Assembly: GCA_013822015.1 (NCBI GenBank)
Contig: PNJU01000005.1
Coordinates: forward strand, 1 to 64,000
Direction: 5' to 3'
DNA: 64,000 nucleotides
DNA from: Candidatus Puniceispirillum sp.
Lineage (GTDB): Bacteria > Pseudomonadota > Alphaproteobacteria > Caedimonadales > UBA1908
Below, in pieces: positions 1 to 64,000 of this stretch. Numbering within the stretch: position 1 is the first letter of the stretch; each line of letters begins with the position of its first letter. Under the pieces are notes generated by a model. That model was not told the DNA's origin. It made no database searches and was given only the letters and a program-made list of their open reading frames with translations. The position numbers and the translations under genes were made by a program.

Positions 1-2471
1 AGGGGATGGATGTGGGTGCTGGCCTTATCCCTTGCAAGGCTTTCGTAGTGGCCAAGCAAACTTAGGAAAACAACTTCAATGGGAGAGTCTGGCGTTTTTT
101 TGATCACCTCGTACACCACACGGTCGCCGTCACTTAAGCGCCTGGAGAAGTAGACGCCACCAGAAGATGCAAGACTCTCGGGGCGCCCAAGACCCCCCCG
201 GGTTTGGTAGGGTTTCTGGGCAATCTCTGTGGCCAGCTCGTGAAACTTCTTTTGCAAGGCGGGTAAGAGTGCTGCGTAATCAGCCTCAGCCTTCTTCTTC
301 ATGAAAAGCATCGTCTGGCTGCGCGTGTTGTCGGTGGCACCTTGATCGCTTCGGGGTGTGTGCGTTTGTTGAGGGTGCGCAGTGCCGTGGGTTTTTTCCT
401 TTTGGCGCACGCTAGGAGCCTCGTAAGGCTTGTTTTCCATCATAAAGGGAGTGCTCGCCTCTTGGGCGTTGTTTAAGCTGGCCAGATAAGCCTGAAGCTC
501 TTTTTTTCGGAGACCCTGTTCAACTTCTTGGGTTTTTTGGAAGTGGCGATCCAAGTCCTTCAGGGACGTGGCAAATGTATCAATGCGCTGGCCAATGTCG
601 CTGATGTTGGGCGTGTGCACCTTCTTTGTAGACTTTTTGCCTTTTTTCTTGGCGGAACCGGAGGCGTTTTTTTTCCCCTGTGGTTGGGCGCTGGCCTTCA
701 GAAGACTCTTCTTGAGATCCTCCACTTCTTGGTTGCTGCGCTCAATTGCTTGGGTCAGCTCCCCGCAGTCGTCGAATCCTATGGCGGCTCTGGTCATGTC
801 GGTAAGATGTTCCTTCAGCTCATCCAAGCGTTTCGTGTAGTGGCGCCCAAGATGAGCCCGGACCGCGTCTCCCATGGTGGGCTGTGTGCGCGCTTGAGTG
901 CTTGATGAGGATGGGGGACGCTTATCTCGCTTTGAATCTGGTTTGCTTTCGAGGCCGTCTTGGCGGCTGGCCTGCACCAAGGTGGCAATGATGGTGGGCG
1001 TTTCGTTGTAGAGGGCGTCCTTGAGGGAGGCGATTTGCTCTTCATTAAGGGTATTTGAGACTTTCAAGTAAAGCTGGTTACTCCTCCAAGTAAAATAAAT
1101 GTCATAAATATCGGCGGCTTCGCGGTGACGTCCAAGAGCTGAGAGGGCTTTGGCTAAATCAAGGGAGAGGTCAAAACGATACCCCCTGAGGATGTCGCCC
1201 CCAGGACTGGGCATGGCGTTAACATCAGATGCCTTAAGATATGACAGGATTTGGCTCGTAAGATGCTCTACCTTCCCGTAGCGCTTTTGGCGGAGGAGGC
1301 CCTTTACCATGTTTGCCATCACAGACATGTCAATACTTGTGGGCTTGAAATTGTGGCTGTCTAAATGGAAGACTTCCTGGTAGCGGCCCCACCATCGGTC
1401 AAGGGCGCCGGGGTCTGTTGGAAATTCGCTGTGGTGGTACATGGCCCAAAGAAGCGTCCTTTGGGTGCATGGTTCTTGTGCGGCGTGCCACTTTTCATAT
1501 TCTGCCCAGGTGCTTAAGCACTCATCACCCCGGCCAAGGGCGTGATAGGCATTGGCAAGCAAAGGAAAAGCCCACGCGGCTTGTTTGCTTGTGGGGGATG
1601 TGCGCGTCAAGAATTCTGAACACTCATTGACGATGGCCAACGCTTGATCCCGCGGTAGGCCATTCTCGTGGCCTTCTGCCTGGGCAAGACGCAAGTAACC
1701 CTCAAGATCTTTCTTGAGCGTGGGGTCCAGGGCAGGCGTTTTTGCAAGGACTCTTTGAAACAGGGCATGGTCCCATTTACCGCTGTCCCTGAGATCCGTT
1801 GCCACGGGGGAGTTTTGCACTGTGATGAGGAGGTCAGTGATTTTGCTGCTTTGGGCAAGGGGAACCGTGCCGTCTGCGCGCGTGACGCGGCACACATAAT
1901 ACTCACTAAATTCCTTCAAACCATGCATTGCTGTGGAGATCTTCACCAAATGATTCTGGGTCAAGCTCTGGTGGGCGGGGGTGCGCTCCGTCAAAAGAAT
2001 GCCGAGCTTACAGTAAGTTTTGGCTACCTCACAAATCAGATCCACATTTGGGTAGGTCATCCAGAGTAGGCGGTCACTTGCACGCTGTTGGGAAGGGGAA
2101 TACATGCTCGCTGTTTCAATAAGATGATCAACGTACACACTTTTGTCAGGGATCTGATCATTGGAAAGGGTGTCCCCCACAAGGCAAATCCACTGGGCAA
2201 GTTCCTGTTGGATAAAAAAACCTTTTCGCGCCGCCTGGAGAATGGGCATTTGAACTGGTGGTGCTGCGGGGTCACTCAAAGACGCGCGCCACTCAGCCAG
2301 ATCGAGTCTTTGCTCTGTGCCCTTGGCTTTGCTTGGTGCCTTTTGAGAAAGCGCTGTCTTTGTTTCCGCCTCAAGGGAAGGGTGGCTGGCTTTGACCGTG
2401 AAAACACCCAGGGAACCTAAAAAGAGGAACTTTGTAAAATAAGTGACGCGCAAAACAAGCCTTGTATTCAT
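1..2471 (-). CDS. Exported helical-repeat protein with C-terminal YoeB-like RNase domain, copy A (3' end outside window)
   Basis: Open from ATG at 2471 through the window edge: 823 codons are visible and, by comparison with the three downstream paralogs, only about 5-25 are missing. I checked the frame at several points and found no break. The N-terminus is signal-peptide-like (hydrophobic stretch about residues 7-25, then VKASHP). The middle is alpha-helical with TPR-like pieces (AYHALGRGDECLSTW, ALSALGRHREAADIY), followed by a Lys-rich coiled coil. The last 95 or so residues align with YoeB: Asp-Tyr start, helix, GRPESL, FSRRLSDGDRVVY, then GHYE. Residues matching YoeB Glu46, Arg59, Arg65, His83 and Tyr84 are all present (His 808, Tyr 809). 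It belongs to a tandem family with 3044-5503, 5678-8152 and 8436-10985. RNase activity and target are inference; no antitoxin is visible nearby. Confidence 0.85.
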   Translation of the reverse strand, partial: MNTRLVLRVTYFTKFLFLGSLGVFTVKASHPSLEAETKTALSQKAPSKAKGTEQRLDLAEWRASLSDPAAPPVQMPILQAARKGFFIQQELAQWICLVGDTLSNDQIPDKSVYVDHLIETASMYSPSQQRASDRLLWMTYPNVDLICEVAKTYCKLGILLTERTPAHQSLTQNHLVKISTAMHGLKEFSEYYVCRVTRADGTVPLAQSSKITDLLITVQNSPVATDLRDSGKWDHALFQRVLAKTPALDPTLKKDLEGYLRLAQAEGHENGLPRDQALAIVNECSEFLTRTSPTSKQAAWAFPLLANAYHALGRGDECLSTWAEYEKWHAAQEPCTQRTLLWAMYHHSEFPTDPGALDRWWGRYQEVFHLDSHNFKPTSIDMSVMANMVKGLLRQKRYGKVEHLTSQILSYLKASDVNAMPSPGGDILRGYRFDLSLDLAKALSALGRHREAADIYDIYFTWRSNQLYLKVSNTLNEEQIASLKDALYNETPTIIATLVQASRQDGLESKPDSKRDKRPPSSSSTQARTQPTMGDAVRAHLGRHYTKRLDELKEHLTDMTRAAIGFDDCGELTQAIERSNQEVEDLKKSLLKASAQPQGKKNASGSAKKKGKKSTKKVHTPNISDIGQRIDTFATSLKDLDRHFQKTQEVEQGLRKKELQAYLASLNNAQEASTPFMMENKPYEAPSVRQKEKTHGTAHPQQTHTPRSDQGATDNTRSQTMLFMKKKAEADYAALLPALQKKFHELATEIAQKPYQTRGGLGRPESLASSGGVYFSRRLSDGDRVVYEVIKKTPDSPIEVVFLSLLGHYESLARDKASTHIHP

Positions 2472-2486
2472 AAATTGCCACTATGG

Positions 2487-2515
2487 CGTATAGTACATTT
2501 CATTTTTCTATTCAA
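2487..2515 (-). promoter_or_regulatory. Sigma-70-type promoter for copy A
   Basis: On the minus strand TTGAAT (2515-2510) and TATACG (2492-2487) are separated by 17 bases, ending about 15 bases upstream of the ATG at 2471, which implies a very short leader. Read from sequence only. Confidence 0.45.
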
Positions 2516-2584
2516 GTTTCTTATGGGATGGGCGCGCAGACCCTCAGATTGCGTATTTGTATGTCAATACCTCTCTTTATCGAA

Positions 2585-2691
2585 TATAGCCGAACCCTTA
2601 TAATTTGATCATGCGTTACTCGTCGCTCGTGTATACCTATACACATCGCTTGCCTCGATTCCTGTGATCAAATTAAACTGTTCTAGCTATA
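2585..2691. repeat. 107-bp inverted-repeat element (MITE-like), copy 1
   Basis: Starts TATAGCCGAACC and ends GTTCTAGCTATA, an imperfect terminal inverted repeat of about 28 bp flanking a central hairpin (GTGTATA/TATACAC). The same element, also 107 bp, is at 49956-50062 and a 105-bp version is at 17161-17265. TA-bounded ends match those of the IS630 remnant at 49956-50607, so it is probably a non-autonomous derivative. Confidence 0.7.
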
Positions 2692-2694
2692 TGA

Positions 2695-3006
2695 TTGACA
2701 GATCTATGGTTTTTTCTTGAAAATAAAACTGAGTGCGATAATAAAAATGGCAAAACCATACATTATTTGTTTATTTATACGACGGTTCTTACGGCGGTCT
2801 GCATTGGGGATGCGGCGCTTGCACAGCACCTGCCGGAAAAAGTTGAAGACGCCGCATGCCTGAAGGCCTGGATGGAAGAGATGCAAGGCCAGCTTGCTCA
2901 CAAAGACGCGACAAAACCCATTGGGGAGCGTCTGGAGGAGGCCCACAACAATGTTGTGCGCGCCAACATTAAAATCATTGAGGCGAAACTCGCCCAAAAG
3001 AAATAG
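2695..3006 (+). CDS. Small exported protein of unknown function
   Basis: I do not recognise this protein. The frame encodes a hydrophobic segment ending GDAALAQ (signal-peptide-like), then about 60 mostly helical, Glu/Lys-rich residues ending IIEAKLAQKK. The start is uncertain: TTG at 2695 gives a charged N-terminus without a clear ribosome site and TTG at 2767 gives a bare hydrophobic start. An ATG at 2747 lies one frame off and would read MAKPYIICLF before joining the signal peptide, so a one-base indel near 2770-2780 is possible. It is the only plus-strand gene in the first 8 kb and converges on the YoeB-like copy B, ending about 40 bp from it. It may be an intact small effector or a decaying one. 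Confidence 0.5.
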   Translation: MTDLWFFLENKTECDNKNGKTIHYLFIYTTVLTAVCIGDAALAQHLPEKVEDAACLKAWMEEMQGQLAHKDATKPIGERLEEAHNNVVRANIKIIEAKLAQKK

Positions 3007-3043
3007 CGCCCGGCCTGCCTGAAGGAGGCCTCGCCCTGGCCCC

Positions 3044-5503
3044 TCACTCCATGACAAGGGGATGGACGTGAGTGCTTTCCTTATGTCTTTCCAGGTTTTC
3101 ATAGTGTCCGAGTAAGCTTAAGAAAACGACGTTCACGTTGCCCGTTGCGCCTTTAATTAGCTCATACACAACCCGGTCGCCGTCACTCAGGCGCCTTGAA
3201 AAATAGATTCCCTGGGCTGACACAAGTTTTTTTGGACGTCCGAGCCCGCCAAGCACTTGATAGGGGTTCTGGGAAATTTGCGCGGCAAACCCGTGAAACT
3301 TACTCTGTAGATCCTGCTCGAGCTTTTTATAATCTGACGCTGCCTTCTTTTTCATCAAGAGCGTTGCCTTTGCTGTTTGCGGTGCAGACTGCTCGGTAGG
3401 GTTTTCTGGCGCGGGGGCAGGGAGCTTGGCAATGCCTCTCGTTTTTTCCTTGCCCGTGGGTAACTGCGCGGGTTCGAAGCTTGTGGGGAGGGCAAAAGTT
3501 GCAGCGTCATCCTCGTCAGCGCTCAAGCTTTTGAGGTACGCTTCAATTTCTTTTTTACGATGGGCCTGTCGCGTTTGCTCGAGGGGCTCCAAGATTTTTT
3601 CTAAGGTGCGAAGGGGCGTGCGCAACCCATCGATACGTTTGCCCAGCTCGGTGATGGTGGTGGGCTCGTTTTTCTTTTCAAGGGCCTTAGATGCGGCCTT
3701 AGTCAACTCACCCTTAAGGGTTTGGACTTTAGATTTATAACTTTCAAGGCTTTTTGTAAATCCGGCTGTCACCTCAAGTCCTTGTGATCTCTTCTCTAGT
3801 GCTTTAAGGTGTGTTTTCACGCTATCAATCATCTTGGTGTAATGGGCGAGCAAATGGGCCTTGGCACCATCGGCGAAGGATAAGCTTTTCCCAGGGCTGT
3901 GGCGTCCCGCGCGCATGGCTGCACTGGCACCGCCCCGGCGATCAGCTGATTTTAGATTTCGTGCCTGTTGCAATCTCTCCTTTGGCGTCAGCTGCTTAAT
4001 ATTGCCAGTTTGTGATAGGGCAATGCTTGCATATTCAAAGTCCTCACTCAGATCTAAGGATAAGAGCGTTTCTTCTTGCTCTTGACTGGCGCGTCCCATA
4101 TGCAAGTAGATGCCGAGCTGATCCCAGACAAAGAAAGTGCCATAGATTTGAACGGCTTCCTCATACTGGCCCAGATGTGTGAGTGAGCGCGCAAGCCGCA
4201 AAGCGTTCATCACACGCAGGGCGGTGTAGTGGTGTCTTGCTTTTGGGTCCGTAAAGCGCGGTTCTTGATCCTGAAGAAACGCGTTGATCTTGCGGGCCAA
4301 AAAGACACTTTCCCCATGGCGATTCAGGCGTGAGAAAGTATCCGTAATATTGATCATGAGATTGAGCTCATAAGCGGACGGGAAAAAGGACGCTGTGTCA
4401 AAGGATGCCTCCTTTTGATAGCGGTCCCACCAATGTTGAATCTTTTGCGGGTCGTCACTAAAGCTGCAGTGATGGACAAGGGCGTTGATGAGATCTCGGC
4501 GGCTCCATCCCTCATGGGCAGGGTGAAATTTTTCGTACTCCTGCCACGCCTTGAGGCAATTTTCTTTGTCCTCAAGGGTGTCATAAGCCCTTGCAAGAAG
4601 TGGGAAAAACCATTCAGCATGCTGGGCTTTAGGGTCCTCTCCAATTTCAAAGGAGAGGGGCAGTGTGCAGTCTTGGGTAATTTGGCGTGCCTTGTCTTTT
4701 TGGCGCGCCGTGTCGTTTTCAAACTTTTTCAGATGGCTCTCAAGCTCCGCAAGGCGGACGAATCCGTTGATATAGTCTTTTTCGTGAGGCGCTAACGCCG
4801 GTGTGTGTGTTGCAACGATGTCGAGAAGCACGCGGTCCCAGCCACTCCTGCGCGCCAGATCAACGTAAAATGGGGTCCTGTAAGCTGCAATAATAATCCC
4901 CATAATATCAAGGGCTTGAGCTTTAGTAAACTCATTTTGTGTGCTCGTAATGCGATCCACGTAGTGTTTGGACAGAGTTTCAAAGGCGTGAGACATTGCA
5001 GCGAGTGTGGCGCCACCTATGGCTTGCTGGTCCGGTGTTTCTTTGCACACATAGAGATTAATGAGGTGCAGGTAAGGCCTGATGGCATTGGGGAGGGACT
5101 CCATGTCCAAAAAGAGACCAGAAAGCGTGGTCATGGGCAAGGGGTCCTTGGGTGCAAAAATCCTCACAATATGAACGAGGTGGGTAACATAGGTGGGGCT
5201 ATCTTGGTGAATGGGGCCAAGGGCTCGCTCGCCAATGCCCGCTATCCACTCGCCCAGCTTTCCCTGGGCCTTAAAGGTTTCCATTCCGCCCATGAGTGCG
5301 TCGTTGGTCATGAAACTTGCGGGCGCGCTCTGGGCCAGGTACTGGGTCCACTCTTCTATGCTGGATTGCTTGTGAGGTGTCATCATGGCAGCTGTGCTTA
5401 AGGGCACCGCGCAGGTCATTTCAGGGATTTCATCGCTGCCAAAGAGGGTGGCCGAGGAGGTGAGGACAAGGGCAAGGGCGGTTGAGAGAGAGTGAATGCG
5501 CAT
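3044..5503 (-). CDS. Exported helical-repeat protein with C-terminal YoeB-like domain, copy B (Glu46 position changed to Lys)
   Basis: 819 residues. The frame is open 10 codons further upstream (5533), but MRIH at 5503 matches the starts of copies C and D and follows a GGAAAAG ribosome-site-like stretch. Signal peptide about residues 1-23. Residues about 30-500 are helical with TPR-like repeats (LARAYDTLEDKENCLKAW, LARSLTHLGQYEEAVQIY); about 540-680 is coiled coil; about 700-735 is a Pro/Ala/Lys linker. From about 735 the C-terminus aligns with YoeB (SDYKKLEQDL, GRPKKL, FSRRLSDGDRVVY, GHYE). The position of YoeB Glu46 is Lys here (GRPKKL), while both Arg, His 800 and Tyr 801 remain, so catalysis may be weakened. 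A conserved tail ending HVHPLV follows the toxin-like domain. Confidence 0.85.
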   Translation of the reverse strand: MRIHSLSTALALVLTSSATLFGSDEIPEMTCAVPLSTAAMMTPHKQSSIEEWTQYLAQSAPASFMTNDALMGGMETFKAQGKLGEWIAGIGERALGPIHQDSPTYVTHLVHIVRIFAPKDPLPMTTLSGLFLDMESLPNAIRPYLHLINLYVCKETPDQQAIGGATLAAMSHAFETLSKHYVDRITSTQNEFTKAQALDIMGIIIAAYRTPFYVDLARRSGWDRVLLDIVATHTPALAPHEKDYINGFVRLAELESHLKKFENDTARQKDKARQITQDCTLPLSFEIGEDPKAQHAEWFFPLLARAYDTLEDKENCLKAWQEYEKFHPAHEGWSRRDLINALVHHCSFSDDPQKIQHWWDRYQKEASFDTASFFPSAYELNLMINITDTFSRLNRHGESVFLARKINAFLQDQEPRFTDPKARHHYTALRVMNALRLARSLTHLGQYEEAVQIYGTFFVWDQLGIYLHMGRASQEQEETLLSLDLSEDFEYASIALSQTGNIKQLTPKERLQQARNLKSADRRGGASAAMRAGRHSPGKSLSFADGAKAHLLAHYTKMIDSVKTHLKALEKRSQGLEVTAGFTKSLESYKSKVQTLKGELTKAASKALEKKNEPTTITELGKRIDGLRTPLRTLEKILEPLEQTRQAHRKKEIEAYLKSLSADEDDAATFALPTSFEPAQLPTGKEKTRGIAKLPAPAPENPTEQSAPQTAKATLLMKKKAASDYKKLEQDLQSKFHGFAAQISQNPYQVLGGLGRPKKLVSAQGIYFSRRLSDGDRVVYELIKGATGNVNVVFLSLLGHYENLERHKESTHVHPLVME

Positions 5504-5677
5504 GAAAAAAGACTTTTCCAAGAAGACGTACACCTCTATCTATATAGCCACTTTTTGCATCAACGCGCCACCGCTGTTTTTTGCCATAATGTGGCAAAGA
5601 GTGTACTTGGCGCGTAGGCCGCGCAGAACCCAGGCCCGGCACGGTTAAGGCGCGGATCTGGGCGGTTACGCTGAGCG

Positions 5678-8152
5678 TTAGGATGACTTTTCTTTGGTTC
5701 TTTTTTGCAAGACAAGGGGATGAAAATGGGTGCTTTCCTGGTGCCTTGCAAGGTTCTCGTAGTGTCCGAGTAAACTCAAGAAAATGACGTTGACGGCGTC
5801 ACTTTCGTCTTTGATAAGCTGGTATACAACGCGGTCCCCGTCACTCAGGCGCCTTGAGAAATAGAGCCCCTCCCCAGACACAAGACGCTCGGGTCGCCCG
5901 AGGCCCCCAAGGATTTGATAAGGGTTTTGGGCGATTTCCGCGGCAAGCCTGTGGAACTTCCTCTGCATGTTGGGCAGGAGTGATTGATAGTCCGCATCCG
6001 CCTTCTTTTTCATCAAGAGGGCGGCCTTTGCCGGTGCAGGTTGCTGTGCAGCTTTCTTGGGCGCGGCGGCGGCGGGCTTTGCAACGCCTTTGGTTTTTTT
6101 CTTGCGCGCGGGCACTTGTGCAGGCTCAGGGCTTGCGATCGGGGTAAAGTGAACGGCACCTACTTCGTCAGCGCTCAAGTGCCTTAGGTATTCTTCAAAG
6201 CCCCTTTGTCGCTGGACTTTGCGTTCGCTTTCGGCAGGCTCCAGGGCTCGCTCCAGCACGTCAAAGGACGCCCAGAGGGTGTCCACGCGTTGGCCAACCT
6301 CGTTGATAGTGGGGGCGCCGCCACCGTTCTTCTTAACGGGCGCGCAAGAGACGCTTGCCAGCTCTTTTTTAAGCACTAGGATCTTAGATTGATAAGCCGT
6401 GACCGTTTGGTCGAATTCCTCGCTTAAGTGAAGCCCTTGTGCGCGCCTTGTTGTTTCTTCTAATTTTTCATCCATGCGCTTAAGTCGTTTTGTGTAGTGA
6501 TCAACCAAATGTGCTTTTGCACCATTGGCGATGGAGAGACTGTGACGCGCCGAGCTCTTTGCTGTACGCCTAACACCATTTCGTGCGCCTTTGCGGCTAG
6601 CTGCCTTTCCTTTTCGTGCTTGTTGAAGTTTCGCCTTAGGATCGGCCTGAGCCAGGAGCCCTATCTGAGACAAGGCGGTGGCCGCGCATCGCAGGTCTTC
6701 ACTTAGGGCATCTTCAAGCTCGTTTTTTTCTGTGCGCGTTACGTCGCAACCCGCCTTCAGGTAGATGTTATCTTGATCCCACTCAAAAAACGTTTTGTAA
6801 ATGGCGACGGCTTCTTGATAGCGACCCAGCTCGGTGAGTGAGCGCGCAAGACTTAAGGAGGTTAAGAAGTGGTGGGTTGTATAGTGTTCACTGAGTCGTC
6901 CATCAAGAAGACTTTTGCCTTCGTTCCCAAAGAAGTTCAGTATTTTTTGTGACAAGAACATGCTCTCCTCGTGGCGCTTGAGGCGAGAATATGCATCATT
7001 CACGTTGATCATCATGTTCAGTTCAAGATCCGTTGGCAGGAAACGGTCCATGTTAAAGGAGGTTTGCTTTTGATAGCGGTCCCACCAATGCTGTATGACC
7101 CGTGGCTCATCACTGAAGTGACAGATGTGGAAAAGCGCATTAATCATATCCCTGTAGCACCAGGGGTGGTTGGGGGGATAAAGTTTGTCGAATTCCTCCC
7201 ACGTTTTAAGGCAGTCGTCTTTCTGGTCCAGGGCATGATAAGCGCTGGCCAGGAGGGGGAAAGCCCACATGGCGTGGCTTTTACTGGTTTGATCGTCAAC
7301 TTCGCAGGACAAGGCGCCCCCAAACTGTTCAACAATTTTACGAGCCTCGGCTTTTGGAAATTTGTCCCCATAAGACTCAACCTTAGCAAGGTGGATGAAC
7401 CCTTTAATATAGTCTTTTTCGTACGGCGAAAGGTCCGGGGTACGTGCTGCGACGACGTCGAGCAACATGCGGTCCCACCCACTTCTGCGTGCCAGTTCAA
7501 TGATGAAAGGTGAGTGATATGCCGCCAGCATGATCTCTGTAATATCAAAGGCTTCGTCCCGTGTGAGGAACCCTTTTGTTTGGGTGATGCGATCAATATA
7601 GTGTTTGGAGAGCGTCTCAAAGGCAGCCATGAGCGTGTACTTTGTCATGAGCGTATTTTGCTCCGCTTGTTGAGCGGCTGACTGACCTGCTAAGCAGGTG
7701 TTAATAAGCGTGAGATAGCTCCATATGGCGTTTGGCAGCGCTTTATAGTCAGGAAAGAGTTCGGCCAAGGCCTCCATGGACAAAAGCTCCCTTGGTGCAA
7801 TGACTTTTACAGTGCTTACCAAATGAGCCACGTATGTTGGCTTGCTTAGGCTGGGGGGCCCAGAGATTTGCTTGCCAACGCGCGCGATCCAGTCAGCCAG
7901 CATTCCATGGTTTTTGAAGGTCTCCATAGCTTGGGTGAGGTCCTTCATTGTCACAGGGCCCTGAGGGTTCTCTTGGGAAAGGTAAAGGATCCAGTCCTCG
8001 ACACTTGATCTTTGAAAGGCAGACAAGGTGCGCACAGCCGCGGGGCCCGGTGAAGGTGCGGTGGTTCCCCTATCCAAGGTCTCGTCGCTGCAAAAAAGGT
8101 TGGAAGAGGTGATGACAAGACAAAGAGCTGTTGTGATGTAGTGAATGCGCAT
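5678..8152 (-). CDS. Exported helical-repeat protein with C-terminal YoeB-like RNase domain, copy C
   Basis: 824 residues from the ATG at 8152 (the frame extends 10 codons further, but MRIHYITTALCL matches its paralogs). The layout is the same as in the other copies: signal peptide (residues 1-22 or so), helical-repeat body with TPR-like units, a coiled-coil section about 540-680 and an Ala/Lys/Pro linker. The YoeB-like domain runs from about residue 735 (ADADYQSLL) through GRPERL, FSRRLSDGDRVVY and GHYE. All five YoeB active-site positions are matched (Glu in GRPERL, both Arg, His 797, Tyr 798). YoeB itself is a free cytosolic toxin of 84 residues; here the same fold appears fused to an export signal and a large helical body. 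Function as an exported RNase is inference. TATATAAG lies about 35 bases upstream on the minus strand. Confidence 0.87.
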   Translation of the reverse strand: MRIHYITTALCLVITSSNLFCSDETLDRGTTAPSPGPAAVRTLSAFQRSSVEDWILYLSQENPQGPVTMKDLTQAMETFKNHGMLADWIARVGKQISGPPSLSKPTYVAHLVSTVKVIAPRELLSMEALAELFPDYKALPNAIWSYLTLINTCLAGQSAAQQAEQNTLMTKYTLMAAFETLSKHYIDRITQTKGFLTRDEAFDITEIMLAAYHSPFIIELARRSGWDRMLLDVVAARTPDLSPYEKDYIKGFIHLAKVESYGDKFPKAEARKIVEQFGGALSCEVDDQTSKSHAMWAFPLLASAYHALDQKDDCLKTWEEFDKLYPPNHPWCYRDMINALFHICHFSDEPRVIQHWWDRYQKQTSFNMDRFLPTDLELNMMINVNDAYSRLKRHEESMFLSQKILNFFGNEGKSLLDGRLSEHYTTHHFLTSLSLARSLTELGRYQEAVAIYKTFFEWDQDNIYLKAGCDVTRTEKNELEDALSEDLRCAATALSQIGLLAQADPKAKLQQARKGKAASRKGARNGVRRTAKSSARHSLSIANGAKAHLVDHYTKRLKRMDEKLEETTRRAQGLHLSEEFDQTVTAYQSKILVLKKELASVSCAPVKKNGGGAPTINEVGQRVDTLWASFDVLERALEPAESERKVQRQRGFEEYLRHLSADEVGAVHFTPIASPEPAQVPARKKKTKGVAKPAAAAPKKAAQQPAPAKAALLMKKKADADYQSLLPNMQRKFHRLAAEIAQNPYQILGGLGRPERLVSGEGLYFSRRLSDGDRVVYQLIKDESDAVNVIFLSLLGHYENLARHQESTHFHPLVLQKRTKEKSS

Positions 8153-8292
8153 GAAAAAGAAGCTTTTAAAGAATATTGACACTTTCGCTTATATACACTT
8201 TTTTTGCGCCCCGATACTAGTCGTTGTTTTTGTCATTTGAAAAAAAATTCACGTGCCTGTCTTGCTCCCGCTTATCTCTCATTTTCATGTGC

Positions 8293-8321
8293 TTGACGGC
8301 GCTGGCGCGTGCACGTTAAAG
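8293..8321 (+). promoter_or_regulatory. Promoter of tRNA-Thr
   Basis: TTGACG (8293-8298), 17-base spacer, TTAAAG (8316-8321), ending 16 bases before the tRNA. The block CTTGACGGCG-Y-TGG recurs at 11124 upstream of another gene. Confidence 0.5.
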
Positions 8322-8337
8322 TGCCTGTGCATGGCGC

Positions 8338-8413
<76 letters not shown>

Positions 8414-8435
8414 TGATTCACAGGCCGTTATGTGG

Positions 8436-10985
8436 CTAAGATGACTTTCCTTCTGGCCTTGGTTGCAAGACAAGGGGATGTATGTGTGCGCTTTCCTTGT
8501 GTCTTGCAAGATTTTCATAGTGGCCCAGTAAACTTAAGAAAACCACGTTCACAGCGTCATTTTCATCTTTGAGTAGCTCATACACAACCCTGTCGCCGTC
8601 GCTTAAGTGACGGGAGAAATAGATGCCATTTTTGGACACAAGACGCTCAGGGCGACCAAGGCCCCCAAGGATCTGGTAGGGGTTCTTTGCAATCTCCCTT
8701 GCCAGGGTATGGAACTTGCGGTGCATGGTTGGCGAGAGGGAGTTGTAATCGGCGTCTGCCTTTTTCTTCATGAAGAGCGTTGCCTTGGGAGGCGTTGGCT
8801 CTTGTTTGTCAAGGGATGGTGGAGATATGGGTGGGGCCTGAGGGAGCCCTTTTCCGCGCCCATTGGGTCTTGTTTTTTTCTTCTGCGTGGGCTTTGGCGA
8901 GTGGCTCTCTTGAACAGGCTCCGGCGTAAAGTGCTTGAGCTCATCATCATTGGCGCTCATGCGCGCAAGATAGGCGTCAAGTTCCCTTTGCCGTTGCCTT
9001 CTGTGACGCTCATGGGCGTTTTGCAGCTCTTTCTCCAAAGATAAAAGCGTCGCCCGCCACGCGTCCACGCGTGTACCAATCTCGCCGATGGTGAGAGGCG
9101 GGGTGTCTTCAGAAGGGATGGTGTCTTTGGAAGGTGGGCGTTTTCTTTTTGAGGCCAGTGAGGACAGCAAAGAAAGCTTTTCTTGAAGTGCGCGTGTGTT
9201 GTCTTTGTGGACGGTGAGGCTATTCAAGAATTTACTAGGAAGCTCAAGGTGCTGCGCGAGCAGGGACATCTCTTGAAGGCGGGCATCCATCTCTTGAAGA
9301 CGGTTTGTGTAGTGCTGAATCAAATGTGCTTTGGCGCCATCGGTAATGGAGAGGCTTTCAATGGGGCTGTTGGGTTCGGGCAAAGGTGCTCCCCCCCGTT
9401 TGCCCAAGCGCTTGGTTGATTTATCCATGATCGCCTTGTGAAGTCTTTTCTGAGAATCCGCATGTGCGTTTGCATGAAAGCGCCCTGCTTGAGACAAGGC
9501 AACGGCGGCGCATTTGATGTCATCTTTTAAGTCTTCCTTTAAGCGGCGGATCTGCTCCTCGGGCAATCCGTGGTGGCCTTTCAGGAAGAGCTTGTTATTG
9601 TCCCACTCAAAAAAATCGTCATAAATAGCGGCGGCTTCTTCGTGGCGCCCCATCTCTGTGAGGGATCTGGCTAGGCTGAGGGAGAGAAAAAAGTGTTGGA
9701 CGCTGTAGTGCGATTTAAGCGTGTTGTCAGTGCATGATGTGTCGGCGTTATTAATATAATTGAGGGCTGTGCGCGTGAGGATCTCGTTTTCTTTGTAATG
9801 GTTGAAGCGCACATAGGCGCGACTTACACTCGCGGTGACATTTAAGTCGACGCGCGTTGGTAGAAAATCCTCCAAACTGAGATTGCTTTCTTTTCGGTAG
9901 CGCTGCCACCAGCGGTCAACGGTTTGGATGTCGTTTGCATGTAGTGTGATGTGGCAAAGGGCGCTTAGAAGCTCTCTATAGGACCACTTGAAACGCTTGT
10001 CGTGAAGACGTTCGTACGCTTCCCAGACCTGTACACATTCCTGGGACTTGTTCAAAGAGTGATAAGCCGTGGCCAAGAGGGGGAACGCCCACGCCGCATG
10101 GGGCTTTTCTGTTCGCTCGCATGTCAGATAGGGGGTGAATGCCTCAATGATCTCGTTCGCTTCCCTGTGTGAGATGCCCTCTGGACGCGTTTCAATGCTT
10201 GCCAGGCGCAAAAATCCTTCCAAATAAAGTTGTTCTTCAGGGGAAAATGCGGGTGTCTTTTTAAGCACAGTATGTAAAAGGCGGCGGTCCCATCCGTCCC
10301 CAACGGCGAGGTCAGTGCTGTAAGGCGAGGCGTAGGCGTCCAAGATCAGCTGAGAGATGTCAAAAGCTTCTTCCCGTGAAAAGTGTCCCTTTTCCTTGGA
10401 AATGCGCTCCATGTAATGGGTGCATAGGGTGACAAAACCGCTTATGAGGACGTATTTTGCAATGATGATGCCATCACTAATTTGGTGTGCCGCCGGTTGT
10501 GTGGTGAGTACCAGCGTAACGAGTTTAAGATAATGGCGTGCGGCCCGAGGGATAGCGTCCGTATCCTTGAAAAATGGCTCCAGCGCCTTCATGCCAAGGG
10601 GTTTATCAGGCGGGGCAAAGCCATCTGTCAAACGAATAAGGTGCTCAAAATAGACACTGGCACCCCTGGCGCGAGGCTGGATAATGGTCTTCCCTAATAG
10701 AGTAATCCAGTCACACAGATGCCCCGTTGATGCAAAAAGGTTTTGTCCCATGGATAGTGTTTCAAAGGAAAGGGGTGCGGGGTCATTTTGCGCAAGGTAT
10801 TGGCGCCACTGCCCCATGGTTGAGTCCTCGTTCAGACGCTGTGGCGGGGGAGTTTCTCCCTGTCTTTGGGAGGGCAAGTTTTTGCCAGGCGTGTCTTTCT
10901 CATCTGGAAAAAGATCGCTTGCTTGAAGGTAAGGGCACCCGTGTGCGCCAAGACATAGGATTGTTGTGATGTAGAGAATGCGCAT
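8436..10985 (-). CDS. Exported helical-repeat protein with C-terminal YoeB-like domain, copy D (Arg59 position changed to His)
   Basis: 849 residues from ATG 10985 (MRILYITTILCLG, signal peptide to about residue 22). The body is helical with TPR-like units (LATAYHSLNKSQECVQVWEAY, LARSLTEMGRHEEAAAIYDD), then a coiled coil and a Pro/Ser/Lys-rich linker. The YoeB-like domain begins about residue 758 and contains GRPERL, FSRHLSDGDRVVY and GHYE (His 822, Tyr 823). Compared with copies A and C, the Arg matching YoeB Arg59 is His; the Glu46, Arg65, His83 and Tyr84 equivalents are kept. The conserved tail reads SAHIHPLVLQ. Upstream on the minus strand is TTGATA...TATACAG at a similar distance from the start as in copies B and C, suggesting a shared regulatory region. 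Confidence 0.86.
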   Translation of the reverse strand: MRILYITTILCLGAHGCPYLQASDLFPDEKDTPGKNLPSQRQGETPPPQRLNEDSTMGQWRQYLAQNDPAPLSFETLSMGQNLFASTGHLCDWITLLGKTIIQPRARGASVYFEHLIRLTDGFAPPDKPLGMKALEPFFKDTDAIPRAARHYLKLVTLVLTTQPAAHQISDGIIIAKYVLISGFVTLCTHYMERISKEKGHFSREEAFDISQLILDAYASPYSTDLAVGDGWDRRLLHTVLKKTPAFSPEEQLYLEGFLRLASIETRPEGISHREANEIIEAFTPYLTCERTEKPHAAWAFPLLATAYHSLNKSQECVQVWEAYERLHDKRFKWSYRELLSALCHITLHANDIQTVDRWWQRYRKESNLSLEDFLPTRVDLNVTASVSRAYVRFNHYKENEILTRTALNYINNADTSCTDNTLKSHYSVQHFFLSLSLARSLTEMGRHEEAAAIYDDFFEWDNNKLFLKGHHGLPEEQIRRLKEDLKDDIKCAAVALSQAGRFHANAHADSQKRLHKAIMDKSTKRLGKRGGAPLPEPNSPIESLSITDGAKAHLIQHYTNRLQEMDARLQEMSLLAQHLELPSKFLNSLTVHKDNTRALQEKLSLLSSLASKRKRPPSKDTIPSEDTPPLTIGEIGTRVDAWRATLLSLEKELQNAHERHRRQRQRELDAYLARMSANDDELKHFTPEPVQESHSPKPTQKKKTRPNGRGKGLPQAPPISPPSLDKQEPTPPKATLFMKKKADADYNSLSPTMHRKFHTLAREIAKNPYQILGGLGRPERLVSKNGIYFSRHLSDGDRVVYELLKDENDAVNVVFLSLLGHYENLARHKESAHIHPLVLQPRPEGKSS

Positions 10986-11124
10986 GGAAAGAGGACGCTC
11001 TTACGTGGGTTGACGCTTTTTCTGTATAACCTGTTTTATATCAAATGACTATTGTCTGTTTTTATCCTTTCTCATAAAGGGATATGGGTGTGTAAGACTG
11101 CTTTTGAACTGCCATTTCGTGCCC

Positions 11125-11154
11125 TTGACGGCGTTGGAGGGTACGCGCTAATCT
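11125..11154 (+). promoter_or_regulatory. Promoter upstream of 11251 gene, similar to the tRNA-Thr promoter
   Basis: TTGACG (11125-11130), 18-base spacer, TAATCT (11149-11154). The surrounding CTTGACGGCG-T-TGG matches the tRNA-Thr promoter at 8292 almost base for base, suggesting that promoter was copied here. Confidence 0.4.
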
Positions 11155-11250
11155 GCGGCTGTGATAAGGTATCCCTCTCAAATTGGAAATGAAGATCACT
11201 ATCTGTGGCAGTATTTTTGAGAAGCGTTTAACGAGAGAAGAAGCGGTACC

Positions 11251-11931
11251 GTGTTCCCTCGTTTGACAGTTCTCTTGCTTTTTGTTTTGTGTGCGCCGGT
11301 ATGGTCCAAGGGAGACTTTGCCTCATTTGTGCCACCTGGCTGGGCGCTTCTTGCTCAGTCCCAAGGCGATCTTGCTGGTGAAGGAAGGCAAGACGTGGCC
11401 CTGGTGATCGCCCAGAACGATCCGGAACGCATCAAAGAAAATAAAGAGGGGCTTGGATCAGAAACCATCAACACGAACCCGCGCGCGCTCCTGATCTTAT
11501 TTCAAGAAGCGGGCGGCGCTTTCAGGCTTGTTCTCACACACAAAACCATTATCCCGCCTGAAGGAGACGAGCAGTCGCCCTGTTTAGCGGACCCCTTTCA
11601 AAGTGTGGCCATAGCCAAAGGCAGGCTTGTTCTTTCGTTCCAGTCCTGGTCCTCTTGTGGGACGTGGTCTGCCAGCCAGTTCGAGACCATCTTTCGCTAT
11701 GAAAAAGAGACGCAAGGGTTTCGTCTCATCGGTGCGCAGGTAAGGGACTTTCACCGCGGAACCGGTGAAGGGACGCACACCACCACAAATTATCTCACGA
11801 GAAAAAAGAAGATCACCAAGGTCCATATGGGCGACGATAGCAATGAAAAATCCCGCGTTGCGTGGACAAAACCCTCTTGTCACGAACCCGTTTATCTTCA
11901 TCAGATGGAAGGGTTTTTTCCCCCCGAGTGA
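11251..11931 (+). CDS. Exported protein of unknown function (periplasmic, VPPGW/GDL type)
   Basis: 226 residues from a GTG start; the first 20 residues form a clear signal peptide (LTVLLLFVLCAPVWS). The mature part opens with FVPPGWALLAQSQGDLAGEG and DVALVIA. This resembles a family of small periplasmic proteins built on the pattern FIPxGY...GDLNxDGxxDLVLV, whose function I do not know. Two Cys pairs (CLADP, SSCGTW) could form a disulphide. It is predicted to be periplasmic or secreted. It is transcribed divergently from YoeB-like copy D, with a promoter-like sequence 97 bp upstream. Confidence 0.7.
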   Translation: MFPRLTVLLLFVLCAPVWSKGDFASFVPPGWALLAQSQGDLAGEGRQDVALVIAQNDPERIKENKEGLGSETINTNPRALLILFQEAGGAFRLVLTHKTIIPPEGDEQSPCLADPFQSVAIAKGRLVLSFQSWSSCGTWSASQFETIFRYEKETQGFRLIGAQVRDFHRGTGEGTHTTTNYLTRKKKITKVHMGDDSNEKSRVAWTKPSCHEPVYLHQMEGFFPPE

Positions 11932-11979
11932 CTGCGTCCATAGGCCAAAGCTGCGCGTGTTCGCTCCTTGTCAAAAACA

Positions 11980-12010
11980 TTGACAAAGATGACGTGAGTC
12001 TCACTAGATA
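11980..12010 (+). promoter_or_regulatory. Shared promoter motif of the NLS-like exported paralogs (first copy)
   Basis: TTGACA (11980-11985), 19 bases, TAGATATAT-TTCG. The next paralog at 13038 carries the same arrangement with the same 19-base spacing. Confidence 0.45.
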
Positions 12011-12044
12011 TATTTCGTATTTTTTGCAAAATGGAAAACAAAAT

Positions 12045-12914
12045 ATGATCATAAAATCTCCAACGGTCTTTGTGGTGTCGTTATGCGCAGGAGTTGTTTC
12101 TTCCTACGCGCTGGCAAGTGATATGCGTGATGAGAACCAGACCAGCTCTCTCAAGAGGAAGGCGCCGTCGCAGCTTGTCAAGATTGGAGACACGAAACGT
12201 CAGTGCATTTCTGCTTTTGCCCTAGATGAAACCAGCCCCGATCCTTCACAGCGCGCTCCCCTTGAAGAAGAAGGACGCGAGTCTATGAAGCCTGATCACA
12301 GTGCCTCGGTGGACGAAAATCCTCCCCATGCTTTGAAGAACGAACAAGCCATTGACGCAGCTTTGTCAGAACAAGAAAACACAAGCAGTTTTGTCCTTGG
12401 ATCAGCGGCTTGGATGAGTCTGCGAACTGCCTATGAGTCTGCGCCGCACGACAAGCATGAACATTTCCATAGGGCGGCACAGCTCTATGACAGCGCCCTT
12501 GCATGCCCAGAAAATCCAGATGCTCGAATAATTGTCTGTGCCCTTCTTGCACACTATGACTTAGCGGAGTTTGAGCCAGAGGAGCAGAGCGTACGCCACC
12601 TGAAAGAGACAATAAGGCTCTTTGATCAGGCCTTGGGGCGCATTAGATTGCCCAGCCATGCTTATCTCTACGCAGCAAAAGCCCATATAAAGATAGGTGA
12701 AGGATCTTGTGTCCAAGAGAGGTTTCATTCCGTAAAAACCGCACGCACAATCTGCGAAGATGGCCTTAATCTCTATCCTGATTCACGCAATTTGTTAAAG
12801 CAAACATCTGTTATACATAAGGTGCTCTGTGAGCTGTACGAGGAGGCCCACCAGAAAGCCGTTGCAAAGAAAGAGCAAACTATCTCAGTGGAGTCGCAGG
12901 ATCCGCTCTTATAA
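12045..12914 (+). CDS. Exported TPR-like protein with NLS-like basic segment, paralog 1
   Basis: 289 residues. The frame is open upstream, but the ATG at 12045 starts a typical signal peptide ending YALA-SD. The same leader (AAATGGAA 8-14 bases upstream of the ATG) precedes the paralogs at 13101 and 17509 and probably supplies the ribosome site, so it decides the start. Right after the signal peptide comes SLKRKAPSQLVKIGDTKRQC, two basic clusters spaced like a bipartite nuclear localisation signal and almost identical in the next gene. The remainder is helical with TPR-like repeats (AAQLYDSALACPENPDARI, ETIRLFDQAL, ICEDGLNLYP). Function unknown. A host-nucleus-directed effector is one possibility, but the motif alone is weak evidence. 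Confidence 0.75.
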   Translation: MIIKSPTVFVVSLCAGVVSSYALASDMRDENQTSSLKRKAPSQLVKIGDTKRQCISAFALDETSPDPSQRAPLEEEGRESMKPDHSASVDENPPHALKNEQAIDAALSEQENTSSFVLGSAAWMSLRTAYESAPHDKHEHFHRAAQLYDSALACPENPDARIIVCALLAHYDLAEFEPEEQSVRHLKETIRLFDQALGRIRLPSHAYLYAAKAHIKIGEGSCVQERFHSVKTARTICEDGLNLYPDSRNLLKQTSVIHKVLCELYEEAHQKAVAKKEQTISVESQDPLL

Positions 12915-12920
12915 GGGAGC

Positions 12921-12962
12921 GCGAATCCGCCAGGTTTTTTGTTCTGCGCCTGGCGGCTTCGC
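12921..12962 (+). terminator. Hairpin after 12045 gene
   Basis: CCGCCAGG (12927-12934) pairs with CCTGGCGG (12949-12956), extended outward by GCGAA/TTCGC. It starts just after the stop codon but has no T-tract, so it is a termination or RNA-stabilising hairpin. Confidence 0.5.
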
Positions 12963-13037
12963 CCCTTGAGCTTTAAGGCAAAGGATCTCTTGCGTTTTTG
13001 CCTTCAGGGTCTAGTCCGTAGTCCTGTGTCACAAACA

Positions 13038-13068
13038 TTGACAATATGGACAAAGTACCGCCTAGATA
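13038..13068 (+). promoter_or_regulatory. Shared promoter motif of the NLS-like exported paralogs (second copy)
   Basis: TTGACA (13038-13043), 19 bases, TAGATA (13063-13068) followed by TGTTTCGTGTT. It matches the element at 11980 in order and spacing. Confidence 0.45.
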
Positions 13069-13100
13069 TGTTTCGTGTTGTTTTAAATGGAATGTGAAAT

Positions 13101-13979
13101 ATGAGTTTCAAATATTCAAATGTCCTTGTGTTGTCTTTATGTGCGGGACTTTTCTCGACCTGTGCCCTGGCAAGCGATACGGACGAAGAAACTGAAGGGG
13201 ACCGCGTAACCTCTCTCAAGAGGAAGGCGCCTAACGATCTCGTGAAGATTGGAGACACGAAGCGCCAGTGTGTTGAAGGCACGGTGCGCCGCCTTGCCCG
13301 CGCCCGAGACAAGATCAGTCAAGAGCCAGTGCAACTCTCTCCCCAGGAAAAAGAGGGGCTCATGCATATGGAGCTCTATCATAAGGCGGCCTCACAGGAG
13401 CAAAAACGCGCCCACGCGGCGCTTGCCGTAGAGATCTTTGACGGGATTATCGAGGGCCAAGAAAATCCAGGCACAAAGGTGCTTGGGTGGGCAGCGTCGA
13501 GTCATTTTCGTCTTGCCTCGCACTGTGCCCCAGAAGAACAGTACGCGCAGAACTTAAAAGCTGCACAGCTCTATGACCGGTCCCTCGCCACGCGAGAAGA
13601 TCCAGATCACCGTTTCATTGCCTCGGCAGCACACGCCCATTTTAAATCAGGGACGCTGGGGCCAGGGCCACAGAAACTGCCTCACTTTAGAGAGGCAGTA
13701 AGGCTTTTTAGTCAGGCCATGGAATCCGGTGCAGCCCCGGCTAATCTTTATCTCTATACGGCAGTTGCGCACCTTGAAATAGGCAAAAGGTCCTCTGTCA
13801 AAGAGAAGGTCATCTCCTTGCAAGCCGCACAAAGAGTCTGCGAGGATGGTCTGAAGGTTTGCCCCGAGAAGCCAAATTTATTAAGGCAAAATTTGTTAAG
13901 GCAGCTGTCATACATACACATGGGACTCGGTGAATACTACACAAAAGAGTGCAATAAAAACCTTATCAAGAAGGGCTAA
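13101..13979 (+). CDS. Exported TPR-like protein with NLS-like basic segment, paralog 2
   Basis: 292 residues with a signal peptide ending CALA-SD and then SLKRKAPNDLVKIGDTKRQC, nearly the same basic segment as in the 12045 gene; this conservation stands out because the flanking sequence diverges. The body is helical, with TPR-like units each beginning near a Leu-Tyr (KAAQLYDRSLATREDPDH, EAVRLFSQAMESG, RVCEDGLKVCPE). The end is Lys-rich (NKNLIKKG). The small duplication NLLRQNLLRQ near the end comes from a 15-base direct repeat around 13880-13905. Same leader and promoter layout as its neighbour, so the pair arose by tandem duplication. Function unknown. Confidence 0.75.
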   Translation: MSFKYSNVLVLSLCAGLFSTCALASDTDEETEGDRVTSLKRKAPNDLVKIGDTKRQCVEGTVRRLARARDKISQEPVQLSPQEKEGLMHMELYHKAASQEQKRAHAALAVEIFDGIIEGQENPGTKVLGWAASSHFRLASHCAPEEQYAQNLKAAQLYDRSLATREDPDHRFIASAAHAHFKSGTLGPGPQKLPHFREAVRLFSQAMESGAAPANLYLYTAVAHLEIGKRSSVKEKVISLQAAQRVCEDGLKVCPEKPNLLRQNLLRQLSYIHMGLGEYYTKECNKNLIKKG

Positions 13980-13997
13980 TCTTGCAAATCAAACCCC

Positions 13998-14032
13998 AAA
14001 CCCCTGGCGGGATTTCCCCTCCAGGGGTTTTT
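13998..14032 (+). terminator. Rho-independent terminator after 13101 gene
   Basis: AAACCCCTGG (13998-14007) pairs with CCAGGGGTTT (14021-14030) and the hairpin runs into TTTTT. Confidence 0.8.
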
Positions 14033-14125
14033 GCTACAGGCTTGAAGCCTGCTTAAAAAGGATGAATAATTCATTCAAAAAAACAGAACCCTCCCATGTG
14101 TTGCCGGCTCAGCGTAGGTGTCCTT

Positions 14126-14839
14126 TTAACGTCCAAAGTAGGGCTTCAGATCTTGAAAAGCTTGATGAACCTTTTCAAGCTCAGCCCCTGTTTTCCACGA
14201 TGAGAGGAGGTTATACTGTATCTCCACGATGCCCCAGCTTATTCTTGGGTTATTCACCAAATCCAAGACGGTGAGATGGTCCTTCAGGCTTTTATCTTTT
14301 TGAATGTCTTCTTGCGTGATTGTTGCTTTAGGGTGAATGGCCAAGGCGCGGGGCTCTTTTTTCTCGTGCGAGGGATCTGGGGCGACGCTCACCGCTTCCT
14401 TTTCCTCATGGGGATTATGATAGAGAGAGAAGCGATAATCTAGCGTGTTATCGAGATGATCTTTGCTTTGCCAAAACTTTACCTTTGCAACAGTGCTGCC
14501 GATGGCGCTTTTAAAACCGTACTCACACACAATAATGCCCTCATTTTCATAAGGTTTTCTTAGATGCGCAAGAGCCGTATAGCTTGTAGGGCTCCAGGTT
14601 GAGGGCAAAATGTCTTGGATGTTCTTGAGGCTTGCGGCCTTAAGTAGGCGACCATTATGGGGCATCGATTGCCCAGATCCAAGCTCTCTGATTTGCGTCA
14701 TTGTGATGTCCTTGGGGCAGTTGTCACTTTGCGGCGTGTCGACAGTTGCGCTCGCCTGCAGATGGTCGCTTATAAGAAAGGACATCCACAATGCGGTAAG
14801 GATGCACATTGCACTTGTGCGACGATTATTCTGGTTCAT
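14126..14839 (-). CDS. Exported protein of unknown function
   Basis: 237 residues from ATG 14839. N-terminal basic stretch (NQNNRR), hydrophobic core about residues 10-28 and a probable cleavage after LQASA. The mature part has no motif I recognise; a charged segment (HNPHEEKEAVSV, PDPSHEKKEPRA) sits near the middle. It is encoded opposite to the flanking exported-protein genes and converges on the 13101 gene. The accessory location and signal peptide make it an effector candidate, nothing more. Confidence 0.65.
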   Translation of the reverse strand: MNQNNRRTSAMCILTALWMSFLISDHLQASATVDTPQSDNCPKDITMTQIRELGSGQSMPHNGRLLKAASLKNIQDILPSTWSPTSYTALAHLRKPYENEGIIVCEYGFKSAIGSTVAKVKFWQSKDHLDNTLDYRFSLYHNPHEEKEAVSVAPDPSHEKKEPRALAIHPKATITQEDIQKDKSLKDHLTVLDLVNNPRISWGIVEIQYNLLSSWKTGAELEKVHQAFQDLKPYFGR

Positions 14840-15084
14840 AGGCGTCCTCTTTGATAATTATCGATAGATAAAAATATGTAATAAATTATCATGGCCAACT
14901 TAATTTTTACATTATAGTGTGAGAGTTAAAGAACGATTAAGCGGAGTCCAAGGCTTAAAAAAGTTCAATTTTCAAAGAGCTCTTTTGTTCATATGGGTGT
15001 GCGCATATACCTCATTTTCATGTATTGCCTAGGCATTGGAGATGAATTTTGACGAATTTTTTCTCAAAGACTAAAAGAGAATAT

Positions 15085-15180
15085 TGTCTTGCAGTCCCTG
15101 TGCTGACTTGCAAGATGGAGGCCTTGGGACGCGAAAAGGGCGGTGACACCCCTTTCCTGAAACGCGCAGATCTCCACGGC
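15085..15180 (-). pseudogene. Decayed 3' fragment of prmC (first copy)
   Basis: About 95 bp that match the C-terminal coding part of prmC at 18650-18735 and, more closely, the second fragment at 16884-17060. The shared pieces include CTTGTGCTGACTT, AAGGCCTTGG-A-CGCGAAAAG and GGGCGGTGAC. No open frame remains. It lies directly upstream of the exported 500-residue gene, in the same orientation as the genuine prmC. Confidence 0.7.
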
Positions 15181-15295
15181 GCTCTAGCGGTCAGGCACTA
15201 ATTTTTCCGGGGTCTATTGTTTCAAGTCATACCATTCTATTTGTTGTAGTTATTTTTGTTAAAAGTCCTCTTATTATTTGATCCTTTTAATAAAG

Positions 15296-15324
15296 TTGAC
15301 TGAAGAGAAAATTTGCTATATGTA
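15296..15324 (+). promoter_or_regulatory. Promoter of 15355 gene
   Basis: TTGACT (15296-15301), 17 bases, TATGTA (15319-15324), or TATATG with a 15-base spacer. A good ribosome site (AAGGAT at 15342-15347) follows 8 bases before the ATG. The 515 bp between 14840 and 15354 otherwise hold only the prmC fragment. Confidence 0.45.
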
Positions 15325-15354
15325 AGGAGCATGTAAAAAATAAGGATCTTTTAA

Positions 15355-16857
15355 ATGAATAAAACTGTAATTGCCTCTGCGCTATGTTTGCTTTCCTTGG
15401 GCTTTAATCTTTGCGCAAGCACGGAACCAGCTGCTGAGGAAAAGAGCCGTGAGGATTTTTCCAGAACCACCGTCGTGCGGTTCCCACAAGATTGGCACCT
15501 CATGGACTTTGACAAAGATCCTTTTATGAAAGCGGTGTTGGAAGGGGCGCTAGATCACGAGAGAGGAGTAATTCGGTATCACCCTGGGATGTCCGTAGGC
15601 TTCACGCCCGAGGAGGCACGCACGGCCTTCAGAGGTCCACTTCAACGTCTTCTTGAGGCGAGTGAAGTCCCTGCACAAGACTGGAACGGACTTGAAGAGG
15701 CAATTTTCTCTTCAAAGTATTTCGAGCCTATCTCATCCCAAACGCCCACATCTTCGCAAGACATGGGGAAGGAAGACATGTTTGAACTTCTTTCTGATGA
15801 TCCATATTTACGTTCAGCTATAGCCAATACGATCCAGAACCATGAAAAGGGCAGACCTGAGCTTGATATTATTCAGACACAGAAAGACTGTATAAACCCT
15901 GCTGTGTTTTTGTTACCTGCAGACATTGTGTGCGAGTGGTTTTTTACAAAGGCGCGCACCTATCATAAGATGAAGCCTGCGCGCTTCCAGGATCTTGCGC
16001 AATACGCGCCGGAACAACTTTTTCCACAAATCTTTTCAAAGCATTGCAACTTCCCTGCGGATCCGGAAGCCCAAAATGCGTATTATCTGACCAACGCCAT
16101 TGGATTTATGGATCAGGAAATTGTTGCGCAGCACCTGAGGGCCGCGCGCATTATTGCATCTCAGGTAAATCCCCAAGACCGTATCGTCATTTTTGGCAAC
16201 ACGCCTTACTTCCTCGGGCGTGCCCTTGACGCTTTGTATGAAAGGGGTAAATGCGCCATCAAACCCATTTACTTGCCTTTTTCCGGGGCACCCAACACGT
16301 TCTCAAGCAGAAACATGGGTCAGGCCCTCGGGGACGTTGTCACGCCCGAGCGGTATGCGCATTTTCAGGGTTTCTTGCAGAAGAAAGGGCTCATGGACCA
16401 GGCTATGCTGACGGGGACGACGCACATTGTGGACGTGATTGGCTCTGGTGCGGGACCTGCTTATACAATGGGGACCATTTTGAATCACTTTGCGTCACAA
16501 GTGCCTCAGTTTAATATATTTTCCATGAATGAGTTTAGTTCTGAGGAGCCGCGCCACACCCTCATTACATCATATATGGCAAAAAATGGCGAATGCACTA
16601 CTTTGAGTTTTCCCAATCAGGAGAGTGCATACTTTCGTGTTCCGGCGCAGGTTGTTCATGTAAAAGATCACACTTTGCTAGATTTCATGCCTGACAAAGC
16701 TCCCTCCCTTCGTGTCGTGCCAAAAAATAAACCTGCATTCTGGAATGATGCGTATAAGGATATGTTCGATGCGCCGTTGGGTATAGCTGCACAACACTTG
16801 ATCGAGCACTTTGAAGTCAATCTGAAGCACTTGATATCTCAAGAAGGAAACGCCTAA
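15355..16857 (+). CDS. Exported 500-residue protein with Rossmann/PRTase-like segments
   Basis: Signal peptide residues 1-20 (ASALCLLSLGFNLCAS). I do not recognise a family with certainty. The C-terminal half contains RIVIFGNTPYFLGRALDAL (about 280-300) and TTHIVDVIGSGAGPAYTMG (about 350-370), an arrangement reminiscent of type I phosphoribosyltransferases, where a hydrophobic strand, Val-Asp and a Gly-rich loop bind PRPP. The usual DD pair before the loop is absent, so this is a weak resemblance. The gene stands alone between two prmC 3' fragments in direct orientation (15085 and 16884), which suggests it was inserted or duplicated together with flanking DNA. It is predicted to act outside the cytoplasm. 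Confidence 0.7.
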   Translation: MNKTVIASALCLLSLGFNLCASTEPAAEEKSREDFSRTTVVRFPQDWHLMDFDKDPFMKAVLEGALDHERGVIRYHPGMSVGFTPEEARTAFRGPLQRLLEASEVPAQDWNGLEEAIFSSKYFEPISSQTPTSSQDMGKEDMFELLSDDPYLRSAIANTIQNHEKGRPELDIIQTQKDCINPAVFLLPADIVCEWFFTKARTYHKMKPARFQDLAQYAPEQLFPQIFSKHCNFPADPEAQNAYYLTNAIGFMDQEIVAQHLRAARIIASQVNPQDRIVIFGNTPYFLGRALDALYERGKCAIKPIYLPFSGAPNTFSSRNMGQALGDVVTPERYAHFQGFLQKKGLMDQAMLTGTTHIVDVIGSGAGPAYTMGTILNHFASQVPQFNIFSMNEFSSEEPRHTLITSYMAKNGECTTLSFPNQESAYFRVPAQVVHVKDHTLLDFMPDKAPSLRVVPKNKPAFWNDAYKDMFDAPLGIAAQHLIEHFEVNLKHLISQEGNA

Positions 16858-16883
16858 CTCCTCGTGTGCTTTCTCAAAAATGA

Positions 16884-17060
16884 GGCAGCGAATAATGCCT
16901 TGGAGGTCCTTGTGCTGACTTACAAGGTGAAGGCCTTGGAACGCGAAAAGGGCGGTGACGTCCTTTTCCTGTCCCTGCCCGATTTCCATGGAGCAAAAGC
17001 CTAGGGGTGAAAGAAGCCGCGCGCAGCCCTGGGGGAGTCGCGCGGACACCTCAAGGTCTG
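16884..17060 (-). pseudogene. Decayed 3' fragment of prmC (second copy)
   Basis: Translation on the minus strand gives [31 protein letters not shown] and [17 protein letters not shown]. These line up with the end of the genuine PrmC ([43 protein letters not shown]). The match starts at the equivalent of PrmC residue about 217 and runs to its C terminus; everything upstream is missing. This is the clearer of two extra copies and points to segmental duplication of the prmC downstream region. Confidence 0.85.
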
Positions 17061-17160
17061 TGGTAACTGGTGAGCTGTGTGCAGGCCATAATCTTGTGGG
17101 TCTTTGAGCAGCACCTTAAAGTCGAGTGGGGGGGTTAGCGTGGGTTGGAGGTGACTACAT

Positions 17161-17265
17161 TATAGCTGAACTCTTATCATTTGGAATGTGTCATGGGGCG
17201 CTCGTGAATAGAGAATACGTCGCTTTCCTCGCTTCCTGTTATCGAATTAAACTGTTCTAGCTATA
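17161..17265. repeat. 105-bp inverted-repeat element (MITE-like), copy 2
   Basis: Begins TATAGCTGAACTCTTATCAT and ends AACTGTTCTAGCTATA; the right half is nearly identical to the copies at 2585 and 49956 while the left half is diverged. A further half-end (AAATATAGCTA) occurs at about 17418. The rest of 17266-17446 holds nothing I recognise. Confidence 0.65.
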
Positions 17266-17508
17266 AGAGCGCCCGAAAGACTTGCGTCCCAGTGCTTGCC
17301 TATAAACTGGGATCGCGTGCCCACGCCTATGGGCGGACCACATGCGTCATCCTCCGTCCATACTCGATGTGCTTCTGGCACCCTATATCTTGGTACCTGG
17401 TATTGTTGTCCAAATTAAATATAGCTAAAATGACACATCATTATAATTGACAAAAAACAAAAAAGAGTATTTTTTCGGTGTTTTATATCTAAAATGGAAA
17501 ATGCGCCT

Positions 17509-18477
17509 ATGAAAAAAAACACCTTATTGCCTTTGATTTTTCTCGCCTGCGCCAGCTTTACCCCACTGGGTGCTTTGGCAAGTGACGCGATAGATGAGTC
17601 AGAGGCAGAACAAAAGTCTCGCAAGAGGACAGTCGAGGCGCTGTGCGGCGAAAAACACGACGCGAAACGCGACGGGGAAGCGCACAGAAAACGGCGTCGG
17701 CTCAATGCGCTTCTTGAAGCGGCTTGCGCGAAATCCGCTGATTATTCTACCGATGATCACCCAGTCTTGCAGCTTTGTCCAATGCAATCTTTTTCCCTGG
17801 ATCTCCCAATTTTTCAGTTTCCTACGGATGAATCTCCCTTCAAGGAGCCCCCAGCCCTCGAGCGTCCAAGGCGCCAACTTTCTCCCGCTGAAAAAGCGGG
17901 GCTTGATCACCTGGATAAATGGAAGGATACGCAAAGTGTTGACAGACTGATCCATGCCTTGGAAGCCGTACGTATCTTTGATGGGATCCTCAAGGAAAAC
18001 CAAAGTCCTCGCCCACAAGTGCTGCTTTGGGCCGCGCAAAGTCATTTCAGGTTGGGCATGTCTGCTATGGATGCAGAAACAAAGGCCCACTTTTTGATAG
18101 CGGCACAACTGTGTGAAAGACTTATGCTCGCCCGGGAAAAGCCAACACTCAAGGACAAGGGTTTCACTGCGGCGGCTTATCTTAGCGCAGCTAAGCATGG
18201 CGCCCAGGAGCAAAAGCTGCATTACGCCTGTGCGTCTGCAAACCTTTTTGACAAGGTCGTGTGGTCAGATGCTGTGCACAGCTCCATATATGTTCCAGCG
18301 GCACATGCTCATCTTCTTGCGGCACGGGCCGTCTCAAAAGAAAACAAACTCGCTTTCTTGCAAAGTGGGGAAAAAATATGCCTGCATGGGCTTGATATAG
18401 CGCCACAGTATGCGTTGGGTTTGCGCGAAATGTTGCGCTGCATATACTGGGATTTATCGCAATATTACAAAGATTAA
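17509..18477 (+). CDS. Exported TPR-like protein with basic RKRR-rich segment, paralog 3
   Basis: 322 residues from the ATG at 17509; an in-frame ATG at 17494 lies inside the conserved AAAATGGAA leader, which by comparison with the two paralogs is the ribosome site rather than the start. Signal peptide ends GALA-SD. The mature N-terminus is strongly basic (SRKRTVEAL, HDAKRDGEAHRKRRRLNAL), again resembling nuclear localisation signals although the sequence differs from the pair at 12-14 kb. The C-terminal part shares the TPR-like helices (LEAVRIFDGIL, FLIAAQLCERLM, KICLHGLDIAP). TTGACA at 17447 and a TTTTTTCGGTG motif precede it. Diverged member of the same family; function unknown. Confidence 0.72.
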   Translation: MKKNTLLPLIFLACASFTPLGALASDAIDESEAEQKSRKRTVEALCGEKHDAKRDGEAHRKRRRLNALLEAACAKSADYSTDDHPVLQLCPMQSFSLDLPIFQFPTDESPFKEPPALERPRRQLSPAEKAGLDHLDKWKDTQSVDRLIHALEAVRIFDGILKENQSPRPQVLLWAAQSHFRLGMSAMDAETKAHFLIAAQLCERLMLAREKPTLKDKGFTAAAYLSAAKHGAQEQKLHYACASANLFDKVVWSDAVHSSIYVPAAHAHLLAARAVSKENKLAFLQSGEKICLHGLDIAPQYALGLREMLRCIYWDLSQYYKD

Positions 18478-18589
18478 TGAAATAAATGCTTGTGTCACAA
18501 TAGGTGTAAATCTTAAGGGTGACAAATAAGAACCTTTGGCATGTTTTGCTTGTCAAAGGTCTTTTTCTTCGTGCGTGGGCTGAGCACGG

Positions 18590-19453
18590 TCAAGACGTGC
18601 AAGGTTTTCTTTCAAATACCAAGCACCGCGTAATCCCCTGCAAATCTTTGTGTTGAGCTGTGGGGTGTAGCCCCTGGGCTTCAAAAAGACGCGCTACATC
18701 TTCTTCTTGTCCCTGGCCGATCTCCATGGCGCAAAAGCCGTGGGGTGAAAGAAGGCGGGCGCAGGCAGTGGCCAACCGCGTGTACGCTTCAAGGCCTGAG
18801 GGGCCTGGGGTCAGGGCGTCCAGGGGATCAAAATTTTTCACGTCTTCGGCCAGGCCCCCTACGTCTTGATGGGGGATATAGGGCGGGTTGGAGATGATGA
18901 TGTCAAAGGGGCCAGACACCCCAGCGTCCCAGTCTGTGCAAAGAAACTGTGTGCGCTCCGCAACCCCACACGCGCGGGCGTTGCGGGTGGCGACATCAAG
19001 GGCCCCTTGGGAGATGTCCACGCCCACACCCGTCAGATTTTTGCGCTCGGAAAGAATACTGATGAGAAGACACCCCGATCCCGTCCCAAAATCCACAATG
19101 CGGCCGGGCGCGTCCTTTGCTACGCGCGCCAGCACCGCCTCAACAAGGGTTTCGCTGTCGGGGCGCGGGTCGAGCGTGTGCGGCGAGATCTCAAACTCAA
19201 AGGTCCAAAAAGCCCGCTTGCCTATAATACGTGAGATGGGCTCATGGGCGAGGCGCCTTTCAAGAGCCCTCTCAAGGGCCTCCATCTGGGGGGAAGTGAG
19301 GGGAACCGTGTGGGTCAGGCCCAATGAGGACGGATCAACCCCCAAAACGTGCCCCATAAGAAGGCGCGCCTCAAAGCGGGCACGCTCACCTGCGATGGGG
19401 AGAAGGGCCTTCGTGGCAAGTACAAGCGCGTCCTCAAGGGGCGTATTATTCAA
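18590..19453 (-). CDS. prmC: Peptide chain release factor N5-glutamine methyltransferase
   Basis: 287 residues, normal for PrmC/HemK. It methylates the GGQ glutamine of release factors with S-adenosylmethionine. Helical N-terminal domain to about residue 75; SAM-binding motif DFGTGSG at 121-127; catalytic NPPY at 189-192, which positions the glutamine side chain. It overlaps the end of prfA (its substrate) by 8 bp, the usual alphaproteobacterial arrangement, so the two are co-translated. Its 3' end has been copied twice downstream (15085-15180 and 16884-17060). Confidence 0.96.
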
Positions 19454-20519
19454 CGGCGCTGAGCCTTTCCGCTTGATCCTGGGTGATGAGGGCCTCGATC
19501 ATTTCATCCAGCGCAACACCGTCCATGATTTGCTCAATCTTATAAAGGGTGAGGTTGATGCGGTGATCGCTGACGCGTCCTTGGGGGAAGTTATAGGTGC
19601 GAATACGCTCGGAGCGATCGCCTGAACCCACTTGGCCCTTACGTGCGGCGGCGCGCTCGGCGTCTTTCTTCTGTCGCTCCAAATCATAAAGACGTGCGCG
19701 CAAAATCTTGAGGGCCTTGGCCTTGTTTTTGTGCTGGGATTTCTCGTCCTGTTGTTGCACCACAAGGCCTGTGGGAATGTGGGTCACGCGCACGGCGCTG
19801 TCGGTCGTGTTGACGGACTGGCCGCCTGGACCACTGGAGCGAAAGACGTCAATGCGTAGATCATTGTCATTGATCTCAATATCCACTTCCTCTGCCTCAG
19901 GCAAAACAGCGACGGTGGCGGCTGAGGTATGGATGCGTCCGCTGGCCTCGGTCTCAGGCACGCGCTGGACGCGGTGCACGCCGGACTCGAACTTGAGGCG
20001 AGAGAACACGCCCTTGCCGGAGACGGTCACCGAGACGTCCTTCACGCCACCAAGCTCGTTCTCGCTCAGTCCCATGATTTCCGTGCGCCAACCTTTCACC
20101 TCTGCGTAGCGTTGGTACATACGCAGCAAATCCTTGGCAAAAAGTGCTGCCTCATCGCCGCCCGTACCCGCACGAATTTCAAGGATCGCGTTACGTTCGT
20201 CGTCGGCGTCCTTGGGAAGCAGGAGCACTTTCACCTGGTGCTCAAGATCCGGCAGGGTTTTCTTTTGGGCGATGAGATCGCTTTCCGCAAACTCTTTCAT
20301 GTCCTTATCAAGAGCCGGATCTTGAAGCATCTGTTCAAGGTCCTCAACCTCTCGCAAAGCCGTCTTAAAGGTGCGAATGGCCGCAACCACGTCCTCCATG
20401 TCGGCGTATTCCTTGGAGAGCTTGGCAAAAGCCTTGGGATCAAGGCCTTCGCTGGTCATAAGGGTTGTGACTTCTTCATAGCGCGCGATAACGCGGTCAA
20501 GGGTTTGTGCAAAACTCAC
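19446..20519 (-). CDS. prfA: Peptide chain release factor 1
   Basis: 357 residues, full length. It recognises UAG/UAA stop codons on the ribosome and triggers peptide release. GGQ is at 232-234 within [17 protein letters not shown]; the stop-codon tripeptide position reads PET at 188-190 ([15 protein letters not shown]), a variant of the PxT motif. The order ptsP-rodZ-hisS-prfA-prmC on one strand with gaps of 2-60 bp suggests a single transcript. Confidence 0.97.
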
Positions 20520-20521
20520 GG

Positions 20522-21772
20522 TTAATCCTTCAGGTCAAATGTCTCTTTTAAATACGGCGCCAGCGCGTTCAGCGCAAGGGTAATCTGCGCCCCGCTGGCC
20601 AGATCCTTCACAAGGATTTCGTGTCTAGCAAGCTCATCCTCACCTAAAATGAGGGCGCATGTGGCACCGCTCGCGTCAGCGCGCTTGAGGCGTTTGCCCA
20701 TGTTACCGCCCCCCATGTCCGTCTTTACGCAAAGTCCCGCTTCGCGCAGGGCGTAAGCCAACGGGGTGCTTTCGCGTTGGGGCGCGTCCCCCATGGGCAC
20801 AAGATAAAAGAGAGGTGCTTTTTGGGGAATATGGGGACTTAAGTCCCGCAAACGCTCGGTACCGGCAGCCCACCCCACACCGGGAATGTCGGGCCCGCCC
20901 ATGGCGCTGGTAAGTCCTTCATAACGCCCACCAGCCAGGACCGTTCCTTGGGCGCCCATGGTCTCACAGATAAATTCGAAAGCCGTGTGACAGTAGTAGT
21001 CAAGGCCGCGCACCAGTTTGCGGTCGATGTGATAGGCAATCTTCAGGGCGTCAAGGCCCGTGCACACCTCTTGGAAGTACGCGGCGCTCTCAGGGGACAA
21101 GGCGTCCTCGAAGGAGGGGGCGTTTTCCAATATCTTGCGGTCTTGGGGTTCCTTTGAATCCAGAATGCGCAGGGGATTTTCACTCAGGCGTCGTTGGCTG
21201 TCCACGCTCAGCTCGCTCGCAAAAGGTGTGAGATAGGCCACAAGGGTCTCGCGGTAGCGCGCGCGGCTCTCTTTGTCACCAAGTGTATTGATGTGAAGTT
21301 TGACTTGATCTCGCACGCCGATTTGCGTGAGGAGCATATGGGCAAAGCACAAAACCTCAAGGTCAGCGGCGGGGCTCATGGGGCCCACAAGTTCCACACC
21401 CACCTGCTCAAACTGACGGTAGCGTCCCTTCTGGGGGCGATCGTAGCGAAACATGGGCCCAATGTAGAGAAAACGCAAGGGTAGGCTCTGGGTCAGGCCA
21501 TTGGACACAATGGCGCGCATGACGGGGGCCGTGCCCTCTGGACGCAGGGTCAGCTCTTCCCCGCCGCGGTCCTGGAACGTATAGGTCTCCTTGCTGACAA
21601 TGTCAGAGCTTTCCCCAAGGCGGTGAAAAACACTGGAGAACTCAAAGATGGGTGTTGCCATCTCTTCAAAGGAAAAGAAAGAAGCCACACGGCGCGCAGC
21701 CGTGTGGACCATGCGTTGGCGGGCCATAAGATCTGGCAACAGATCATGGGTCCCCCTGACGGGTTGAAGCAC
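20522..21772 (-). CDS. hisS: Histidyl-tRNA synthetase
   Basis: 416 residues, class II aminoacyl-tRNA synthetase that charges tRNA-His. Motifs in order: RGTHDLLP at the N terminus, [23 protein letters not shown] (motif 2 region, about 75-100), the histidine A loop [15 protein letters not shown] (about 257-271), and GGRYEGL (about 280). The C-terminal anticodon-binding domain is in the last 90 residues. It ends 2 bp from the prfA start. Confidence 0.97.
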
Positions 21773-21791
21773 GAGAGACTCTCCTTAGGAA

Positions 21792-22844
21792 TTAGTGTGT
21801 TGCTTGGGGCTTAAGATAGCCGTCTAAGCTGGCAGGGTCCAGGGAAACGTTGGCCACAATCTCCCCTTTTTTTCCAAGGGGAGCACTTTTTGACGCGCCT
21901 CGTTCAAAACGCACACCGCCCGCATTCCCAACGCGCAAGCTCAGGTTGGTGCCATGGGGAAGTGTGTACGTCTGGCCCGCTTGAAAAAGACGCCTGACGA
22001 CAATGTTGCCCTGGGTATCGCGGATTTGTATCCAGCTTTCTTGGTCAAAAACAAGGGTGGTGGGATCTGCAGAGGTTGCCGCAGCCGTCACCTGATCCTC
22101 TGGCGTTTCTGTTTGGATGGGCACGGACTCTTGCGCGGTTTGAGTGGGAGAGGTGTCAGTGCTTAGGGCTTGCGCATCCGCCGGAAGAGGTGTGATATCA
22201 TCCGTAAAACGGTTTACGAGTGAGCGTGCAAAATCCTCAGCCTCTTGGGAAAATGTCGGATGATGGGAGACATGGGGATCGTGTTCTTGTGCGTCTTGGG
22301 TGAGGGTGCGCTGGGCGGGCGTAGTCTCTTGTATAACTGGTGCCTGCGGGGCAGGGGTCATGGCGGCTTGGGAAATGTCCTCGTGCCCGTCATACCAAAA
22401 ATGGTACCCAAACCAAGCAAGACCCGTGATACTCAAAAGAATCGTTGTGATAAAGAAGAGAGATTTTGAGGGACCTTTTTCTGGCGTGTAGGGCTCAGGC
22501 ACACTGTAGGCGCGCAAAGAGTCTTTAAAGCCGACAGTCTCGCTTTTGAACTGTTCAACAATCGCGTTTGCGTCCAGGCCTAAGTATGTACTGTAGGTGC
22601 GTACAAACCCTAGGGTATAGACACGCTCTGGAAGATCGTGGACATTGGCGTCCTCAATGGCGATGAGATAACTTTCTGCAATTTTAAGCTCGCGGGCAAT
22701 GGCGGGTATTTTCTTGTTTTGGGCCTGCCTTGCTTGCTTGAGAAGAGCGCTTGCTGAAGGGGGGATTTCCGGCGCATGGATGCCCGCGCTTTGTCCCATC
22801 TCTTCATTATAGTCATCATTTTTTCGTTGGGGATGCGCGCCCAT
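21792..22844 (-). CDS. rodZ: RodZ-like transmembrane helix-turn-helix protein
   Basis: 350 residues. An N-terminal helix-turn-helix of the Xre type (about residues 30-95: LLKQARQAQNKKIPAIAREL, then YTLGFVRTYSTYLGLD) is followed by a single membrane helix about 128-150 (SLFFITTILLSITGLAWFGY), an acidic Thr/Gln/Pro-rich linker, and a beta-rich domain at the C terminus (SWIQIRDTQGNIVVRRLF, about 268 on) of the DUF4115 type. In model bacteria RodZ links MreB to the envelope and supports rod shape. No mreB lies in this window. The location between ptsP and hisS is in keeping with other alphaproteobacteria. Confidence 0.85.
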   Translation of the reverse strand: MGAHPQRKNDDYNEEMGQSAGIHAPEIPPSASALLKQARQAQNKKIPAIARELKIAESYLIAIEDANVHDLPERVYTLGFVRTYSTYLGLDANAIVEQFKSETVGFKDSLRAYSVPEPYTPEKGPSKSLFFITTILLSITGLAWFGYHFWYDGHEDISQAAMTPAPQAPVIQETTPAQRTLTQDAQEHDPHVSHHPTFSQEAEDFARSLVNRFTDDITPLPADAQALSTDTSPTQTAQESVPIQTETPEDQVTAAATSADPTTLVFDQESWIQIRDTQGNIVVRRLFQAGQTYTLPHGTNLSLRVGNAGGVRFERGASKSAPLGKKGEIVANVSLDPASLDGYLKPQATH

Positions 22845-22899
22845 ATGTCCCTTCCCTCCAAAAACTTAACAATATCTTACCCACACGCTAGCAGACTTC

Positions 22900-25239
22900 T
22901 TAGTACTCCTCAAGTAATATGCCGTGGTCAAGGGCAAATGCATGTACTGTCTGGCGTAGGTTGGAAATATTATTACCCAGCAAATATGTGACGTATTGTG
23001 AAAGTTTTTCCAGGGAAGTGCTACGAATCATACGCTTAATGGCGTCAAGTGCGTGGGGGGATACGGAAAAGTGCCGAAGGCCCATGGCCATCAGGACGAG
23101 GGCTTCAAGGGGCTTTCCTGCCATCTCTCCGCATAGGGAATAGGGAAGGCCTGTCTCATCACAGTAACTAAAGATCCGTTTCAAAAGAGTTAAAAACGAA
23201 CGTGACAGATTGTCATATCTGCCGATCATATTGGGATTGGTGCGATCGGAGGCAAAAAAGAATTGAAAGAGGTCATTGCTGCCAACAGAGATAAAATCCA
23301 TTTGGCCAAAGCCATCAGGCAGACTCCAGGCGAAAGACGGAACCTCTACCATTGCGCCCACTTGGAGGGCCTCGGACAACGTGTATCCTTGGGAGAGGGC
23401 GCGTTCCTTTTCATTCATGAAGATTGCTTTTGCGCTTAGAAACTCGTCGAGACTGGACAGCATAGGAAACATCAAGCGAAAAGGGCGCCCGTTGGAGGCC
23501 TGTAACAGGGCGCGAATCTGCTGGCGCAAAATGATGGGACGATCAAGACCAATACGAATGGCGCGCCATCCAAGGAGTGGATTGCTGTCCTCTGGTGCGC
23601 GCAGATAAGGTAAAAGCTTATCCCCACCGATGTCGAGGGTGCGAAAGGTAATGACACTGTCGCCTGCCGCCTGGAAAATGTCTTGATACAGGCGCACCTG
23701 GGCCGCAACATCAGGAAAGGAAGATTCCAGCATAAAAGGAATCTCCGTGCGGTAGAGACCCACACTTGTCAAATGCGCTTCTTTTAAACTCTCAAGATCA
23801 AGAAGGGACCCCGCGTTGAGGCTGAGCTGTATGGGGACGCCGTCTTTTGTGACGATGGGAAGGTCGGCTTCCTTGCGTGCAAAGGTGCGTCGTTCCTCTT
23901 GCTTTCTCTGGCGCGCTGTGTGGAGTTCAATTTGTTCCTCACTGGGCGACAGGATGACCTCGCCTTTACTTGCGTCCATTAAAATGAGGTCGCCACTTTC
24001 AACTTTTGTGAGCGCTTGGTTGGTCCGACTGATCACAGGGATGCGCAAGGCCCTTGCCACAATAGAGACATGGGCGTTGTGGAGGCCTTCCTCCAATATG
24101 AGCCCCACAACGTGGTGCTTTTCGTAATCAAGAAGCTCTGCTGGGCCCAGGGTTCTGGCCACAACAATCACGCCCTCGTCCGCGTTTTTGATGGGGGCGT
24201 TATCATTTCCCACAAGCTGCTGCAGCAGGCGGTTCGTGAGGTCCTCAAAATCCCACAAGCGCTCCCGAAAATAAGCATCATGGGATTGTCCGATGCGAAA
24301 ACGCAGATCGCTGAGCGTCTTCTGGACGGCGGCTTCAGCGGTCAGCCCACCTTCGATGCCCTTGCGAATGCGGTTAAGCCACCCCCGGTCCTGGGCGAAC
24401 ATTTGGTATGTTTCAAGGACCTCTTTGGACTCCGTCGTGCCTAGGGAATCGCTTTCTGCAAACATAACCCGCAAAGAGGCACGCATCTTTGCAATGGCTT
24501 CATAGAGGCGATGTAGCTCACGCTCTGCGTCATCGTTGATAAGTCGTTTGACGGGCACAAAGGGATGGTGCAGGACCGCGCGCCCAAGGGCAAGGCCCGC
24601 GTTGAGGACCACACCTTTTAAAACTGTCGGGGTAGGGCCATCGCTGTTGCTAAAAAGAAGCTCGTCAGGTTTGACAAGCTCCCCCGCCACGATCATTTCC
24701 GCCAAAACCATGGCAACGGTTTGTAGGGTTTCCACATCCTCATTTTGATAGAGACGCTTGCGCTTGTCTTGCACCACAAGGGCGCCCAAAACACGGCCTC
24801 CCCGGGATAGGGGCGTGCCCATGAACGACTGGAGTTCTTCCTCTCCCATTTGAGGATCTAAATAAAAGCGTGGGTGGAGACGTATGTCGGAAAGGACTAG
24901 GGGGCGTGCGTTTTCAACCACATCGCCCACAACGCCCTTGCCGATTTTGATAAAAGTCCGGTGAACGGCCTGGGGGCGAAGACCGTGGGTCGCAAAAAGC
25001 TCCAGGGCGGCACCCGCGCGCATGATGTAAACAGAACACATATCTGCACCGTATTCTTGGGCGATAATGCGCACAATGTGATCAAGCTTTTCTTGAGCAG
25101 ACAGAGTCGACTGAGAGACGATCTCGCGCAAACGTCTGAGCAAGTGATGGGAAACAGTGGCGACTTGTGCTGCGCTCACGCTTTTGTATCCTCCCGATTT
25201 TATGGGGCTAATTCTACCCAGACAGCCCCTTGGATGCAA
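22900..25239 (-). CDS. ptsP: PEP-protein phosphotransferase PtsP (EI-Ntr) with GAF domain
   Basis: 779 residues. The N-terminal GAF domain is at about 35-185 (IVRIIAQEYGADMCSVYIM). The EI region starts about 200; the phosphorylatable His lies in LHNAHVSIVARALRIP (about 400), where the common TSH is NAH but the His is kept. The C-terminal PEP-binding barrel includes GLYRTEIPFM, FRTLDIGGDK and FISVGSNDLFQFFFASDR. EI-Ntr passes phosphate from PEP to NPr and EIIA-Ntr, regulating potassium, nitrogen and stress responses. The start used gives 20 residues before the GAF domain; a Met-less stretch makes the exact start uncertain. It is first in the minus-strand housekeeping operon. Confidence 0.93.
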   Translation of the reverse strand: MHPRGCLGRISPIKSGGYKSVSAAQVATVSHHLLRRLREIVSQSTLSAQEKLDHIVRIIAQEYGADMCSVYIMRAGAALELFATHGLRPQAVHRTFIKIGKGVVGDVVENARPLVLSDIRLHPRFYLDPQMGEEELQSFMGTPLSRGGRVLGALVVQDKRKRLYQNEDVETLQTVAMVLAEMIVAGELVKPDELLFSNSDGPTPTVLKGVVLNAGLALGRAVLHHPFVPVKRLINDDAERELHRLYEAIAKMRASLRVMFAESDSLGTTESKEVLETYQMFAQDRGWLNRIRKGIEGGLTAEAAVQKTLSDLRFRIGQSHDAYFRERLWDFEDLTNRLLQQLVGNDNAPIKNADEGVIVVARTLGPAELLDYEKHHVVGLILEEGLHNAHVSIVARALRIPVISRTNQALTKVESGDLILMDASKGEVILSPSEEQIELHTARQRKQEERRTFARKEADLPIVTKDGVPIQLSLNAGSLLDLESLKEAHLTSVGLYRTEIPFMLESSFPDVAAQVRLYQDIFQAAGDSVITFRTLDIGGDKLLPYLRAPEDSNPLLGWRAIRIGLDRPIILRQQIRALLQASNGRPFRLMFPMLSSLDEFLSAKAIFMNEKERALSQGYTLSEALQVGAMVEVPSFAWSLPDGFGQMDFISVGSNDLFQFFFASDRTNPNMIGRYDNLSRSFLTLLKRIFSYCDETGLPYSLCGEMAGKPLEALVLMAMGLRHFSVSPHALDAIKRMIRSTSLEKLSQYVTYLLGNNISNLRQTVHAFALDHGILLEEY

Positions 25240-25537
25240 GGTCGATCACACAGTGGTTGCTTTGCGCTTCTTTTCTTAATCATTTTGCTCATAAAAAACG
25301 GAAGCGTCTTTTTATTGTTTTGCGCGTCACTCTGTATCTAACTCCTTGATAAAAAGGATATCGCCTTCGCAGGATGTGCCTTGTTGTACAGGATGCAGGT
25401 TATTTTTGCGAAAAGATTTTGTTAAAAATTGATTCTGTGGCTTGATCTTCGTTAAAACCCTGTTAATCATAGAGTGTAAGGTTGCGTCCGCATATTTTTG
25501 CGGATGCGTGTTTTGTGAAGACTATTTTTAGGGGGTT
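25240..25537. other. Intergenic region with leader of hup
   Basis: 298 bp between divergent ptsP and hup. TCCGC/GCGGA at about 25489-25505 forms a small hairpin in the hup leader (GCGTCCGCATATTTTTGCGGATGCG-like arrangement). No gene seen; AT-rich sequence with several TTGAT and TTAAAA pieces, but I cannot single out one promoter. Confidence 0.4.
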
Positions 25538-25825
25538 ATGACCGTGAATAGAAATGAATTTGTTGCACGTGTTTCCGAAAGTGCTGGCCTGACAAAGACC
25601 GATGCGTCTAAGGCAATTGATAGCGTCTTTGAAGTGATTTCCGCTTCTTTGAGCCAAGGACATGAAGTTCGCCTTGTTGGTTTCGGAACATTTGCTATTG
25701 CAGAGCGTAAGGCATCTGAAGGTCGCAATCCCCGCACAGGTGAAAAGATCAACATTCCTGCGGCACGTTTGCCCAAGTTCCGTGCGGGCAAGGGACTCAA
25801 GGACGCTGTTGCAAAGGCGGCCTAA
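25538..25825 (+). CDS. hup: DNA-binding protein HU
   Basis: 95 residues, a typical HU-family length. The N-terminal helical dimerisation part (VNRNEFVARVSESAGLTKTDA) and the DNA-minor-groove arm signature GRNPRTGEKINIPAARLPKFRAGKGLKDAV are clear. It compacts and bends DNA as a homodimer in the nucleoid. It is a single gene with its own leader and terminator, next to tRNA-Val. Confidence 0.97.
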   Translation: MTVNRNEFVARVSESAGLTKTDASKAIDSVFEVISASLSQGHEVRLVGFGTFAIAERKASEGRNPRTGEKINIPAARLPKFRAGKGLKDAVAKAA

Positions 25826-25873
25826 AAAAACTTTCAAAAAGGGCTTTTCAAAGCCCTAAGAAAGCGCTATATA

Positions 25874-25909
25874 GACGAGGTCTTGTCATGACAAGGCCTC
25901 GTTTCTTTT
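25874..25909 (+). terminator. Terminator after hup
   Basis: CGAGG-CTTGTCATGACAAG-CCTCG hairpin followed by TTTCTTTT, ending one base before tRNA-Val. A second hairpin GGGCTTT/AAAGCCC at about 25841-25856 precedes it. Confidence 0.75.
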
Positions 25910-25910
25910 G

Positions 25911-25985
25911 GGGCGGTTAGCTCAGCGGGAGAGCGTCTCGTTTACACCGAGAGGGTCGGGGGTTCAATCCCCTCACCGCCCACCA
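25911..25985 (+). tRNA. tRNA-Val (TAC)
   Basis: 75 nt including encoded CCA. Acceptor GGGCGGT/ACCGCCC, D arm AGCTCAGCGGGAGAGC, anticodon stem TCTCG/CGAGA with loop TTTACAC (anticodon TAC), T arm GGGGGTTCAATCCCC. Confidence 0.95.
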
Positions 25986-26076
25986 GAAGAAAATCATCAC
26001 TTTTTTTACCATATCCACCAGTGTCAAAAATCCTTAGAATAAGCGTGTTTTAAACCTTTCTTTCAGGAAGCAATCC

Positions 26077-27366
26077 ATGTTTTTGGCTCTTCATAAAAAT
26101 AAGCTTCAGACCTTTTTGGTTGCGGGGCTGATGCTTTTTAGCCTGAGCGTTGTGCACACTGTTTTGAATACGACAAAATTAAGTGTGCTTATGGATGATT
26201 TGCCGGGGTCCATTCAAGGGGCCAAGGAATATGTTATCTACGTGCAATGCAGCCTGTTTGCGATCTTTGCACTTTTATACAGAAAAAAATATTTTCCCCA
26301 CCTGATGTTTGGCTCAGTTCTGGTGCTTCTTGGTGCTTTTGTGGTTTTTCATCTGGGCGTGGCGCAGCCACCGCGCCAGGCGGCGTACGGGTATTTTGTC
26401 ATGGCGCAGTTGTGGGGCCCTTTGAGCATGAGCTTTCTCTTTTGGGCTGTTGCAAATCAGACTTTTTCCTGGCAAGACGCGAAGTGGGCCTATCCTCTTT
26501 TGACCCTTTTTGCCTCCCTGGCTGTTGTGCTGACGACCCTTTTTATTGGTGGACTGACGTCTTTGCGCCACCAGGAAAGTGCCCAACTCTTCTTGACCCA
26601 GACCGGATATGTGCTCTTAGGGGCGCTCATTTTGTTCGCTATCGCCGCGTGGTGGGCCAAAGGGCTTGGGTTGCATAAGGGTAATGTCCCTGAAGAAGTT
26701 TCCTTCGCTCCCCATACGGCCGCCGCACTCGTCCAGCCCGCCCTTATATTCCTGATCACCCTTTCCATGGGCGTGTGCACGCGCCTTCTGGACACACTCC
26801 TCAAGCTGCAGCTTAGACTCCATGAGGGTGTCCAGGCGCTCTCCTACATGTATTTTATGGAGATGTATGGATATGCGACCGGGGGTGTGGGCGTCATCCT
26901 ATTTGTCTCAACCTTTTGGATCATTTGGCGGTGCGGATGGTTTAAGGGTGCGCTTGTGGCACCTCTGTTTACTGCGCTTTCATCGGTGGGGATACTGATA
27001 TGTGCGCAAACGGCCACCGCCCAGGGCGTCCTTGATTTTGATAATATGCCAGTCTTGCTGGCGGTGATCGCTCTGCAGTCAATGATTTTGAAGGGGTTGT
27101 ATGTGTTGTTCTTTGCAACAAAAGAGATGGCGTATATCCCCATGGACGGCGCCATGCGGGTGCGCGCAAAGCTTGTCATAGATTTTCTTTGTGCAGGCTT
27201 GGCACTGTTGCTGAGTAACTTTGTCGGTCAAAAGATCTTTACGCATCTTGCCCATGGGCAAACGCAGATGTTTCTAGGCGTGATTGTGATGGTCAGCCTG
27301 GTTTGGGTTGGTAGCGTTTTTGGTTTGGCAAAAATCTTACCGCATCAAAAAAAGCCCAATGCTTAA
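26077..27366 (+). CDS. ATP/ADP translocase-family (TLC/NTT) nucleotide carrier, short form
   Basis: 429 residues, about 11-12 hydrophobic helices. Family marks: YFVMAQLWG (106-114), LFWAVANQTFSWQDAK (121-136), and FFATKEMAYIPMDGAMRVRAK (about 343-363), matching the TKEMAYIPL signature of TLC carriers. These transporters exchange host ATP for bacterial ADP, or import other nucleotides, across the inner membrane. They occur almost only in obligate intracellular bacteria and plastids. At 429 residues it is shorter than the roughly 500 usual for the family, so substrate and mode (exchange or proton symport) cannot be assigned. Converges with psuG, overlapping its end by 4 bp. It is a separate unit downstream of tRNA-Val. 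Confidence 0.9.
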   Translation: MFLALHKNKLQTFLVAGLMLFSLSVVHTVLNTTKLSVLMDDLPGSIQGAKEYVIYVQCSLFAIFALLYRKKYFPHLMFGSVLVLLGAFVVFHLGVAQPPRQAAYGYFVMAQLWGPLSMSFLFWAVANQTFSWQDAKWAYPLLTLFASLAVVLTTLFIGGLTSLRHQESAQLFLTQTGYVLLGALILFAIAAWWAKGLGLHKGNVPEEVSFAPHTAAALVQPALIFLITLSMGVCTRLLDTLLKLQLRLHEGVQALSYMYFMEMYGYATGGVGVILFVSTFWIIWRCGWFKGALVAPLFTALSSVGILICAQTATAQGVLDFDNMPVLLAVIALQSMILKGLYVLFFATKEMAYIPMDGAMRVRAKLVIDFLCAGLALLLSNFVGQKIFTHLAHGQTQMFLGVIVMVSLVWVGSVFGLAKILPHQKKPNA

Positions 27367-28271
27367 ACGCGCCTCTCTTGCAGGGCCAGAGCGGCTGCGA
27401 TTTCCCCTGCCGTGTGTGCGTTTTGCACAAGAAGGGCCTTATTGGCCACCAAGCTTTTCCCTTGGGTTAGACTTGCCATGGTCTTGAGAAGAAAGGGTGT
27501 GACTGCCTTTCCAGTAATCCCTTGAGCGTGACCATCCTGAATGGCTTTTTCGATAGCCTCTTCAATGTCTTGTTTTGAAAGGGCGTTTTGCGTGGGAATA
27601 GGATTGGAGAAAAGGAGCCCGCCAAGATTTAAAGACAAATGTGTGTCCAGAACACGGGCGGCTTCTATCGCGTCGCAAACGGATTTACCAAGTGCTGGGC
27701 CGCCACGCGCCCAAAAGAGGGCGAACGCTCCGTCCCCGTATCCCACGATGGGTACGCCCAGGGTTTCCAAGAACTCCAGCGTCTTGGGCACGTCCAAAAT
27801 TGATTTGACACCACTGGCCACAACCCCCACAGGAAAGGTCTTTAAGGCGTGCAGGTCCGCAGATATATCAAAGGTTTCTTCCGCTCCCCGGTGCACGCCG
27901 CCAAGGCCGCCTGTGGCGAAGATACGGATGCCCGCCATATGGGCCAGTTTCAAGGTTGCGGATACGGTCGTCGCCCCAAGACGCTTTTGCGCAAGGCAAT
28001 AGCCAATGTCAGCCACACTCAGCTTTAAGACGTCTGTGGCCTTTGCAAGGTATGCGAGTTCCTCGTCCTCAAGACCTATGTGGATGCGCCCATCCATCAC
28101 AGCTATAACGGCCGGGGTGGCGCCCGCGGCGCGCACGGCCCGCATCATGGCGTGGGTCACGTCTTCGTTGTCGGGGTAGGGGAGGCCGTGGGCAATGACC
28201 GTGGATTCCAAGGCCACGAGGGGACGCTTTTCTTTAAGTGCCTCACGGACCTCTAAGCTGTATGTAAGCAT
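27363..28271 (-). CDS. psuG: Pseudouridine-5'-phosphate glycosidase
   Basis: 302 residues, the usual length. It splits pseudouridine 5'-phosphate into uracil and ribose 5-phosphate. Family marks: ALESTVIAHGLPYPDN near residue 21, then IFATGGLGGVHRGAEETFDISADL (about 115-138) and VVASGVKSILDVPKTLEFLETLGVP (about 150). It overlaps the end of the kinase gene by 19 bp, so the two enzymes are translationally coupled. Degradation of modified nucleosides is unexpected in a reduced intracellular bacterium. Confidence 0.95.
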   Translation of the reverse strand: MLTYSLEVREALKEKRPLVALESTVIAHGLPYPDNEDVTHAMMRAVRAAGATPAVIAVMDGRIHIGLEDEELAYLAKATDVLKLSVADIGYCLAQKRLGATTVSATLKLAHMAGIRIFATGGLGGVHRGAEETFDISADLHALKTFPVGVVASGVKSILDVPKTLEFLETLGVPIVGYGDGAFALFWARGGPALGKSVCDAIEAARVLDTHLSLNLGGLLFSNPIPTQNALSKQDIEEAIEKAIQDGHAQGITGKAVTPFLLKTMASLTQGKSLVANKALLVQNAHTAGEIAAALALQERRV

Positions 28272-29107
28272 GGGTTGAGCCTGTCTAAATGTTCTTTGGC
28301 TCTTAACATACCTGCTTTTAAGGCGTTCTCATAGACACTAGGGTTCTGGGTCATATGGGCAATGGCGCCGGCCGTAAAGGCGTCTCCTGCGCCGTGGGTG
28401 GAGGCGAGGGGGCGTGTGAAGGCGAGCGCTGCCTCAAAGTGTGACGCGTGCCCGGTAAAGCACCAGGCGCCTTTGGCACCTTCTGTGACAAAGACATAGC
28501 TTGCGCCGCGCGCAAGGTACATGCGCGCTCCTTTTTCCAGGTTATCGCCGCACTCTGCTGCAAAACGCAGCTCTCCCGCGTTGAGAAAAAGGGCGTCAAC
28601 GCGCGAGAGGTCTTTGGGTATACGCCGTGTTTTTTCAGGGGTGACTGTGGTGAGGTAGAGTTTGGTGTCCTGGGGCGCTTCTTCAAGGAGCGCCTCTAAA
28701 AAAGACTCCGGCAGGTCTGTGTCCATAATCCAGGTAGTTTTGTCCGCGAGAAAGGGAAGCCAGGGACGCGCGTCATGGGCGCGAAGTGCGTCTAAAAGAG
28801 CCGTGTCACAAAAGGTCTCCTCAAGGTGTCCATTGGCGCCGTACGCAAGATAGACCTCACCCGTGGAGCCTTGCTGGATGTGTAGTTTATGGGGAAGGTC
28901 TGCCTCCTCAAGCCACGCGCGTACGCGGTCTCCATGGGCGTCAGTCCCCACACAGCTGTGCAGCTCACATGCAAGTCCCAAGGACAAGAAGTGACGCGCC
29001 AGGTTGGTGCACACCCCGCCGAGGGTAAGGGTGGCGCGCCCCTGGGTGACAACGCGGTCCACAAGAGCGCCCCCGATACAGGCAAGGGTGTGCACGCGGC
29101 TAGGCAT
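28253..29107 (-). CDS. psuK: PfkB-family kinase, pseudouridine kinase
   Basis: 284 residues. N-terminal nucleoside-binding region ACIGGALVDRVV and LGGVCTNLARHFLSLGL; C-terminal ATP site and catalytic base in THGAGDAFTAGAIAHM (GAGD). PfkB sugar kinases phosphorylate many substrates; assignment to pseudouridine rests on its overlap with psuG, as in the psuKG operon of enterobacteria. Product would feed directly into the downstream glycosidase. It is preceded by the flavodoxin-like gene, 12 bp upstream. Confidence 0.9.
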   Translation of the reverse strand: MPSRVHTLACIGGALVDRVVTQGRATLTLGGVCTNLARHFLSLGLACELHSCVGTDAHGDRVRAWLEEADLPHKLHIQQGSTGEVYLAYGANGHLEETFCDTALLDALRAHDARPWLPFLADKTTWIMDTDLPESFLEALLEEAPQDTKLYLTTVTPEKTRRIPKDLSRVDALFLNAGELRFAAECGDNLEKGARMYLARGASYVFVTEGAKGAWCFTGHASHFEAALAFTRPLASTHGAGDAFTAGAIAHMTQNPSVYENALKAGMLRAKEHLDRLNPCLHTA

Positions 29108-29119
29108 ATGAAGCTTACT

Positions 29120-29686
29120 TTAAGCCGCTTTCTTGGCCCAGTTCGCGACGCGCTCTCCAAAAAGGCGTGCTGTTTCAAGGTCGCCTGGGAAAGGGCCTTC
29201 ATCAGGAGAACTATCGGCTGGGGATTGCGCCAGCGCTCCGCTAAAGCCGCCCAGATAGTTGATGTCATTGCGTACAGCAGCCTTTGTGCTGGAGGCGATC
29301 ATCCCTGTGCCAACCCAGGCCATACCGTGTTGCATGGCAAGGGTCATGAGATAGGAAATGGTTGCGCCTTTGTCTCCGTTCATGGAGGCAGAGTTGGTGA
29401 ATCCTGCGGCAATCTTGTCTTTCCAGGCTTGCTCGAACCAGGGTTTTGAGCTGGCGTCGGCGAATTTTTTGAACTGCCAAGGGGCGCCTCCCATGTAGGT
29501 TGGGCAGCCAAAGACAATGGCGGAAGACGCCTTGAGGGTTTCCCATTGCTCCGGCGTGATATTGCCTTCGGCGTCGATGGTGATGAGGGTTGTGTCACAC
29601 ACGGCGGCTGCCCCTTTTTCAACGGCTTGGGCTTGTTTGACCGTATGTCCGTAACCCGAGAAATAAACGATGGCGACTTTTGTCAT
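29120..29686 (-). CDS. Flavodoxin-like NAD(P)H:quinone/FMN reductase (WrbA-type)
   Basis: 188 residues. FMN-binding loop VAIVYFSGYGHTVKQA at 4-19, then FGCPTYMGGAPWQFKKFAD (about 59-77) and TNSASMNGDKGATISYLM (about 96-113), the three FMN-contacting loops of the WrbA family. Such enzymes reduce quinones with two electrons and protect against redox cycling in the cytoplasm. It is the first gene of the minus-strand run with psuK and psuG; the metabolic link, if any, is not obvious. Confidence 0.85.
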   Translation of the reverse strand: MTKVAIVYFSGYGHTVKQAQAVEKGAAAVCDTTLITIDAEGNITPEQWETLKASSAIVFGCPTYMGGAPWQFKKFADASSKPWFEQAWKDKIAAGFTNSASMNGDKGATISYLMTLAMQHGMAWVGTGMIASSTKAAVRNDINYLGGFSGALAQSPADSSPDEGPFPGDLETARLFGERVANWAKKAA

Positions 29687-29817
29687 GGTGCGTACTCCCT
29701 TTTTTATGTTGTGGTGAACCTAGTCTATCAGCTTTGTGTGCCCCCCACCAGCCACCCTCTTTCCATGGAGGGCTGCCTCGCGTATTCTGTTGCAAAAACG
29801 GGAGCACAAAAACCAAG

Positions 29818-30498
29818 ATGACACAGGACGCAAGCGGACACCGCTCAAGGCTGCGCAAGCGCTTTTTAGATGGCGCCGATTTGGCGGTGGCGGATTATGA
29901 GCTTTTGGAGCTTCTCCTTTACGCTGCCCACGCGCGCTCCGACATGAAGCCACTGGCCAAACGCTTGCTGCGCACCTTTGGTAACCTGTCAAAGGTTGTA
30001 CGCGCCTCACCAGAAGAGCTGGCACGCGTGGAGGGCATGGGTCCTGCGGCAGTGGCAAGCATTAAGGTTGTGGAGACCATGGTGCAAAAGGTGCTTCTCG
30101 AGGAGGTGCAAGAAAACCCCGTGATCGATTCCTGGGACAGGCTCATCAGTTTTTGCCGTATCTCCATGGGCCACTTGCCTCGGGAGGAGTTTCGACTCTT
30201 GTTCCTGGACAAGCGCAACCGCCTTATCACCCAGGAGATCCAGCAAGTGGGTACCATTGACCAGGCGGCCGTCTACCCCCGTGAGGTCGTCAAGCGCGCT
30301 CTTGATGTGGGGGCAAGTGCCCTCATCCTTGTGCACAACCACCCTAGCGGTGACCCCACGCCTTCCCAAGCAGATATTGACATCACCCAGCGCATCATCA
30401 CCGCCGCCAAGGGTGTCGACGTGCGCATCCATGACCATGTGATCATTGCCAAAGATAAGCATACGTCCCTGCGCGCCCAGGGGTTGATTTCAGGGTGA
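29818..30498 (+). CDS. radC: RadC-family JAB/MPN-domain protein
   Basis: 226 residues from ATG 29818; the frame is open upstream but homologues begin near this GHRSRLRKRFL segment. Helix-hairpin-helix about 64-85 (EELARVEGMGPAAVASI); JAMM metal site His173, His175 and Asp186 in HNHPSGDPTPSQADID. The historic role in DNA repair is disputed and the activity is unknown. It starts divergently from the flavodoxin-like gene. Confidence 0.92.
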   Translation: MTQDASGHRSRLRKRFLDGADLAVADYELLELLLYAAHARSDMKPLAKRLLRTFGNLSKVVRASPEELARVEGMGPAAVASIKVVETMVQKVLLEEVQENPVIDSWDRLISFCRISMGHLPREEFRLLFLDKRNRLITQEIQQVGTIDQAAVYPREVVKRALDVGASALILVHNHPSGDPTPSQADIDITQRIITAAKGVDVRIHDHVIIAKDKHTSLRAQGLISG

Positions 30499-30545
30499 GA
30501 GTCCGGTACCCCTTAGCCTTGTTACTAGCTTTGGCGGGGTGTGCC

Positions 30546-31139
30546 ATGGATCAAAATATTACTTACTACGATGAAAACGCCTCAGGGTTTCACGCGCGTA
30601 CAAAAGATACGGATCTCTCTTCGGAATACGACGCTTTTGTAAAGGTGCTGGCGCCTTCCCGACGCGTCCTTGATGCCGGGTGCGGGGTTGGGCGCGACTT
30701 GGTGCCACTCATGGAGCGCGGGTGTGACGTGAGCGCCTTTGATGCGTCCCAGGAAATGGTGGCGCTGGCGCGAGAGGCGGCGCCAACAGTCACTGTCACT
30801 CAGATGAGCTTCCAAGATTTGGACGCAGTCGCCCGCTATGACGGGATCTGGGCACAGCTTAGCCTCATCCATGTGCCCTACGAGGAAACACGCGCGGTCT
30901 TTGAAAAAATCCACGCCTGCTTGACGGACGGAGGTATTTTTTACGCCACCTATAAGTATGGAGAGGCGTCCATGGCCAGCAAAGGGCGCATTTTTTGGAA
31001 TATGACGGAAGTCACCATCTTGCCCTATTTGGAGGGGCTTTTTGAGGTCATCAGCCTTAGCGTCGTGCCGGACACCCGCAGCCGCGTCAGTCCCAGTGAT
31101 GCTGCCAAAATTCTTCAAGTATTGGTGAAGAAACTTTAG
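30546..31139 (+). CDS. Class I SAM-dependent methyltransferase
   Basis: 197 residues from ATG 30546, preceded by GGCGGGG. A longer form starting with GTG at 30495 overlaps the radC stop and adds LALLLALAGCA, which happens to look like a lipobox; homologous small methyltransferases begin at MDxxxxYYxENA, so I prefer the shorter cytoplasmic form. Motif I is VLDAGCGVGRDLVPL; the acidic ribose ligand lies in VSAFDASQEMV; a post-motif IWAQLSLIHVPYEE follows. It resembles the TehB/UbiE-like group of unknown substrate. Confidence 0.85.
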   Translation: MDQNITYYDENASGFHARTKDTDLSSEYDAFVKVLAPSRRVLDAGCGVGRDLVPLMERGCDVSAFDASQEMVALAREAAPTVTVTQMSFQDLDAVARYDGIWAQLSLIHVPYEETRAVFEKIHACLTDGGIFYATYKYGEASMASKGRIFWNMTEVTILPYLEGLFEVISLSVVPDTRSRVSPSDAAKILQVLVKKL

Positions 31140-31245
31140 ACTTAGACATTTCAATGGTGCACCAAGGGGGAGGGCGACCTATGTTCTCCGCAGCTCTTAC
31201 ATGTTACTGTAAAGATAAACAACATACAGGGTGAGGTGTTTTAAA

Positions 31246-31791
31246 ATGTTGCGTTATGTTTTTCTGTGCGCTTTGTGTTTTTTTTCAAAAGATTCATACG
31301 GAGCGACTTTTGAAGAAGCCATCAAGCAAGACCGCTTCTTCGTTGAGCCCAGCGCCGAAAATCTCAAAGAGATGCATGAAGCCTCAACCCTTGTCATAGG
31401 GTGTATAGACTTTCGTTTGCGAGACGAATTGAAGCGGTTTTTGAAGGACAGCTTGTCGCTGCTTGATGACTATGACGAGGTGACTCTGCCAGGTGCCAGC
31501 CTTGCCTTTGTTGAGAAAAAATATCCCCACTGGACCCAGACAATAGAAGAGGTTACGAAGCTGGTGCAAAGTCTGCACAAGGTCAAGCGGGTTATCTTCG
31601 TTGACCATATGGGGTGCGGGGCCTACACCCTCCTAAGGGGGAAAGACCGTGTAAAGACACCTGATCTAGAGCGCGCCGAGCACATGAGTGTCCTTAAGGA
31701 GGCGGAGCAAAGGATGAAGGCGCGTTTTCCAAATCTGGAGGTGTACGGCTTCATTCTCGGGCTTGATGGAAACGTAGAGCAGATTAAATAG
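31246..31791 (+). CDS. Exported beta-carbonic-anhydrase-like protein
   Basis: 181 residues from ATG 31246 (a GTG at 31231 is in frame, but the ATG follows GGGTGAGG). Signal peptide residues 1-20. The beta-carbonic-anhydrase metal site is visible: Cys53-Ile-Asp55-Phe-Arg57 and His121-Met-Gly-Cys124 (HMGCGAY), with LPGAS between them and a late YGFILGLDGNVEQIK. Family members interconvert CO2 and bicarbonate with zinc held by two Cys and one His. An exported member would act in the periplasm or outside the cell. The length is slightly below the usual 200-220, so full activity is uncertain. Confidence 0.75.
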   Translation: MLRYVFLCALCFFSKDSYGATFEEAIKQDRFFVEPSAENLKEMHEASTLVIGCIDFRLRDELKRFLKDSLSLLDDYDEVTLPGASLAFVEKKYPHWTQTIEEVTKLVQSLHKVKRVIFVDHMGCGAYTLLRGKDRVKTPDLERAEHMSVLKEAEQRMKARFPNLEVYGFILGLDGNVEQIK

Positions 31792-31820
31792 TGCCACTGG
31801 ATTGAGGCACTATTCGCCCA

Positions 31821-31852
31821 GGCGGGATCTGTGATAGAGCCCGCCTTTTCTT
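31821..31852 (+). terminator. Terminator after 31246 gene
   Basis: GGCGGG (31821-31826) pairs with CCCGCC (31840-31845), followed by TTTTCTT. A second hairpin AGTGCC/GGCACT (about 31792-31811) sits directly after the stop. The convergent Sel1 gene ends at 31857. Confidence 0.75.
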
Positions 31853-31856
31853 ATGG

Positions 31857-33827
31857 CTAGCCCAGATAAACCCGATGTGAGCGGGCAGGGCTGAGGCTGT
31901 AGGCCTTTTCGTTTTGTGCGCTCTTGCCCTTAAAAAGACGGCTCAGTATGCCTGCCGGTTGCGTGCGCACCTGGCTCAAAAGGATCAAGTTTTCTTTGGC
32001 CTCACTCAGGTTGCGCTGGGCCGCCTCATGGAGAAGAGCTTTGGCGCGAAGGGGATCGCGGGTAACACCGCGGCTTTCTAAATACAAAACCGCCAAGTTG
32101 TTTTGGGCTCTGGTGTCATGGGACGCGATGGCGCGTTCATAGTAATTCTTTGCTTTTTCATAATCTCTTTTGACACCCCAGCCCTGGGCATGCATAAGGC
32201 CTAAGTTCACAAAAGCGTCGATGTGATTTTGATCGGCGGCTTGCTCAAAAAGAGCCAAGGCTTGGGCGTAGTCTTTTTTAACCCCAATGCCTTCAAAGTA
32301 GCACCAGCCAAGATTAAAGAGTCCAAGGCTGCTCCCCCTCTGGGCGGCAGCCTGGTAGAAGCCCAGCGCCTTATCTAGATCCTGGGGCACGTCTTGCCCA
32401 GTTTCATAGAGGTATCCGGCGGTTGCGTCTGCTGCGGCGTGACCGAGGTTTGCGGCCTGGGTCAAATAGGCAAGGGCTTTATCAGGATCGTAGGGCGCGC
32501 GTTCGCCGTCTAGGTGCGCAAGGGCCATGAGAAAAGCGGCCTCGTCATGGTCCAGCTCTGCTGCTTGCCTAAAGTAATCAAAGGCTCGGGCGTGATCCGC
32601 CTCGACGCCGTCACCGCTCCAAAAACAGTAACCGAGTTTATAAAGGGAGTCGGGGCACCCGAGCTCGGCCGCCCTTGTATAGAAGTCGATCCCGAGGGCA
32701 GGGTCATTGCCGTCCTCGGAAAAATAATATTGGGCAAGGTTGAAGAGGGCAAAAACATTGTCTTTTTCTGCCGCCTGCTTGAAAAGGGCAATCCCCTTTG
32801 TCACGTCTTGGGGCACGTGGGTCCCGCTTTTGTAGAGGTAGCCTAAAAAGTTCTGGGCGTCCGCAGATCCCATGGCGATGGCTTGATCGAAAAGGGTCAG
32901 CGCCTTGGAAAGACTGGCGGTGCAGCCCCGTCCTTCAAGGATGGCCCACGCCGCCTTAAAGACGCCTTCTGGGTGACCGTTGCGCCCGGCTTCTTCAAAC
33001 CAGTGGAGGGCTTTAGCGTCATCTTTGTCGGTGGCGTTTCCATGCTCATAGGCCTTTGCCAGCATAAAACACGCATCGGCGTCGCCTTGGCTTGCGGCGC
33101 GCTCCAGCCACAGGAAAGCTTTTTCAGAGTCTTGCTGTGTGCCTTCCCCGTACATATAGGCGCAGGCGACCCAGTACTGGCCATCGCGGGCGCTTTGCTC
33201 GGCGGCCTTGAGTGCCCACACAAAGGACGCTTCCAGATCTTCGGGCGCGTCCTCTCCGTAGTAATATATTTTACTTAAGTTAAGTTGTGCCGTTGGGTTC
33301 CCGTCTTGGGCCGCAAGCGTAAGATAATGCAGCCCCTTGTCTGAGTCTTTGGGACCACCTTCACCGGTGAGGTACATGAAGCCGAGATTCGTGTAGGCGA
33401 GGGATTCTTGCGCGCTTGCGGCCTCTTCATAGAGGGTGCGCGCCTCGTCGGGACGTTTCTCGCCGGCCCATCCCATGCGGTAAAAGTACGCCATGGCACA
33501 CGCTGCCCCCATGTGGCCTTGCTTATAAGCTTGGGTGAACCAGTAAAGAGAGCGCTCTAAATCAACGCTGGTGCCGTGACCCTCTTCATAGAAAAGCCCG
33601 AGGTTGTATTGGGCAAGGGAATACCCTGCGTCTGCAGCTTTTTTTGTCCAAGAAAAGGCAAGGCTTTGGTCTTGCAGCACACTGTGACCCAGGTGATAGC
33701 GCACACCCAGCTCAAACATGGCCTCCACGTCGCACTCTTGGGCGCGCAGCTCAAGGGCGGCCAGCTCCTCAGGAGCAATAACTTCTTCCTCGGCCTCATA
33801 AGTAATGGTCTGTTTTGTCATCGCCAT
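31857..33827 (-). CDS. Large Sel1-repeat protein
   Basis: 656 residues, nearly all Sel1-like repeats of about 36 residues (for example AQYNLGLFYEEGHGTSVDLER, AFVNLGLMHAQGWGVKRDYEKA), roughly 16 in total. These form an alpha-alpha solenoid that binds other proteins; in host-associated bacteria such proteins often act at the host interface. No signal peptide (starts MAMTKQTITYEAEEE), and the end is a basic, non-repeat tail (LSRLFKGKSAQNEK). It is the last of three tandem Sel1 genes on one strand (33 bp after its neighbour). Whether it is exported by a signal-independent system cannot be seen. Confidence 0.93.
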   Translation of the reverse strand: MAMTKQTITYEAEEEVIAPEELAALELRAQECDVEAMFELGVRYHLGHSVLQDQSLAFSWTKKAADAGYSLAQYNLGLFYEEGHGTSVDLERSLYWFTQAYKQGHMGAACAMAYFYRMGWAGEKRPDEARTLYEEAASAQESLAYTNLGFMYLTGEGGPKDSDKGLHYLTLAAQDGNPTAQLNLSKIYYYGEDAPEDLEASFVWALKAAEQSARDGQYWVACAYMYGEGTQQDSEKAFLWLERAASQGDADACFMLAKAYEHGNATDKDDAKALHWFEEAGRNGHPEGVFKAAWAILEGRGCTASLSKALTLFDQAIAMGSADAQNFLGYLYKSGTHVPQDVTKGIALFKQAAEKDNVFALFNLAQYYFSEDGNDPALGIDFYTRAAELGCPDSLYKLGYCFWSGDGVEADHARAFDYFRQAAELDHDEAAFLMALAHLDGERAPYDPDKALAYLTQAANLGHAAADATAGYLYETGQDVPQDLDKALGFYQAAAQRGSSLGLFNLGWCYFEGIGVKKDYAQALALFEQAADQNHIDAFVNLGLMHAQGWGVKRDYEKAKNYYERAIASHDTRAQNNLAVLYLESRGVTRDPLRAKALLHEAAQRNLSEAKENLILLSQVRTQPAGILSRLFKGKSAQNEKAYSLSPARSHRVYLG

Positions 33828-33860
33828 GATGTTACGCGTTTCCTTGTGAACGGATGTGTT

Positions 33861-34874
33861 TTATCTCTTAAAGACCTTAAGTAGCATGCCAAGGATCCCC
33901 CGTCCACGTGTGAGCCCCCATCCCTTGTTATTTTCAAGATTCTCCTTGGCCTCTTCACACCCAAGGGCGGCGGCTTTTTCAAAAAGGGCAATGGCCTTCG
34001 CGCGGTCTTTGGTCACGCCTTTTCCCTCCATATAAAGCACACCTAAATTATTCATGGCCATGGGGTCTTCATGTGCGACGGCCCGCTCATAACATTCTTT
34101 TGCCTTTGTATAGTCTTGGGGAGTGCCGTGTCCCTCTTCATACATAAGCCCAAGTGGGAAGAATGCATCAGCTTCGTCCATTTGTGTTGCTTGGGTCATA
34201 AGATCAAAGGCGCGTTTGTAATCCACCGAGACGCCATTACCATGATAGTACAAGCGTCCAAGGTTACTTTTGGCCGCCGCATCGCCTTGATCTGCAGCCA
34301 GTGTGAAAAGCTCGAAGGCGCGTGTGTAGTCTACCGGAACGCCTTCGCCCTGATAATATAAGCGTCCAAGGTTACTCTGTGCCAGTCCGTCGCCTCGCTC
34401 CGCGGCCAGGGTATAGTAATGAATGGCTTGAGCCAGATCCTTAGGTGTTCCTTGCCCCGTTTCAAACATGAAACCTAGGCTAGCTGCTGCCGAAGCGTCG
34501 CCGTGTTCAGTCGCCTTTTTGAGCCAATAGACAGATTGGGACAAATCCTTCGCTGTGCCGTATCCGTGATTGTAAAAAAGGCCAAGAATATGCTGCGCGC
34601 CTGCGTGGCCTTGTCTGGCTGCTTTGTTTGCCCATGTGAAGGCGAGGGTGTCATCTTTTGGGACGCCGTCCCCTACGTGGTAAGCGCCACTTAACTCAAA
34701 GCAAGCGTCTACATCCCCTTTTTCTGCGCGTGCCTGCAGGTCCTTAATCTGTTTTTGCGTGAGGGCAGGGAGGCTTGACGAGGCTTCTTCTGCTGCGGCG
34801 ATTACCTGCGTGGTGAGAACAAAAAGTGCGCTCCCAAGCAGTGCTGTGCGTGCAAGATGTGAAAACGAAGTCAT
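33861..34874 (-). CDS. Exported Sel1-repeat protein
   Basis: 337 residues with a clear signal peptide (TALLGSALFVLTTQVIAAAEE) and about seven Sel1 repeats (AQHILGLFYNHGYGTAKDLSQ, AMNNLGVLYMEGKGVTKDRAKA). The C terminus is short and basic (GILGMLLKVFKR), a pattern shared in weaker form with the other two. Predicted to be periplasmic or secreted. The closest neighbours are two larger Sel1 proteins on either side, so it probably derives from them by duplication and loss of repeats. Confidence 0.92.
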   Translation of the reverse strand: MTSFSHLARTALLGSALFVLTTQVIAAAEEASSSLPALTQKQIKDLQARAEKGDVDACFELSGAYHVGDGVPKDDTLAFTWANKAARQGHAGAQHILGLFYNHGYGTAKDLSQSVYWLKKATEHGDASAAASLGFMFETGQGTPKDLAQAIHYYTLAAERGDGLAQSNLGRLYYQGEGVPVDYTRAFELFTLAADQGDAAAKSNLGRLYYHGNGVSVDYKRAFDLMTQATQMDEADAFFPLGLMYEEGHGTPQDYTKAKECYERAVAHEDPMAMNNLGVLYMEGKGVTKDRAKAIALFEKAAALGCEEAKENLENNKGWGLTRGRGILGMLLKVFKR

Positions 34875-34904
34875 GGGGGATAAGCCCTTATGGTGTGGGG
34901 GTGT

Positions 34905-36752
34905 TTAAAGAATGAGGCGGATAAGTGCCAAGACGCAGCGCCCAATCAAAACATAAATAAAATATTTTCCAGCCATGCGTCCAAAGCGCACAAAATTTGA
35001 TTCATTTGCTTTTGCCAGGTTTTTTTGGGCAATCTCTAAACCCTGCGCCGCGGCTTCTTCAAAAAGGGCGATGGCTTTCGTGCGGTCTTTGGCCACCCCT
35101 TTTCCCGTCAGGTAGAGATAGCCCAGATTGTTGATGCCTTGGGAGTCGCCCGCATCGGCGGCCAGGGTGTAATACGCGATGGCTTTTTGGTAGTCTTTTT
35201 TTAGGCCGTGTCCCTCTTCATACATAACGCCAAGGTTTACAAGGGCACTGATATCTCCTTTGACGGCCGCGCGGGAAAAATACTCAAAGGCACGTGCGTT
35301 ATCTTCAGGGACGCCTTGCCCAAAGAAATAGGCGCATCCCAGGTTATAAAGGCCAGTGGGGTGCCCGGCGTCAGCGCCCATACGGTAGTATGCAATGGCC
35401 TTATCCGTGTCCTTTGCGAAACCTTTGCCATTTTCGTACCGATAGCCCAGGTCAACAGCGGCCGCGCTGCAGCCTTTGTGAGCCGCTTCGTGTAGAAGGG
35501 TGGCTTCTTTTTCTTTGTCCTCGGGCACGGCGTCGCCGCGTCCATACATCAGCGCAAGTTCATAAAGGCAGCTCGCACATCCCATATCGGCGCCTTTTTC
35601 AAAAAGCGCGCGCCCTTTTTGAATGTCCCCATCGGGCTCGTAGGTGAGAAGCAGGCCGAGATTAAAAATGGACGGGAGATGGTCAAGGCTTGCCGCACGC
35701 TGGTAGTACGCAAGGGCGCCTTCCTGGTCATGGGGCACGTCAGGGTCGTAACGTTTCATATAAGCCAGATAATGGAGCGCGTCTGGATCATCTTGAGCTG
35801 CCGCTTCTTCCATGAGGGATATCCCTTTTTGGATATCCCTTTCTGCTCCCTCAGCTTCAAAGTACGCGCGTCCTGCCATGAAGACGGCTTCCGGCTCACC
35901 CAGGTCTATGGCACAGGTGTACCAACGAATTGCTTCACTTAGATTTTGCGTGACTTCCAGTCCGTACTCATAATGGTACCCAAGGCGCACGCAGGCGTCT
36001 GCCAGATCGTGCTCAGCTGCAAAGTGCAGCCAGCGCATGGCTTCTTGTGGGTTTTTCTCGACGCCATTGCCCTCCATGAGTTGCGCAAAAACCTTGAAGG
36101 CGGCGTCAGGGTCACCTTGCTCGGCCGCCTTGAGGGCCCAGTTAAAGGAGGCGACGTAGTCAACATCTGTCCCAAGACCATCATAATACATGTTACTCAA
36201 ATTGAGTTGTGAGGACGCGTGTCCACCTTCGGCGTCAATGAGATAATAGTGAAAGCTCTTGGCCAGATCCTGTGGACCACCATCGCCTTGGGCACACATG
36301 TAAGCAAAGTTAAAGTAGGCGTTTTCTTGGCCGGCCAGTGCGGCCTCCTCATAGAGAATGCGTGCGTCCTTTGCTTGTACCTCACCCCCCAATCCCATGC
36401 GGTACAGATACGCCAGTCCACACGCGGCTCCCATGTGGCCCTGTTTGTAAGCTTGGGCGTACCAGTGGCGCGCCTGGACGTAGTCCTGTTCGACGCCCTG
36501 ACCCGTGTAATAAAAATAGCAAGCCAGATTATGCTGGGCCTGCATATGCCCAGTTTCGGCCGCTTTCCTTATCCAGGAAAAAGCAAGTGAGAAGTCTTGG
36601 GGCACGCCATCACCATTGAAATACCGCGAGCCAAGCTCTAGCATTGCCTGCGCGTCGCCGTCCTGTGCGTCAAAGCGTAAAGACGCAATGTCCTCGGGAT
36701 CTTGGTTTGTTTCAGGCAGCGCTGCCATGGCGGTGAGTCTTTTGACGGACAT
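34905..36752 (-). CDS. Sel1-repeat protein with hydrophobic C-terminal tail
   Basis: 615 residues with about 14 Sel1-like repeats (AMLELGSRYFNGDGVPQDF near the start, GINNLGYLYLTGKGVAKDRTKA near the end). There is no signal peptide, but the last 20 residues (KYFIYVLIGRCVLALIRLIL) form a hydrophobic segment that could be a C-terminal membrane anchor. First of the three tandem Sel1 genes, which are spaced by 30 and 33 bp and likely share a transcript. Tail-anchored topology is inference. Confidence 0.93.
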   Translation of the reverse strand: MSVKRLTAMAALPETNQDPEDIASLRFDAQDGDAQAMLELGSRYFNGDGVPQDFSLAFSWIRKAAETGHMQAQHNLACYFYYTGQGVEQDYVQARHWYAQAYKQGHMGAACGLAYLYRMGLGGEVQAKDARILYEEAALAGQENAYFNFAYMCAQGDGGPQDLAKSFHYYLIDAEGGHASSQLNLSNMYYDGLGTDVDYVASFNWALKAAEQGDPDAAFKVFAQLMEGNGVEKNPQEAMRWLHFAAEHDLADACVRLGYHYEYGLEVTQNLSEAIRWYTCAIDLGEPEAVFMAGRAYFEAEGAERDIQKGISLMEEAAAQDDPDALHYLAYMKRYDPDVPHDQEGALAYYQRAASLDHLPSIFNLGLLLTYEPDGDIQKGRALFEKGADMGCASCLYELALMYGRGDAVPEDKEKEATLLHEAAHKGCSAAAVDLGYRYENGKGFAKDTDKAIAYYRMGADAGHPTGLYNLGCAYFFGQGVPEDNARAFEYFSRAAVKGDISALVNLGVMYEEGHGLKKDYQKAIAYYTLAADAGDSQGINNLGYLYLTGKGVAKDRTKAIALFEEAAAQGLEIAQKNLAKANESNFVRFGRMAGKYFIYVLIGRCVLALIRLIL

Positions 36753-36839
36753 GGGTCTTTTCTTGTGGGGTTTGCCTCAAATGGTCACGCTGACCCTAGG
36801 AAATGCACCAAGGTTCTGTCAAGGAAAAAGCACGTTTTC

Positions 36840-37601
36840 TTAGGAGAGGAACTGCTCACGCAAGATGCGCTCGCTCAAATCATGCTCGGGATCAAAAAGA
36901 AGGGTCACGCTTTTTGTGCGGTCTTCTTTAATGTGAACCCGTGCGGCGTTGCGTACCTCAATAAAGTCAGCAACTGCGCTGACCCCTCGCATCTCAGGCA
37001 AAATAATCTCCAGGACAATGTCCGCTTTGTGATTCAAAAGTGCCCCACGCCAGGAGCGGGGACGAAAGGGGCTGATGGGCGTGAGGGCCAGAAGCTTTGC
37101 GTCAATGGGCAAGATGGGGCCGTTGTTGGAGAAGTTATAGGCCGTGCTTCCCATGGGAGTGGAGACGAGAAGGCCGTCACTGATGACTTCTCCCATGCGC
37201 ATAATGCCATCAATCCAAAGGCGAATTTTGGCTGCTTGATGGGTTTGGCGCATGAGTGAGACCTCATTGAAGGCATGGGCCGTGACCCCGCGTCCATCCG
37301 TTGTTATCACGTTCATCAAAAGAGGGTAGATGCGAAAGGGAACGGCGCGCTTGAGGCGTTCAACGAGATCTGCTGCGTGGTAGGTATTCATCAAGAAGCC
37401 CACGTGACCAAGATTCATACCGTAAACGGGCACGTGTGCCATGTGCAAATCATGAAGGCTGTGTAGCATCATTCCGTCACCGCCCAAGACCACAATGAAG
37501 TCAGCGCCTTTGAGGGGTGCTTGTCCGTAGTGCTCTTTGAGTTTTTTGACGGCCACCCCTCCCTTGGGGTGCTTGTCATCGGCAACGAAGTGAATCTTCA
37601 T
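36840..37601 (-). CDS. nadK: NAD kinase
   Basis: 253 residues, the compact length common in alphaproteobacteria. It phosphorylates NAD to NADP in the cytoplasm. Catalytic GGDG at 40-43 (VVLGGDGMMLHSL), a second conserved block STPMGSTAYNFSNNGPI (about 152-168), and NEVSLMR. It starts 12 bp from the end of znuA and is followed by the Sel1 run. Confidence 0.95.
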   Translation of the reverse strand: MKIHFVADDKHPKGGVAVKKLKEHYGQAPLKGADFIVVLGGDGMMLHSLHDLHMAHVPVYGMNLGHVGFLMNTYHAADLVERLKRAVPFRIYPLLMNVITTDGRGVTAHAFNEVSLMRQTHQAAKIRLWIDGIMRMGEVISDGLLVSTPMGSTAYNFSNNGPILPIDAKLLALTPISPFRPRSWRGALLNHKADIVLEIILPEMRGVSAVADFIEVRNAARVHIKEDRTKSVTLLFDPEHDLSERILREQFLS

Positions 37602-37613
37602 CGGTTTTCTTTC

Positions 37614-38516
37614 CTATGACTGTATAGCACAAGTGCATAAATTGTCTGCCAAAGCACGCATCATCTCATCATAGGGGAGGGGCTTGCCTTGGGCAACATC
37701 ATAGCCAAAGGGATCTATGGTCACGGGGCGCAGATGTAGATTTTTGGCAAGCTTGTCTAAGTGGGTCTTGCCCCAAAAGGGCTCGCCCAAAAGGCACGCG
37801 CCTTTGTGGGGCGCGGCTTGTGCCTCAAGGGAACGCAGGCGCCCAAGGCTGAGGCCTTGTTCAGGATCAACGGAAAGTGAAAGGGCGTCCTTTAGACCGT
37901 AAGCGTGGGTGAAGTACCCAAGGGTGTCATGGAGAACGAAAAGGGGGGTATTGGAAAGGGGTGCCAGGGTATGGGCTAGGTCTTTGTCTAGCTTCTCAAG
38001 GCTCTTGCGTACGCGCTCTAGATTGGCCTCGTAGTGGGCGCGGTTTGGGGGATCTAGATCGCTTAGCTTGTGGGCCAGCGCTTCTATGAAGGCGACGGCG
38101 TTGTGGGGATCAAGCCACATGTGGGGGTCAACGCTCTGGTGAGGGTGGTCGTGTTCGCCATTGTGGCAGTGCCCATGTGTGCAGCGACTCTCAAGGGTTT
38201 TAACGCCTTTTTGTGCGGACATGGCGAAAGAGCGGTCGGTGCGTGTGACGTCATAGGGCACCAGAAAAGCCTCCATGGAAGGCCCCACCCACACCAAGAG
38301 ATCCGCGTCTTTCAGGGTGCGTACTTGGGAAGGGGTGAGAGACGCGTCGTGCCCTAAGGAAGGCGTTTGGATGAGAAGGGAAGGTGTGCCTGCGCCCACC
38401 ATCACTTCTTTCGTCAGGCTATAAAGCGGGGCAATGCTGACCGCAACCTTCGGTGCAGCAAGAGCTGCGCCAAGTGGCCATACAAGAGATAACAAAACAG
38501 CAGATAAGCGCATCAT
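37614..38516 (-). CDS. znuA: Zinc ABC transporter substrate-binding protein
   Basis: 300 residues. Signal peptide to about residue 21, then VAVSIAPLYSLTKEVM of the cluster A-1 metal receptors. The His-rich loop at about 114-138 (CTHGHCHNGEHDHPHQ) is typical of zinc-specific members, and VDPHMWLDPHNA carries metal ligands. It binds zinc in the periplasm for delivery to ZnuBC, which are not in the window, so this gene is separated from its permease. The His-rich loop suggests zinc is scarce in the habitat. Confidence 0.95.
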   Translation of the reverse strand: MMRLSAVLLSLVWPLGAALAAPKVAVSIAPLYSLTKEVMVGAGTPSLLIQTPSLGHDASLTPSQVRTLKDADLLVWVGPSMEAFLVPYDVTRTDRSFAMSAQKGVKTLESRCTHGHCHNGEHDHPHQSVDPHMWLDPHNAVAFIEALAHKLSDLDPPNRAHYEANLERVRKSLEKLDKDLAHTLAPLSNTPLFVLHDTLGYFTHAYGLKDALSLSVDPEQGLSLGRLRSLEAQAAPHKGACLLGEPFWGKTHLDKLAKNLHLRPVTIDPFGYDVAQGKPLPYDEMMRALADNLCTCAIQS

Positions 38517-38591
38517 CGTGACACCATGGCAGCAAGCGTATCTTCGGTCAAGAAAATAGCGTCTTGCTGCATATGACGTGGTAACCGTCCA

Positions 38592-38912
38592 TTACTGGCT
38601 TAGGTTTTCTTGATAGTAATCTGGGTTATAATTCATAACAGCCAGCTCACACGCCGCCATGTTTTGGATGTGGCGTGTTTCAAGTTCCGCTTTGGCGGCC
38701 TTCACCCAAGGTGTTGCCTCAAACTTTGCGAGCATCTTCATGGTTTCACAACTGGTAAGAGCGTCATTGCAAAAACGAAGGGTTTCCGGCGCGCTCACTT
38801 GCCCCATGACTTGGGCTAGGATGTCGCAAGAAAATTTGGCGGACAGTGCCATTGGCGCAGCGCAAATGAGTGTGGCCAGTGTGCCTGGCAAAACAAGGTG
38901 CTTGAATGTCAT
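38592..38912 (-). CDS. Small exported protein of unknown function
   Basis: 106 residues. Signal peptide residues 1-25 (LPGTLATLICAAPMALSA). Mature protein about 80 residues, helical, with four Cys (SCDILAQ, RFCNDAL, SCETM, AACELAV) that could form two disulphides. I do not recognise it. Lies alone between znuA and a gene-free stretch. Confidence 0.6.
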   Translation of the reverse strand: MTFKHLVLPGTLATLICAAPMALSAKFSCDILAQVMGQVSAPETLRFCNDALTSCETMKMLAKFEATPWVKAAKAELETRHIQNMAACELAVMNYNPDYYQENLSQ

Positions 38913-39502
38913 GAGGTAACCTCCCTTTTATCTTATGGGGCTCATTCTAGACTAAGAAAGGAAATGAATTCAATCGTGAAGTCTCAAAAACACACTTTTT
39001 GTTTGCATGTGGATGGCAGAATTTTGCACAAAGATTAGATGTTTTCTTCAATAGATGGTGCGATTCCAAGGGAAAAAAGCATGGAGCTGTAAAAATTTCC
39101 GCCCTACAGCTGCGCAGTTCGTTTTTTATAAGTGTGTTATAGTGTGGGACCTCATTTTATTTGTCGTGTGCCCTGTAACCAAAAATGATCTTATTTTATT
39201 GTTTATGAAAAATTCCCCTATTGCCTACCGTATTTTGTTTGGGTCGCTGTTGTGCGGCCATTGCACGACAACATATAAGGTATAGCGACAAAATCTTTAA
39301 GAATTGTTAGTATTCGTGATGTGGACCTTGGTGATTTTCTAATATGCTTTGCTGTTTTGTGAATTGAAGTGTCTAGATGCGTAAATTCGTCTAAACTGAT
39401 GGGCTACAGATCGGTTCAGAAATTCTACGATCCATGGCCCAGTTCTGTTTATGAGGCTGGATATGCGTGTTGGTTAACCCGCATAGCTCAGGCATTCTTC
39501 TT
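38913..39502. other. Gene-free stretch
   Basis: 590 bp of AT-rich sequence without a credible gene. A 25-codon frame from ATG at about 39206 (MKNSPIAYRILFGSLLCG) looks like a lone signal peptide and may be the remnant of an exported protein. Nothing else recognised. Confidence 0.4.
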
Positions 39503-39855
39503 TTAATGGGCTTCAGCAGCTGGTGCGACTGCAGCGCCTCCGGTTGCCTCTGGAGCGGCATCCTTCTTATCAGTGTGTTCGGTTGGGGTGTCAGCTGGCT
39601 TTGCGTCACCTGCACCCTTTTTTTCTCCGGCTTCTTTTTGCTGCTTAACTGCGACTTCTAAGGTTTTTTCCACTTCAGCCAGGGCGCTCTTGACGGCAGT
39701 GAGCTTCTTTATGTTTTGCTGAGCTTTGTCGAGCTCCTGTGTTTGTTGCTTCGTGAGAGGCCCTTCTTGAACTGCATCTATTGTGGCAAATGCTGGTGAG
39801 GACGCAAGAAGTGTCGCGGCAGTAAAGGTGCCCAAGAGTGTTTTTTTGTGATCAT
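39503..39855 (-). pseudogene. Small exported Ala/Lys-rich protein with signal peptide broken at an A7 tract
   Basis: The mature part (from about 39790) is a helical, Lys/Ala/Gln-rich segment followed by a Pro/Ala-rich tail, about 85 residues. The ATG at 39855 has a ribosome site (GGGAG) and begins MITKK, but an A7 tract at 39847-39841 leaves it one base out of frame with the rest. With eight As the product would start MITKKTLLGTFTAATLLASS, a textbook signal peptide. In the sequence as given the only in-frame start is TTG 39835, with no ribosome site. Phase variation by slippage, transcriptional slippage, a true pseudogene or a sequencing error all fit. Confidence 0.65.
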
Positions 39856-40005
39856 TGCTTTTCTCCCTGTGAGTTTTATGCGCATAAGTTGCATACGTTT
39901 CTACAACCCACCTCTATTATGGGCGTCAAATATGGGCGTCAAAATGTTTCAAAAAGTATGAATGAGGCTTACAAAATGTGTGAAAAAGAATTTGTTTTTC
40001 ATGGG

Positions 40006-40569
40006 TTACAATCTCTTAATCATGAGGTGTGTTTCATCGCCAAGAAAGGCGCCACTATTTGGTTGGAAAGTGCCGATCACCTCAAAGCCAGCCTTTCCGT
40101 AGACGTGGGAGGCCTTGGGATTGCGGGTGCTGGGATCAATAAAGAAGGCGCCCACGTCTTGCTGGGTCGCGAAAAAATCCATGAAGGCCATCAGGGTTGG
40201 GGTGGCGTGCCCTTGCCCCACAAAAGTCGGCTCCCCAATGCCAAAGTCAATGCTGAAGGTGGGTGTGTCATCTTGGAGATTTGTCTTCCAAAGGGGAGGC
40301 AAATCATCGTCGTGTTTGACGGGCGCCGTGAGTATAAGAGCGTGGGGCGTCCCGTCCGCATGGCCAATCCAGTAGGTGAAGATGCTACCAAAATAAGAGG
40401 AAGGCTCCTTGCGGCCGTGGGCAAAGCAGCGGATGTCTTCGCGGTGAGCAGGACTGTTGTCCCAGGTTTCCCGCATGTGGGGCGCGTCAAGCCAGGTCGT
40501 CACAAGGCCAAGGTGGGTTGTGTCAAGAAGGCAAAAGGTGTACCTGTGGGGCTTTGCTGGGGTTGACAT
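40006..40569 (-). CDS. GNAT-family N-acetyltransferase
   Basis: 187 residues. The layout (FCLLDTTHLGLVTTWLDAPHM at the N terminus, FSIDFGIGEPTFVGQGHATPTLMAFMDFF in the acetyl-CoA-binding region, then DPSTRNPKASHVYGKAGFEVIG) matches the branch that includes aminoglycoside 6'-acetyltransferases and siderophore/lysine acetyltransferases. The R/Q-x-x-G-x-G/A acetyl-CoA loop is represented by FVGQGHATP. Substrate unknown. Divergent from secG; promoter not assigned. Confidence 0.85.
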   Translation of the reverse strand: MSTPAKPHRYTFCLLDTTHLGLVTTWLDAPHMRETWDNSPAHREDIRCFAHGRKEPSSYFGSIFTYWIGHADGTPHALILTAPVKHDDDLPPLWKTNLQDDTPTFSIDFGIGEPTFVGQGHATPTLMAFMDFFATQQDVGAFFIDPSTRNPKASHVYGKAGFEVIGTFQPNSGAFLGDETHLMIKRL

Positions 40570-40694
40570 GGGCGCGGGGGTCTAAAGAGCACTGCTCTAC
40601 CTCTATCAAAGACAGCATTTACACGCAAGAAAGTCCTGGTCTTTTTGGTTGAATGACCGTACAATGCCGCGAGGTTTTTTAAGATTGCGGGACC

Positions 40695-41165
40695 ATGCAA
40701 ACAGCTCTACTTGTGATTCATATCGTTTTGGCCATCGTCATGATTGCCGTTGTTCTTGTACAAAAAAGTGAGGGCGGCGCCCTGGGTATGGGGGGAAGTT
40801 CCGGCGGGTTTATGACCACGCGCGGGACTGCGAACCTGCTCACACGCACAACGGCTGTTCTGGCGGCATGCTTTTTCTTGAGCACCCTTGGTCTTGCCTT
40901 GGCCTTTAAGGGCGGACAAAAGACAAGCTCTGTTTTGGACGCGCCAGACGAGGTTCGCCACGAGGCGCCCATGGTTCCCGGTGCGCCAGCGCCAGCAGCC
41001 GCGCCTGCCCCAGTTGCGCCCCTGAAGGCGGACGCCGCAACGCCTGCGCCCGCTAAGGAAGAGGCGGCTCCCGTGAAGGAAGCGCAAGCACCTGCAAAAC
41101 AGGCTAAGAAGCAAAACAAAAAGACAGCGTCCAAGAAAGCTGCGAAAGACAAGGATCCCTCTTAA
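40695..41165 (+). CDS. secG: Protein translocase subunit SecG
   Basis: 156 residues. Two membrane helices (about 1-22 and 52-72) flank the conserved [34 protein letters not shown] cytoplasmic loop. SecG assists SecYEG preprotein export. The C-terminal 70 residues are an Ala/Pro/Lys-rich extension, a common alphaproteobacterial feature. First gene of secG-pyrG-kdsA-eno, 28 bp before pyrG. It is directly relevant here because so many encoded proteins carry Sec signal peptides. Confidence 0.94.
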
Positions 41166-41193
41166 GAGAAGCAGAATAGGAGACGGGTTTTTA

Positions 41194-42855
41194 ATGACCT
41201 ATTATATTTTTGTGACGGGCGGTGTGTCGTCATCCCTTGGTAAGGGACTGGCGGCAGCCTCCCTCGGAGCTTTGCTGCAAGAGCGAGGCTTCAAAGTAAG
41301 ACTGCGTAAATTCGAACCCTATATCAACGTTGACCCCGGTACCATGAGCCCCTTCCAGCATGGAGAGGTGTTTGTGACCGATGACGGGGCAGAGACGGAT
41401 CTTGATCTTGGACACTATGAGCGTTTTACGGGCGTGGCCGCGCGTTCCACAGATGCGGTCTCCACGGGCCAGATCTATTCCCACGTGATTTCAAAGGAGC
41501 GCCGTGGTGATTACCTGGGTGCAACCGTTCAAGTCATTCCCCATATTACGGACGCCATCCAAGAGTTTATCGTGCGTGATGTGGAAGAGGACGTGGATTT
41601 CCTCATTACGGAAATCGGCGGCACCGTGGGCGACATCGAAGGGCTTCCCTTCATTGAGGCCATCCGCCAGTTTGCTCACGGTGCGGGCCGCGGCAAGACC
41701 CTTTTCATGCACTTAACCCTTGTGCCTTACATCGCCAGTGCGGCTGAGCTGAAAACAAAGCCTGCCCAGCACTCGGTGAAAGAGCTCCAGCGCATGGGCA
41801 TTCAGCCAGATATTCTCCTTTGCCGTACGGAAAAGCCCTTGCCGGAAAGTGCGCGCCAAAAGCTTGCGCTCTTTTGCAATATGCCGCCTGAGTGTGTCAT
41901 TGAAGCAAGGGACGTTGAGACCACCTATGAAGTACCCATTACTTACTCCCAGGCGGGCCTGGACGAGCAGGTGCTGCGTCGTTTTGGTTTAGAAGCACCG
42001 CGCCCCAATCTTGAGAAGTGGCACACCATTGTGGATCATTTCCGCGCGCCCAAGCGCCACGCATCCATTGCCATTGTAGGCAAATATACGGGTCTTAAGG
42101 ACGCGTATAAGTCCCTGGGAGAGGCTCTCATTCACGCGGCCCTTGCCCATGAGGGTGCGGTGTCCCTGTCATGGATTGATGCCAGTACCCTTGAAAATCA
42201 CGACAGCGCGCTCCCCATGTCAGAGATCGCGCAGCGTCTTTCATCCTTTGATGGGATTCTCATTCCTGGCGGCCACGGCGAGCGCGGCTCTTTGGGGAAA
42301 ATGGCTGCCATCACCTATGCCAGAGAAAATAATATTCCGTGCCTTGGCATCTGCTTGGGGCTACAGCTGTCCGTCATTGAATTTGCAAGGAATGTCCTTG
42401 GCATTAAGGACGCGGTGTCCAGTGAGTTCTCTGACAAAGGCACCCACCTTGTGGGCCTTTTGACGGAGTGGGACAAGGACGGTGTGAAAGAGACGCGCAC
42501 CAGTGGTACACCCCTTGGGGGAACCATGCGCCTTGGCGCGTACACCTGTGACCTTGTGGCGGGCTCCAAGTCCCACGAAGCTTACGGAGCTGCGCGCATT
42601 TCCGAGCGCCATCGCCACCGTTATGAGGTGAATATGGCTTACGCAAAGGACCTGGCGGCAAAGGGCCTTCTGATTTCAGGTGTGTCGCCCGATGGGAAGC
42701 TGCCTGAGATGATTGAGCTCAAGGACCACGCGTGGTTTGTGGCGACACAGGCCCATCCAGAGTTTAAATCCCGTCCCTTTGCGCCACACCCTCTGTTCCT
42801 TGCCTTTGTGGGCGCCTGTTTTGACCATGAACATAAGAAGGAGCGCGCCCTATGA
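41194..42855 (+). CDS. pyrG: CTP synthase
   Basis: 553 residues, full length. Synthetase domain 1-265 ([16 protein letters not shown]-loop, then [27 protein letters not shown]) makes CTP from UTP with ATP; the glutaminase domain from about 290 supplies ammonia (nucleophile in [13 protein letters not shown] with the catalytic His and Glu). Its ATGA overlap with kdsA indicates translational coupling. Confidence 0.98.
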
Positions 42856-43709
42856 GCACCTTGCAGCGCATCACCGTTGGACAAGATACCTCCTCCCCCG
42901 TGACCTTTGCTTCTGATGCGCCACTGGCATTTTTGGCTGGCCCTTGCGTCATTGAAAGCCGAGCCCATGCCCTTGAAATGGCCCATGCCCTCCATGAGAT
43001 TGCGGGACGCCTTGGGGTGGGACTTGTTTATAAAAGCTCCTTTGATAAGGCCAACCGCAGCAGTGTGAAGTCCTTCCGCGGACCCAGCTTCAAAGAGGGC
43101 ATGGAGATCTTGGCCGAGGTGCGTGCAACGTACAGCATGCCCGTTGTGACCGATGTGCACACGGCCGAGCAGTGCGCGCCTGTGGCCGAAGTTGTGGATA
43201 TCCTCCAAATTCCTGCGTTCTTGTGCCGACAGACGGATTTGCTTGAGGCGGCCGCCGTGACTGGCAAGCCCCTCAACGTGAAAAAAGGTCAGTTCTTGGC
43301 GCCTTGGGACATGCAAAATGTTGTGAATAAGGTCACGGCCTTTGGCGGTAAGCTGATGCTGTGTGAGCGGGGCGCGTCCTTCGGGTACAACACCCTAGTC
43401 TCGGACATGCGGGCCCTGCCTATTCTGGCGCGCACGGGATGTCCTGTGATTTTTGACGCGACCCATTCGGTCCAGCAACCTGGCGGGGCAGGGGAGACCA
43501 CAGCCGGTCAGCGTGAGTTTGTGGCCACCCTTGCCAAGGCGGCGGTGGCTGTGGGTGTGGCGGGTATCTTCGCAGAAGTTCACCAAGATCCTGATCACGC
43601 GCCAAGTGATGGGCCAAACATGTTGAAGCTGAAAGATTTTGAGCCCTTCGTGAAACTGCTCATGGCCTACGACGCCTTAGCAAAATCCCCGGAAGCCATT
43701 GCACTTTAA
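42852..43709 (+). CDS. kdsA: 3-deoxy-8-phosphooctulonate synthase
   Basis: 285 residues. It condenses arabinose 5-phosphate with PEP to Kdo 8-phosphate, a precursor of the LPS core. Family marks: [18 protein letters not shown] near residue 32, [11 protein letters not shown] (about 60), [23 protein letters not shown] and [14 protein letters not shown]. It implies the organism still makes Kdo-containing LPS. Overlaps the pyrG stop by 4 bp; eno follows 24 bp later. Confidence 0.97.
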
Positions 43710-44999
<1,290 letters not shown>

Positions 45000-45000
45000 C

Positions 45001-45714
45001 ATGCTGCCGCGCAGCCTGTCCTCTCCCAACTGTGCCCCGCGCAAGGACGGGACATGCGTGCGCTTTCTTATCATCCACTACACGGCGTGCGATTTGGCTG
45101 AGACACTACGTATTCTCACGGACGGGGTCGGTCCGCGTCCAGTGAGTGCCCACTACGTGATTGCCGAGGACGGTGAGATCTTTCAGCTTGTTCCTGAGGA
45201 AATGGCCGCCTGGCATGCGGGCACCAGTTACTGGGGCGCCTATGAGGGGCTCAACACCTGGTCCATTGGTATTGAACTCGTTAATCCTGGACACGGACCG
45301 AGGTATCATCCGTTTCCCGAGGCGCAAACAAAGGCCCTTCTTGAGCTGGGTGAAGATATCCAAGAGCGCCATAGTATACCGGCTTACCATGTGTTGGGGC
45401 ACGCCGATATCGCACCCACGCGCAAGTCCGATCCGGGGGAGCTTTTGGATTGGGCAAGGCTGGCCTCACGCGGTTTAGGGTGCCATGTGCCCTTCGAGGA
45501 GACCCCGCTTTCCATTGACGAGGAAGGGTGCCAGGAGCTTTTGCGAGGTATCGGATACCACGTCCATGTGACGGGCGAGCGGGATGAGCAGACCACGGCG
45601 GCTCTGCGCGCCTTTGCCTACCGCTGCGCCCCCCGTTGCATCCATGACCCCTGGGACGGGCGCGTCATGGCAACCCTTTCGTCCTACCACGCCCGCGTTC
45701 ATGAGGGGCTTTAA
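45001..45714 (+). CDS. N-acetylmuramoyl-L-alanine amidase with peptidoglycan-binding domain
   Basis: 237 residues. Amidase_2 domain about 20-160 with zinc ligands in FLIIHYTA, SIGIELVNPGHG and GHADIAPTRKSDPGELLDW. C-terminal PG_binding_1-like three-helix domain about 170-230 (EGCQELLRGIGYHVHVTG, ALRAFAYRCAP). It cleaves the bond between MurNAc and the stem peptide; domain order is like AmiD, but no signal peptide is visible at this start, so a cytosolic AmpD-like recycling role is possible. One bp after the eno stop, so probably co-transcribed. The next 200 bp hold nothing recognised. Confidence 0.92.
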   Translation: MLPRSLSSPNCAPRKDGTCVRFLIIHYTACDLAETLRILTDGVGPRPVSAHYVIAEDGEIFQLVPEEMAAWHAGTSYWGAYEGLNTWSIGIELVNPGHGPRYHPFPEAQTKALLELGEDIQERHSIPAYHVLGHADIAPTRKSDPGELLDWARLASRGLGCHVPFEETPLSIDEEGCQELLRGIGYHVHVTGERDEQTTAALRAFAYRCAPRCIHDPWDGRVMATLSSYHARVHEGL

Positions 45715-45922
45715 GGATTGGCGCATTTCGCGTTCTGCGGCACTATGTGAATGGCGAGAATGATCTGAATTTTTTCTACAATCCCCATGCAGGTCTTAAA
45801 AGATCGGTGTGAGCAGAGGTAGGCTCAGACCATCTGACTATCGTGACACACCTCAGGATATGGGCCGCTGAATAACGCAGCCCATCTTCCCAAGGCGCAT
45901 CGTTGTGATGTTTGCCGTTTGC

Positions 45923-48900
45923 TCATTCAATCTCCTCCCACGAACCTATCCTATTGACATAAATACGTCTTCCGGGTTGCGCGCGCATTTCAGGAGTGAG
46001 CACACCATCTCTAGGATATTCTGCAATCGTCCACTCGCTTTTTTTTCCTTTGATCGTCGGGCGAAAACCGGAAATCAAGACGTTTGAGATGTGATCTGGA
46101 ACTTGTGACATATCATAAAAACCGCCAGCCAAACGAACCGTTGAAATACTAGGCAAATTCAGGAGATCTGTTGCCCCTTTTTGTCCCAAACAACTTGCCT
46201 TCATGGCCACATCACACAAGAGCGGCAAGTTCTCTAACCCAACCACCTTGTGCGGCGTATCGTTAAGATAGCCATCGCACAGCTCTAGGCGGGTAACCAT
46301 TGGGAGCACGTCGTTAAAACGCACTTCTCGGCCGTCGCGTATTCCTTCTGTGTCATCTTGGTAAAACTTGATCTCTTGAAGAGACCGCAGACGATCCAGA
46401 CGAGATACCGTTGTTTTGTAAGGATCGAAGATAAGACTCTGGATGGCGTCATTATCTTCCTCCACGTAAAAACCAGCCACTTTTGTTCTTGTAAGATCAA
46501 GGGTCTTAACGCCCAAATGATGGGCGCCTTCTAAGGTCTCAAGGGTCTTGGGCAAAGAGATCTCTTGCACATGGTGCATCGGGGCCCCCACACGCAGTGT
46601 TTTGATTTTTGCATTCTGTAAAGAGAACGTATGAACGCTGACTAAATGCTCTATCCCTTCCAAAAAGGTAAAATCGCTGTAAGGGCCAATACCGGTCAAC
46701 TCAACTAGATTTGGCATATCCCGCGTGATACGCAACCCCTTAAGAGTATTCCCCACTTCAAAAAAGCGCATCCCCGTCAAAAAGGAAAAACCTTCAATCT
46801 CTTCTGATCTCCCTGACAACAAAAGCATTTTAAGGTTCGGCATCTCGGCCCCAATGGAAATGGTTTTCACATTTGTTCCTTGTAAGTTCAACCCATTGAG
46901 ATGTGGGAGGTTTTCTAGGCCCGTGATGGATTCGGCAGCACGCGGTGGATAAAACTCCGTTATTTTTTCGTGACGATTCGTAAAATTAAGAGATCTCACC
47001 TGAGAGGATTCCATGTTTAAAAACGATAAATTAGGAAAGAAATCCAGATCAATCATTGTCTCCAGGTCCCGTGGGGTTTGCAGTCGCTCTACAGTTAAAA
47101 GCGGGGCACTCAAGTCGCCAAAGAAAGGGGCGACTCCCAAAAAGTTCAGCTCCTGAATGGCTGTCAGATTTTCAAGGCCCGTGACGGTTGCGCCACTGGG
47201 AACGGCCAATTTCTTTAAGTAAGGCATCTCCAAGGGAAAGGCGAGAGATTTCACCCGGCTTTCACCACGGCCCTCACCAAAGGAGAATGCCTCAAGTGCT
47301 CTCAAATGCTCAAATCCCTCAATACGTTGCGTGATATTTGAAAGGATTAATTTCTTGAGATTTGGAAAGTCTTCTTTAAAAACAAGCTCATCAATAGAAC
47401 TGTCTCGCAAATCAAGCTCGTCGATGTTTTTAAAGACGTTCACGTCAAAGGCTTGCCATTCTTTAGTGGAAAGGCTCAATTTCCCCATGAGATGCGGTAC
47501 GCTTGCAAAGGCAAGTGGCAGCCTCTTTGTTTTTGTTGAAAGCTGCATAAGTTGTGGCGTAAGCCTTTCAACGGAGGCACGGTCATCCCATGTGTATTCC
47601 TCAAGAATATTCCTCAGCGTCAGATCAAGAGAGGACATGACATCATCGCTCCACTGGGACATGTCCGTAAAGCTAAGGTTCACAACAAAAGAAAAAATAT
47701 CTTGATTTCCATCCATTGGCTCGCACATGAGCTTAAAAAAATCATTCAGTTTTTGCGTTGCAAGGTAATGTTTGGACTGGGCGAAGGTGATCAGGCTGGT
47801 TTCAACACTGTCGGCCGGAATAAGCGCAGGGTCTGCCAAAAGTGCCGTCAGCTTTTGTGTATATTGTTGATCTGTGGGGGACACTTTCAAAAGCTTCAAC
47901 TCTTCGATCTCACCATGACCAGGTTGCATATTAATGCGAAACTTAAAGTCGTTGTTAACTTGAATTGTAAGGTCCCCATAGAGATAGTCTTTAAAGGGCT
48001 CATGCTCGCCCTCTTTAAAGCGTTCATCCTCCTTGTACACAACATTGTAAATGTGGTGGGGATTCAAAAACGTCAGCAGCTTCAAATATTGATCTGCAAG
48101 CCAAACACCCCGTGAGTCATCATTCTCTTGTGGCTGAGAAGGGGGCGAAAAGGGTGTGAGACCAAAGGCTAGAATCTTCTCAAATACGCTCAAAATATTC
48201 TCAAAGTCCGTACAAAGATCATAGGTTGCAGCGTCTTGACCTTGACGTTTATTAAGATACCGAATCCATAGGTCAGGCCTAAGAGCGTCGCTTGCCTCTT
48301 CCTGTGATCCATGCAGGCCATTCAAGTCACCCACAACTCTGTTCCACAACGAACGCATGACTTCCGAACCATCTTTGGCTGTGTGAATATTGGACTGAAT
48401 ATTAAAAAAATCAAAAAGATGCTGAATGTAAGGCGTTTGAATGCCCCTCAATCGATCCAAATCAAAGTGGTGTGTTTGTTTGTTATAGAGGATTAAATTG
48501 AGGATGTGCCGAATGGTCATTTCACCACAATCGGCAAAAGGCTTATGAGCCCGCTCCATGCGCCCATCTGCCCCAGTGGGGATCTCAATGAAAGCGTCCG
48601 TTCTATCGCGCATATGGCTCAGCCTGTTACGAAGCCCTTCCATTTCTTTTTCTTTACCATTAGGCACATAAAATGCGTCTTGCGCACGGTCATATACCCA
48701 AGCCGAGCCATTACTGAGCACCTGTCTATATGGCACGCTTGCACGCAAACTCTCCACAATCTTTAAATTGTAAATATCGTCCAGATCACAGGCGCCGTTC
48801 TCTTTTCCCACAATCACATCGGGATCCCGTTCTTCATCAAAGAGATCCTGCTCATGGGGATTTACGAATTCTGCGTCGATCACTTCGTTCTCAGGCGCTT

Positions 48901-49837
48901 GGAGCTTTTGCACTTCCTCCATGTAGTCCCAAAGATCTTCCTGTTTGTCAAAATGAAAACATAAAAAACCAAGTATGACTTGCTCGAGAGTATGCTGAGG
49001 CGCAAGGGTTAGAAGCTCTGACCTTGGCCCACTGCTTGAAGCCGCTTGGGACAATGGAGACGAGCTTGAGCTAGAACCTTGGCTAGAACTGGAAGAAGGC
49101 TGCGCCGTAGATCCTGATGCGGCAGTGCTCCCATCTGGAGAAGGCGACCGGGTTCCTTTCCTTTTTTGCGTGCGCTCAGGCTTGGGTGGCAAAGAAAGAG
49201 CGCTGACCTCTTCGTGATAGACAGCCAGCGTTATATCATTTAGAAACGGATTCAGCAGCGCGTTAGAAAAATTTGGGTACGAGAGTGTTTCTTTTATTCT
49301 TTGAGCATAAGTTCTTTTGAGTTTCTCAAGGCCATTTCCATGAACCTTTGTGAGACGTCCTTCCTCAATGGCGTTGTACTGTTGGCCCTCACGTATGTCC
49401 TTTACTTGATTCAGGTAGTTGAACGTCAAAGAACGTACTTCTTCTGCGTAACACATGAGAAGTGCAATGGTTTTGGGACTTGTTACATAGTTAGAAAAAT
49501 GTTGATGATTGTCGTCGTTATTTACTCGATCACCTAGATTCCCATCCACAGAAGGGAACAAAACGCGTGTCACACGCCATAAAGGGTCTTGAGACGTGTC
49601 ACTCGTATAAATACGATTATTTTTCTCGTCAAATGTTGCTTTCACACCCCAATGAAAACGAATATTGGGGATAAGATGATCAAGGGCTACGCGCCCAACT
49701 GTGGGAGAAAAATACTTCTTCTTAAAGGGACGCGACACACCTTTAAAAGCAGCGTCCGGCACCACAGCATGGGACGCGGCGCTCAACATCAAAGAGCCAA
49801 ACAAAGATGAGTAAAGTATTTTTTTAAATCGACGCAT
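45923..49837 (-). CDS. Giant exported leucine-rich-repeat protein
   Basis: 1304 residues. Signal peptide 1-24 (ILYSSLFGSLMLSAASHA). Residues about 235-280 are a low-complexity Ser/Pro/Ala linker after a basic patch (KPERTQKRKGTRSP). A distinctive block in the middle, PFADCGEMTIRHILNLILYN, contains an invariant-looking Asp-Cys-Gly-Glu and could be a catalytic Cys motif. From about 760 to 1250 there are irregular LRRs of about 22-24 residues (NLKKLILSN, HLNGLNLQGTNVKTISIG, NLKMLLLSG, VKTLDLTRTKV). The end is non-repetitive (GRRIYVNRIGSWEEIE). LRR proteins usually bind other proteins, and in pathogens LRR effectors can be ubiquitin ligases, but no known catalytic domain is evident. Flanked by an IS630 remnant upstream. 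Effector role is inference. Confidence 0.85.
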   Translation of the reverse strand: MRRFKKILYSSLFGSLMLSAASHAVVPDAAFKGVSRPFKKKYFSPTVGRVALDHLIPNIRFHWGVKATFDEKNNRIYTSDTSQDPLWRVTRVLFPSVDGNLGDRVNNDDNHQHFSNYVTSPKTIALLMCYAEEVRSLTFNYLNQVKDIREGQQYNAIEEGRLTKVHGNGLEKLKRTYAQRIKETLSYPNFSNALLNPFLNDITLAVYHEEVSALSLPPKPERTQKRKGTRSPSPDGSTAASGSTAQPSSSSSQGSSSSSSPLSQAASSSGPRSELLTLAPQHTLEQVILGFLCFHFDKQEDLWDYMEEVQKLQAPENEVIDAEFVNPHEQDLFDEERDPDVIVGKENGACDLDDIYNLKIVESLRASVPYRQVLSNGSAWVYDRAQDAFYVPNGKEKEMEGLRNRLSHMRDRTDAFIEIPTGADGRMERAHKPFADCGEMTIRHILNLILYNKQTHHFDLDRLRGIQTPYIQHLFDFFNIQSNIHTAKDGSEVMRSLWNRVVGDLNGLHGSQEEASDALRPDLWIRYLNKRQGQDAATYDLCTDFENILSVFEKILAFGLTPFSPPSQPQENDDSRGVWLADQYLKLLTFLNPHHIYNVVYKEDERFKEGEHEPFKDYLYGDLTIQVNNDFKFRINMQPGHGEIEELKLLKVSPTDQQYTQKLTALLADPALIPADSVETSLITFAQSKHYLATQKLNDFFKLMCEPMDGNQDIFSFVVNLSFTDMSQWSDDVMSSLDLTLRNILEEYTWDDRASVERLTPQLMQLSTKTKRLPLAFASVPHLMGKLSLSTKEWQAFDVNVFKNIDELDLRDSSIDELVFKEDFPNLKKLILSNITQRIEGFEHLRALEAFSFGEGRGESRVKSLAFPLEMPYLKKLAVPSGATVTGLENLTAIQELNFLGVAPFFGDLSAPLLTVERLQTPRDLETMIDLDFFPNLSFLNMESSQVRSLNFTNRHEKITEFYPPRAAESITGLENLPHLNGLNLQGTNVKTISIGAEMPNLKMLLLSGRSEEIEGFSFLTGMRFFEVGNTLKGLRITRDMPNLVELTGIGPYSDFTFLEGIEHLVSVHTFSLQNAKIKTLRVGAPMHHVQEISLPKTLETLEGAHHLGVKTLDLTRTKVAGFYVEEDNDAIQSLIFDPYKTTVSRLDRLRSLQEIKFYQDDTEGIRDGREVRFNDVLPMVTRLELCDGYLNDTPHKVVGLENLPLLCDVAMKASCLGQKGATDLLNLPSISTVRLAGGFYDMSQVPDHISNVLISGFRPTIKGKKSEWTIAEYPRDGVLTPEMRAQPGRRIYVNRIGSWEEIE

Positions 49838-49955
49838 AGAAGTGTATACCTTGACAGAATTTGCTATTTATATTTATAGCAAAAAAGCATTAATGTTAAG
49901 TGAAGATCTCCTTCAAGAAAACCCATGGTATGCTTTAAAGCGTCTAAAGGTGACC

Positions 49956-50062
49956 TATAGCCGAACCATTATAATTTGATAATGCGCGTCTGGCCGCTCG
50001 TGTATACTTATACACGTCGCTTTCCTCGTATCCTGTTATCACATTAAACTGTTCTAGCTATA
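49956..50062. repeat. 107-bp inverted-repeat element (MITE-like), copy 3
   Basis: Starts TATAGCCGAACCATTATAAT and ends GTTCTAGCTATA; same length and about 85-90 per cent matching by eye to 2585-2691. Here it abuts an IS630 transposase remnant, linking the small repeat to that family. Confidence 0.75.
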
Positions 50063-50065
50063 TAA

Positions 50066-50583
50066 AAAAACTCTGACGCACCCCAAGTCGAATCCAGAAA
50101 AACGCTCTGTCTTCTGCCAAAAGAGCACGGGCTATGAGGGGGCAGGAAAGCCCATGGTGTCCCTTGACGAGAGCGGGTTTGCCCATTACATGCCACGCAC
50201 CCATGGGTACGCCCAAAGGGGACAACGGTGTAACGGTATCTAGGATTGGGGTACAAAAGGGAGAACCAACGTTATCGGGGCTCTTTTGGGGGGCGTACTC
50301 CTCACGGTGAGCTTGTTTTCCACAACCATCAACACCCAGATCTTTGATGCACGGGTCATCCAGGACCTCATCCCCAAGCTCCCAAAAGGCAGTGTCGTGA
50401 TCATGGACATACAAAAAGCCTCAAGTGGTCAAAGCCCTCCAGGACGCAGGGCACACACGCCTGCACCTCCCGCCATACTCCTCAGACCTTAACCCCATTG
50501 AAAAGAAATGGGTCCAAGCTAATAAGCTTCGCAAACTGAAAAACCACCCAATGGAACTCTTCTTTAAGGTTCAAAATCTATGA
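50066..50583 (+). pseudogene. IS630-family (DDE) transposase remnant
   Basis: Plus-strand translation gives GKPMVSLDESGFAHYMPRTHGYA, then an in-frame stop (TAG at about 50248), TKGRTNVIGALLGGVLLTVSLF and VIQDLIPKLPKGSVVIMD. After a frameshift at about 50410 it continues PPYSSDLNPIEKKWVQANKLRKL. The three DDE acids sit in LDESGF, VIMD and LNPIEKKW. The N-terminal third is absent. The right terminal repeat GGTTAGCTATA lies at 50597-50607, so the element spans 49956-50607. It is inactive because of at least one stop, one frameshift and the missing N-terminus. Confidence 0.9.
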
Positions 50584-50610
50584 TCATTTTATAGGTGGTT
50601 AGCTATACAC

Positions 50611-51237
50611 ATTCCTGCGCTACGGCGTCGTGATACCCGGGTCGGTCGCTATCTTTTTGGGCACCCAGGTGACGAGTCGCCTGTACACGGCTCAGCGTTT
50701 TGTTTTAGGTCGCGCCACTGCGCCCTACACACGCCTGTGGCGCACCTCTCATTTTTCATAGCTGCGTGTCTTTTACCTGTTACTTATATGCGTCGTCGCT
50801 TTTTGCGTTGTGTTGATAGAAAACAGTAAAGGACTTGCACTTATCTTTATGTGCCCAGGCGCTTATATGATTGCGCGTCTCACACTGGCACTGCCTGATA
50901 TTGCAACAAGGCAGGGCGCGCGCCTCAATGACGGGTGGCATCAGGCAAAAGGATACGTGCTTGAGATCTTTTTACTGACGTTTGTGTTCCATGTGCTAGC
51001 AAGCGTTATTTTTGCGGCACTGGCAGTTGGCTCATGGTTTTTATTTGTGCATGTACACGTAAGTGTTTTTTTAAGGGGAGTGTGACCCCCTTTACGACGT
51101 TCGTTATTTCCAATGCCCACATATTTGAGGGGATTTGGAGTGGTCTGACCCTTGGACTTATTACCTGGATTCTCTTGAGTTCCTTTGCAAGCCTGAGTCA
51201 TTTATATGCCTTGATTAGAGCCAGACGCCTTAGTTAA
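50611..51237 (+). pseudogene. Decayed paralog of the six-helix membrane proteins
   Basis: Pieces in different frames match the 51289 product: YTAQRFVLGRATAPYTRLW (cf. YTMQRVVLGQELAPYLHLV), MCPGAYMIARLTLALPDIATRQGARLND (cf. the RLIMIFPEAATRKE region), then WHQAKGYVLEIF and ISNAHIFEGIWSGLTLGLITW. A stop at about 50759 and a frameshift at about 51080 disrupt it, and the 5' part is missing where the IS630 remnant ends. Confidence 0.8.
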
Positions 51238-51288
51238 ACTAACTGGTGAAGTTATATCTTGTATGCCCCCATCGAAGAGGACCAGACT

Positions 51289-52182
51289 ATGTCACAAGAA
51301 ATGACAAACATACCCGCCCCGACGCCCGTTAAGTCCGCGCCCATTTGGCCGGCGCTGAAGGAAGGATTTCTCTTTCCGCTTCTCATATATAAGGGCAAGT
51401 GGGCGGCCTTTGGGTGGCATATGCTCTTCATGACATTTTTCGCAGGGGTAGGCATGTTGTTTGTTGCCCCATCTCTCAAGGACGCTTTTACACTCAGCCC
51501 TGTTGTGGGGCTGGTGGCGGTCCTTGGTGTTCTTGGGACCTTTGTGTTGACAAGCGTATACACCATGCAGCGCGTGGTGCTTGGTCAAGAGCTGGCGCCG
51601 TACCTGCATCTTGTGTCCACCCCTCTCTTCAGGCGGACGGCTTTATATTTTGTGCTATACACAGTGGCGCAAGTGGCATACGTAACCCTGAGTATCGCTT
51701 TGTTTGTTGTGGGTGTAGGTGTCATTCTCTTCATTGCAAGCTATTATATCTTTGCGCGCCTGATCATGATCTTTCCAGAGGCTGCAACACGCAAAGAAAC
51801 AACGGTAGGACAGGGATGGCGCCTAGCCAAAGGCTATGTTCTTGAGATTTTCTGCGTACATTTTGTCAGTGGGTTTGGTTTCATGGTCTTGTGTGTCCTT
51901 GCTTTTTCCCTATGGATGTTATTTGGCGTCATTGCGAACGAATCGTCTGTGTCTTTTGCATCGGTTGGCTTATCTACAGCTGGTGAAGTTTTTGGCATGG
52001 GCACCCTTGTAGGCCTTGGGACCTGGACTTTCATGTGTGTGCCTGCCAGTCTTGCGCGCATTTATAAAGACATTATGCAGGCAGAAGGGATCCCCTTACA
52101 TGTTTCCCTAATGGGATCAATTGTGGTACAAACGGCCGCACCAGTCACGACGACAACCCACGACACACCCAAGGAGCAATAA
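51289..52182 (+). CDS. Six-helix inner-membrane protein of unknown function
   Basis: 297 residues from ATG 51289 (MSQEM, as in the next gene, rather than TTG 51259). About six hydrophobic helices. A motif in the middle, RLIMIFPEAATRKE, then WRLAKGYVLEIF, recurs in the 52183 product and in the upstream pseudogene and resembles the R-L-x4-P-x2-A...W-x-L-x-K-G signature of several uncharacterised membrane families. Function unknown. Its stop is immediately followed by the start of the next gene (0 bp), so the pair is co-translated. Confidence 0.75.
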   Translation: MSQEMTNIPAPTPVKSAPIWPALKEGFLFPLLIYKGKWAAFGWHMLFMTFFAGVGMLFVAPSLKDAFTLSPVVGLVAVLGVLGTFVLTSVYTMQRVVLGQELAPYLHLVSTPLFRRTALYFVLYTVAQVAYVTLSIALFVVGVGVILFIASYYIFARLIMIFPEAATRKETTVGQGWRLAKGYVLEIFCVHFVSGFGFMVLCVLAFSLWMLFGVIANESSVSFASVGLSTAGEVFGMGTLVGLGTWTFMCVPASLARIYKDIMQAEGIPLHVSLMGSIVVQTAAPVTTTTHDTPKEQ

Positions 52183-53082
52183 ATGAGCCAGGACATGCAA
52201 ATACCCCCTCAGGCACAAACGCCCATCACGCCCGTTTTGTTTGGTGAGGCCGTCAAAGTCGGTTTTCTCTTTCCCTTCAAAATGGATAAGGCCAAGGCCC
52301 TTGTCATGCTTGAGTTCCTGGCTGTTGTAACTCTTGCCATGGTTGGGTATTTGAAGGCCCTTCCTGTCGTGCAGACTTTCTTTGAAATGCCAGACCACAG
52401 CGCGGTAAATCCTTTGGGGGATACAGAAGGGTACCTTCTTTTGCTCGTGGTGTCCTACGCACTTCTCATTTGCGCCATGCTGGCAGGTATTGTTTATACC
52501 ATGCAGTGTGTGGGGCTGGGAGGTACGCATCATCCATTCCTCCTCCAGGTGTGCACGTCCACTTTCTGGCGCAGTATACTTCTGGGGATTATGTACATGC
52601 TGTGCTTCATCGCCGTCATTGTACTGGGCGTGGTGTTAGCCGTTAAGTTTTCGGGTTTTACAACCCTTGTCACCATTCCGGCGTTCACGTATTTACTGGG
52701 AAGGCTCATGCCTTTGTTCCCCCATGTGGCTCTGCGCAACAAGATCGATGTGAAAAAAGTGTGGCGGTTGTCCCAGGGCCATGTTCTGAAGATCCTTTTT
52801 GCGCCCCTTGCAACCTATTTGCTGATTATTGCGGGTGCCATTGGGGTTGGCATTGTGCTGGGTGTTGCGACGCTTAGTGTGAGCGCCCTCAACCCAGAAG
52901 TTACCACGCCCTTTGAGGTGATGCTGCACCAAGGCGCCCAAGAAAATGCAAAACCTGTTCTTGCTTTTGTCATGGTCATGTCCCTATTCTTCGCAGCACT
53001 TTCATGGATTGTCATGGGTATGTATGCGACCCTGGCCCACCTGTGGCGCCGTATTTTAGAAAATGCAGCCGGATCCTTATAA
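52183..53082 (+). CDS. Six-helix inner-membrane protein, paralog of 51289 product
   Basis: 299 residues; starts MSQDMQ directly at the preceding stop, with AAGGAG 6 bases upstream. N-terminal loop VGFLFPFKMDKAKAL parallels EGFLFPLLIYKGKWA of its neighbour. About six helices. The motif RLMPLFPHVALRNK, then WRLSQGHVLKIL corresponds to the family signature. Its last codons overlap the left end of a repeat element at 53066. Two adjacent related polytopic proteins suggest a heteromeric membrane complex, an inference only. Confidence 0.75.
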   Translation: MSQDMQIPPQAQTPITPVLFGEAVKVGFLFPFKMDKAKALVMLEFLAVVTLAMVGYLKALPVVQTFFEMPDHSAVNPLGDTEGYLLLLVVSYALLICAMLAGIVYTMQCVGLGGTHHPFLLQVCTSTFWRSILLGIMYMLCFIAVIVLGVVLAVKFSGFTTLVTIPAFTYLLGRLMPLFPHVALRNKIDVKKVWRLSQGHVLKILFAPLATYLLIIAGAIGVGIVLGVATLSVSALNPEVTTPFEVMLHQGAQENAKPVLAFVMVMSLFFAALSWIVMGMYATLAHLWRRILENAAGSL

Positions 53083-53254
53083 TTTGAGAATGCGCGTCTT
53101 GGCGCCCTTTTATAGCGCCCATCCTTTTAAAGACGCAAAGCGTTAGGCGTCTTTATCAGGGCGTGCTCACTTATGACCTATAAGCTGGGCGCGCCTTGAC
53201 GATCGCCTTGCCTTAAAATGCTTGTCCGCTATTAAATGATATGGTTCGGCTATA
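53066..53254. repeat. Diverged inverted-repeat element related to the MITE-like family
   Basis: Left end GCAGCCGGATCCTTATAATTTG parallels the TATAGCCGAACCCTTATAAT ends seen elsewhere, and the right end reads ATGGTTCGGCTATA. About 189 bp with internal hairpins (AAGACGC/GCGTCTT). It fills most of the 295 bp between two genes and overlaps the preceding stop codon. Confidence 0.5.
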
Positions 53255-53377
53255 TACAAACTGCTCATGCCCGTGGGTAGATCTCAATAAATTCATTTAT
53301 TTTGTCGTTGTGTCTATTTTTGATTGACAATCAGATTGATTTTGCTACAAGCAGACAGGTTTTATTTCTGAGTTTTT

Positions 53378-53971
53378 ATGATGGTTATTTGGGGTTGGCG
53401 TTCGCACAAGTGCGGGCATCAGACGATAGAAGGGGTGTGCCCTGCCTGTCACGCACAAAATCTGGTATTTACCCGATTTGTTCGCGTATTTGATATCTTT
53501 TGGATTCCTGTATTCCCTTTTGAAAAGCACGACCATGTTGGGTGTGAGTCATGCGGCTCGTCCTATTACAGTGAGAATTTCCCAGGTGCGCAAGAGGCTC
53601 GTAGAGAAGGAAAAGCCCCATGGTGGTCATTTCTGGGTGCCTTCATTATCGCAGGAATCGTGGCTCTTGGCATGTTTTCTGCATGTCAAAGCGAAGCTAA
53701 AATCCATGCCTTTAAGAAGAATCCTTCTCCTGGAAAATACTTTGTCTTCAAGTCCAATGATCCTGATTTATCAAGACATCCTTATGTTTTTGCAAAAATT
53801 GATCACATGGACGGAGAGAAAATGACGATAGGAACGAGCGCGTTGGCTTATTCAAGTTTGAGCGATGCGACACGAGATGCTAAGAAGAAGTCTGATGATT
53901 TGCTTGATTCCCACATGCAAGAAGTTATGTTGGAGGACTTTCAAAAAATGAATATAAAAGACGTCTCGTAA
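53378..53971 (+). CDS. Zinc-ribbon membrane protein
   Basis: 197 residues. The N-terminal zinc ribbon has Cys pairs in KCGHQ, VCPACHAQN and GCESCGSSYY around FWIPVFPFEKH, a pattern seen in zinc-ribbon proteins whose ribbon precedes a membrane helix. One membrane helix about 85-105 (FLGAFIIAGIVALGMFSAC). The rest is a charged soluble domain. The start could be either of two adjacent ATGs. Role unknown; it lies between two pairs of polytopic membrane proteins. Confidence 0.7.
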   Translation: MMVIWGWRSHKCGHQTIEGVCPACHAQNLVFTRFVRVFDIFWIPVFPFEKHDHVGCESCGSSYYSENFPGAQEARREGKAPWWSFLGAFIIAGIVALGMFSACQSEAKIHAFKKNPSPGKYFVFKSNDPDLSRHPYVFAKIDHMDGEKMTIGTSALAYSSLSDATRDAKKKSDDLLDSHMQEVMLEDFQKMNIKDVS

Positions 53972-54033
53972 CTTTGATATCTGAATAACTCGTTCCGTTT
54001 GGTCCAAAATAAAAACATGAAAGCAATTGTAAA

Positions 54034-54933
54034 ATGTCACACATGACACAGGTGAATACCGTATCAAGCATGCAGGCCTTTAAGACGGGCCTCCTGATGG
54101 CGATTCCCAGAGACCGGCACACCTTCGGGGCTCTGTTAAAAACGGTTCTGTTTTGCGGCGGTGGCTGGGCCGTGCTCATGGGGCTGTGGTTCCTTTACGC
54201 GCCGCGTTTAGACAATGGCATGATCCCCCTTTCAATTTCTGTGTGGGGCGTGCACTTGTCCATTTCGACCTTCGCGGTTTGCGTGGTCTCAGTTTTTCCC
54301 TTTGTTGATCTTTACGCGGTGCGCAGCGCCTTGAAAGAGAGAAAAGATACCCCCTATTTTTGTTCCCTTATGGAGGGCGTTGCCGCACGTGCGCTTGTGA
54401 TCTTACTGCTGATACATCTATTTCATTTTGTGAATGATAGCCTTTTTGCAGAATGTGCGTGGTACGTAAGCGTGTTGTTCGTATGTGGCGCGATTGTTTT
54501 AACGCCTTACATAGGTATGGTCATTGTTCACTTGGTTGTCTCCGGACGTATTGACTTGGGGGGAGCTTGGCACATTTTCAGGCGCACGTTCTGGGGGAGT
54601 GTGTTTGTATTTCTTGGTATTTTGTTCACTTTTTTGGTCGTAGCGTTTTTGTGCGAGGTCTTTTTGTCATTTTGTATAGGACTGGCGGGTGGCATCCTTT
54701 CCACCAATATAAGGGCAGATCTTTTGCTTCTTACGCAAGACTTTGCTGCGCTTAGTGAAAAACTCCCTGTGGCTCCGTGTTTCGTCCCCTACGCGTGGAT
54801 GTATGTACTGCCCATGGGCGTGTACCACGCGGTTCTTTCCTGGGGCAGTGTTGGCTTATATGGGGCGCTGACGTTTCTTTATAAACGCGCGGTGACAACC
54901 GAGCGTGCACGCCCAGATCAAAAGGAGCTGTAA
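54034..54933 (+). CDS. Six-helix membrane protein of unknown function, pair member 1
   Basis: 299 residues. The segment MQAFKTGLLMAIPRDRHTFG then KTVLF and GGGWAVLMGLW (residues about 13-52) is nearly identical, at DNA level as well, to that of the next gene, while the rest has diverged strongly. About six helices; a central motif PYIGMVIVHLVVSGRIDLGGAW parallels AYIAMVIVHLVASGRLALKETW in the neighbour. Function unknown. Topology resembles the 51-53 kb pair. Separated by 4 bp from the next gene, whose ribosome site (AAAGGAG) overlaps its end. Confidence 0.75.
   Translation: MSHMTQVNTVSSMQAFKTGLLMAIPRDRHTFGALLKTVLFCGGGWAVLMGLWFLYAPRLDNGMIPLSISVWGVHLSISTFAVCVVSVFPFVDLYAVRSALKERKDTPYFCSLMEGVAARALVILLLIHLFHFVNDSLFAECAWYVSVLFVCGAIVLTPYIGMVIVHLVVSGRIDLGGAWHIFRRTFWGSVFVFLGILFTFLVVAFLCEVFLSFCIGLAGGILSTNIRADLLLLTQDFAALSEKLPVAPCFVPYAWMYVLPMGVYHAVLSWGSVGLYGALTFLYKRAVTTERARPDQKEL
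54070..54189 (+). repeat. 120-bp direct repeat, first copy
   Basis: Identical to 54992-55111 at about 114 of 120 positions by eye, all within coding sequence of paralogous genes. Identity falls sharply at the downstream edge, suggesting gene conversion or recent partial duplication. Confidence 0.8.
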
Positions 54934-54937
54934 GAGT

Positions 54938-55849
54938 ATGCACGAAGAAGAGAAAAAGGTGGCCACACAGTCTCCTCAACCCGCCTCCGGTATGCAGGCC
55001 TTTAAGACGGGTCTCCTGATGGCGATTCCCAGAGACCGGCACACCTTCGGGGCCCTTTTGAAAACGGTTCTGTTTTACGGCGGTGGATGGGCCGTGCTCA
55101 TGGGGCTGTGGATGGTTTATGGGCCGCGGGGGGCGCACGGCAGCGTGCCTCTTTCTTTCCATGTGGGAGGGGAAACGCTTTCCATGATGACTGTTGCCAT
55201 GTCTGTGATGATGGCTTTTCCCTTCATCGCTATTTTCAGCGTGCGGTGTGTCTTAGAGCATCGTACAAATGTTGCGTACTTCGATACACGAGGACCTTGT
55301 GTTTTTATGGGGGCCTTTGCGGCAGGGGGGATTATGTTCCCCTTGTCCTTTGTGGGGGATCTTGCCTTTGCCCGCACCCCCCAGGAGGTGCAGCTTTTAA
55401 CCTTAACGCTTTCCTACGTTGTGATGGCCTATATCGCCATGGTGATCGTGCACTTGGTGGCCAGTGGCCGTCTTGCCTTGAAAGAAACGTGGCAAATTTT
55501 TAAACCCTCATTTTTTATGGGGGTTCTCGTGTCTGGAGGGACGATTCTTGTCTTGGCTGTTGCCGCGCTACTCACTTACGGTGTGCTTGTCTTTATGGTG
55601 GTTGGGGGAATGACCCTCATGAGTTTTCAAATTGGACATGACCCCCTTATGGTGATCCAAGATTGGGCGACGCTTCTGCGAGGAAACGGGCTTTATCGGG
55701 GGCTTTTGCCTTATGATTTTATCATCCTTTCGTCTCTGGGTCTTCTTATTGGTCTGGTGGCGTGGACGTGCGCTGGCTCATTTGCGGCCTTGGCATCAAT
55801 CTACTCAGCGCAAAAGGCGACGGAATCATCTGCGGGTGAAAGCAAATAA
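54938..55849 (+). CDS. Six-helix membrane protein of unknown function, pair member 2
   Basis: 303 residues from ATG 54938 (MHEEEKK), preferred over an upstream TTG because AAAGGAG stands 11 bases before it. N-terminal residues about 19-58 match the preceding gene almost exactly; helices and the VHLVASGR motif follow. Ends with EKSSAGESK-like polar residues. A bidirectional terminator follows. Function unknown; probably a complex partner of the neighbouring product. Confidence 0.75.
   Translation: MHEEEKKVATQSPQPASGMQAFKTGLLMAIPRDRHTFGALLKTVLFYGGGWAVLMGLWMVYGPRGAHGSVPLSFHVGGETLSMMTVAMSVMMAFPFIAIFSVRCVLEHRTNVAYFDTRGPCVFMGAFAAGGIMFPLSFVGDLAFARTPQEVQLLTLTLSYVVMAYIAMVIVHLVASGRLALKETWQIFKPSFFMGVLVSGGTILVLAVAALLTYGVLVFMVVGGMTLMSFQIGHDPLMVIQDWATLLRGNGLYRGLLPYDFIILSSLGLLIGLVAWTCAGSFAALASIYSAQKATESSAGESK
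54992..55111 (+). repeat. 120-bp direct repeat, second copy
   Basis: See the first copy at 54070; about six mismatches, mostly silent. Confidence 0.8.
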
Positions 55850-55851
55850 GA

Positions 55852-55882
55852 AAGCCTGTTTGCAGATTTGGCAAACAGGCTT
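55852..55882. terminator. Bidirectional terminator
   Basis: AAGCCTGTTTGC (55852-55863) pairs perfectly with GCAAACAGGCTT (55871-55882) around a 7-base loop, between convergent genes. Confidence 0.8.
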
Positions 55883-55890
55883 TCGACCAT

Positions 55891-56460
55891 TTAGTTTTGC
55901 TTCGCGCCTTGTACGGTGGGCTTAATAACCTCTACGTACTTTGCCAGGTGGACGCGCAAGATGTTTTCTTCCACAACGGCTGAAATCTTAGAAAAGTTAA
56001 CGCCGTAAGGGATGGCGATGCGGTACTCGGGAGCTTTTTGTTGGCCGGCGCTCCCGATGGCAGCTGCTAAGCGCACCTCGCCTCCCACAACAGAGATGAT
56101 CATGGGGATTTTTTTGCTCTCAGCATAAAAATACGCTTGAGTCTCAATAACATATTCCTTGTCGTGATCCAAAACTTTGTACTCAATGGGTGGGTAGTAC
56201 GTTTGGCCATGCGACTGATGGTGGGCGCGGGGATCATTTTGTTGGAACTGACTTGCCTGCTCTCCATGGGGCGCGTGCGGTGCATTTTGGTCGATGAGGT
56301 AAGGAGCGCCTCTAAACCCTTGTTGATTTCCCTGTTCTTGGCCACCACTGGCATAAGGATATCCTTGGGGATACTGCGCCTGGTTGTCCTCGTTATAGCA
56401 TGGTGAGGTTCCGTACCAAAAACCACTTGGATGTCGATTGTTCGAATGGTGTCGACTCAT
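55891..56460 (-). CDS. Hsp20/alpha-crystallin-like protein with Gln/His/Pro-rich N-terminus
   Basis: 189 residues. The first 90 are rich in Gln, His, Pro, Asn and Tyr (YPQGYPYASGGQEQ and similar) without clear order. Residues about 95-185 look like an alpha-crystallin domain: VIETQAYFYAES, then YRIAIPYGVNFSKISAVVEENILRVHLAKYVEV, where the I-P...I-A...L-R-V pattern of small heat-shock proteins is visible. Such proteins hold unfolded clients without ATP. The neighbour upstream on the same strand is a Tyr/Asn/Gly repeat protein with a similar composition, hinting at a client/partner relation. Moderate certainty on the family. Confidence 0.65.
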   Translation of the reverse strand: MSRHHSNNRHPSGFWYGTSPCYNEDNQAQYPQGYPYASGGQEQGNQQGFRGAPYLIDQNAPHAPHGEQASQFQQNDPRAHHQSHGQTYYPPIEYKVLDHDKEYVIETQAYFYAESKKIPMIISVVGGEVRLAAAIGSAGQQKAPEYRIAIPYGVNFSKISAVVEENILRVHLAKYVEVIKPTVQGAKQN

Positions 56461-56503
56461 AAAAGATGCTCCTTATTCGTTCTTGTGTTTTGTACAAATG
56501 CAA

Positions 56504-56560
56504 AAACCCCCATCCTTTCTGGGAGCATCACGTGCCACTCCCAGAAAGGAAAGGGTTTTA
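56504..56560 (-). terminator. Terminator after the Tyr-rich gene
   Basis: CCTTTCTGGGAG (56514-56525) pairs with CTCCCAGAAAGG (56538-56549); on the minus strand it runs into GGGGGTTTTTG. Confidence 0.75.
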
Positions 56561-56570
56561 GCTGTGGTGG

Positions 56571-57242
56571 TTACGCAGCCGCTGAAGCGGATTGTGCACC
56601 GTTGTACTCATAAGGATAAGCACCTGCATAGCTGCCAGCGTAGTAGGGCCTGTAGGCGTTATAGCCGTATCCTTGGTAGTAGTTATAAGGTTGTGCGTAG
56701 TTATAACCATAACCGTAGTTGTAGTTATAAGGTTGTGCGTAGTTATAACCATAACCGTAGTTGTAGTTATAAGGTTGTGCGTAGTTATAACCATAACCGT
56801 AGTTGTAGTTATAAGGCTGTGCGTAGTTATAACCATAACCGTAGTTGTAGTTATAAGGCTGTGCGTAGTTATAACCATAACCGTAGTTGTAGTTATAAGG
56901 TTGTGCGTAGCTGTTGCCGTATCCTTGGTAGTAGTTATAAGGTTGTGCGTAGCTGTTGCCGTATCCTTGGTAGTAGTTATAAGGTTGTGCGTAGCTGTTG
57001 CCGTATCCTTGGTAGTAGTTGTAAGGTTGTGCGTAGCTGTTGCCGTATCCTTGGTAGTAGTTGTAAGGTTGCGCGTAGCTGTTACCGTAACCATAGTTGT
57101 AGTTATAAGGTTGTGCGTAGTTATAACCATAACCATAGTTGCATGGCGCTGATTGTTGGTAGTTTTGGCCGTAGTTGTACGGCGCGTAGTGGGAATATGC
57201 GTAAGGGCTATAGGATCTTTGGTAATAATAGGGCTCAGACAT
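56571..57242 (-). CDS. Tyr/Asn/Gly/Gln-rich tandem-repeat (prion-like) protein
   Basis: 223 residues from ATG 57242, chosen over a frame start at 57278 because AGGAG precedes it by 7-8 bases. No signal peptide. Nearly the whole protein is 14-residue repeats of two kinds, YAQPYNYNYGYGYN and YAQPYNYYQGYGNS, about ten in all, flanked by YYYQRSYSPYAYS at the start and YSGAYPYEYNGAQ-like residues at the end. Composition (Tyr, Asn, Gly, Gln with almost no charge) resembles prion-like domains that condense or form fibres. At DNA level this is a 42-bp tandem repeat. Alternatives: surface-fibre component or translocated effector. The next gene downstream encodes an Hsp20-like chaperone with similar composition. 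Confidence 0.75.
   Translation of the reverse strand: MSEPYYYQRSYSPYAYSHYAPYNYGQNYQQSAPCNYGYGYNYAQPYNYNYGYGNSYAQPYNYYQGYGNSYAQPYNYYQGYGNSYAQPYNYYQGYGNSYAQPYNYYQGYGNSYAQPYNYNYGYGYNYAQPYNYNYGYGYNYAQPYNYNYGYGYNYAQPYNYNYGYGYNYAQPYNYNYGYGYNYAQPYNYYQGYGYNAYRPYYAGSYAGAYPYEYNGAQSASAAA
56685..57130. repeat. 42-bp tandem repeats inside the Tyr-rich gene
   Basis: Two variants of 42 bp, about five copies each, beginning GTTATAAGGTTGTGCGTAG on the plus strand and differing in the last 24 bases. Within each block copies are almost identical, so copy number is likely to vary between strains. Confidence 0.9.
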
Positions 57243-57585
57243 AGTTTCTCTCCTGTTTTTTTTGTGCTCGACCACCAAGGTCTTTTTTTATAAAGAGCGT
57301 CAGTGAGTGCGCTCTCCGGTGTAAAAACATAATCGGGAATCGTAAAAAAAAGCTTAATTTTTTATTTCTGCATCTATTAAATATTTCCCAAAAAAGCAAT
57401 CTGTTATTTTTTTATTTCATTTTATTTAGGGTGTTAGATGAGGGCACTTTTTTCATGTATTGAGCTTTAGACCTGTGTGAGGGGTAGTTTTTACTTGCTG
57501 GAGATCTGCAATATGTTCCTTATCGAAGAAAGCCAACTGTGCTAATGCTGGTGCTTGGTTTATGAAAAATAAGGGAGTCTTCACC
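57243..57585. other. AT-rich divergent intergenic region
   Basis: 343 bp holding the ribosome site of the Tyr-rich gene (57247-57255), several T- and A-runs (57340-57420) and the leader of the 57586 gene. The sequence from 57350 to 57430 is strongly AT-rich. No gene and no single convincing promoter. Confidence 0.4.
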
Positions 57586-58662
57586 ATGAAAAAACAAGCA
57601 GCCAGTTTCGTTTTTGCGGCGCTTTTTAGTGTTCAAAATGCGCAAGGGTCGTTCCTCGAGAGAATGGGGTTCTCGTCCCTTGACGGGGAAGGGCGCACCC
57701 TGTGGAGTAATGCCCAGCGCGTGCAACATATGTGCACAGAGTTCGAGGTCAAATCTGCGTGTTATGTCGACTGGTCACAAGTGGTTGGAGAGGCGCCCAA
57801 TACGGCGCCCTTGCTCGATCCGACGGATCCAAGGGAAGTGCTGGATGTATGTGCAAGTCGCATTGTGGCCGCCGAGTATGGGGCGCACCACCCCTCCTAC
57901 GGGTTTTACCAAAAAGAGGCGACCCTAGCTGCGCGCTCAAAAACCTTCGATTCCGGAGATCTTTACGCAATGACCGTTCTTTCGCCAAAAGCCCATGAAA
58001 CGCTTTTGGCCGAACATGGCCTTAAAATCTTTGGGGAATATAATGATGTGTCCCTATCGCAAACGACACACCTTGGGTTTTCAGCCGGGATGCTCGCCAA
58101 CATTGTGAAGCAACCTTGTCAAAGTATTGGCTTTGTGGGGGCGGCCTTCGATTCTGTTGCGGCAAGGGATCTGCGTTTTCGCCTGCAAGAGAAGATTTCA
58201 TTGGGGCAAAACGACTTTCCATCGCGCGTCGTTATAGATGCCCCCATTGACCATATTGGTACCCTTGATAGCGTCCTTGAAGCCCTCGGTGGGACAGGAG
58301 TCAAGTCGCTGGTGCTGCGCGGGGCGGCCTTTCACAGTGGAGGAGCGGATCTTCTGGGCACTTGGTTGGAGGAAAATACTGTTTCATCTTTAACCCTCAA
58401 TCATGTTGCCCTTGAAGGTGCACGCTCGCTTAAGTTAATCCCCCGCCTGTCAGGTCTTTCTCACCTGCGTGTGCGAACGACCACGCCCATGAACCCAGGT
58501 TTCCCCTATGGTATGAGAAATGCGTTGGAGGCGCGCGCGCAGCCCCATGACTGGGCAATGTCTTTTCACCGCTCAGGGCGTGCTTTTGAAATGAAACCGA
58601 GGTCCCATCTTGCGCCCGCCATTACCCTTGCCACGCGCCTTTTGACGCGTGGACGTGCATGA
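57586..58662 (+). CDS. Exported protein with LRR-like C-terminal half
   Basis: 358 residues from ATG 57586 (MKKQAASFVFAALFSVQNAQG, signal peptide; an ATG 24 bases upstream is in frame but less likely). Residues about 100-200 contain ALHHPSYGF-like aromatic segments without a known motif. About 225-310 carry LRR-like spacing (VKSLVLRGAAFHSGGADLLGTWLEENTVSSLTLNHVALEG, quoted in two parts as VKSLVLRGAAF and VSSLTLNHVAL), reminiscent of ribonuclease-inhibitor LRRs. The basic tail ends RLLTRGRA. Function unknown. First gene of a plus-strand run of exported proteins. Confidence 0.68.
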   Translation: MKKQAASFVFAALFSVQNAQGSFLERMGFSSLDGEGRTLWSNAQRVQHMCTEFEVKSACYVDWSQVVGEAPNTAPLLDPTDPREVLDVCASRIVAAEYGAHHPSYGFYQKEATLAARSKTFDSGDLYAMTVLSPKAHETLLAEHGLKIFGEYNDVSLSQTTHLGFSAGMLANIVKQPCQSIGFVGAAFDSVAARDLRFRLQEKISLGQNDFPSRVVIDAPIDHIGTLDSVLEALGGTGVKSLVLRGAAFHSGGADLLGTWLEENTVSSLTLNHVALEGARSLKLIPRLSGLSHLRVRTTTPMNPGFPYGMRNALEARAQPHDWAMSFHRSGRAFEMKPRSHLAPAITLATRLLTRGRA

Positions 58663-58741
58663 GTTGCGACCGAAAGGGCTTGCTTTGCCCCTTTTAAATT
58701 GTCTAAGCTCATGATGTTATTGTTTTTATGGAGGTAAAGAA

Positions 58742-58987
58742 ATGAAAAAGCTATGGAAAACGTGTTTGGTAATGGCCCTCATGGCAGGACTTCAGGGCGC
58801 GTACGCTTCTCCCGCCGCTGAGGAAGGTGAGCAAGAGAAAAAACCAGCGGCGCCTACGCCTGTGATTGAAGATGCTCAAAAACAAGAAGGTGCTGCCGTA
58901 GCGGGCCAAGCAGAAGAAGGACAAAAGGCTCAGGATCCTGAAGGGGCTGCAGGAAAGCCTAAGAAGAAGTTCTGTGTGATTTCTTAA
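58742..58987 (+). CDS. Small exported protein ending in a polybasic CaaX box
   Basis: 81 residues. Signal peptide 1-22 (TCLVMALMAGLQGAYAS). The middle is Glu/Ala/Gln/Pro-rich and probably disordered. The last ten residues, KPKKKFCVIS, combine a lysine cluster with Cys-Val-Ile-Ser, which fits the CaaX pattern (Cys, two aliphatic residues, Ser) recognised by eukaryotic farnesyltransferase and resembles the K-Ras C terminus. The single Cys in the mature protein is that of the box. Bacteria do not prenylate proteins, so if the motif works it works in a host. A good ribosome site (GGAGG) lies 7 bases upstream. Followed by a perfect 32-bp palindrome. Confidence 0.75.
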   Translation: MKKLWKTCLVMALMAGLQGAYASPAAEEGEQEKKPAAPTPVIEDAQKQEGAAVAGQAEEGQKAQDPEGAAGKPKKKFCVIS

Positions 58988-58997
58988 GGGCGTGACG

Positions 58998-59029
58998 CGC
59001 GAGCACTTGAACATGTTCAAGTGCTCGCG
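58998..59029 (+). terminator. Perfect 32-bp palindrome after the CaaX gene
   Basis: Arms CGCGAGCACTTGAACA and TGTTCAAGTGCTCGCG are fully complementary with no loop. There is no T-tract, so termination is uncertain; a binding site with core GAACATGTTC is an alternative. Confidence 0.55.
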
Positions 59030-59104
59030 TCGGTCCCCTGTAAGACTTTTATCATCTTTTGACCCTATGATAGGGGGCGAGAATCAAGAAGCCGGGTTGC
59101 GTAT

Positions 59105-59389
59105 TTGGGCAAATTAAAGCAGACAATTCTTCTTTCATTTTGCTTATGTCCCTTGTCCTATGGGTCCTATGACCCCACAGACCACTATGAACACACAGAT
59201 TTTTATGAAAAAAAGCAAGCACTTTCCGTGCATGCACCCTTTGAGCCGTTGCGTCCGTCTGTTGGCCAGCGACCCATGGAGGAGGAGAGTTGTGTTGTGA
59301 ACACCTGCATAGATTGGTGTGTCTTAAGTGGGCTGATCACCCGCATGGGGTGTATCACCTTTGGGGGGTACGATAAGCATATGAAATAG
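59105..59389 (+). CDS. Small Cys-rich exported protein, member 1
   Basis: 94 residues from a TTG start at 59105; upstream ribosome site weak, no in-frame ATG. Signal peptide ends CPLSYGS. The C-terminal block EEESCVVNTCIDWCVLSG then LITRMGCIT has four Cys and resembles EEDDCVTGCLLYSGFLRLLDC in the 60353 product. Function unknown; both may be disulphide-linked small effectors. Confidence 0.6.
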   Translation: MGKLKQTILLSFCLCPLSYGSYDPTDHYEHTDFYEKKQALSVHAPFEPLRPSVGQRPMEEESCVVNTCIDWCVLSGLITRMGCITFGGYDKHMK

Positions 59390-59433
59390 AAATGCCCCCC
59401 AGTCCAGATCTGATCCTGGAGGGCTAAGGGGTG

Positions 59434-60192
59434 CTAATACAGGTTGCAGCAAGCTAGACCAGGTTTTTTGGCCTTGGCCGTTATCTCGTCGCCTAAGGTC
59501 GCCCCTTTTTTGAGGGTGAGGTCCTGCTTGTCACAAAAATTGCGGGGGACGTAGTTGTTGGCAAAGCGTTTCTCAGAAATGTATCCAAGCTTTTGTAAAA
59601 GATAAGCAATAAGCTCGCTGCAAAAAATGGACTTTACGTTATCAGATGTGTTTTTGCCGCGAATGGCGTCGATGAGTTCCTTGGGTCGGCTTTCGTAAGG
59701 GGTTCCCAAAAGATGTGTGACAAGGTCTGTAAGCAATTGTGTGTCTGGCTCATTACCCTCTTCAAAGGTAAAAAGACGAAATCTCACGCCTCCGTCATAA
59801 TCTTCAACCACGCGGTCCCAAAGGTGAATTTGTACTTGCGGACTGGCATGCTCAAACAAAATGTCATGGGCGCTGCCCGTGGATTCAAAAGAGTAAAGGG
59901 TGCCGTCCTGATCCCTCAAGCGCAGGCCGCAGTGGGAGTGATCGCTGGCGGTGAGGCCCCTGATGCCAGCGCCGATGAGATCACGCGCCGCAAAAAGGGT
60001 AACGGCGTCCAGGGTAAAAGTCTTTCCTTTGATGAGCGCCATTGCCTCCTCAAGGTAGCTTGCATTGGAGGTAAGGGGCATACCTCTGGACTGTGACAGC
60101 TCATCCTCTTGGTCTGAGGAAAAGACGGGCGCCTTTTCCACCATTGATGAAGCAATTAAAATAAATAAGAACCCGGCTATTTTTTTCAGCAT
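59434..60192 (-). CDS. Exported permuted papain-like (YiiX/NlpC-P60 type) cysteine peptidase ending in CCNLY
   Basis: 252 residues from ATG 60192, fixed by AGGAGG 7 bases upstream. Signal peptide 1-25. Catalytic His87 in DHSHCGLRLRD, a Glu at 103 (FESTG), and Cys191 in IFCSELIAYLLQ follow the His-then-Cys order of circularly permuted papain-fold hydrolases such as YiiX. The family includes amidases, peptidases and lipid acyltransferases, so the substrate is open. The end, KAKKPGLACCNLY, has a basic stretch followed by Cys-Cys-x3, like the CCxxx signals of Rab GTPases. Divergent from the 60353 gene. Confidence 0.82.
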   Translation of the reverse strand: MLKKIAGFLFILIASSMVEKAPVFSSDQEDELSQSRGMPLTSNASYLEEAMALIKGKTFTLDAVTLFAARDLIGAGIRGLTASDHSHCGLRLRDQDGTLYSFESTGSAHDILFEHASPQVQIHLWDRVVEDYDGGVRFRLFTFEEGNEPDTQLLTDLVTHLLGTPYESRPKELIDAIRGKNTSDNVKSIFCSELIAYLLQKLGYISEKRFANNYVPRNFCDKQDLTLKKGATLGDEITAKAKKPGLACCNLY

Positions 60193-60352
60193 TGATACCT
60201 CCTTATTTTTCTGGGAACACTTTGAGCATATCAGGCAAAACAAAGATAAGAAAAGTGCTTTTTGACAAAAAAATCTCAATTAATTAAGTATTTGTAAACT
60301 TAATTTGTTTTCTATACACTGGGCTAAGGTGTTCAATTAAGAGGGGTCTCCT

Positions 60353-60628
60353 ATGAAGACTGCTTGGGTTTTGGCAATGGTTTTTTGCGCTGTAGCGCAA
60401 TCATGGACACATCTAGGTGAGATAGATGAGCGCACGCCCCTTGGCTCCACCCACGCCATTCCCACAGCGCCACTCACGACCCAGGGGGGGCATGCGAGCG
60501 CCGCAGGTGAAGAAGATGACTGCGTCACAGGGTGCCTTCTCTATAGTGGTTTTTTGAGGCTGCTGGACTGTTTTGGATGCATTCGTGTGGAGGCGCAAGA
60601 CGTGCCCGTACCTAGCGTATCCAAATAG
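60353..60628 (+). CDS. Small Cys-rich exported protein, member 2
   Basis: 91 residues; ATG preceded by GAGGGG. Signal peptide to about residue 17. The mature part has a neutral/acidic stretch, then DDCVTGCLLYSGFLRLLDCFGCI, four Cys with hydrophobic spacing close to the 59105 product. Ends VPVPSVSK. Function unknown; it overlaps the convergent pgeF end by 17 bp. Confidence 0.6.
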   Translation: MKTAWVLAMVFCAVAQSWTHLGEIDERTPLGSTHAIPTAPLTTQGGHASAAGEEDDCVTGCLLYSGFLRLLDCFGCIRVEAQDVPVPSVSK

Positions 60629-61394
60629 CACTGATCTGGCACCCGAAATCCGCCTCGCCTTTGTGGAAGGACCGCCGGCAGCTAAAGAAGGTCTCTTCAT
60701 GGGCGTAGGTATTCCACAAGGAAGGGGCAACATCTGTGACGCCGGCGGCTTCCAAGCGCCAGGCAACAAAGCCAGGCAAGTCGAAGAACATGTGTTGGGG
60801 GGATGTAGGGCTCTGTCTGAAAAAGCCCCTGGCATGGGAGTACTTGCTCGTAAACGCGTCGTAAACCTCGCTCCCCACCTCATAGCTTTCCTGGGCAATG
60901 GCAGGGCCAGTGGCGGCCACAAGATCTTGAGGTTTCGCGCCTTGGGCGGTAAGGGCCTCTACCATGGTCTCCACAATGCCGGCAAGGGCACCCTTCCAGC
61001 CCGCGTGCAGGCTTGCAACAATGGGGCGCTCGCGGTGGGCGATAAGCAGGGGAACACAGTCGGCCGTATTGACACCCAACCCTAATCCCTGAGTCATTGT
61101 CCAAAGACCATCCACGTGGGGGCGCGCGGGGGAGGGGAGAAAGTCAAAGGGCGCGTCCAAGCGCTTCACAAGGGCGCTGTGGACCTGAAAGGGCAGGACA
61201 AGGTGTGCCTCTTCCAGTCCCACATGGCGCGCGGCAAGGCGCATGTTCTGGGCTGACGTTTCCTCTCGTCCTTCCTTGGGCTTAACGGAGAGGCCTTCGT
61301 GAAAGTCCGTGCCCACGCCCCCTTTGCGCGTAAAGAAGGCGTGTCCCACGTGGGGCAGGCGCGCGAGATTCTCGTGGGTCAGTGCGGTGATCAT
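60612..61394 (-). CDS. pgeF: Laccase-domain (YfiH/LACC1-like) purine nucleoside enzyme
   Basis: 260 residues, DUF152 family. Metal-binding site pieces: NTADCVPLLIAH, SLHAGWKGALAG and ATGPAIAQESYEVG, matching the conserved His/Cys/His arrangement (HAGWKG). Family members cleave or phosphorolyse purine nucleosides, and E. coli YfiH has been linked to editing peptidoglycan precursors. Overlaps midA by 4 bp in the lgt-midA-pgeF operon. Confidence 0.92.
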   Translation of the reverse strand: MITALTHENLARLPHVGHAFFTRKGGVGTDFHEGLSVKPKEGREETSAQNMRLAARHVGLEEAHLVLPFQVHSALVKRLDAPFDFLPSPARPHVDGLWTMTQGLGLGVNTADCVPLLIAHRERPIVASLHAGWKGALAGIVETMVEALTAQGAKPQDLVAATGPAIAQESYEVGSEVYDAFTSKYSHARGFFRQSPTSPQHMFFDLPGFVAWRLEAAGVTDVAPSLWNTYAHEETFFSCRRSFHKGEADFGCQISAIWIR

Positions 61395-62446
61395 GGGGTG
61401 GGCTCCGTCAGAGGCGATTGCACAAAAAAAACTTTAAAGAGCTTACCCATGGCGTCCTCGTCCACAAGGCGGTTGCGACCGGCAAGGAGGGCTTCCTTAT
61501 CTTTTGCGTGGGGGAGAAGTTGCTGCGCGCGCACGTCAATGTGGTTTTCCTTTAGAAAGGCGCCTTGGGTTGTGAGCGCGTGGGTGAGGGTCGGGTAGGT
61601 GCGGGCAATCAGCTCCATGGCACCAAAGTCCACATGGGCTGAGATGTCGCAAGAACCCGCGTGCTGCAAAACGTCGCAGTAAGCGTGGTTTTTTACCCCT
61701 TGCAGGGTGTCGCCCCACCCTTGAACGTAGCCGTAGTCACAGATAAACGCGCAGCCCCCCAAGCGTGCCAAGTGACCAAAAATCAGGTGAAGATGGGCGT
61801 GGGTTGCAGGAGAAAACTCCTTGACGGTGCCATGGTCCGCGTGGGGCAGCATGGGAATGTTTGTCGGTGGCAGGTGGCACCAGGTAAGACGTCCCTCGTC
61901 ATCAAGGGCAACGCCGCGCTCGCGCCAATCCTCAGGCGTCATCTCAAACTGGCGGATGGGCAGGGCGTCAAAGTACTCATTGGCCAAAAGAAAGAGGGGG
62001 AGATTCGTGTCCAAGAGGGCATCCTCAATGGTCTCAAACCACGCGGGGGTTGTGAAAGGCTCAAGGGCCTCTTTCTGCGCCGTGCGCAGCACGGGACTTT
62101 TTTCCACAAGGAGCACCTTTGCGGCCTCGCTAAACCCAGTAACGCGCCTTCCAACACGCAAAACATCTGCCATCAGCGTGCCGCGCCCAGGACCAAGCTC
62201 CATCAAGATAAAGGGGGAGGGGGACCCGAGCTCCTGCCACGCGTGGATAAGGCGCGCTGCCACAATCTCACCAAAAAGGGGGCTAATCTCAGGGCTTGTG
62301 GTGAAGTCTCCCCGCGTGCCCAGGGGCTGGGTGGTGGTGTAATAACCCGCGTCTGGGTCTGTCAGAGCAAAGTCCATGAAATGGGCAATAGACATGGCGC
62401 GTTCGTGGGAAAGGCGCGTTTGCAGTTTGCGTAAGGGCGTGCTCAT
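61391..62446 (-). CDS. MidA/NDUFAF7-family SAM-dependent arginine methyltransferase-like protein
   Basis: 351 residues from ATG 62446, which overlaps the lgt stop as ATGA; a longer frame from 62476 would overlap lgt by 34 bp. Family marks: MDFALTDPDAGYYTT, GDFTTSPEISPLFGEIVAARL and LMELGPGRGTLMADVLR (SAM site), then NEYFDALP. The mitochondrial relative methylates a complex I subunit; the bacterial role is less clear. Confidence 0.93.
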   Translation of the reverse strand: MSTPLRKLQTRLSHERAMSIAHFMDFALTDPDAGYYTTTQPLGTRGDFTTSPEISPLFGEIVAARLIHAWQELGSPSPFILMELGPGRGTLMADVLRVGRRVTGFSEAAKVLLVEKSPVLRTAQKEALEPFTTPAWFETIEDALLDTNLPLFLLANEYFDALPIRQFEMTPEDWRERGVALDDEGRLTWCHLPPTNIPMLPHADHGTVKEFSPATHAHLHLIFGHLARLGGCAFICDYGYVQGWGDTLQGVKNHAYCDVLQHAGSCDISAHVDFGAMELIARTYPTLTHALTTQGAFLKENHIDVRAQQLLPHAKDKEALLAGRNRLVDEDAMGKLFKVFFVQSPLTEPTP

Positions 62447-63237
62447 GGGGTCTTTGGGTGGCGTAGATTGAACCATATGAAGAGCCCTCCCACCAGAATG
62501 AGGGGGAATGACAAGAGCTGTCCCATGGTGAGCTCGCCAACGATAAAGCCAGAGGCCGCCTCAGGCTCCCGGAACAGCTCCGCAAAGGAACGCGCCAGAC
62601 CATATCCCAAGAAAAAGACGCCCATGAGTGCGCCAGGCGCCCGCTTGGGCAGGGACGTGTGGGCCAAGATGATCAAAACTGTGAAGAGAAGCACGCCCTC
62701 TAGTCCCGCTTCATAAAGTTGACTGGGGTGGCGCGGGAAGGGACCTCCTTGGGGAAAGACCATACCCAAAGGGGAATCCGTCATGCGACCGAAAAGCTCT
62801 CCGTTAATAAAGTTTGCGATGCGTCCAAAGAAAAGGCCGATGGGTGTGCCCACGCTCAGCAGATCGCCAAAGGTGCGCCAGGGGAGGCGCCGCGCGCGCA
62901 CAAATAAGATCCCCGCAAGAACAACGCCCAGAAATCCGCCATGGAAGGACATGCCGGGCTGCCAGATGTAAAGGATCTCCAGGGGGTGTGATAGGTAATA
63001 GCTTGTATTATAAAAGAAGACTTCGCCTAAGCGCCCGCCTACAATAATCCCCAAGGTCGCCCAAGGAATGAAGTCATCCATGTGGTGCGGCGCGATGTCA
63101 ATAAAGCCGCGCTTGGCAAGATAGCGGCAACACTGCCACCCCAAGAGAATGCCCGCCACATAGGCCAGACCATACCAGCGAATACTCAAAGGCCCGATCT
63201 GCAAAAGAATGGGATCAATATGGGGGTATGTGAGCAA
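62443..63237 (-). CDS. lgt: Prolipoprotein diacylglyceryl transferase
   Basis: 264 residues, seven predicted membrane helices. It transfers diacylglycerol from phosphatidylglycerol to the lipobox Cys of prolipoproteins at the inner membrane. Signature GRIANFINGELFGRMTD (about 137-153) with the catalytic Arg, plus HGGFLG and HPSQLYEAGLEG. First gene of lgt-midA-pgeF. Confidence 0.97.
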   Translation of the reverse strand: MLTYPHIDPILLQIGPLSIRWYGLAYVAGILLGWQCCRYLAKRGFIDIAPHHMDDFIPWATLGIIVGGRLGEVFFYNTSYYLSHPLEILYIWQPGMSFHGGFLGVVLAGILFVRARRLPWRTFGDLLSVGTPIGLFFGRIANFINGELFGRMTDSPLGMVFPQGGPFPRHPSQLYEAGLEGVLLFTVLIILAHTSLPKRAPGALMGVFFLGYGLARSFAELFREPEAASGFIVGELTMGQLLSFPLILVGGLFIWFNLRHPKTP

Positions 63238-63382
63238 GGGGACCTCTTATTCCTTATTTTTATACCATTTCTTTGTACACAAGGATGGAGGCCGCATCAA
63301 GGGTGTGCGGCGGACTTGAGGGTTAGGGGAATATTAATTTTTCAAATGTACAATGAAGAATGATTTTTTTAGGATGATTGAC

Positions 63383-64000
63383 ATGGCTGTATTTGATTAC
63401 AACGAGGCGTTTAGTCGCAATCTTGGTTGGATTACTCAGTATGAGCAGCTGAAACTGAAGCAAACCCGTGTGGCCATAGCGGGTATGGGAGGCGTGGGAG
63501 GCATCTATCTTCTGGCCTGCGTGCGCATGGGCATTGAGAAATTCAATCTTTCCGAATTTGATACCTTTGAGCTTGGAAACTTTAATCGCCAAGTTGGTTC
63601 ATCCATGTTGACCGTTGGCAGGCCTAAGCTTGAGGTCATGATCGAGCAAGCCCGCGCCATCAACCCAAATGTGGATATTCGCTCTTTCCCCGAAGGTATC
63701 GGACAGCACAATGTGGAAGAGTTTTTGGCTGATTGTGACATATATCTGGACGGCATCGACTTCTTTGAAACAGGTGTCAGGCGCATTATTTTTAAGGAAA
63801 TTCAAAAGCGTGGGATTATCGGTATCACCGCGGCTCCGGCGGCCATGGGGTGTGCTGTCTTAACATTTGCACCAGGGTGCCCAGATTTTGAAGAGTTCTT
63901 CGACTTTGCATCATACCCTAAAGAATATGAGTCCCTTGTGTTCATCGTGGGGCTGGCGCCCAGAGCCCTCCACCGATCATCCCTGTTTGACGCCTCACGC
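63383..64000 (+). CDS. ThiF/E1-like adenylyltransferase (3' end outside window)
   Basis: 206 codons visible and open at the edge. ATG 63383 (MAVFDYNEAFSRN) follows AGGA by 8 bases; an in-frame ATG at 63374 is too close to that site. Rossmann nucleotide loop VAIAGMGGVGGIYLLACVR, the acidic and Arg residues in EFDTFELGNFNRQ (D-x-F-E-x2-N-x-N-R-Q) and Lys in GRPKLEVM mark ATP-dependent E1/ThiF/MoeB enzymes, which adenylate a C-terminal Gly of a carrier protein or small peptide. The second half departs from MoeB (PAAMGCAVLTFAPGCPDFEEFF), so the substrate is not obvious; some relatives carry a downstream nitroreductase domain, which would lie outside the window. Confidence 0.88.
   Translation, partial: MAVFDYNEAFSRNLGWITQYEQLKLKQTRVAIAGMGGVGGIYLLACVRMGIEKFNLSEFDTFELGNFNRQVGSSMLTVGRPKLEVMIEQARAINPNVDIRSFPEGIGQHNVEEFLADCDIYLDGIDFFETGVRRIIFKEIQKRGIIGITAAPAAMGCAVLTFAPGCPDFEEFFDFASYPKEYESLVFIVGLAPRALHRSSLFDASR

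Follow-up and report, generated by a model that had tools for sequence, protein, structure and literature searches.

YoeB, an RNA-cutting toxin, is known to act in the cytosol as a self-poison that an antitoxin keeps in check. In the structure of YoeB on the ribosome, Glu46 serves as the general base and His83 as the general acid, Arg59 and Arg65 are linked to the transition state and Tyr84 assists, and mutants of Glu46 are described as impaired rather than inactive (PMC3814384). RelE carries Lys52 at the place of the general base, and its K52A mutation is without significant effect (PMC2807027).

Among polymorphic toxin systems, Tox-RelE is a C-terminal RNase of the RelE/BECR fold on secreted toxins and is listed with HINT, RHS and Imm54; ankyrin, TPR and Sel1 proteins of intracellular bacteria bear toxin domains such as an OTU-like peptidase or Tox-REase-8 at their tip, lack immunity genes and are thought to be aimed at the host (PMC3482391). 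A symbiont of Bodo saltans, from the Holosporales, has polymorphic toxins with immunity genes (PMC8163844). YoeB is not named in the available parts of either paper. The multidomain BECR-fold toxins treated by Gerdes in 2025 include YoeB fusions (YefM-YoeB and RHH-YoeB) and a membrane type, ToxM, and the available main text makes no mention of secretion, signal peptide, effector or TPR (PMC11980606). Txp40, an insecticidal toxin of Xenorhabdus (PDB 7xbj), is also among the closest known systems.

Four tandem genes encode large proteins with signal-like N termini

The source assembly comprises 1.98 Mb in 18 contigs, and the window, i.e. the whole stretch analysed here, is made of bases 1–64,000 of contig C5 (64,000 nucleotides). 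According to its list of open reading frames (ORFs), four tandem ORFs on the minus strand fill positions 1–10985, each encoding an exported-type protein with a YoeB-like tip. Copy 1 (3–2471, 823 aa) is truncated by the contig start, which cuts off its extreme C-terminal end. Copies 2 (3044–5533) and 3 (5678–8182) are listed with 829 and 834 aa, respectively, and the ATG at codon 11 is the likely start of both. Copy 4 (8436–10985) has 849 aa. The YoeB-like domains of copies 1 to 4 were placed by profile match at 9–308, 3065–3361, 5726–6019 and 8481–8777 of the minus strand, and that of copy 3 also by its predicted fold.

These proteins of about 830 residues share one order of parts: after the signal-like N terminus come a TPR-like helical body, a stretch of long coil helices and a disordered linker, with the YoeB-like domain at the C terminus. 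A previous sequence-only reading of this DNA had claimed a signal peptide in all four copies, and N termini resembling Sec signals were indeed recognised by eye in all of them, in copies 2 and 3 provided that translation starts at the ATG of codon 11. With that start copy 3 begins with MRIHYITTALCLVITSSNLFCS, and its signal-peptide-like segment was delimited by eye at 8087–8152 (minus strand). All 15 family genes of the genome have signal-like N termini, again judged by eye and with an internal start assumed for six. In a crude hydropathy test, only 18 of the 37 N termini in the family stood out, since the helical bodies are also hydrophobic and several rows are without their true start. Judged from the N termini, Sec export of the family is likely, and we consider the proteins very probably exported. 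The toxin-like domain is C-terminal, as in polymorphic toxins, and the N termini suggest that the carrier may be secreted.

In a full-length model, copy 3 is a helical protein that includes long coil helices; its C terminus forms an alpha/beta domain apart from the rest. The TPR-like body covers model residues 51–452 (6797–8002), which match TPR-type folds at low TM-scores; the long coil helices cover residues 541–660 (6173–6532), and the Lys/Ala/Pro-rich linker, predicted to be disordered with pLDDT below 50, residues 674–708 (6029–6133), all on the minus strand. Of the large helical-repeat body with coiled coil that had been proposed for the family, the helices and the coil are present in this model, but the TPR matches of all four bodies in the window lie below the Pfam cut-offs, and their 'helical repeat' label depends on the model. 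TPR or Sel1 repeats scored above the cut-off in nine of 20 relatives scanned against Pfam.

The linkers that precede the domain contain a basic K-x-K-T-[HKR]-G-like motif (e.g. within 6029–6133) in four of ten own copies listed, with near variants in two more, and other copies have NLRGQ[YF]xHxK in common; both motifs are possible processing or targeting signals. Elsewhere in the window, 11862–12914 and 13101–13979 encode adjacent exported-type paralogs without a Pfam match at E 1e-4, whose common basic motif SLKRKAP-x-x-LVKIGDTKRQC could be a nuclear-type signal. Two large Sel1-repeat proteins are encoded at 31857–33827 and 34905–36752 (13 and 9 stretches matched by Pfam, respectively), and an ORF of 1304 residues at 45923–49837 has an LRR below the cut-off as its sole Pfam match.

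The C-terminal domain is a YoeB homologue

That the final ~95 residues align with YoeB was borne out by the TIGR02116 profile, which matched all four copies with E values of 6.1e-8 to 4.4e-7, from model position 2–5 to position 80 of 80, at scores under the equivalog cut-off of 51.8 bits. A whole-protein scan with PF06769 gave E values of 5.7e-6 to 1.1e-4 for the four copies, all just under the 27-bit cut-off, and three of the four exceeded it in a six-frame search. When the 20 relatives were scanned against Pfam, nine were above the PF06769 cut-off, three matched below it and eight had no listing; scores reached 41.9–46.2 bits. A profile built from 12 exported domains retrieved 11 sequences from the PDB with E values of up to 0.01, eight of them from the YoeB family (E 1.1e-11 to 1.1e-7) and three protein-A constructs (E 4.5e-4 to 0.0098). 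With the domain of copy 3 alone as tblastn query, 66 plasmid records were matched, and the best annotated match was a Txe/YoeB toxin gene (35.5% identity over 88% of the query); its E value of 3e-9 indicates that the resemblance is not due to chance. The domain was also modelled from an alignment of exported copies only, without any free YoeB. This model of moderate confidence (mean pLDDT 66) has the RelE/YoeB fold. In the comparison of predicted structures that had been proposed as a check, the first 13 Foldseek rows were YoeB-family structures, and VIA-align gave Z scores to 10.3, with YoeB tied with RelE.

Chance similarity or a low-complexity artefact, without any homology to YoeB, might be suspected from the whole-protein Pfam scores of the window copies just below the cut-off and from the protein-A constructs retrieved by the exported profile. 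It is very hard to reconcile with the much lower E values of the YoeB-family chains in the same PDB search, with relatives above the 27-bit cut-off and with the tblastn and Foldseek matches, and it was rejected on the strength of TIGR02116, the PDB profile search, Foldseek and tblastn. Homology to YoeB is supported by sequence profiles, the predicted fold and the conserved Arg65 and His83, and we regard it as practically certain.

Arg65 and His83 are invariant, Glu46 is often replaced by Lys

The five residues named from YoeB (Glu46, Arg59, Arg65, His83 and Tyr84) had been expected in every copy. The full set (E, R, R, H, Y) is present in copies 1 and 3, but copy 2 has Lys at the Glu46 position and copy 4 has His at that of Arg59. 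The motif blocks described as identical in all four genes therefore do not hold throughout, as copy 2 reads GRPKKL and copy 4 reads FSRHL; ADADY likewise occurs in copies 3 and 4 only, with AEADY in copy 1 and AASDY in copy 2.

Among 37 exported domains, Arg65 and His83 are present in all, Arg59 in 34, Tyr84 in 28 and Glu46 in 21. Lys occupies position 46 in 14 of the 16 domains that miss Glu46. All five key residues are found together in 16 of the 37, versus nine of the nine free YoeBs tested. Arg65 and His83 are the only fully invariant residues among 81 well-filled columns, an invariance that partly reflects how the rows were chosen, since the profiles used to collect them give weight to the key columns. 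Because the K52A mutation of RelE has no significant effect, a copy with Lys46 need not be dead.

Before the count of 37 we dropped C7b (domain truncated by the contig end), G001:C1:669534 (in-frame stops), G405/L140 (in-frame stops, no ORF match), the 230-aa frame of G154 and all free-size ORFs. Some doubtful rows were kept: G151, the portion left open in a gene whose upstream part has in-frame stops, as well as C1c, G001b, G156, G412 and G010, whose N terminus is missing or odd.

The family is amplified in the genome and its domain is under purifying selection

Sixteen profile matches were found in the genome, 15 of them in large frames and one a free YoeB on contig C14. The large-frame copies comprise the four in the window, five on C1, two on C7 and one each on C4, C6, C9 and C11. 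Family genes sit at the starts of C5, C1 and C11 and at the ends of C7 and C1; repeats may therefore have interrupted the assembly, so that 15 is possibly an underestimate.

In a full-length alignment of 15 sequences, distant members share 13–18% identity with copy 3, and the five columns that are invariant all fall in the YoeB domain. The bodies thus diverge among family members while the YoeB tip is kept. Members were collected by this tip, so carriers with other tips would go unseen. For six family genes, pN was lower in the domain (0.12–0.37) than in the body (0.34–0.61) in all 15 pairs, with pS at 0.59–0.93 in the domain versus 0.73–0.83 in the body. Purifying selection is much stronger on the domain than on the body. 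Gene conversion alone is unlikely to account for the conserved domain, given pS, and some conversion is possible, as pS is lower in the domain in six of the 15 pairs.

Within the order to which the window belongs, nine of 11 genomes have a match, and in four (G000, G001, G002 and G004) it lies in a frame of more than 250 residues. In a second order, that of G030, 24 of 42 genomes match and 11 have a frame of more than 500 residues; ten of the 42 were confirmed as ORFs, G405 being excluded for stops in frame. An even sample of the class gave matches in 42 of 386 genomes, seven of them in frames of more than 350 residues. A relative in another family (L076:2552–5062, genome G151) has in-frame stops between a signal-like start and the YoeB-tipped part. 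A tree of 82 rows (46 free, 36 exported, the near-duplicate C1c omitted) over 98 columns requires three changes of the free/exported label, versus a shuffled mean of 27, and a single origin of the exported form may be compatible with this unrooted tree.

No recognisable antitoxin or immunity gene accompanies the family

The PF02604 antitoxin had no match in the genome, in a search that was positive in eight of 14 control genomes. The free YoeB of the genome (91 aa, L035:7185–7460, contig C14) starts with residues like those at the start of YefM and continues with the inside of YoeB. In G002 (L111:415–941) neighbouring yefM and yoeB are separate genes, and the antitoxin was therefore likely lost through an in-frame deletion. 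No small neighbour gene recurs beside more than two of 14 own copies (404 ORFs from 19 loci, within 1.5 kb, phmmer E 1e-4). With 823–849 residues, the proteins in the window are not the small free toxins beside an antitoxin gene that define type II toxin-antitoxin modules, and the adjacent immunity gene of polymorphic toxin systems was not found within the same 1.5 kb at the same E value. A general immunity gene was thus found neither as a PF02604 match in the genome nor as a recurrent small neighbour.

A small helical gene with a hydrophobic N-terminal segment (2695–3006, plus strand) lies tail-to-tail with copy 2. The first C1 copy, located where that contig starts, has a relative of this gene (32% over 69 aa) in the same tail-to-tail arrangement. 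The small gene is a possible, weak candidate for a partner.

Lifestyle and possible exit routes

An apparently intracellular life had been suggested for this bacterium, and a gene for a TLC ATP/ADP transporter in the window (26077–27366, plus strand) supports it. It scores 92 bits with PF03219 (cut-off 21) and 80.7 bits with TIGR00769, the latter below its cut-off. We tentatively place the genome near the Holosporales. The genome has no match to VipB of the type VI secretion system (T6SS) and no VirB4-type match for a VirB-type T4SS, each searched by this one marker, which divergent systems could escape. Three secretin genes were found in the genome, one in a Tad-like locus on C1, one nearest MshL and one with TPR, all below the NCBIfam equivalog cut-offs. 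A GspE/PilB-type ATPase on C10 (429.5 bits, cut-off 630.25) may serve a pilus rather than a T2SS. Sec followed by a pilus- or T2SS-like exit is a possible route for the family proteins.

Proposed host-directed effectors and rival explanations

The best explanation, to which we give an even chance as a whole mechanism, is that the proteins are host-directed effectors that cut ribosome-bound mRNA. The four genes would belong to a multigene effector family of a probably intracellular alphaproteobacterium, and their products would cross the inner membrane via Sec and then leave the cell by a further route. The TPR-like superhelix and the coil probably bind the target, and a flexible linker carries the YoeB-homologous domain, which probably cuts A-site mRNA on ribosomes outside the producer, most likely those of the host cytosol or organelles. 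Glu46 copies would use YoeB chemistry, and Lys46 copies may depend more on the ribosome, as RelE does. A target outside the producing cell would explain why no antitoxin or immunity gene is recognisable. The translocated translation inhibitor proposed from the sequence agrees with the missing PF02604 match, the lack of a recurrent small neighbour and the strong selection on the domain; it agrees less well with the full set of five key residues in only 16 of 37 domains.

The replacement of Glu46 in 16 of the 37 domains (by Lys in 14), of Tyr84 in nine and of Arg59 in three could also mean that RNA cutting was lost and that the YoeB fold is retained as a module for binding RNA, the ribosome or a protein, and such a loss would suit a genome that makes the domain in its cytosol without an antitoxin. 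We think this unlikely, as Arg65 and His83 are the very columns that stayed invariant, RelE tolerates the loss of its Lys at the general-base position (PMC2807027) and Glu46 mutants of YoeB are impaired, not inactive (PMC3814384). Release against competing bacteria, on the model of polymorphic toxin systems and with kin protected by unrecognised means, would bring the domain to its natural target, the bacterial ribosome, and has precedents in Tox-RelE (PMC3482391) and in the Holosporales symbiont with its toxins and immunity genes (PMC8163844); an antibacterial role is unlikely too, as the genome shows neither a PF02604 antitoxin nor a VipB match, and no small gene among the 404 ORFs was found next to more than two of the 14 own copies.

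Signal-like N termini in a genome without a T6SS or VirB4 marker might further point to a periplasmic or surface-held RNase, or a structural protein of the bacterium itself, that is never delivered into another cell. YoeB, however, is most active on ribosomes, and the periplasm has none (PMC3814384), and large TPR/Sel1 bodies are of a target-binding type, so that a role in the producer's own envelope appears quite improbable. Returning to the host-directed effector, we tentatively extend it, at somewhat less than an even chance, to a general form: YoeB would be the C-terminal warhead of large TPR/Sel1-type proteins in at least two alphaproteobacterial orders, antitoxin-free, present here in 15 copies, partly shifted from Glu/His chemistry to a Lys chemistry like that of RelE, and directed at the ribosomes of the host cytosol or organelles.

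If YoeB tips exported proteins, a toxin of toxin-antitoxin modules has found a new use beyond the cell that makes it, and symbionts would have a testable means to control translation in the host or its organelles. The family also offers a natural series of YoeB variants (Glu46 versus Lys46) for the study of ribosome-dependent RNases, and it warns against taking every YoeB match in such genomes for a toxin-antitoxin module.

Comparison with known systems

No exported YoeB protein was described among the literature matches listed, which were judged by titles and the starts of abstracts in a search with subscription journals largely outside it, and no YoeB-tipped, immunity-free, amplified family appears among those matches or in the available text of the 2025 RelE/ParE survey (PMC11980606). 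The earlier statement that no system of this form has been described is nevertheless too strong: polymorphic toxins with a RelE tip are already known, as are solenoid proteins of intracellular bacteria tipped with toxins of other folds (PMC3482391).

With the YoeB/Txe toxins of yefM-yoeB modules (PF06769, TIGR02116) the family shares a homologous domain and the order of the elements in it, Arg65 and His83 in 37 of 37 domains, and the GHY end seen in free YoeBs of several phyla. Free YoeBs, however, are ORFs of ~85–95 residues, whereas here the domain is the tip of an exported-type protein of ~500–1000 residues without YefM, and Glu46 and Tyr84 are often replaced. The multidomain toxins of Gerdes likewise include fused YoeB, but there the fusions are to antitoxins or membrane parts (PMC11980606). 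Tox-RelE has the same C-terminal placement of a RelE/BECR-fold RNase on a secreted protein and differs by its HINT, RHS and Imm54 associations, in contrast to the TPR/Sel1 solenoid carrier, without a detected immunity gene, that is found here (PMC3482391). The OTU-like peptidase and Tox-REase-8 proteins resemble the family in their toxin at the extreme C-terminus of a solenoid carrier, in the absence of immunity genes and in their supposed aim at the host, and differ from it in the fold of the toxin (PMC3482391).
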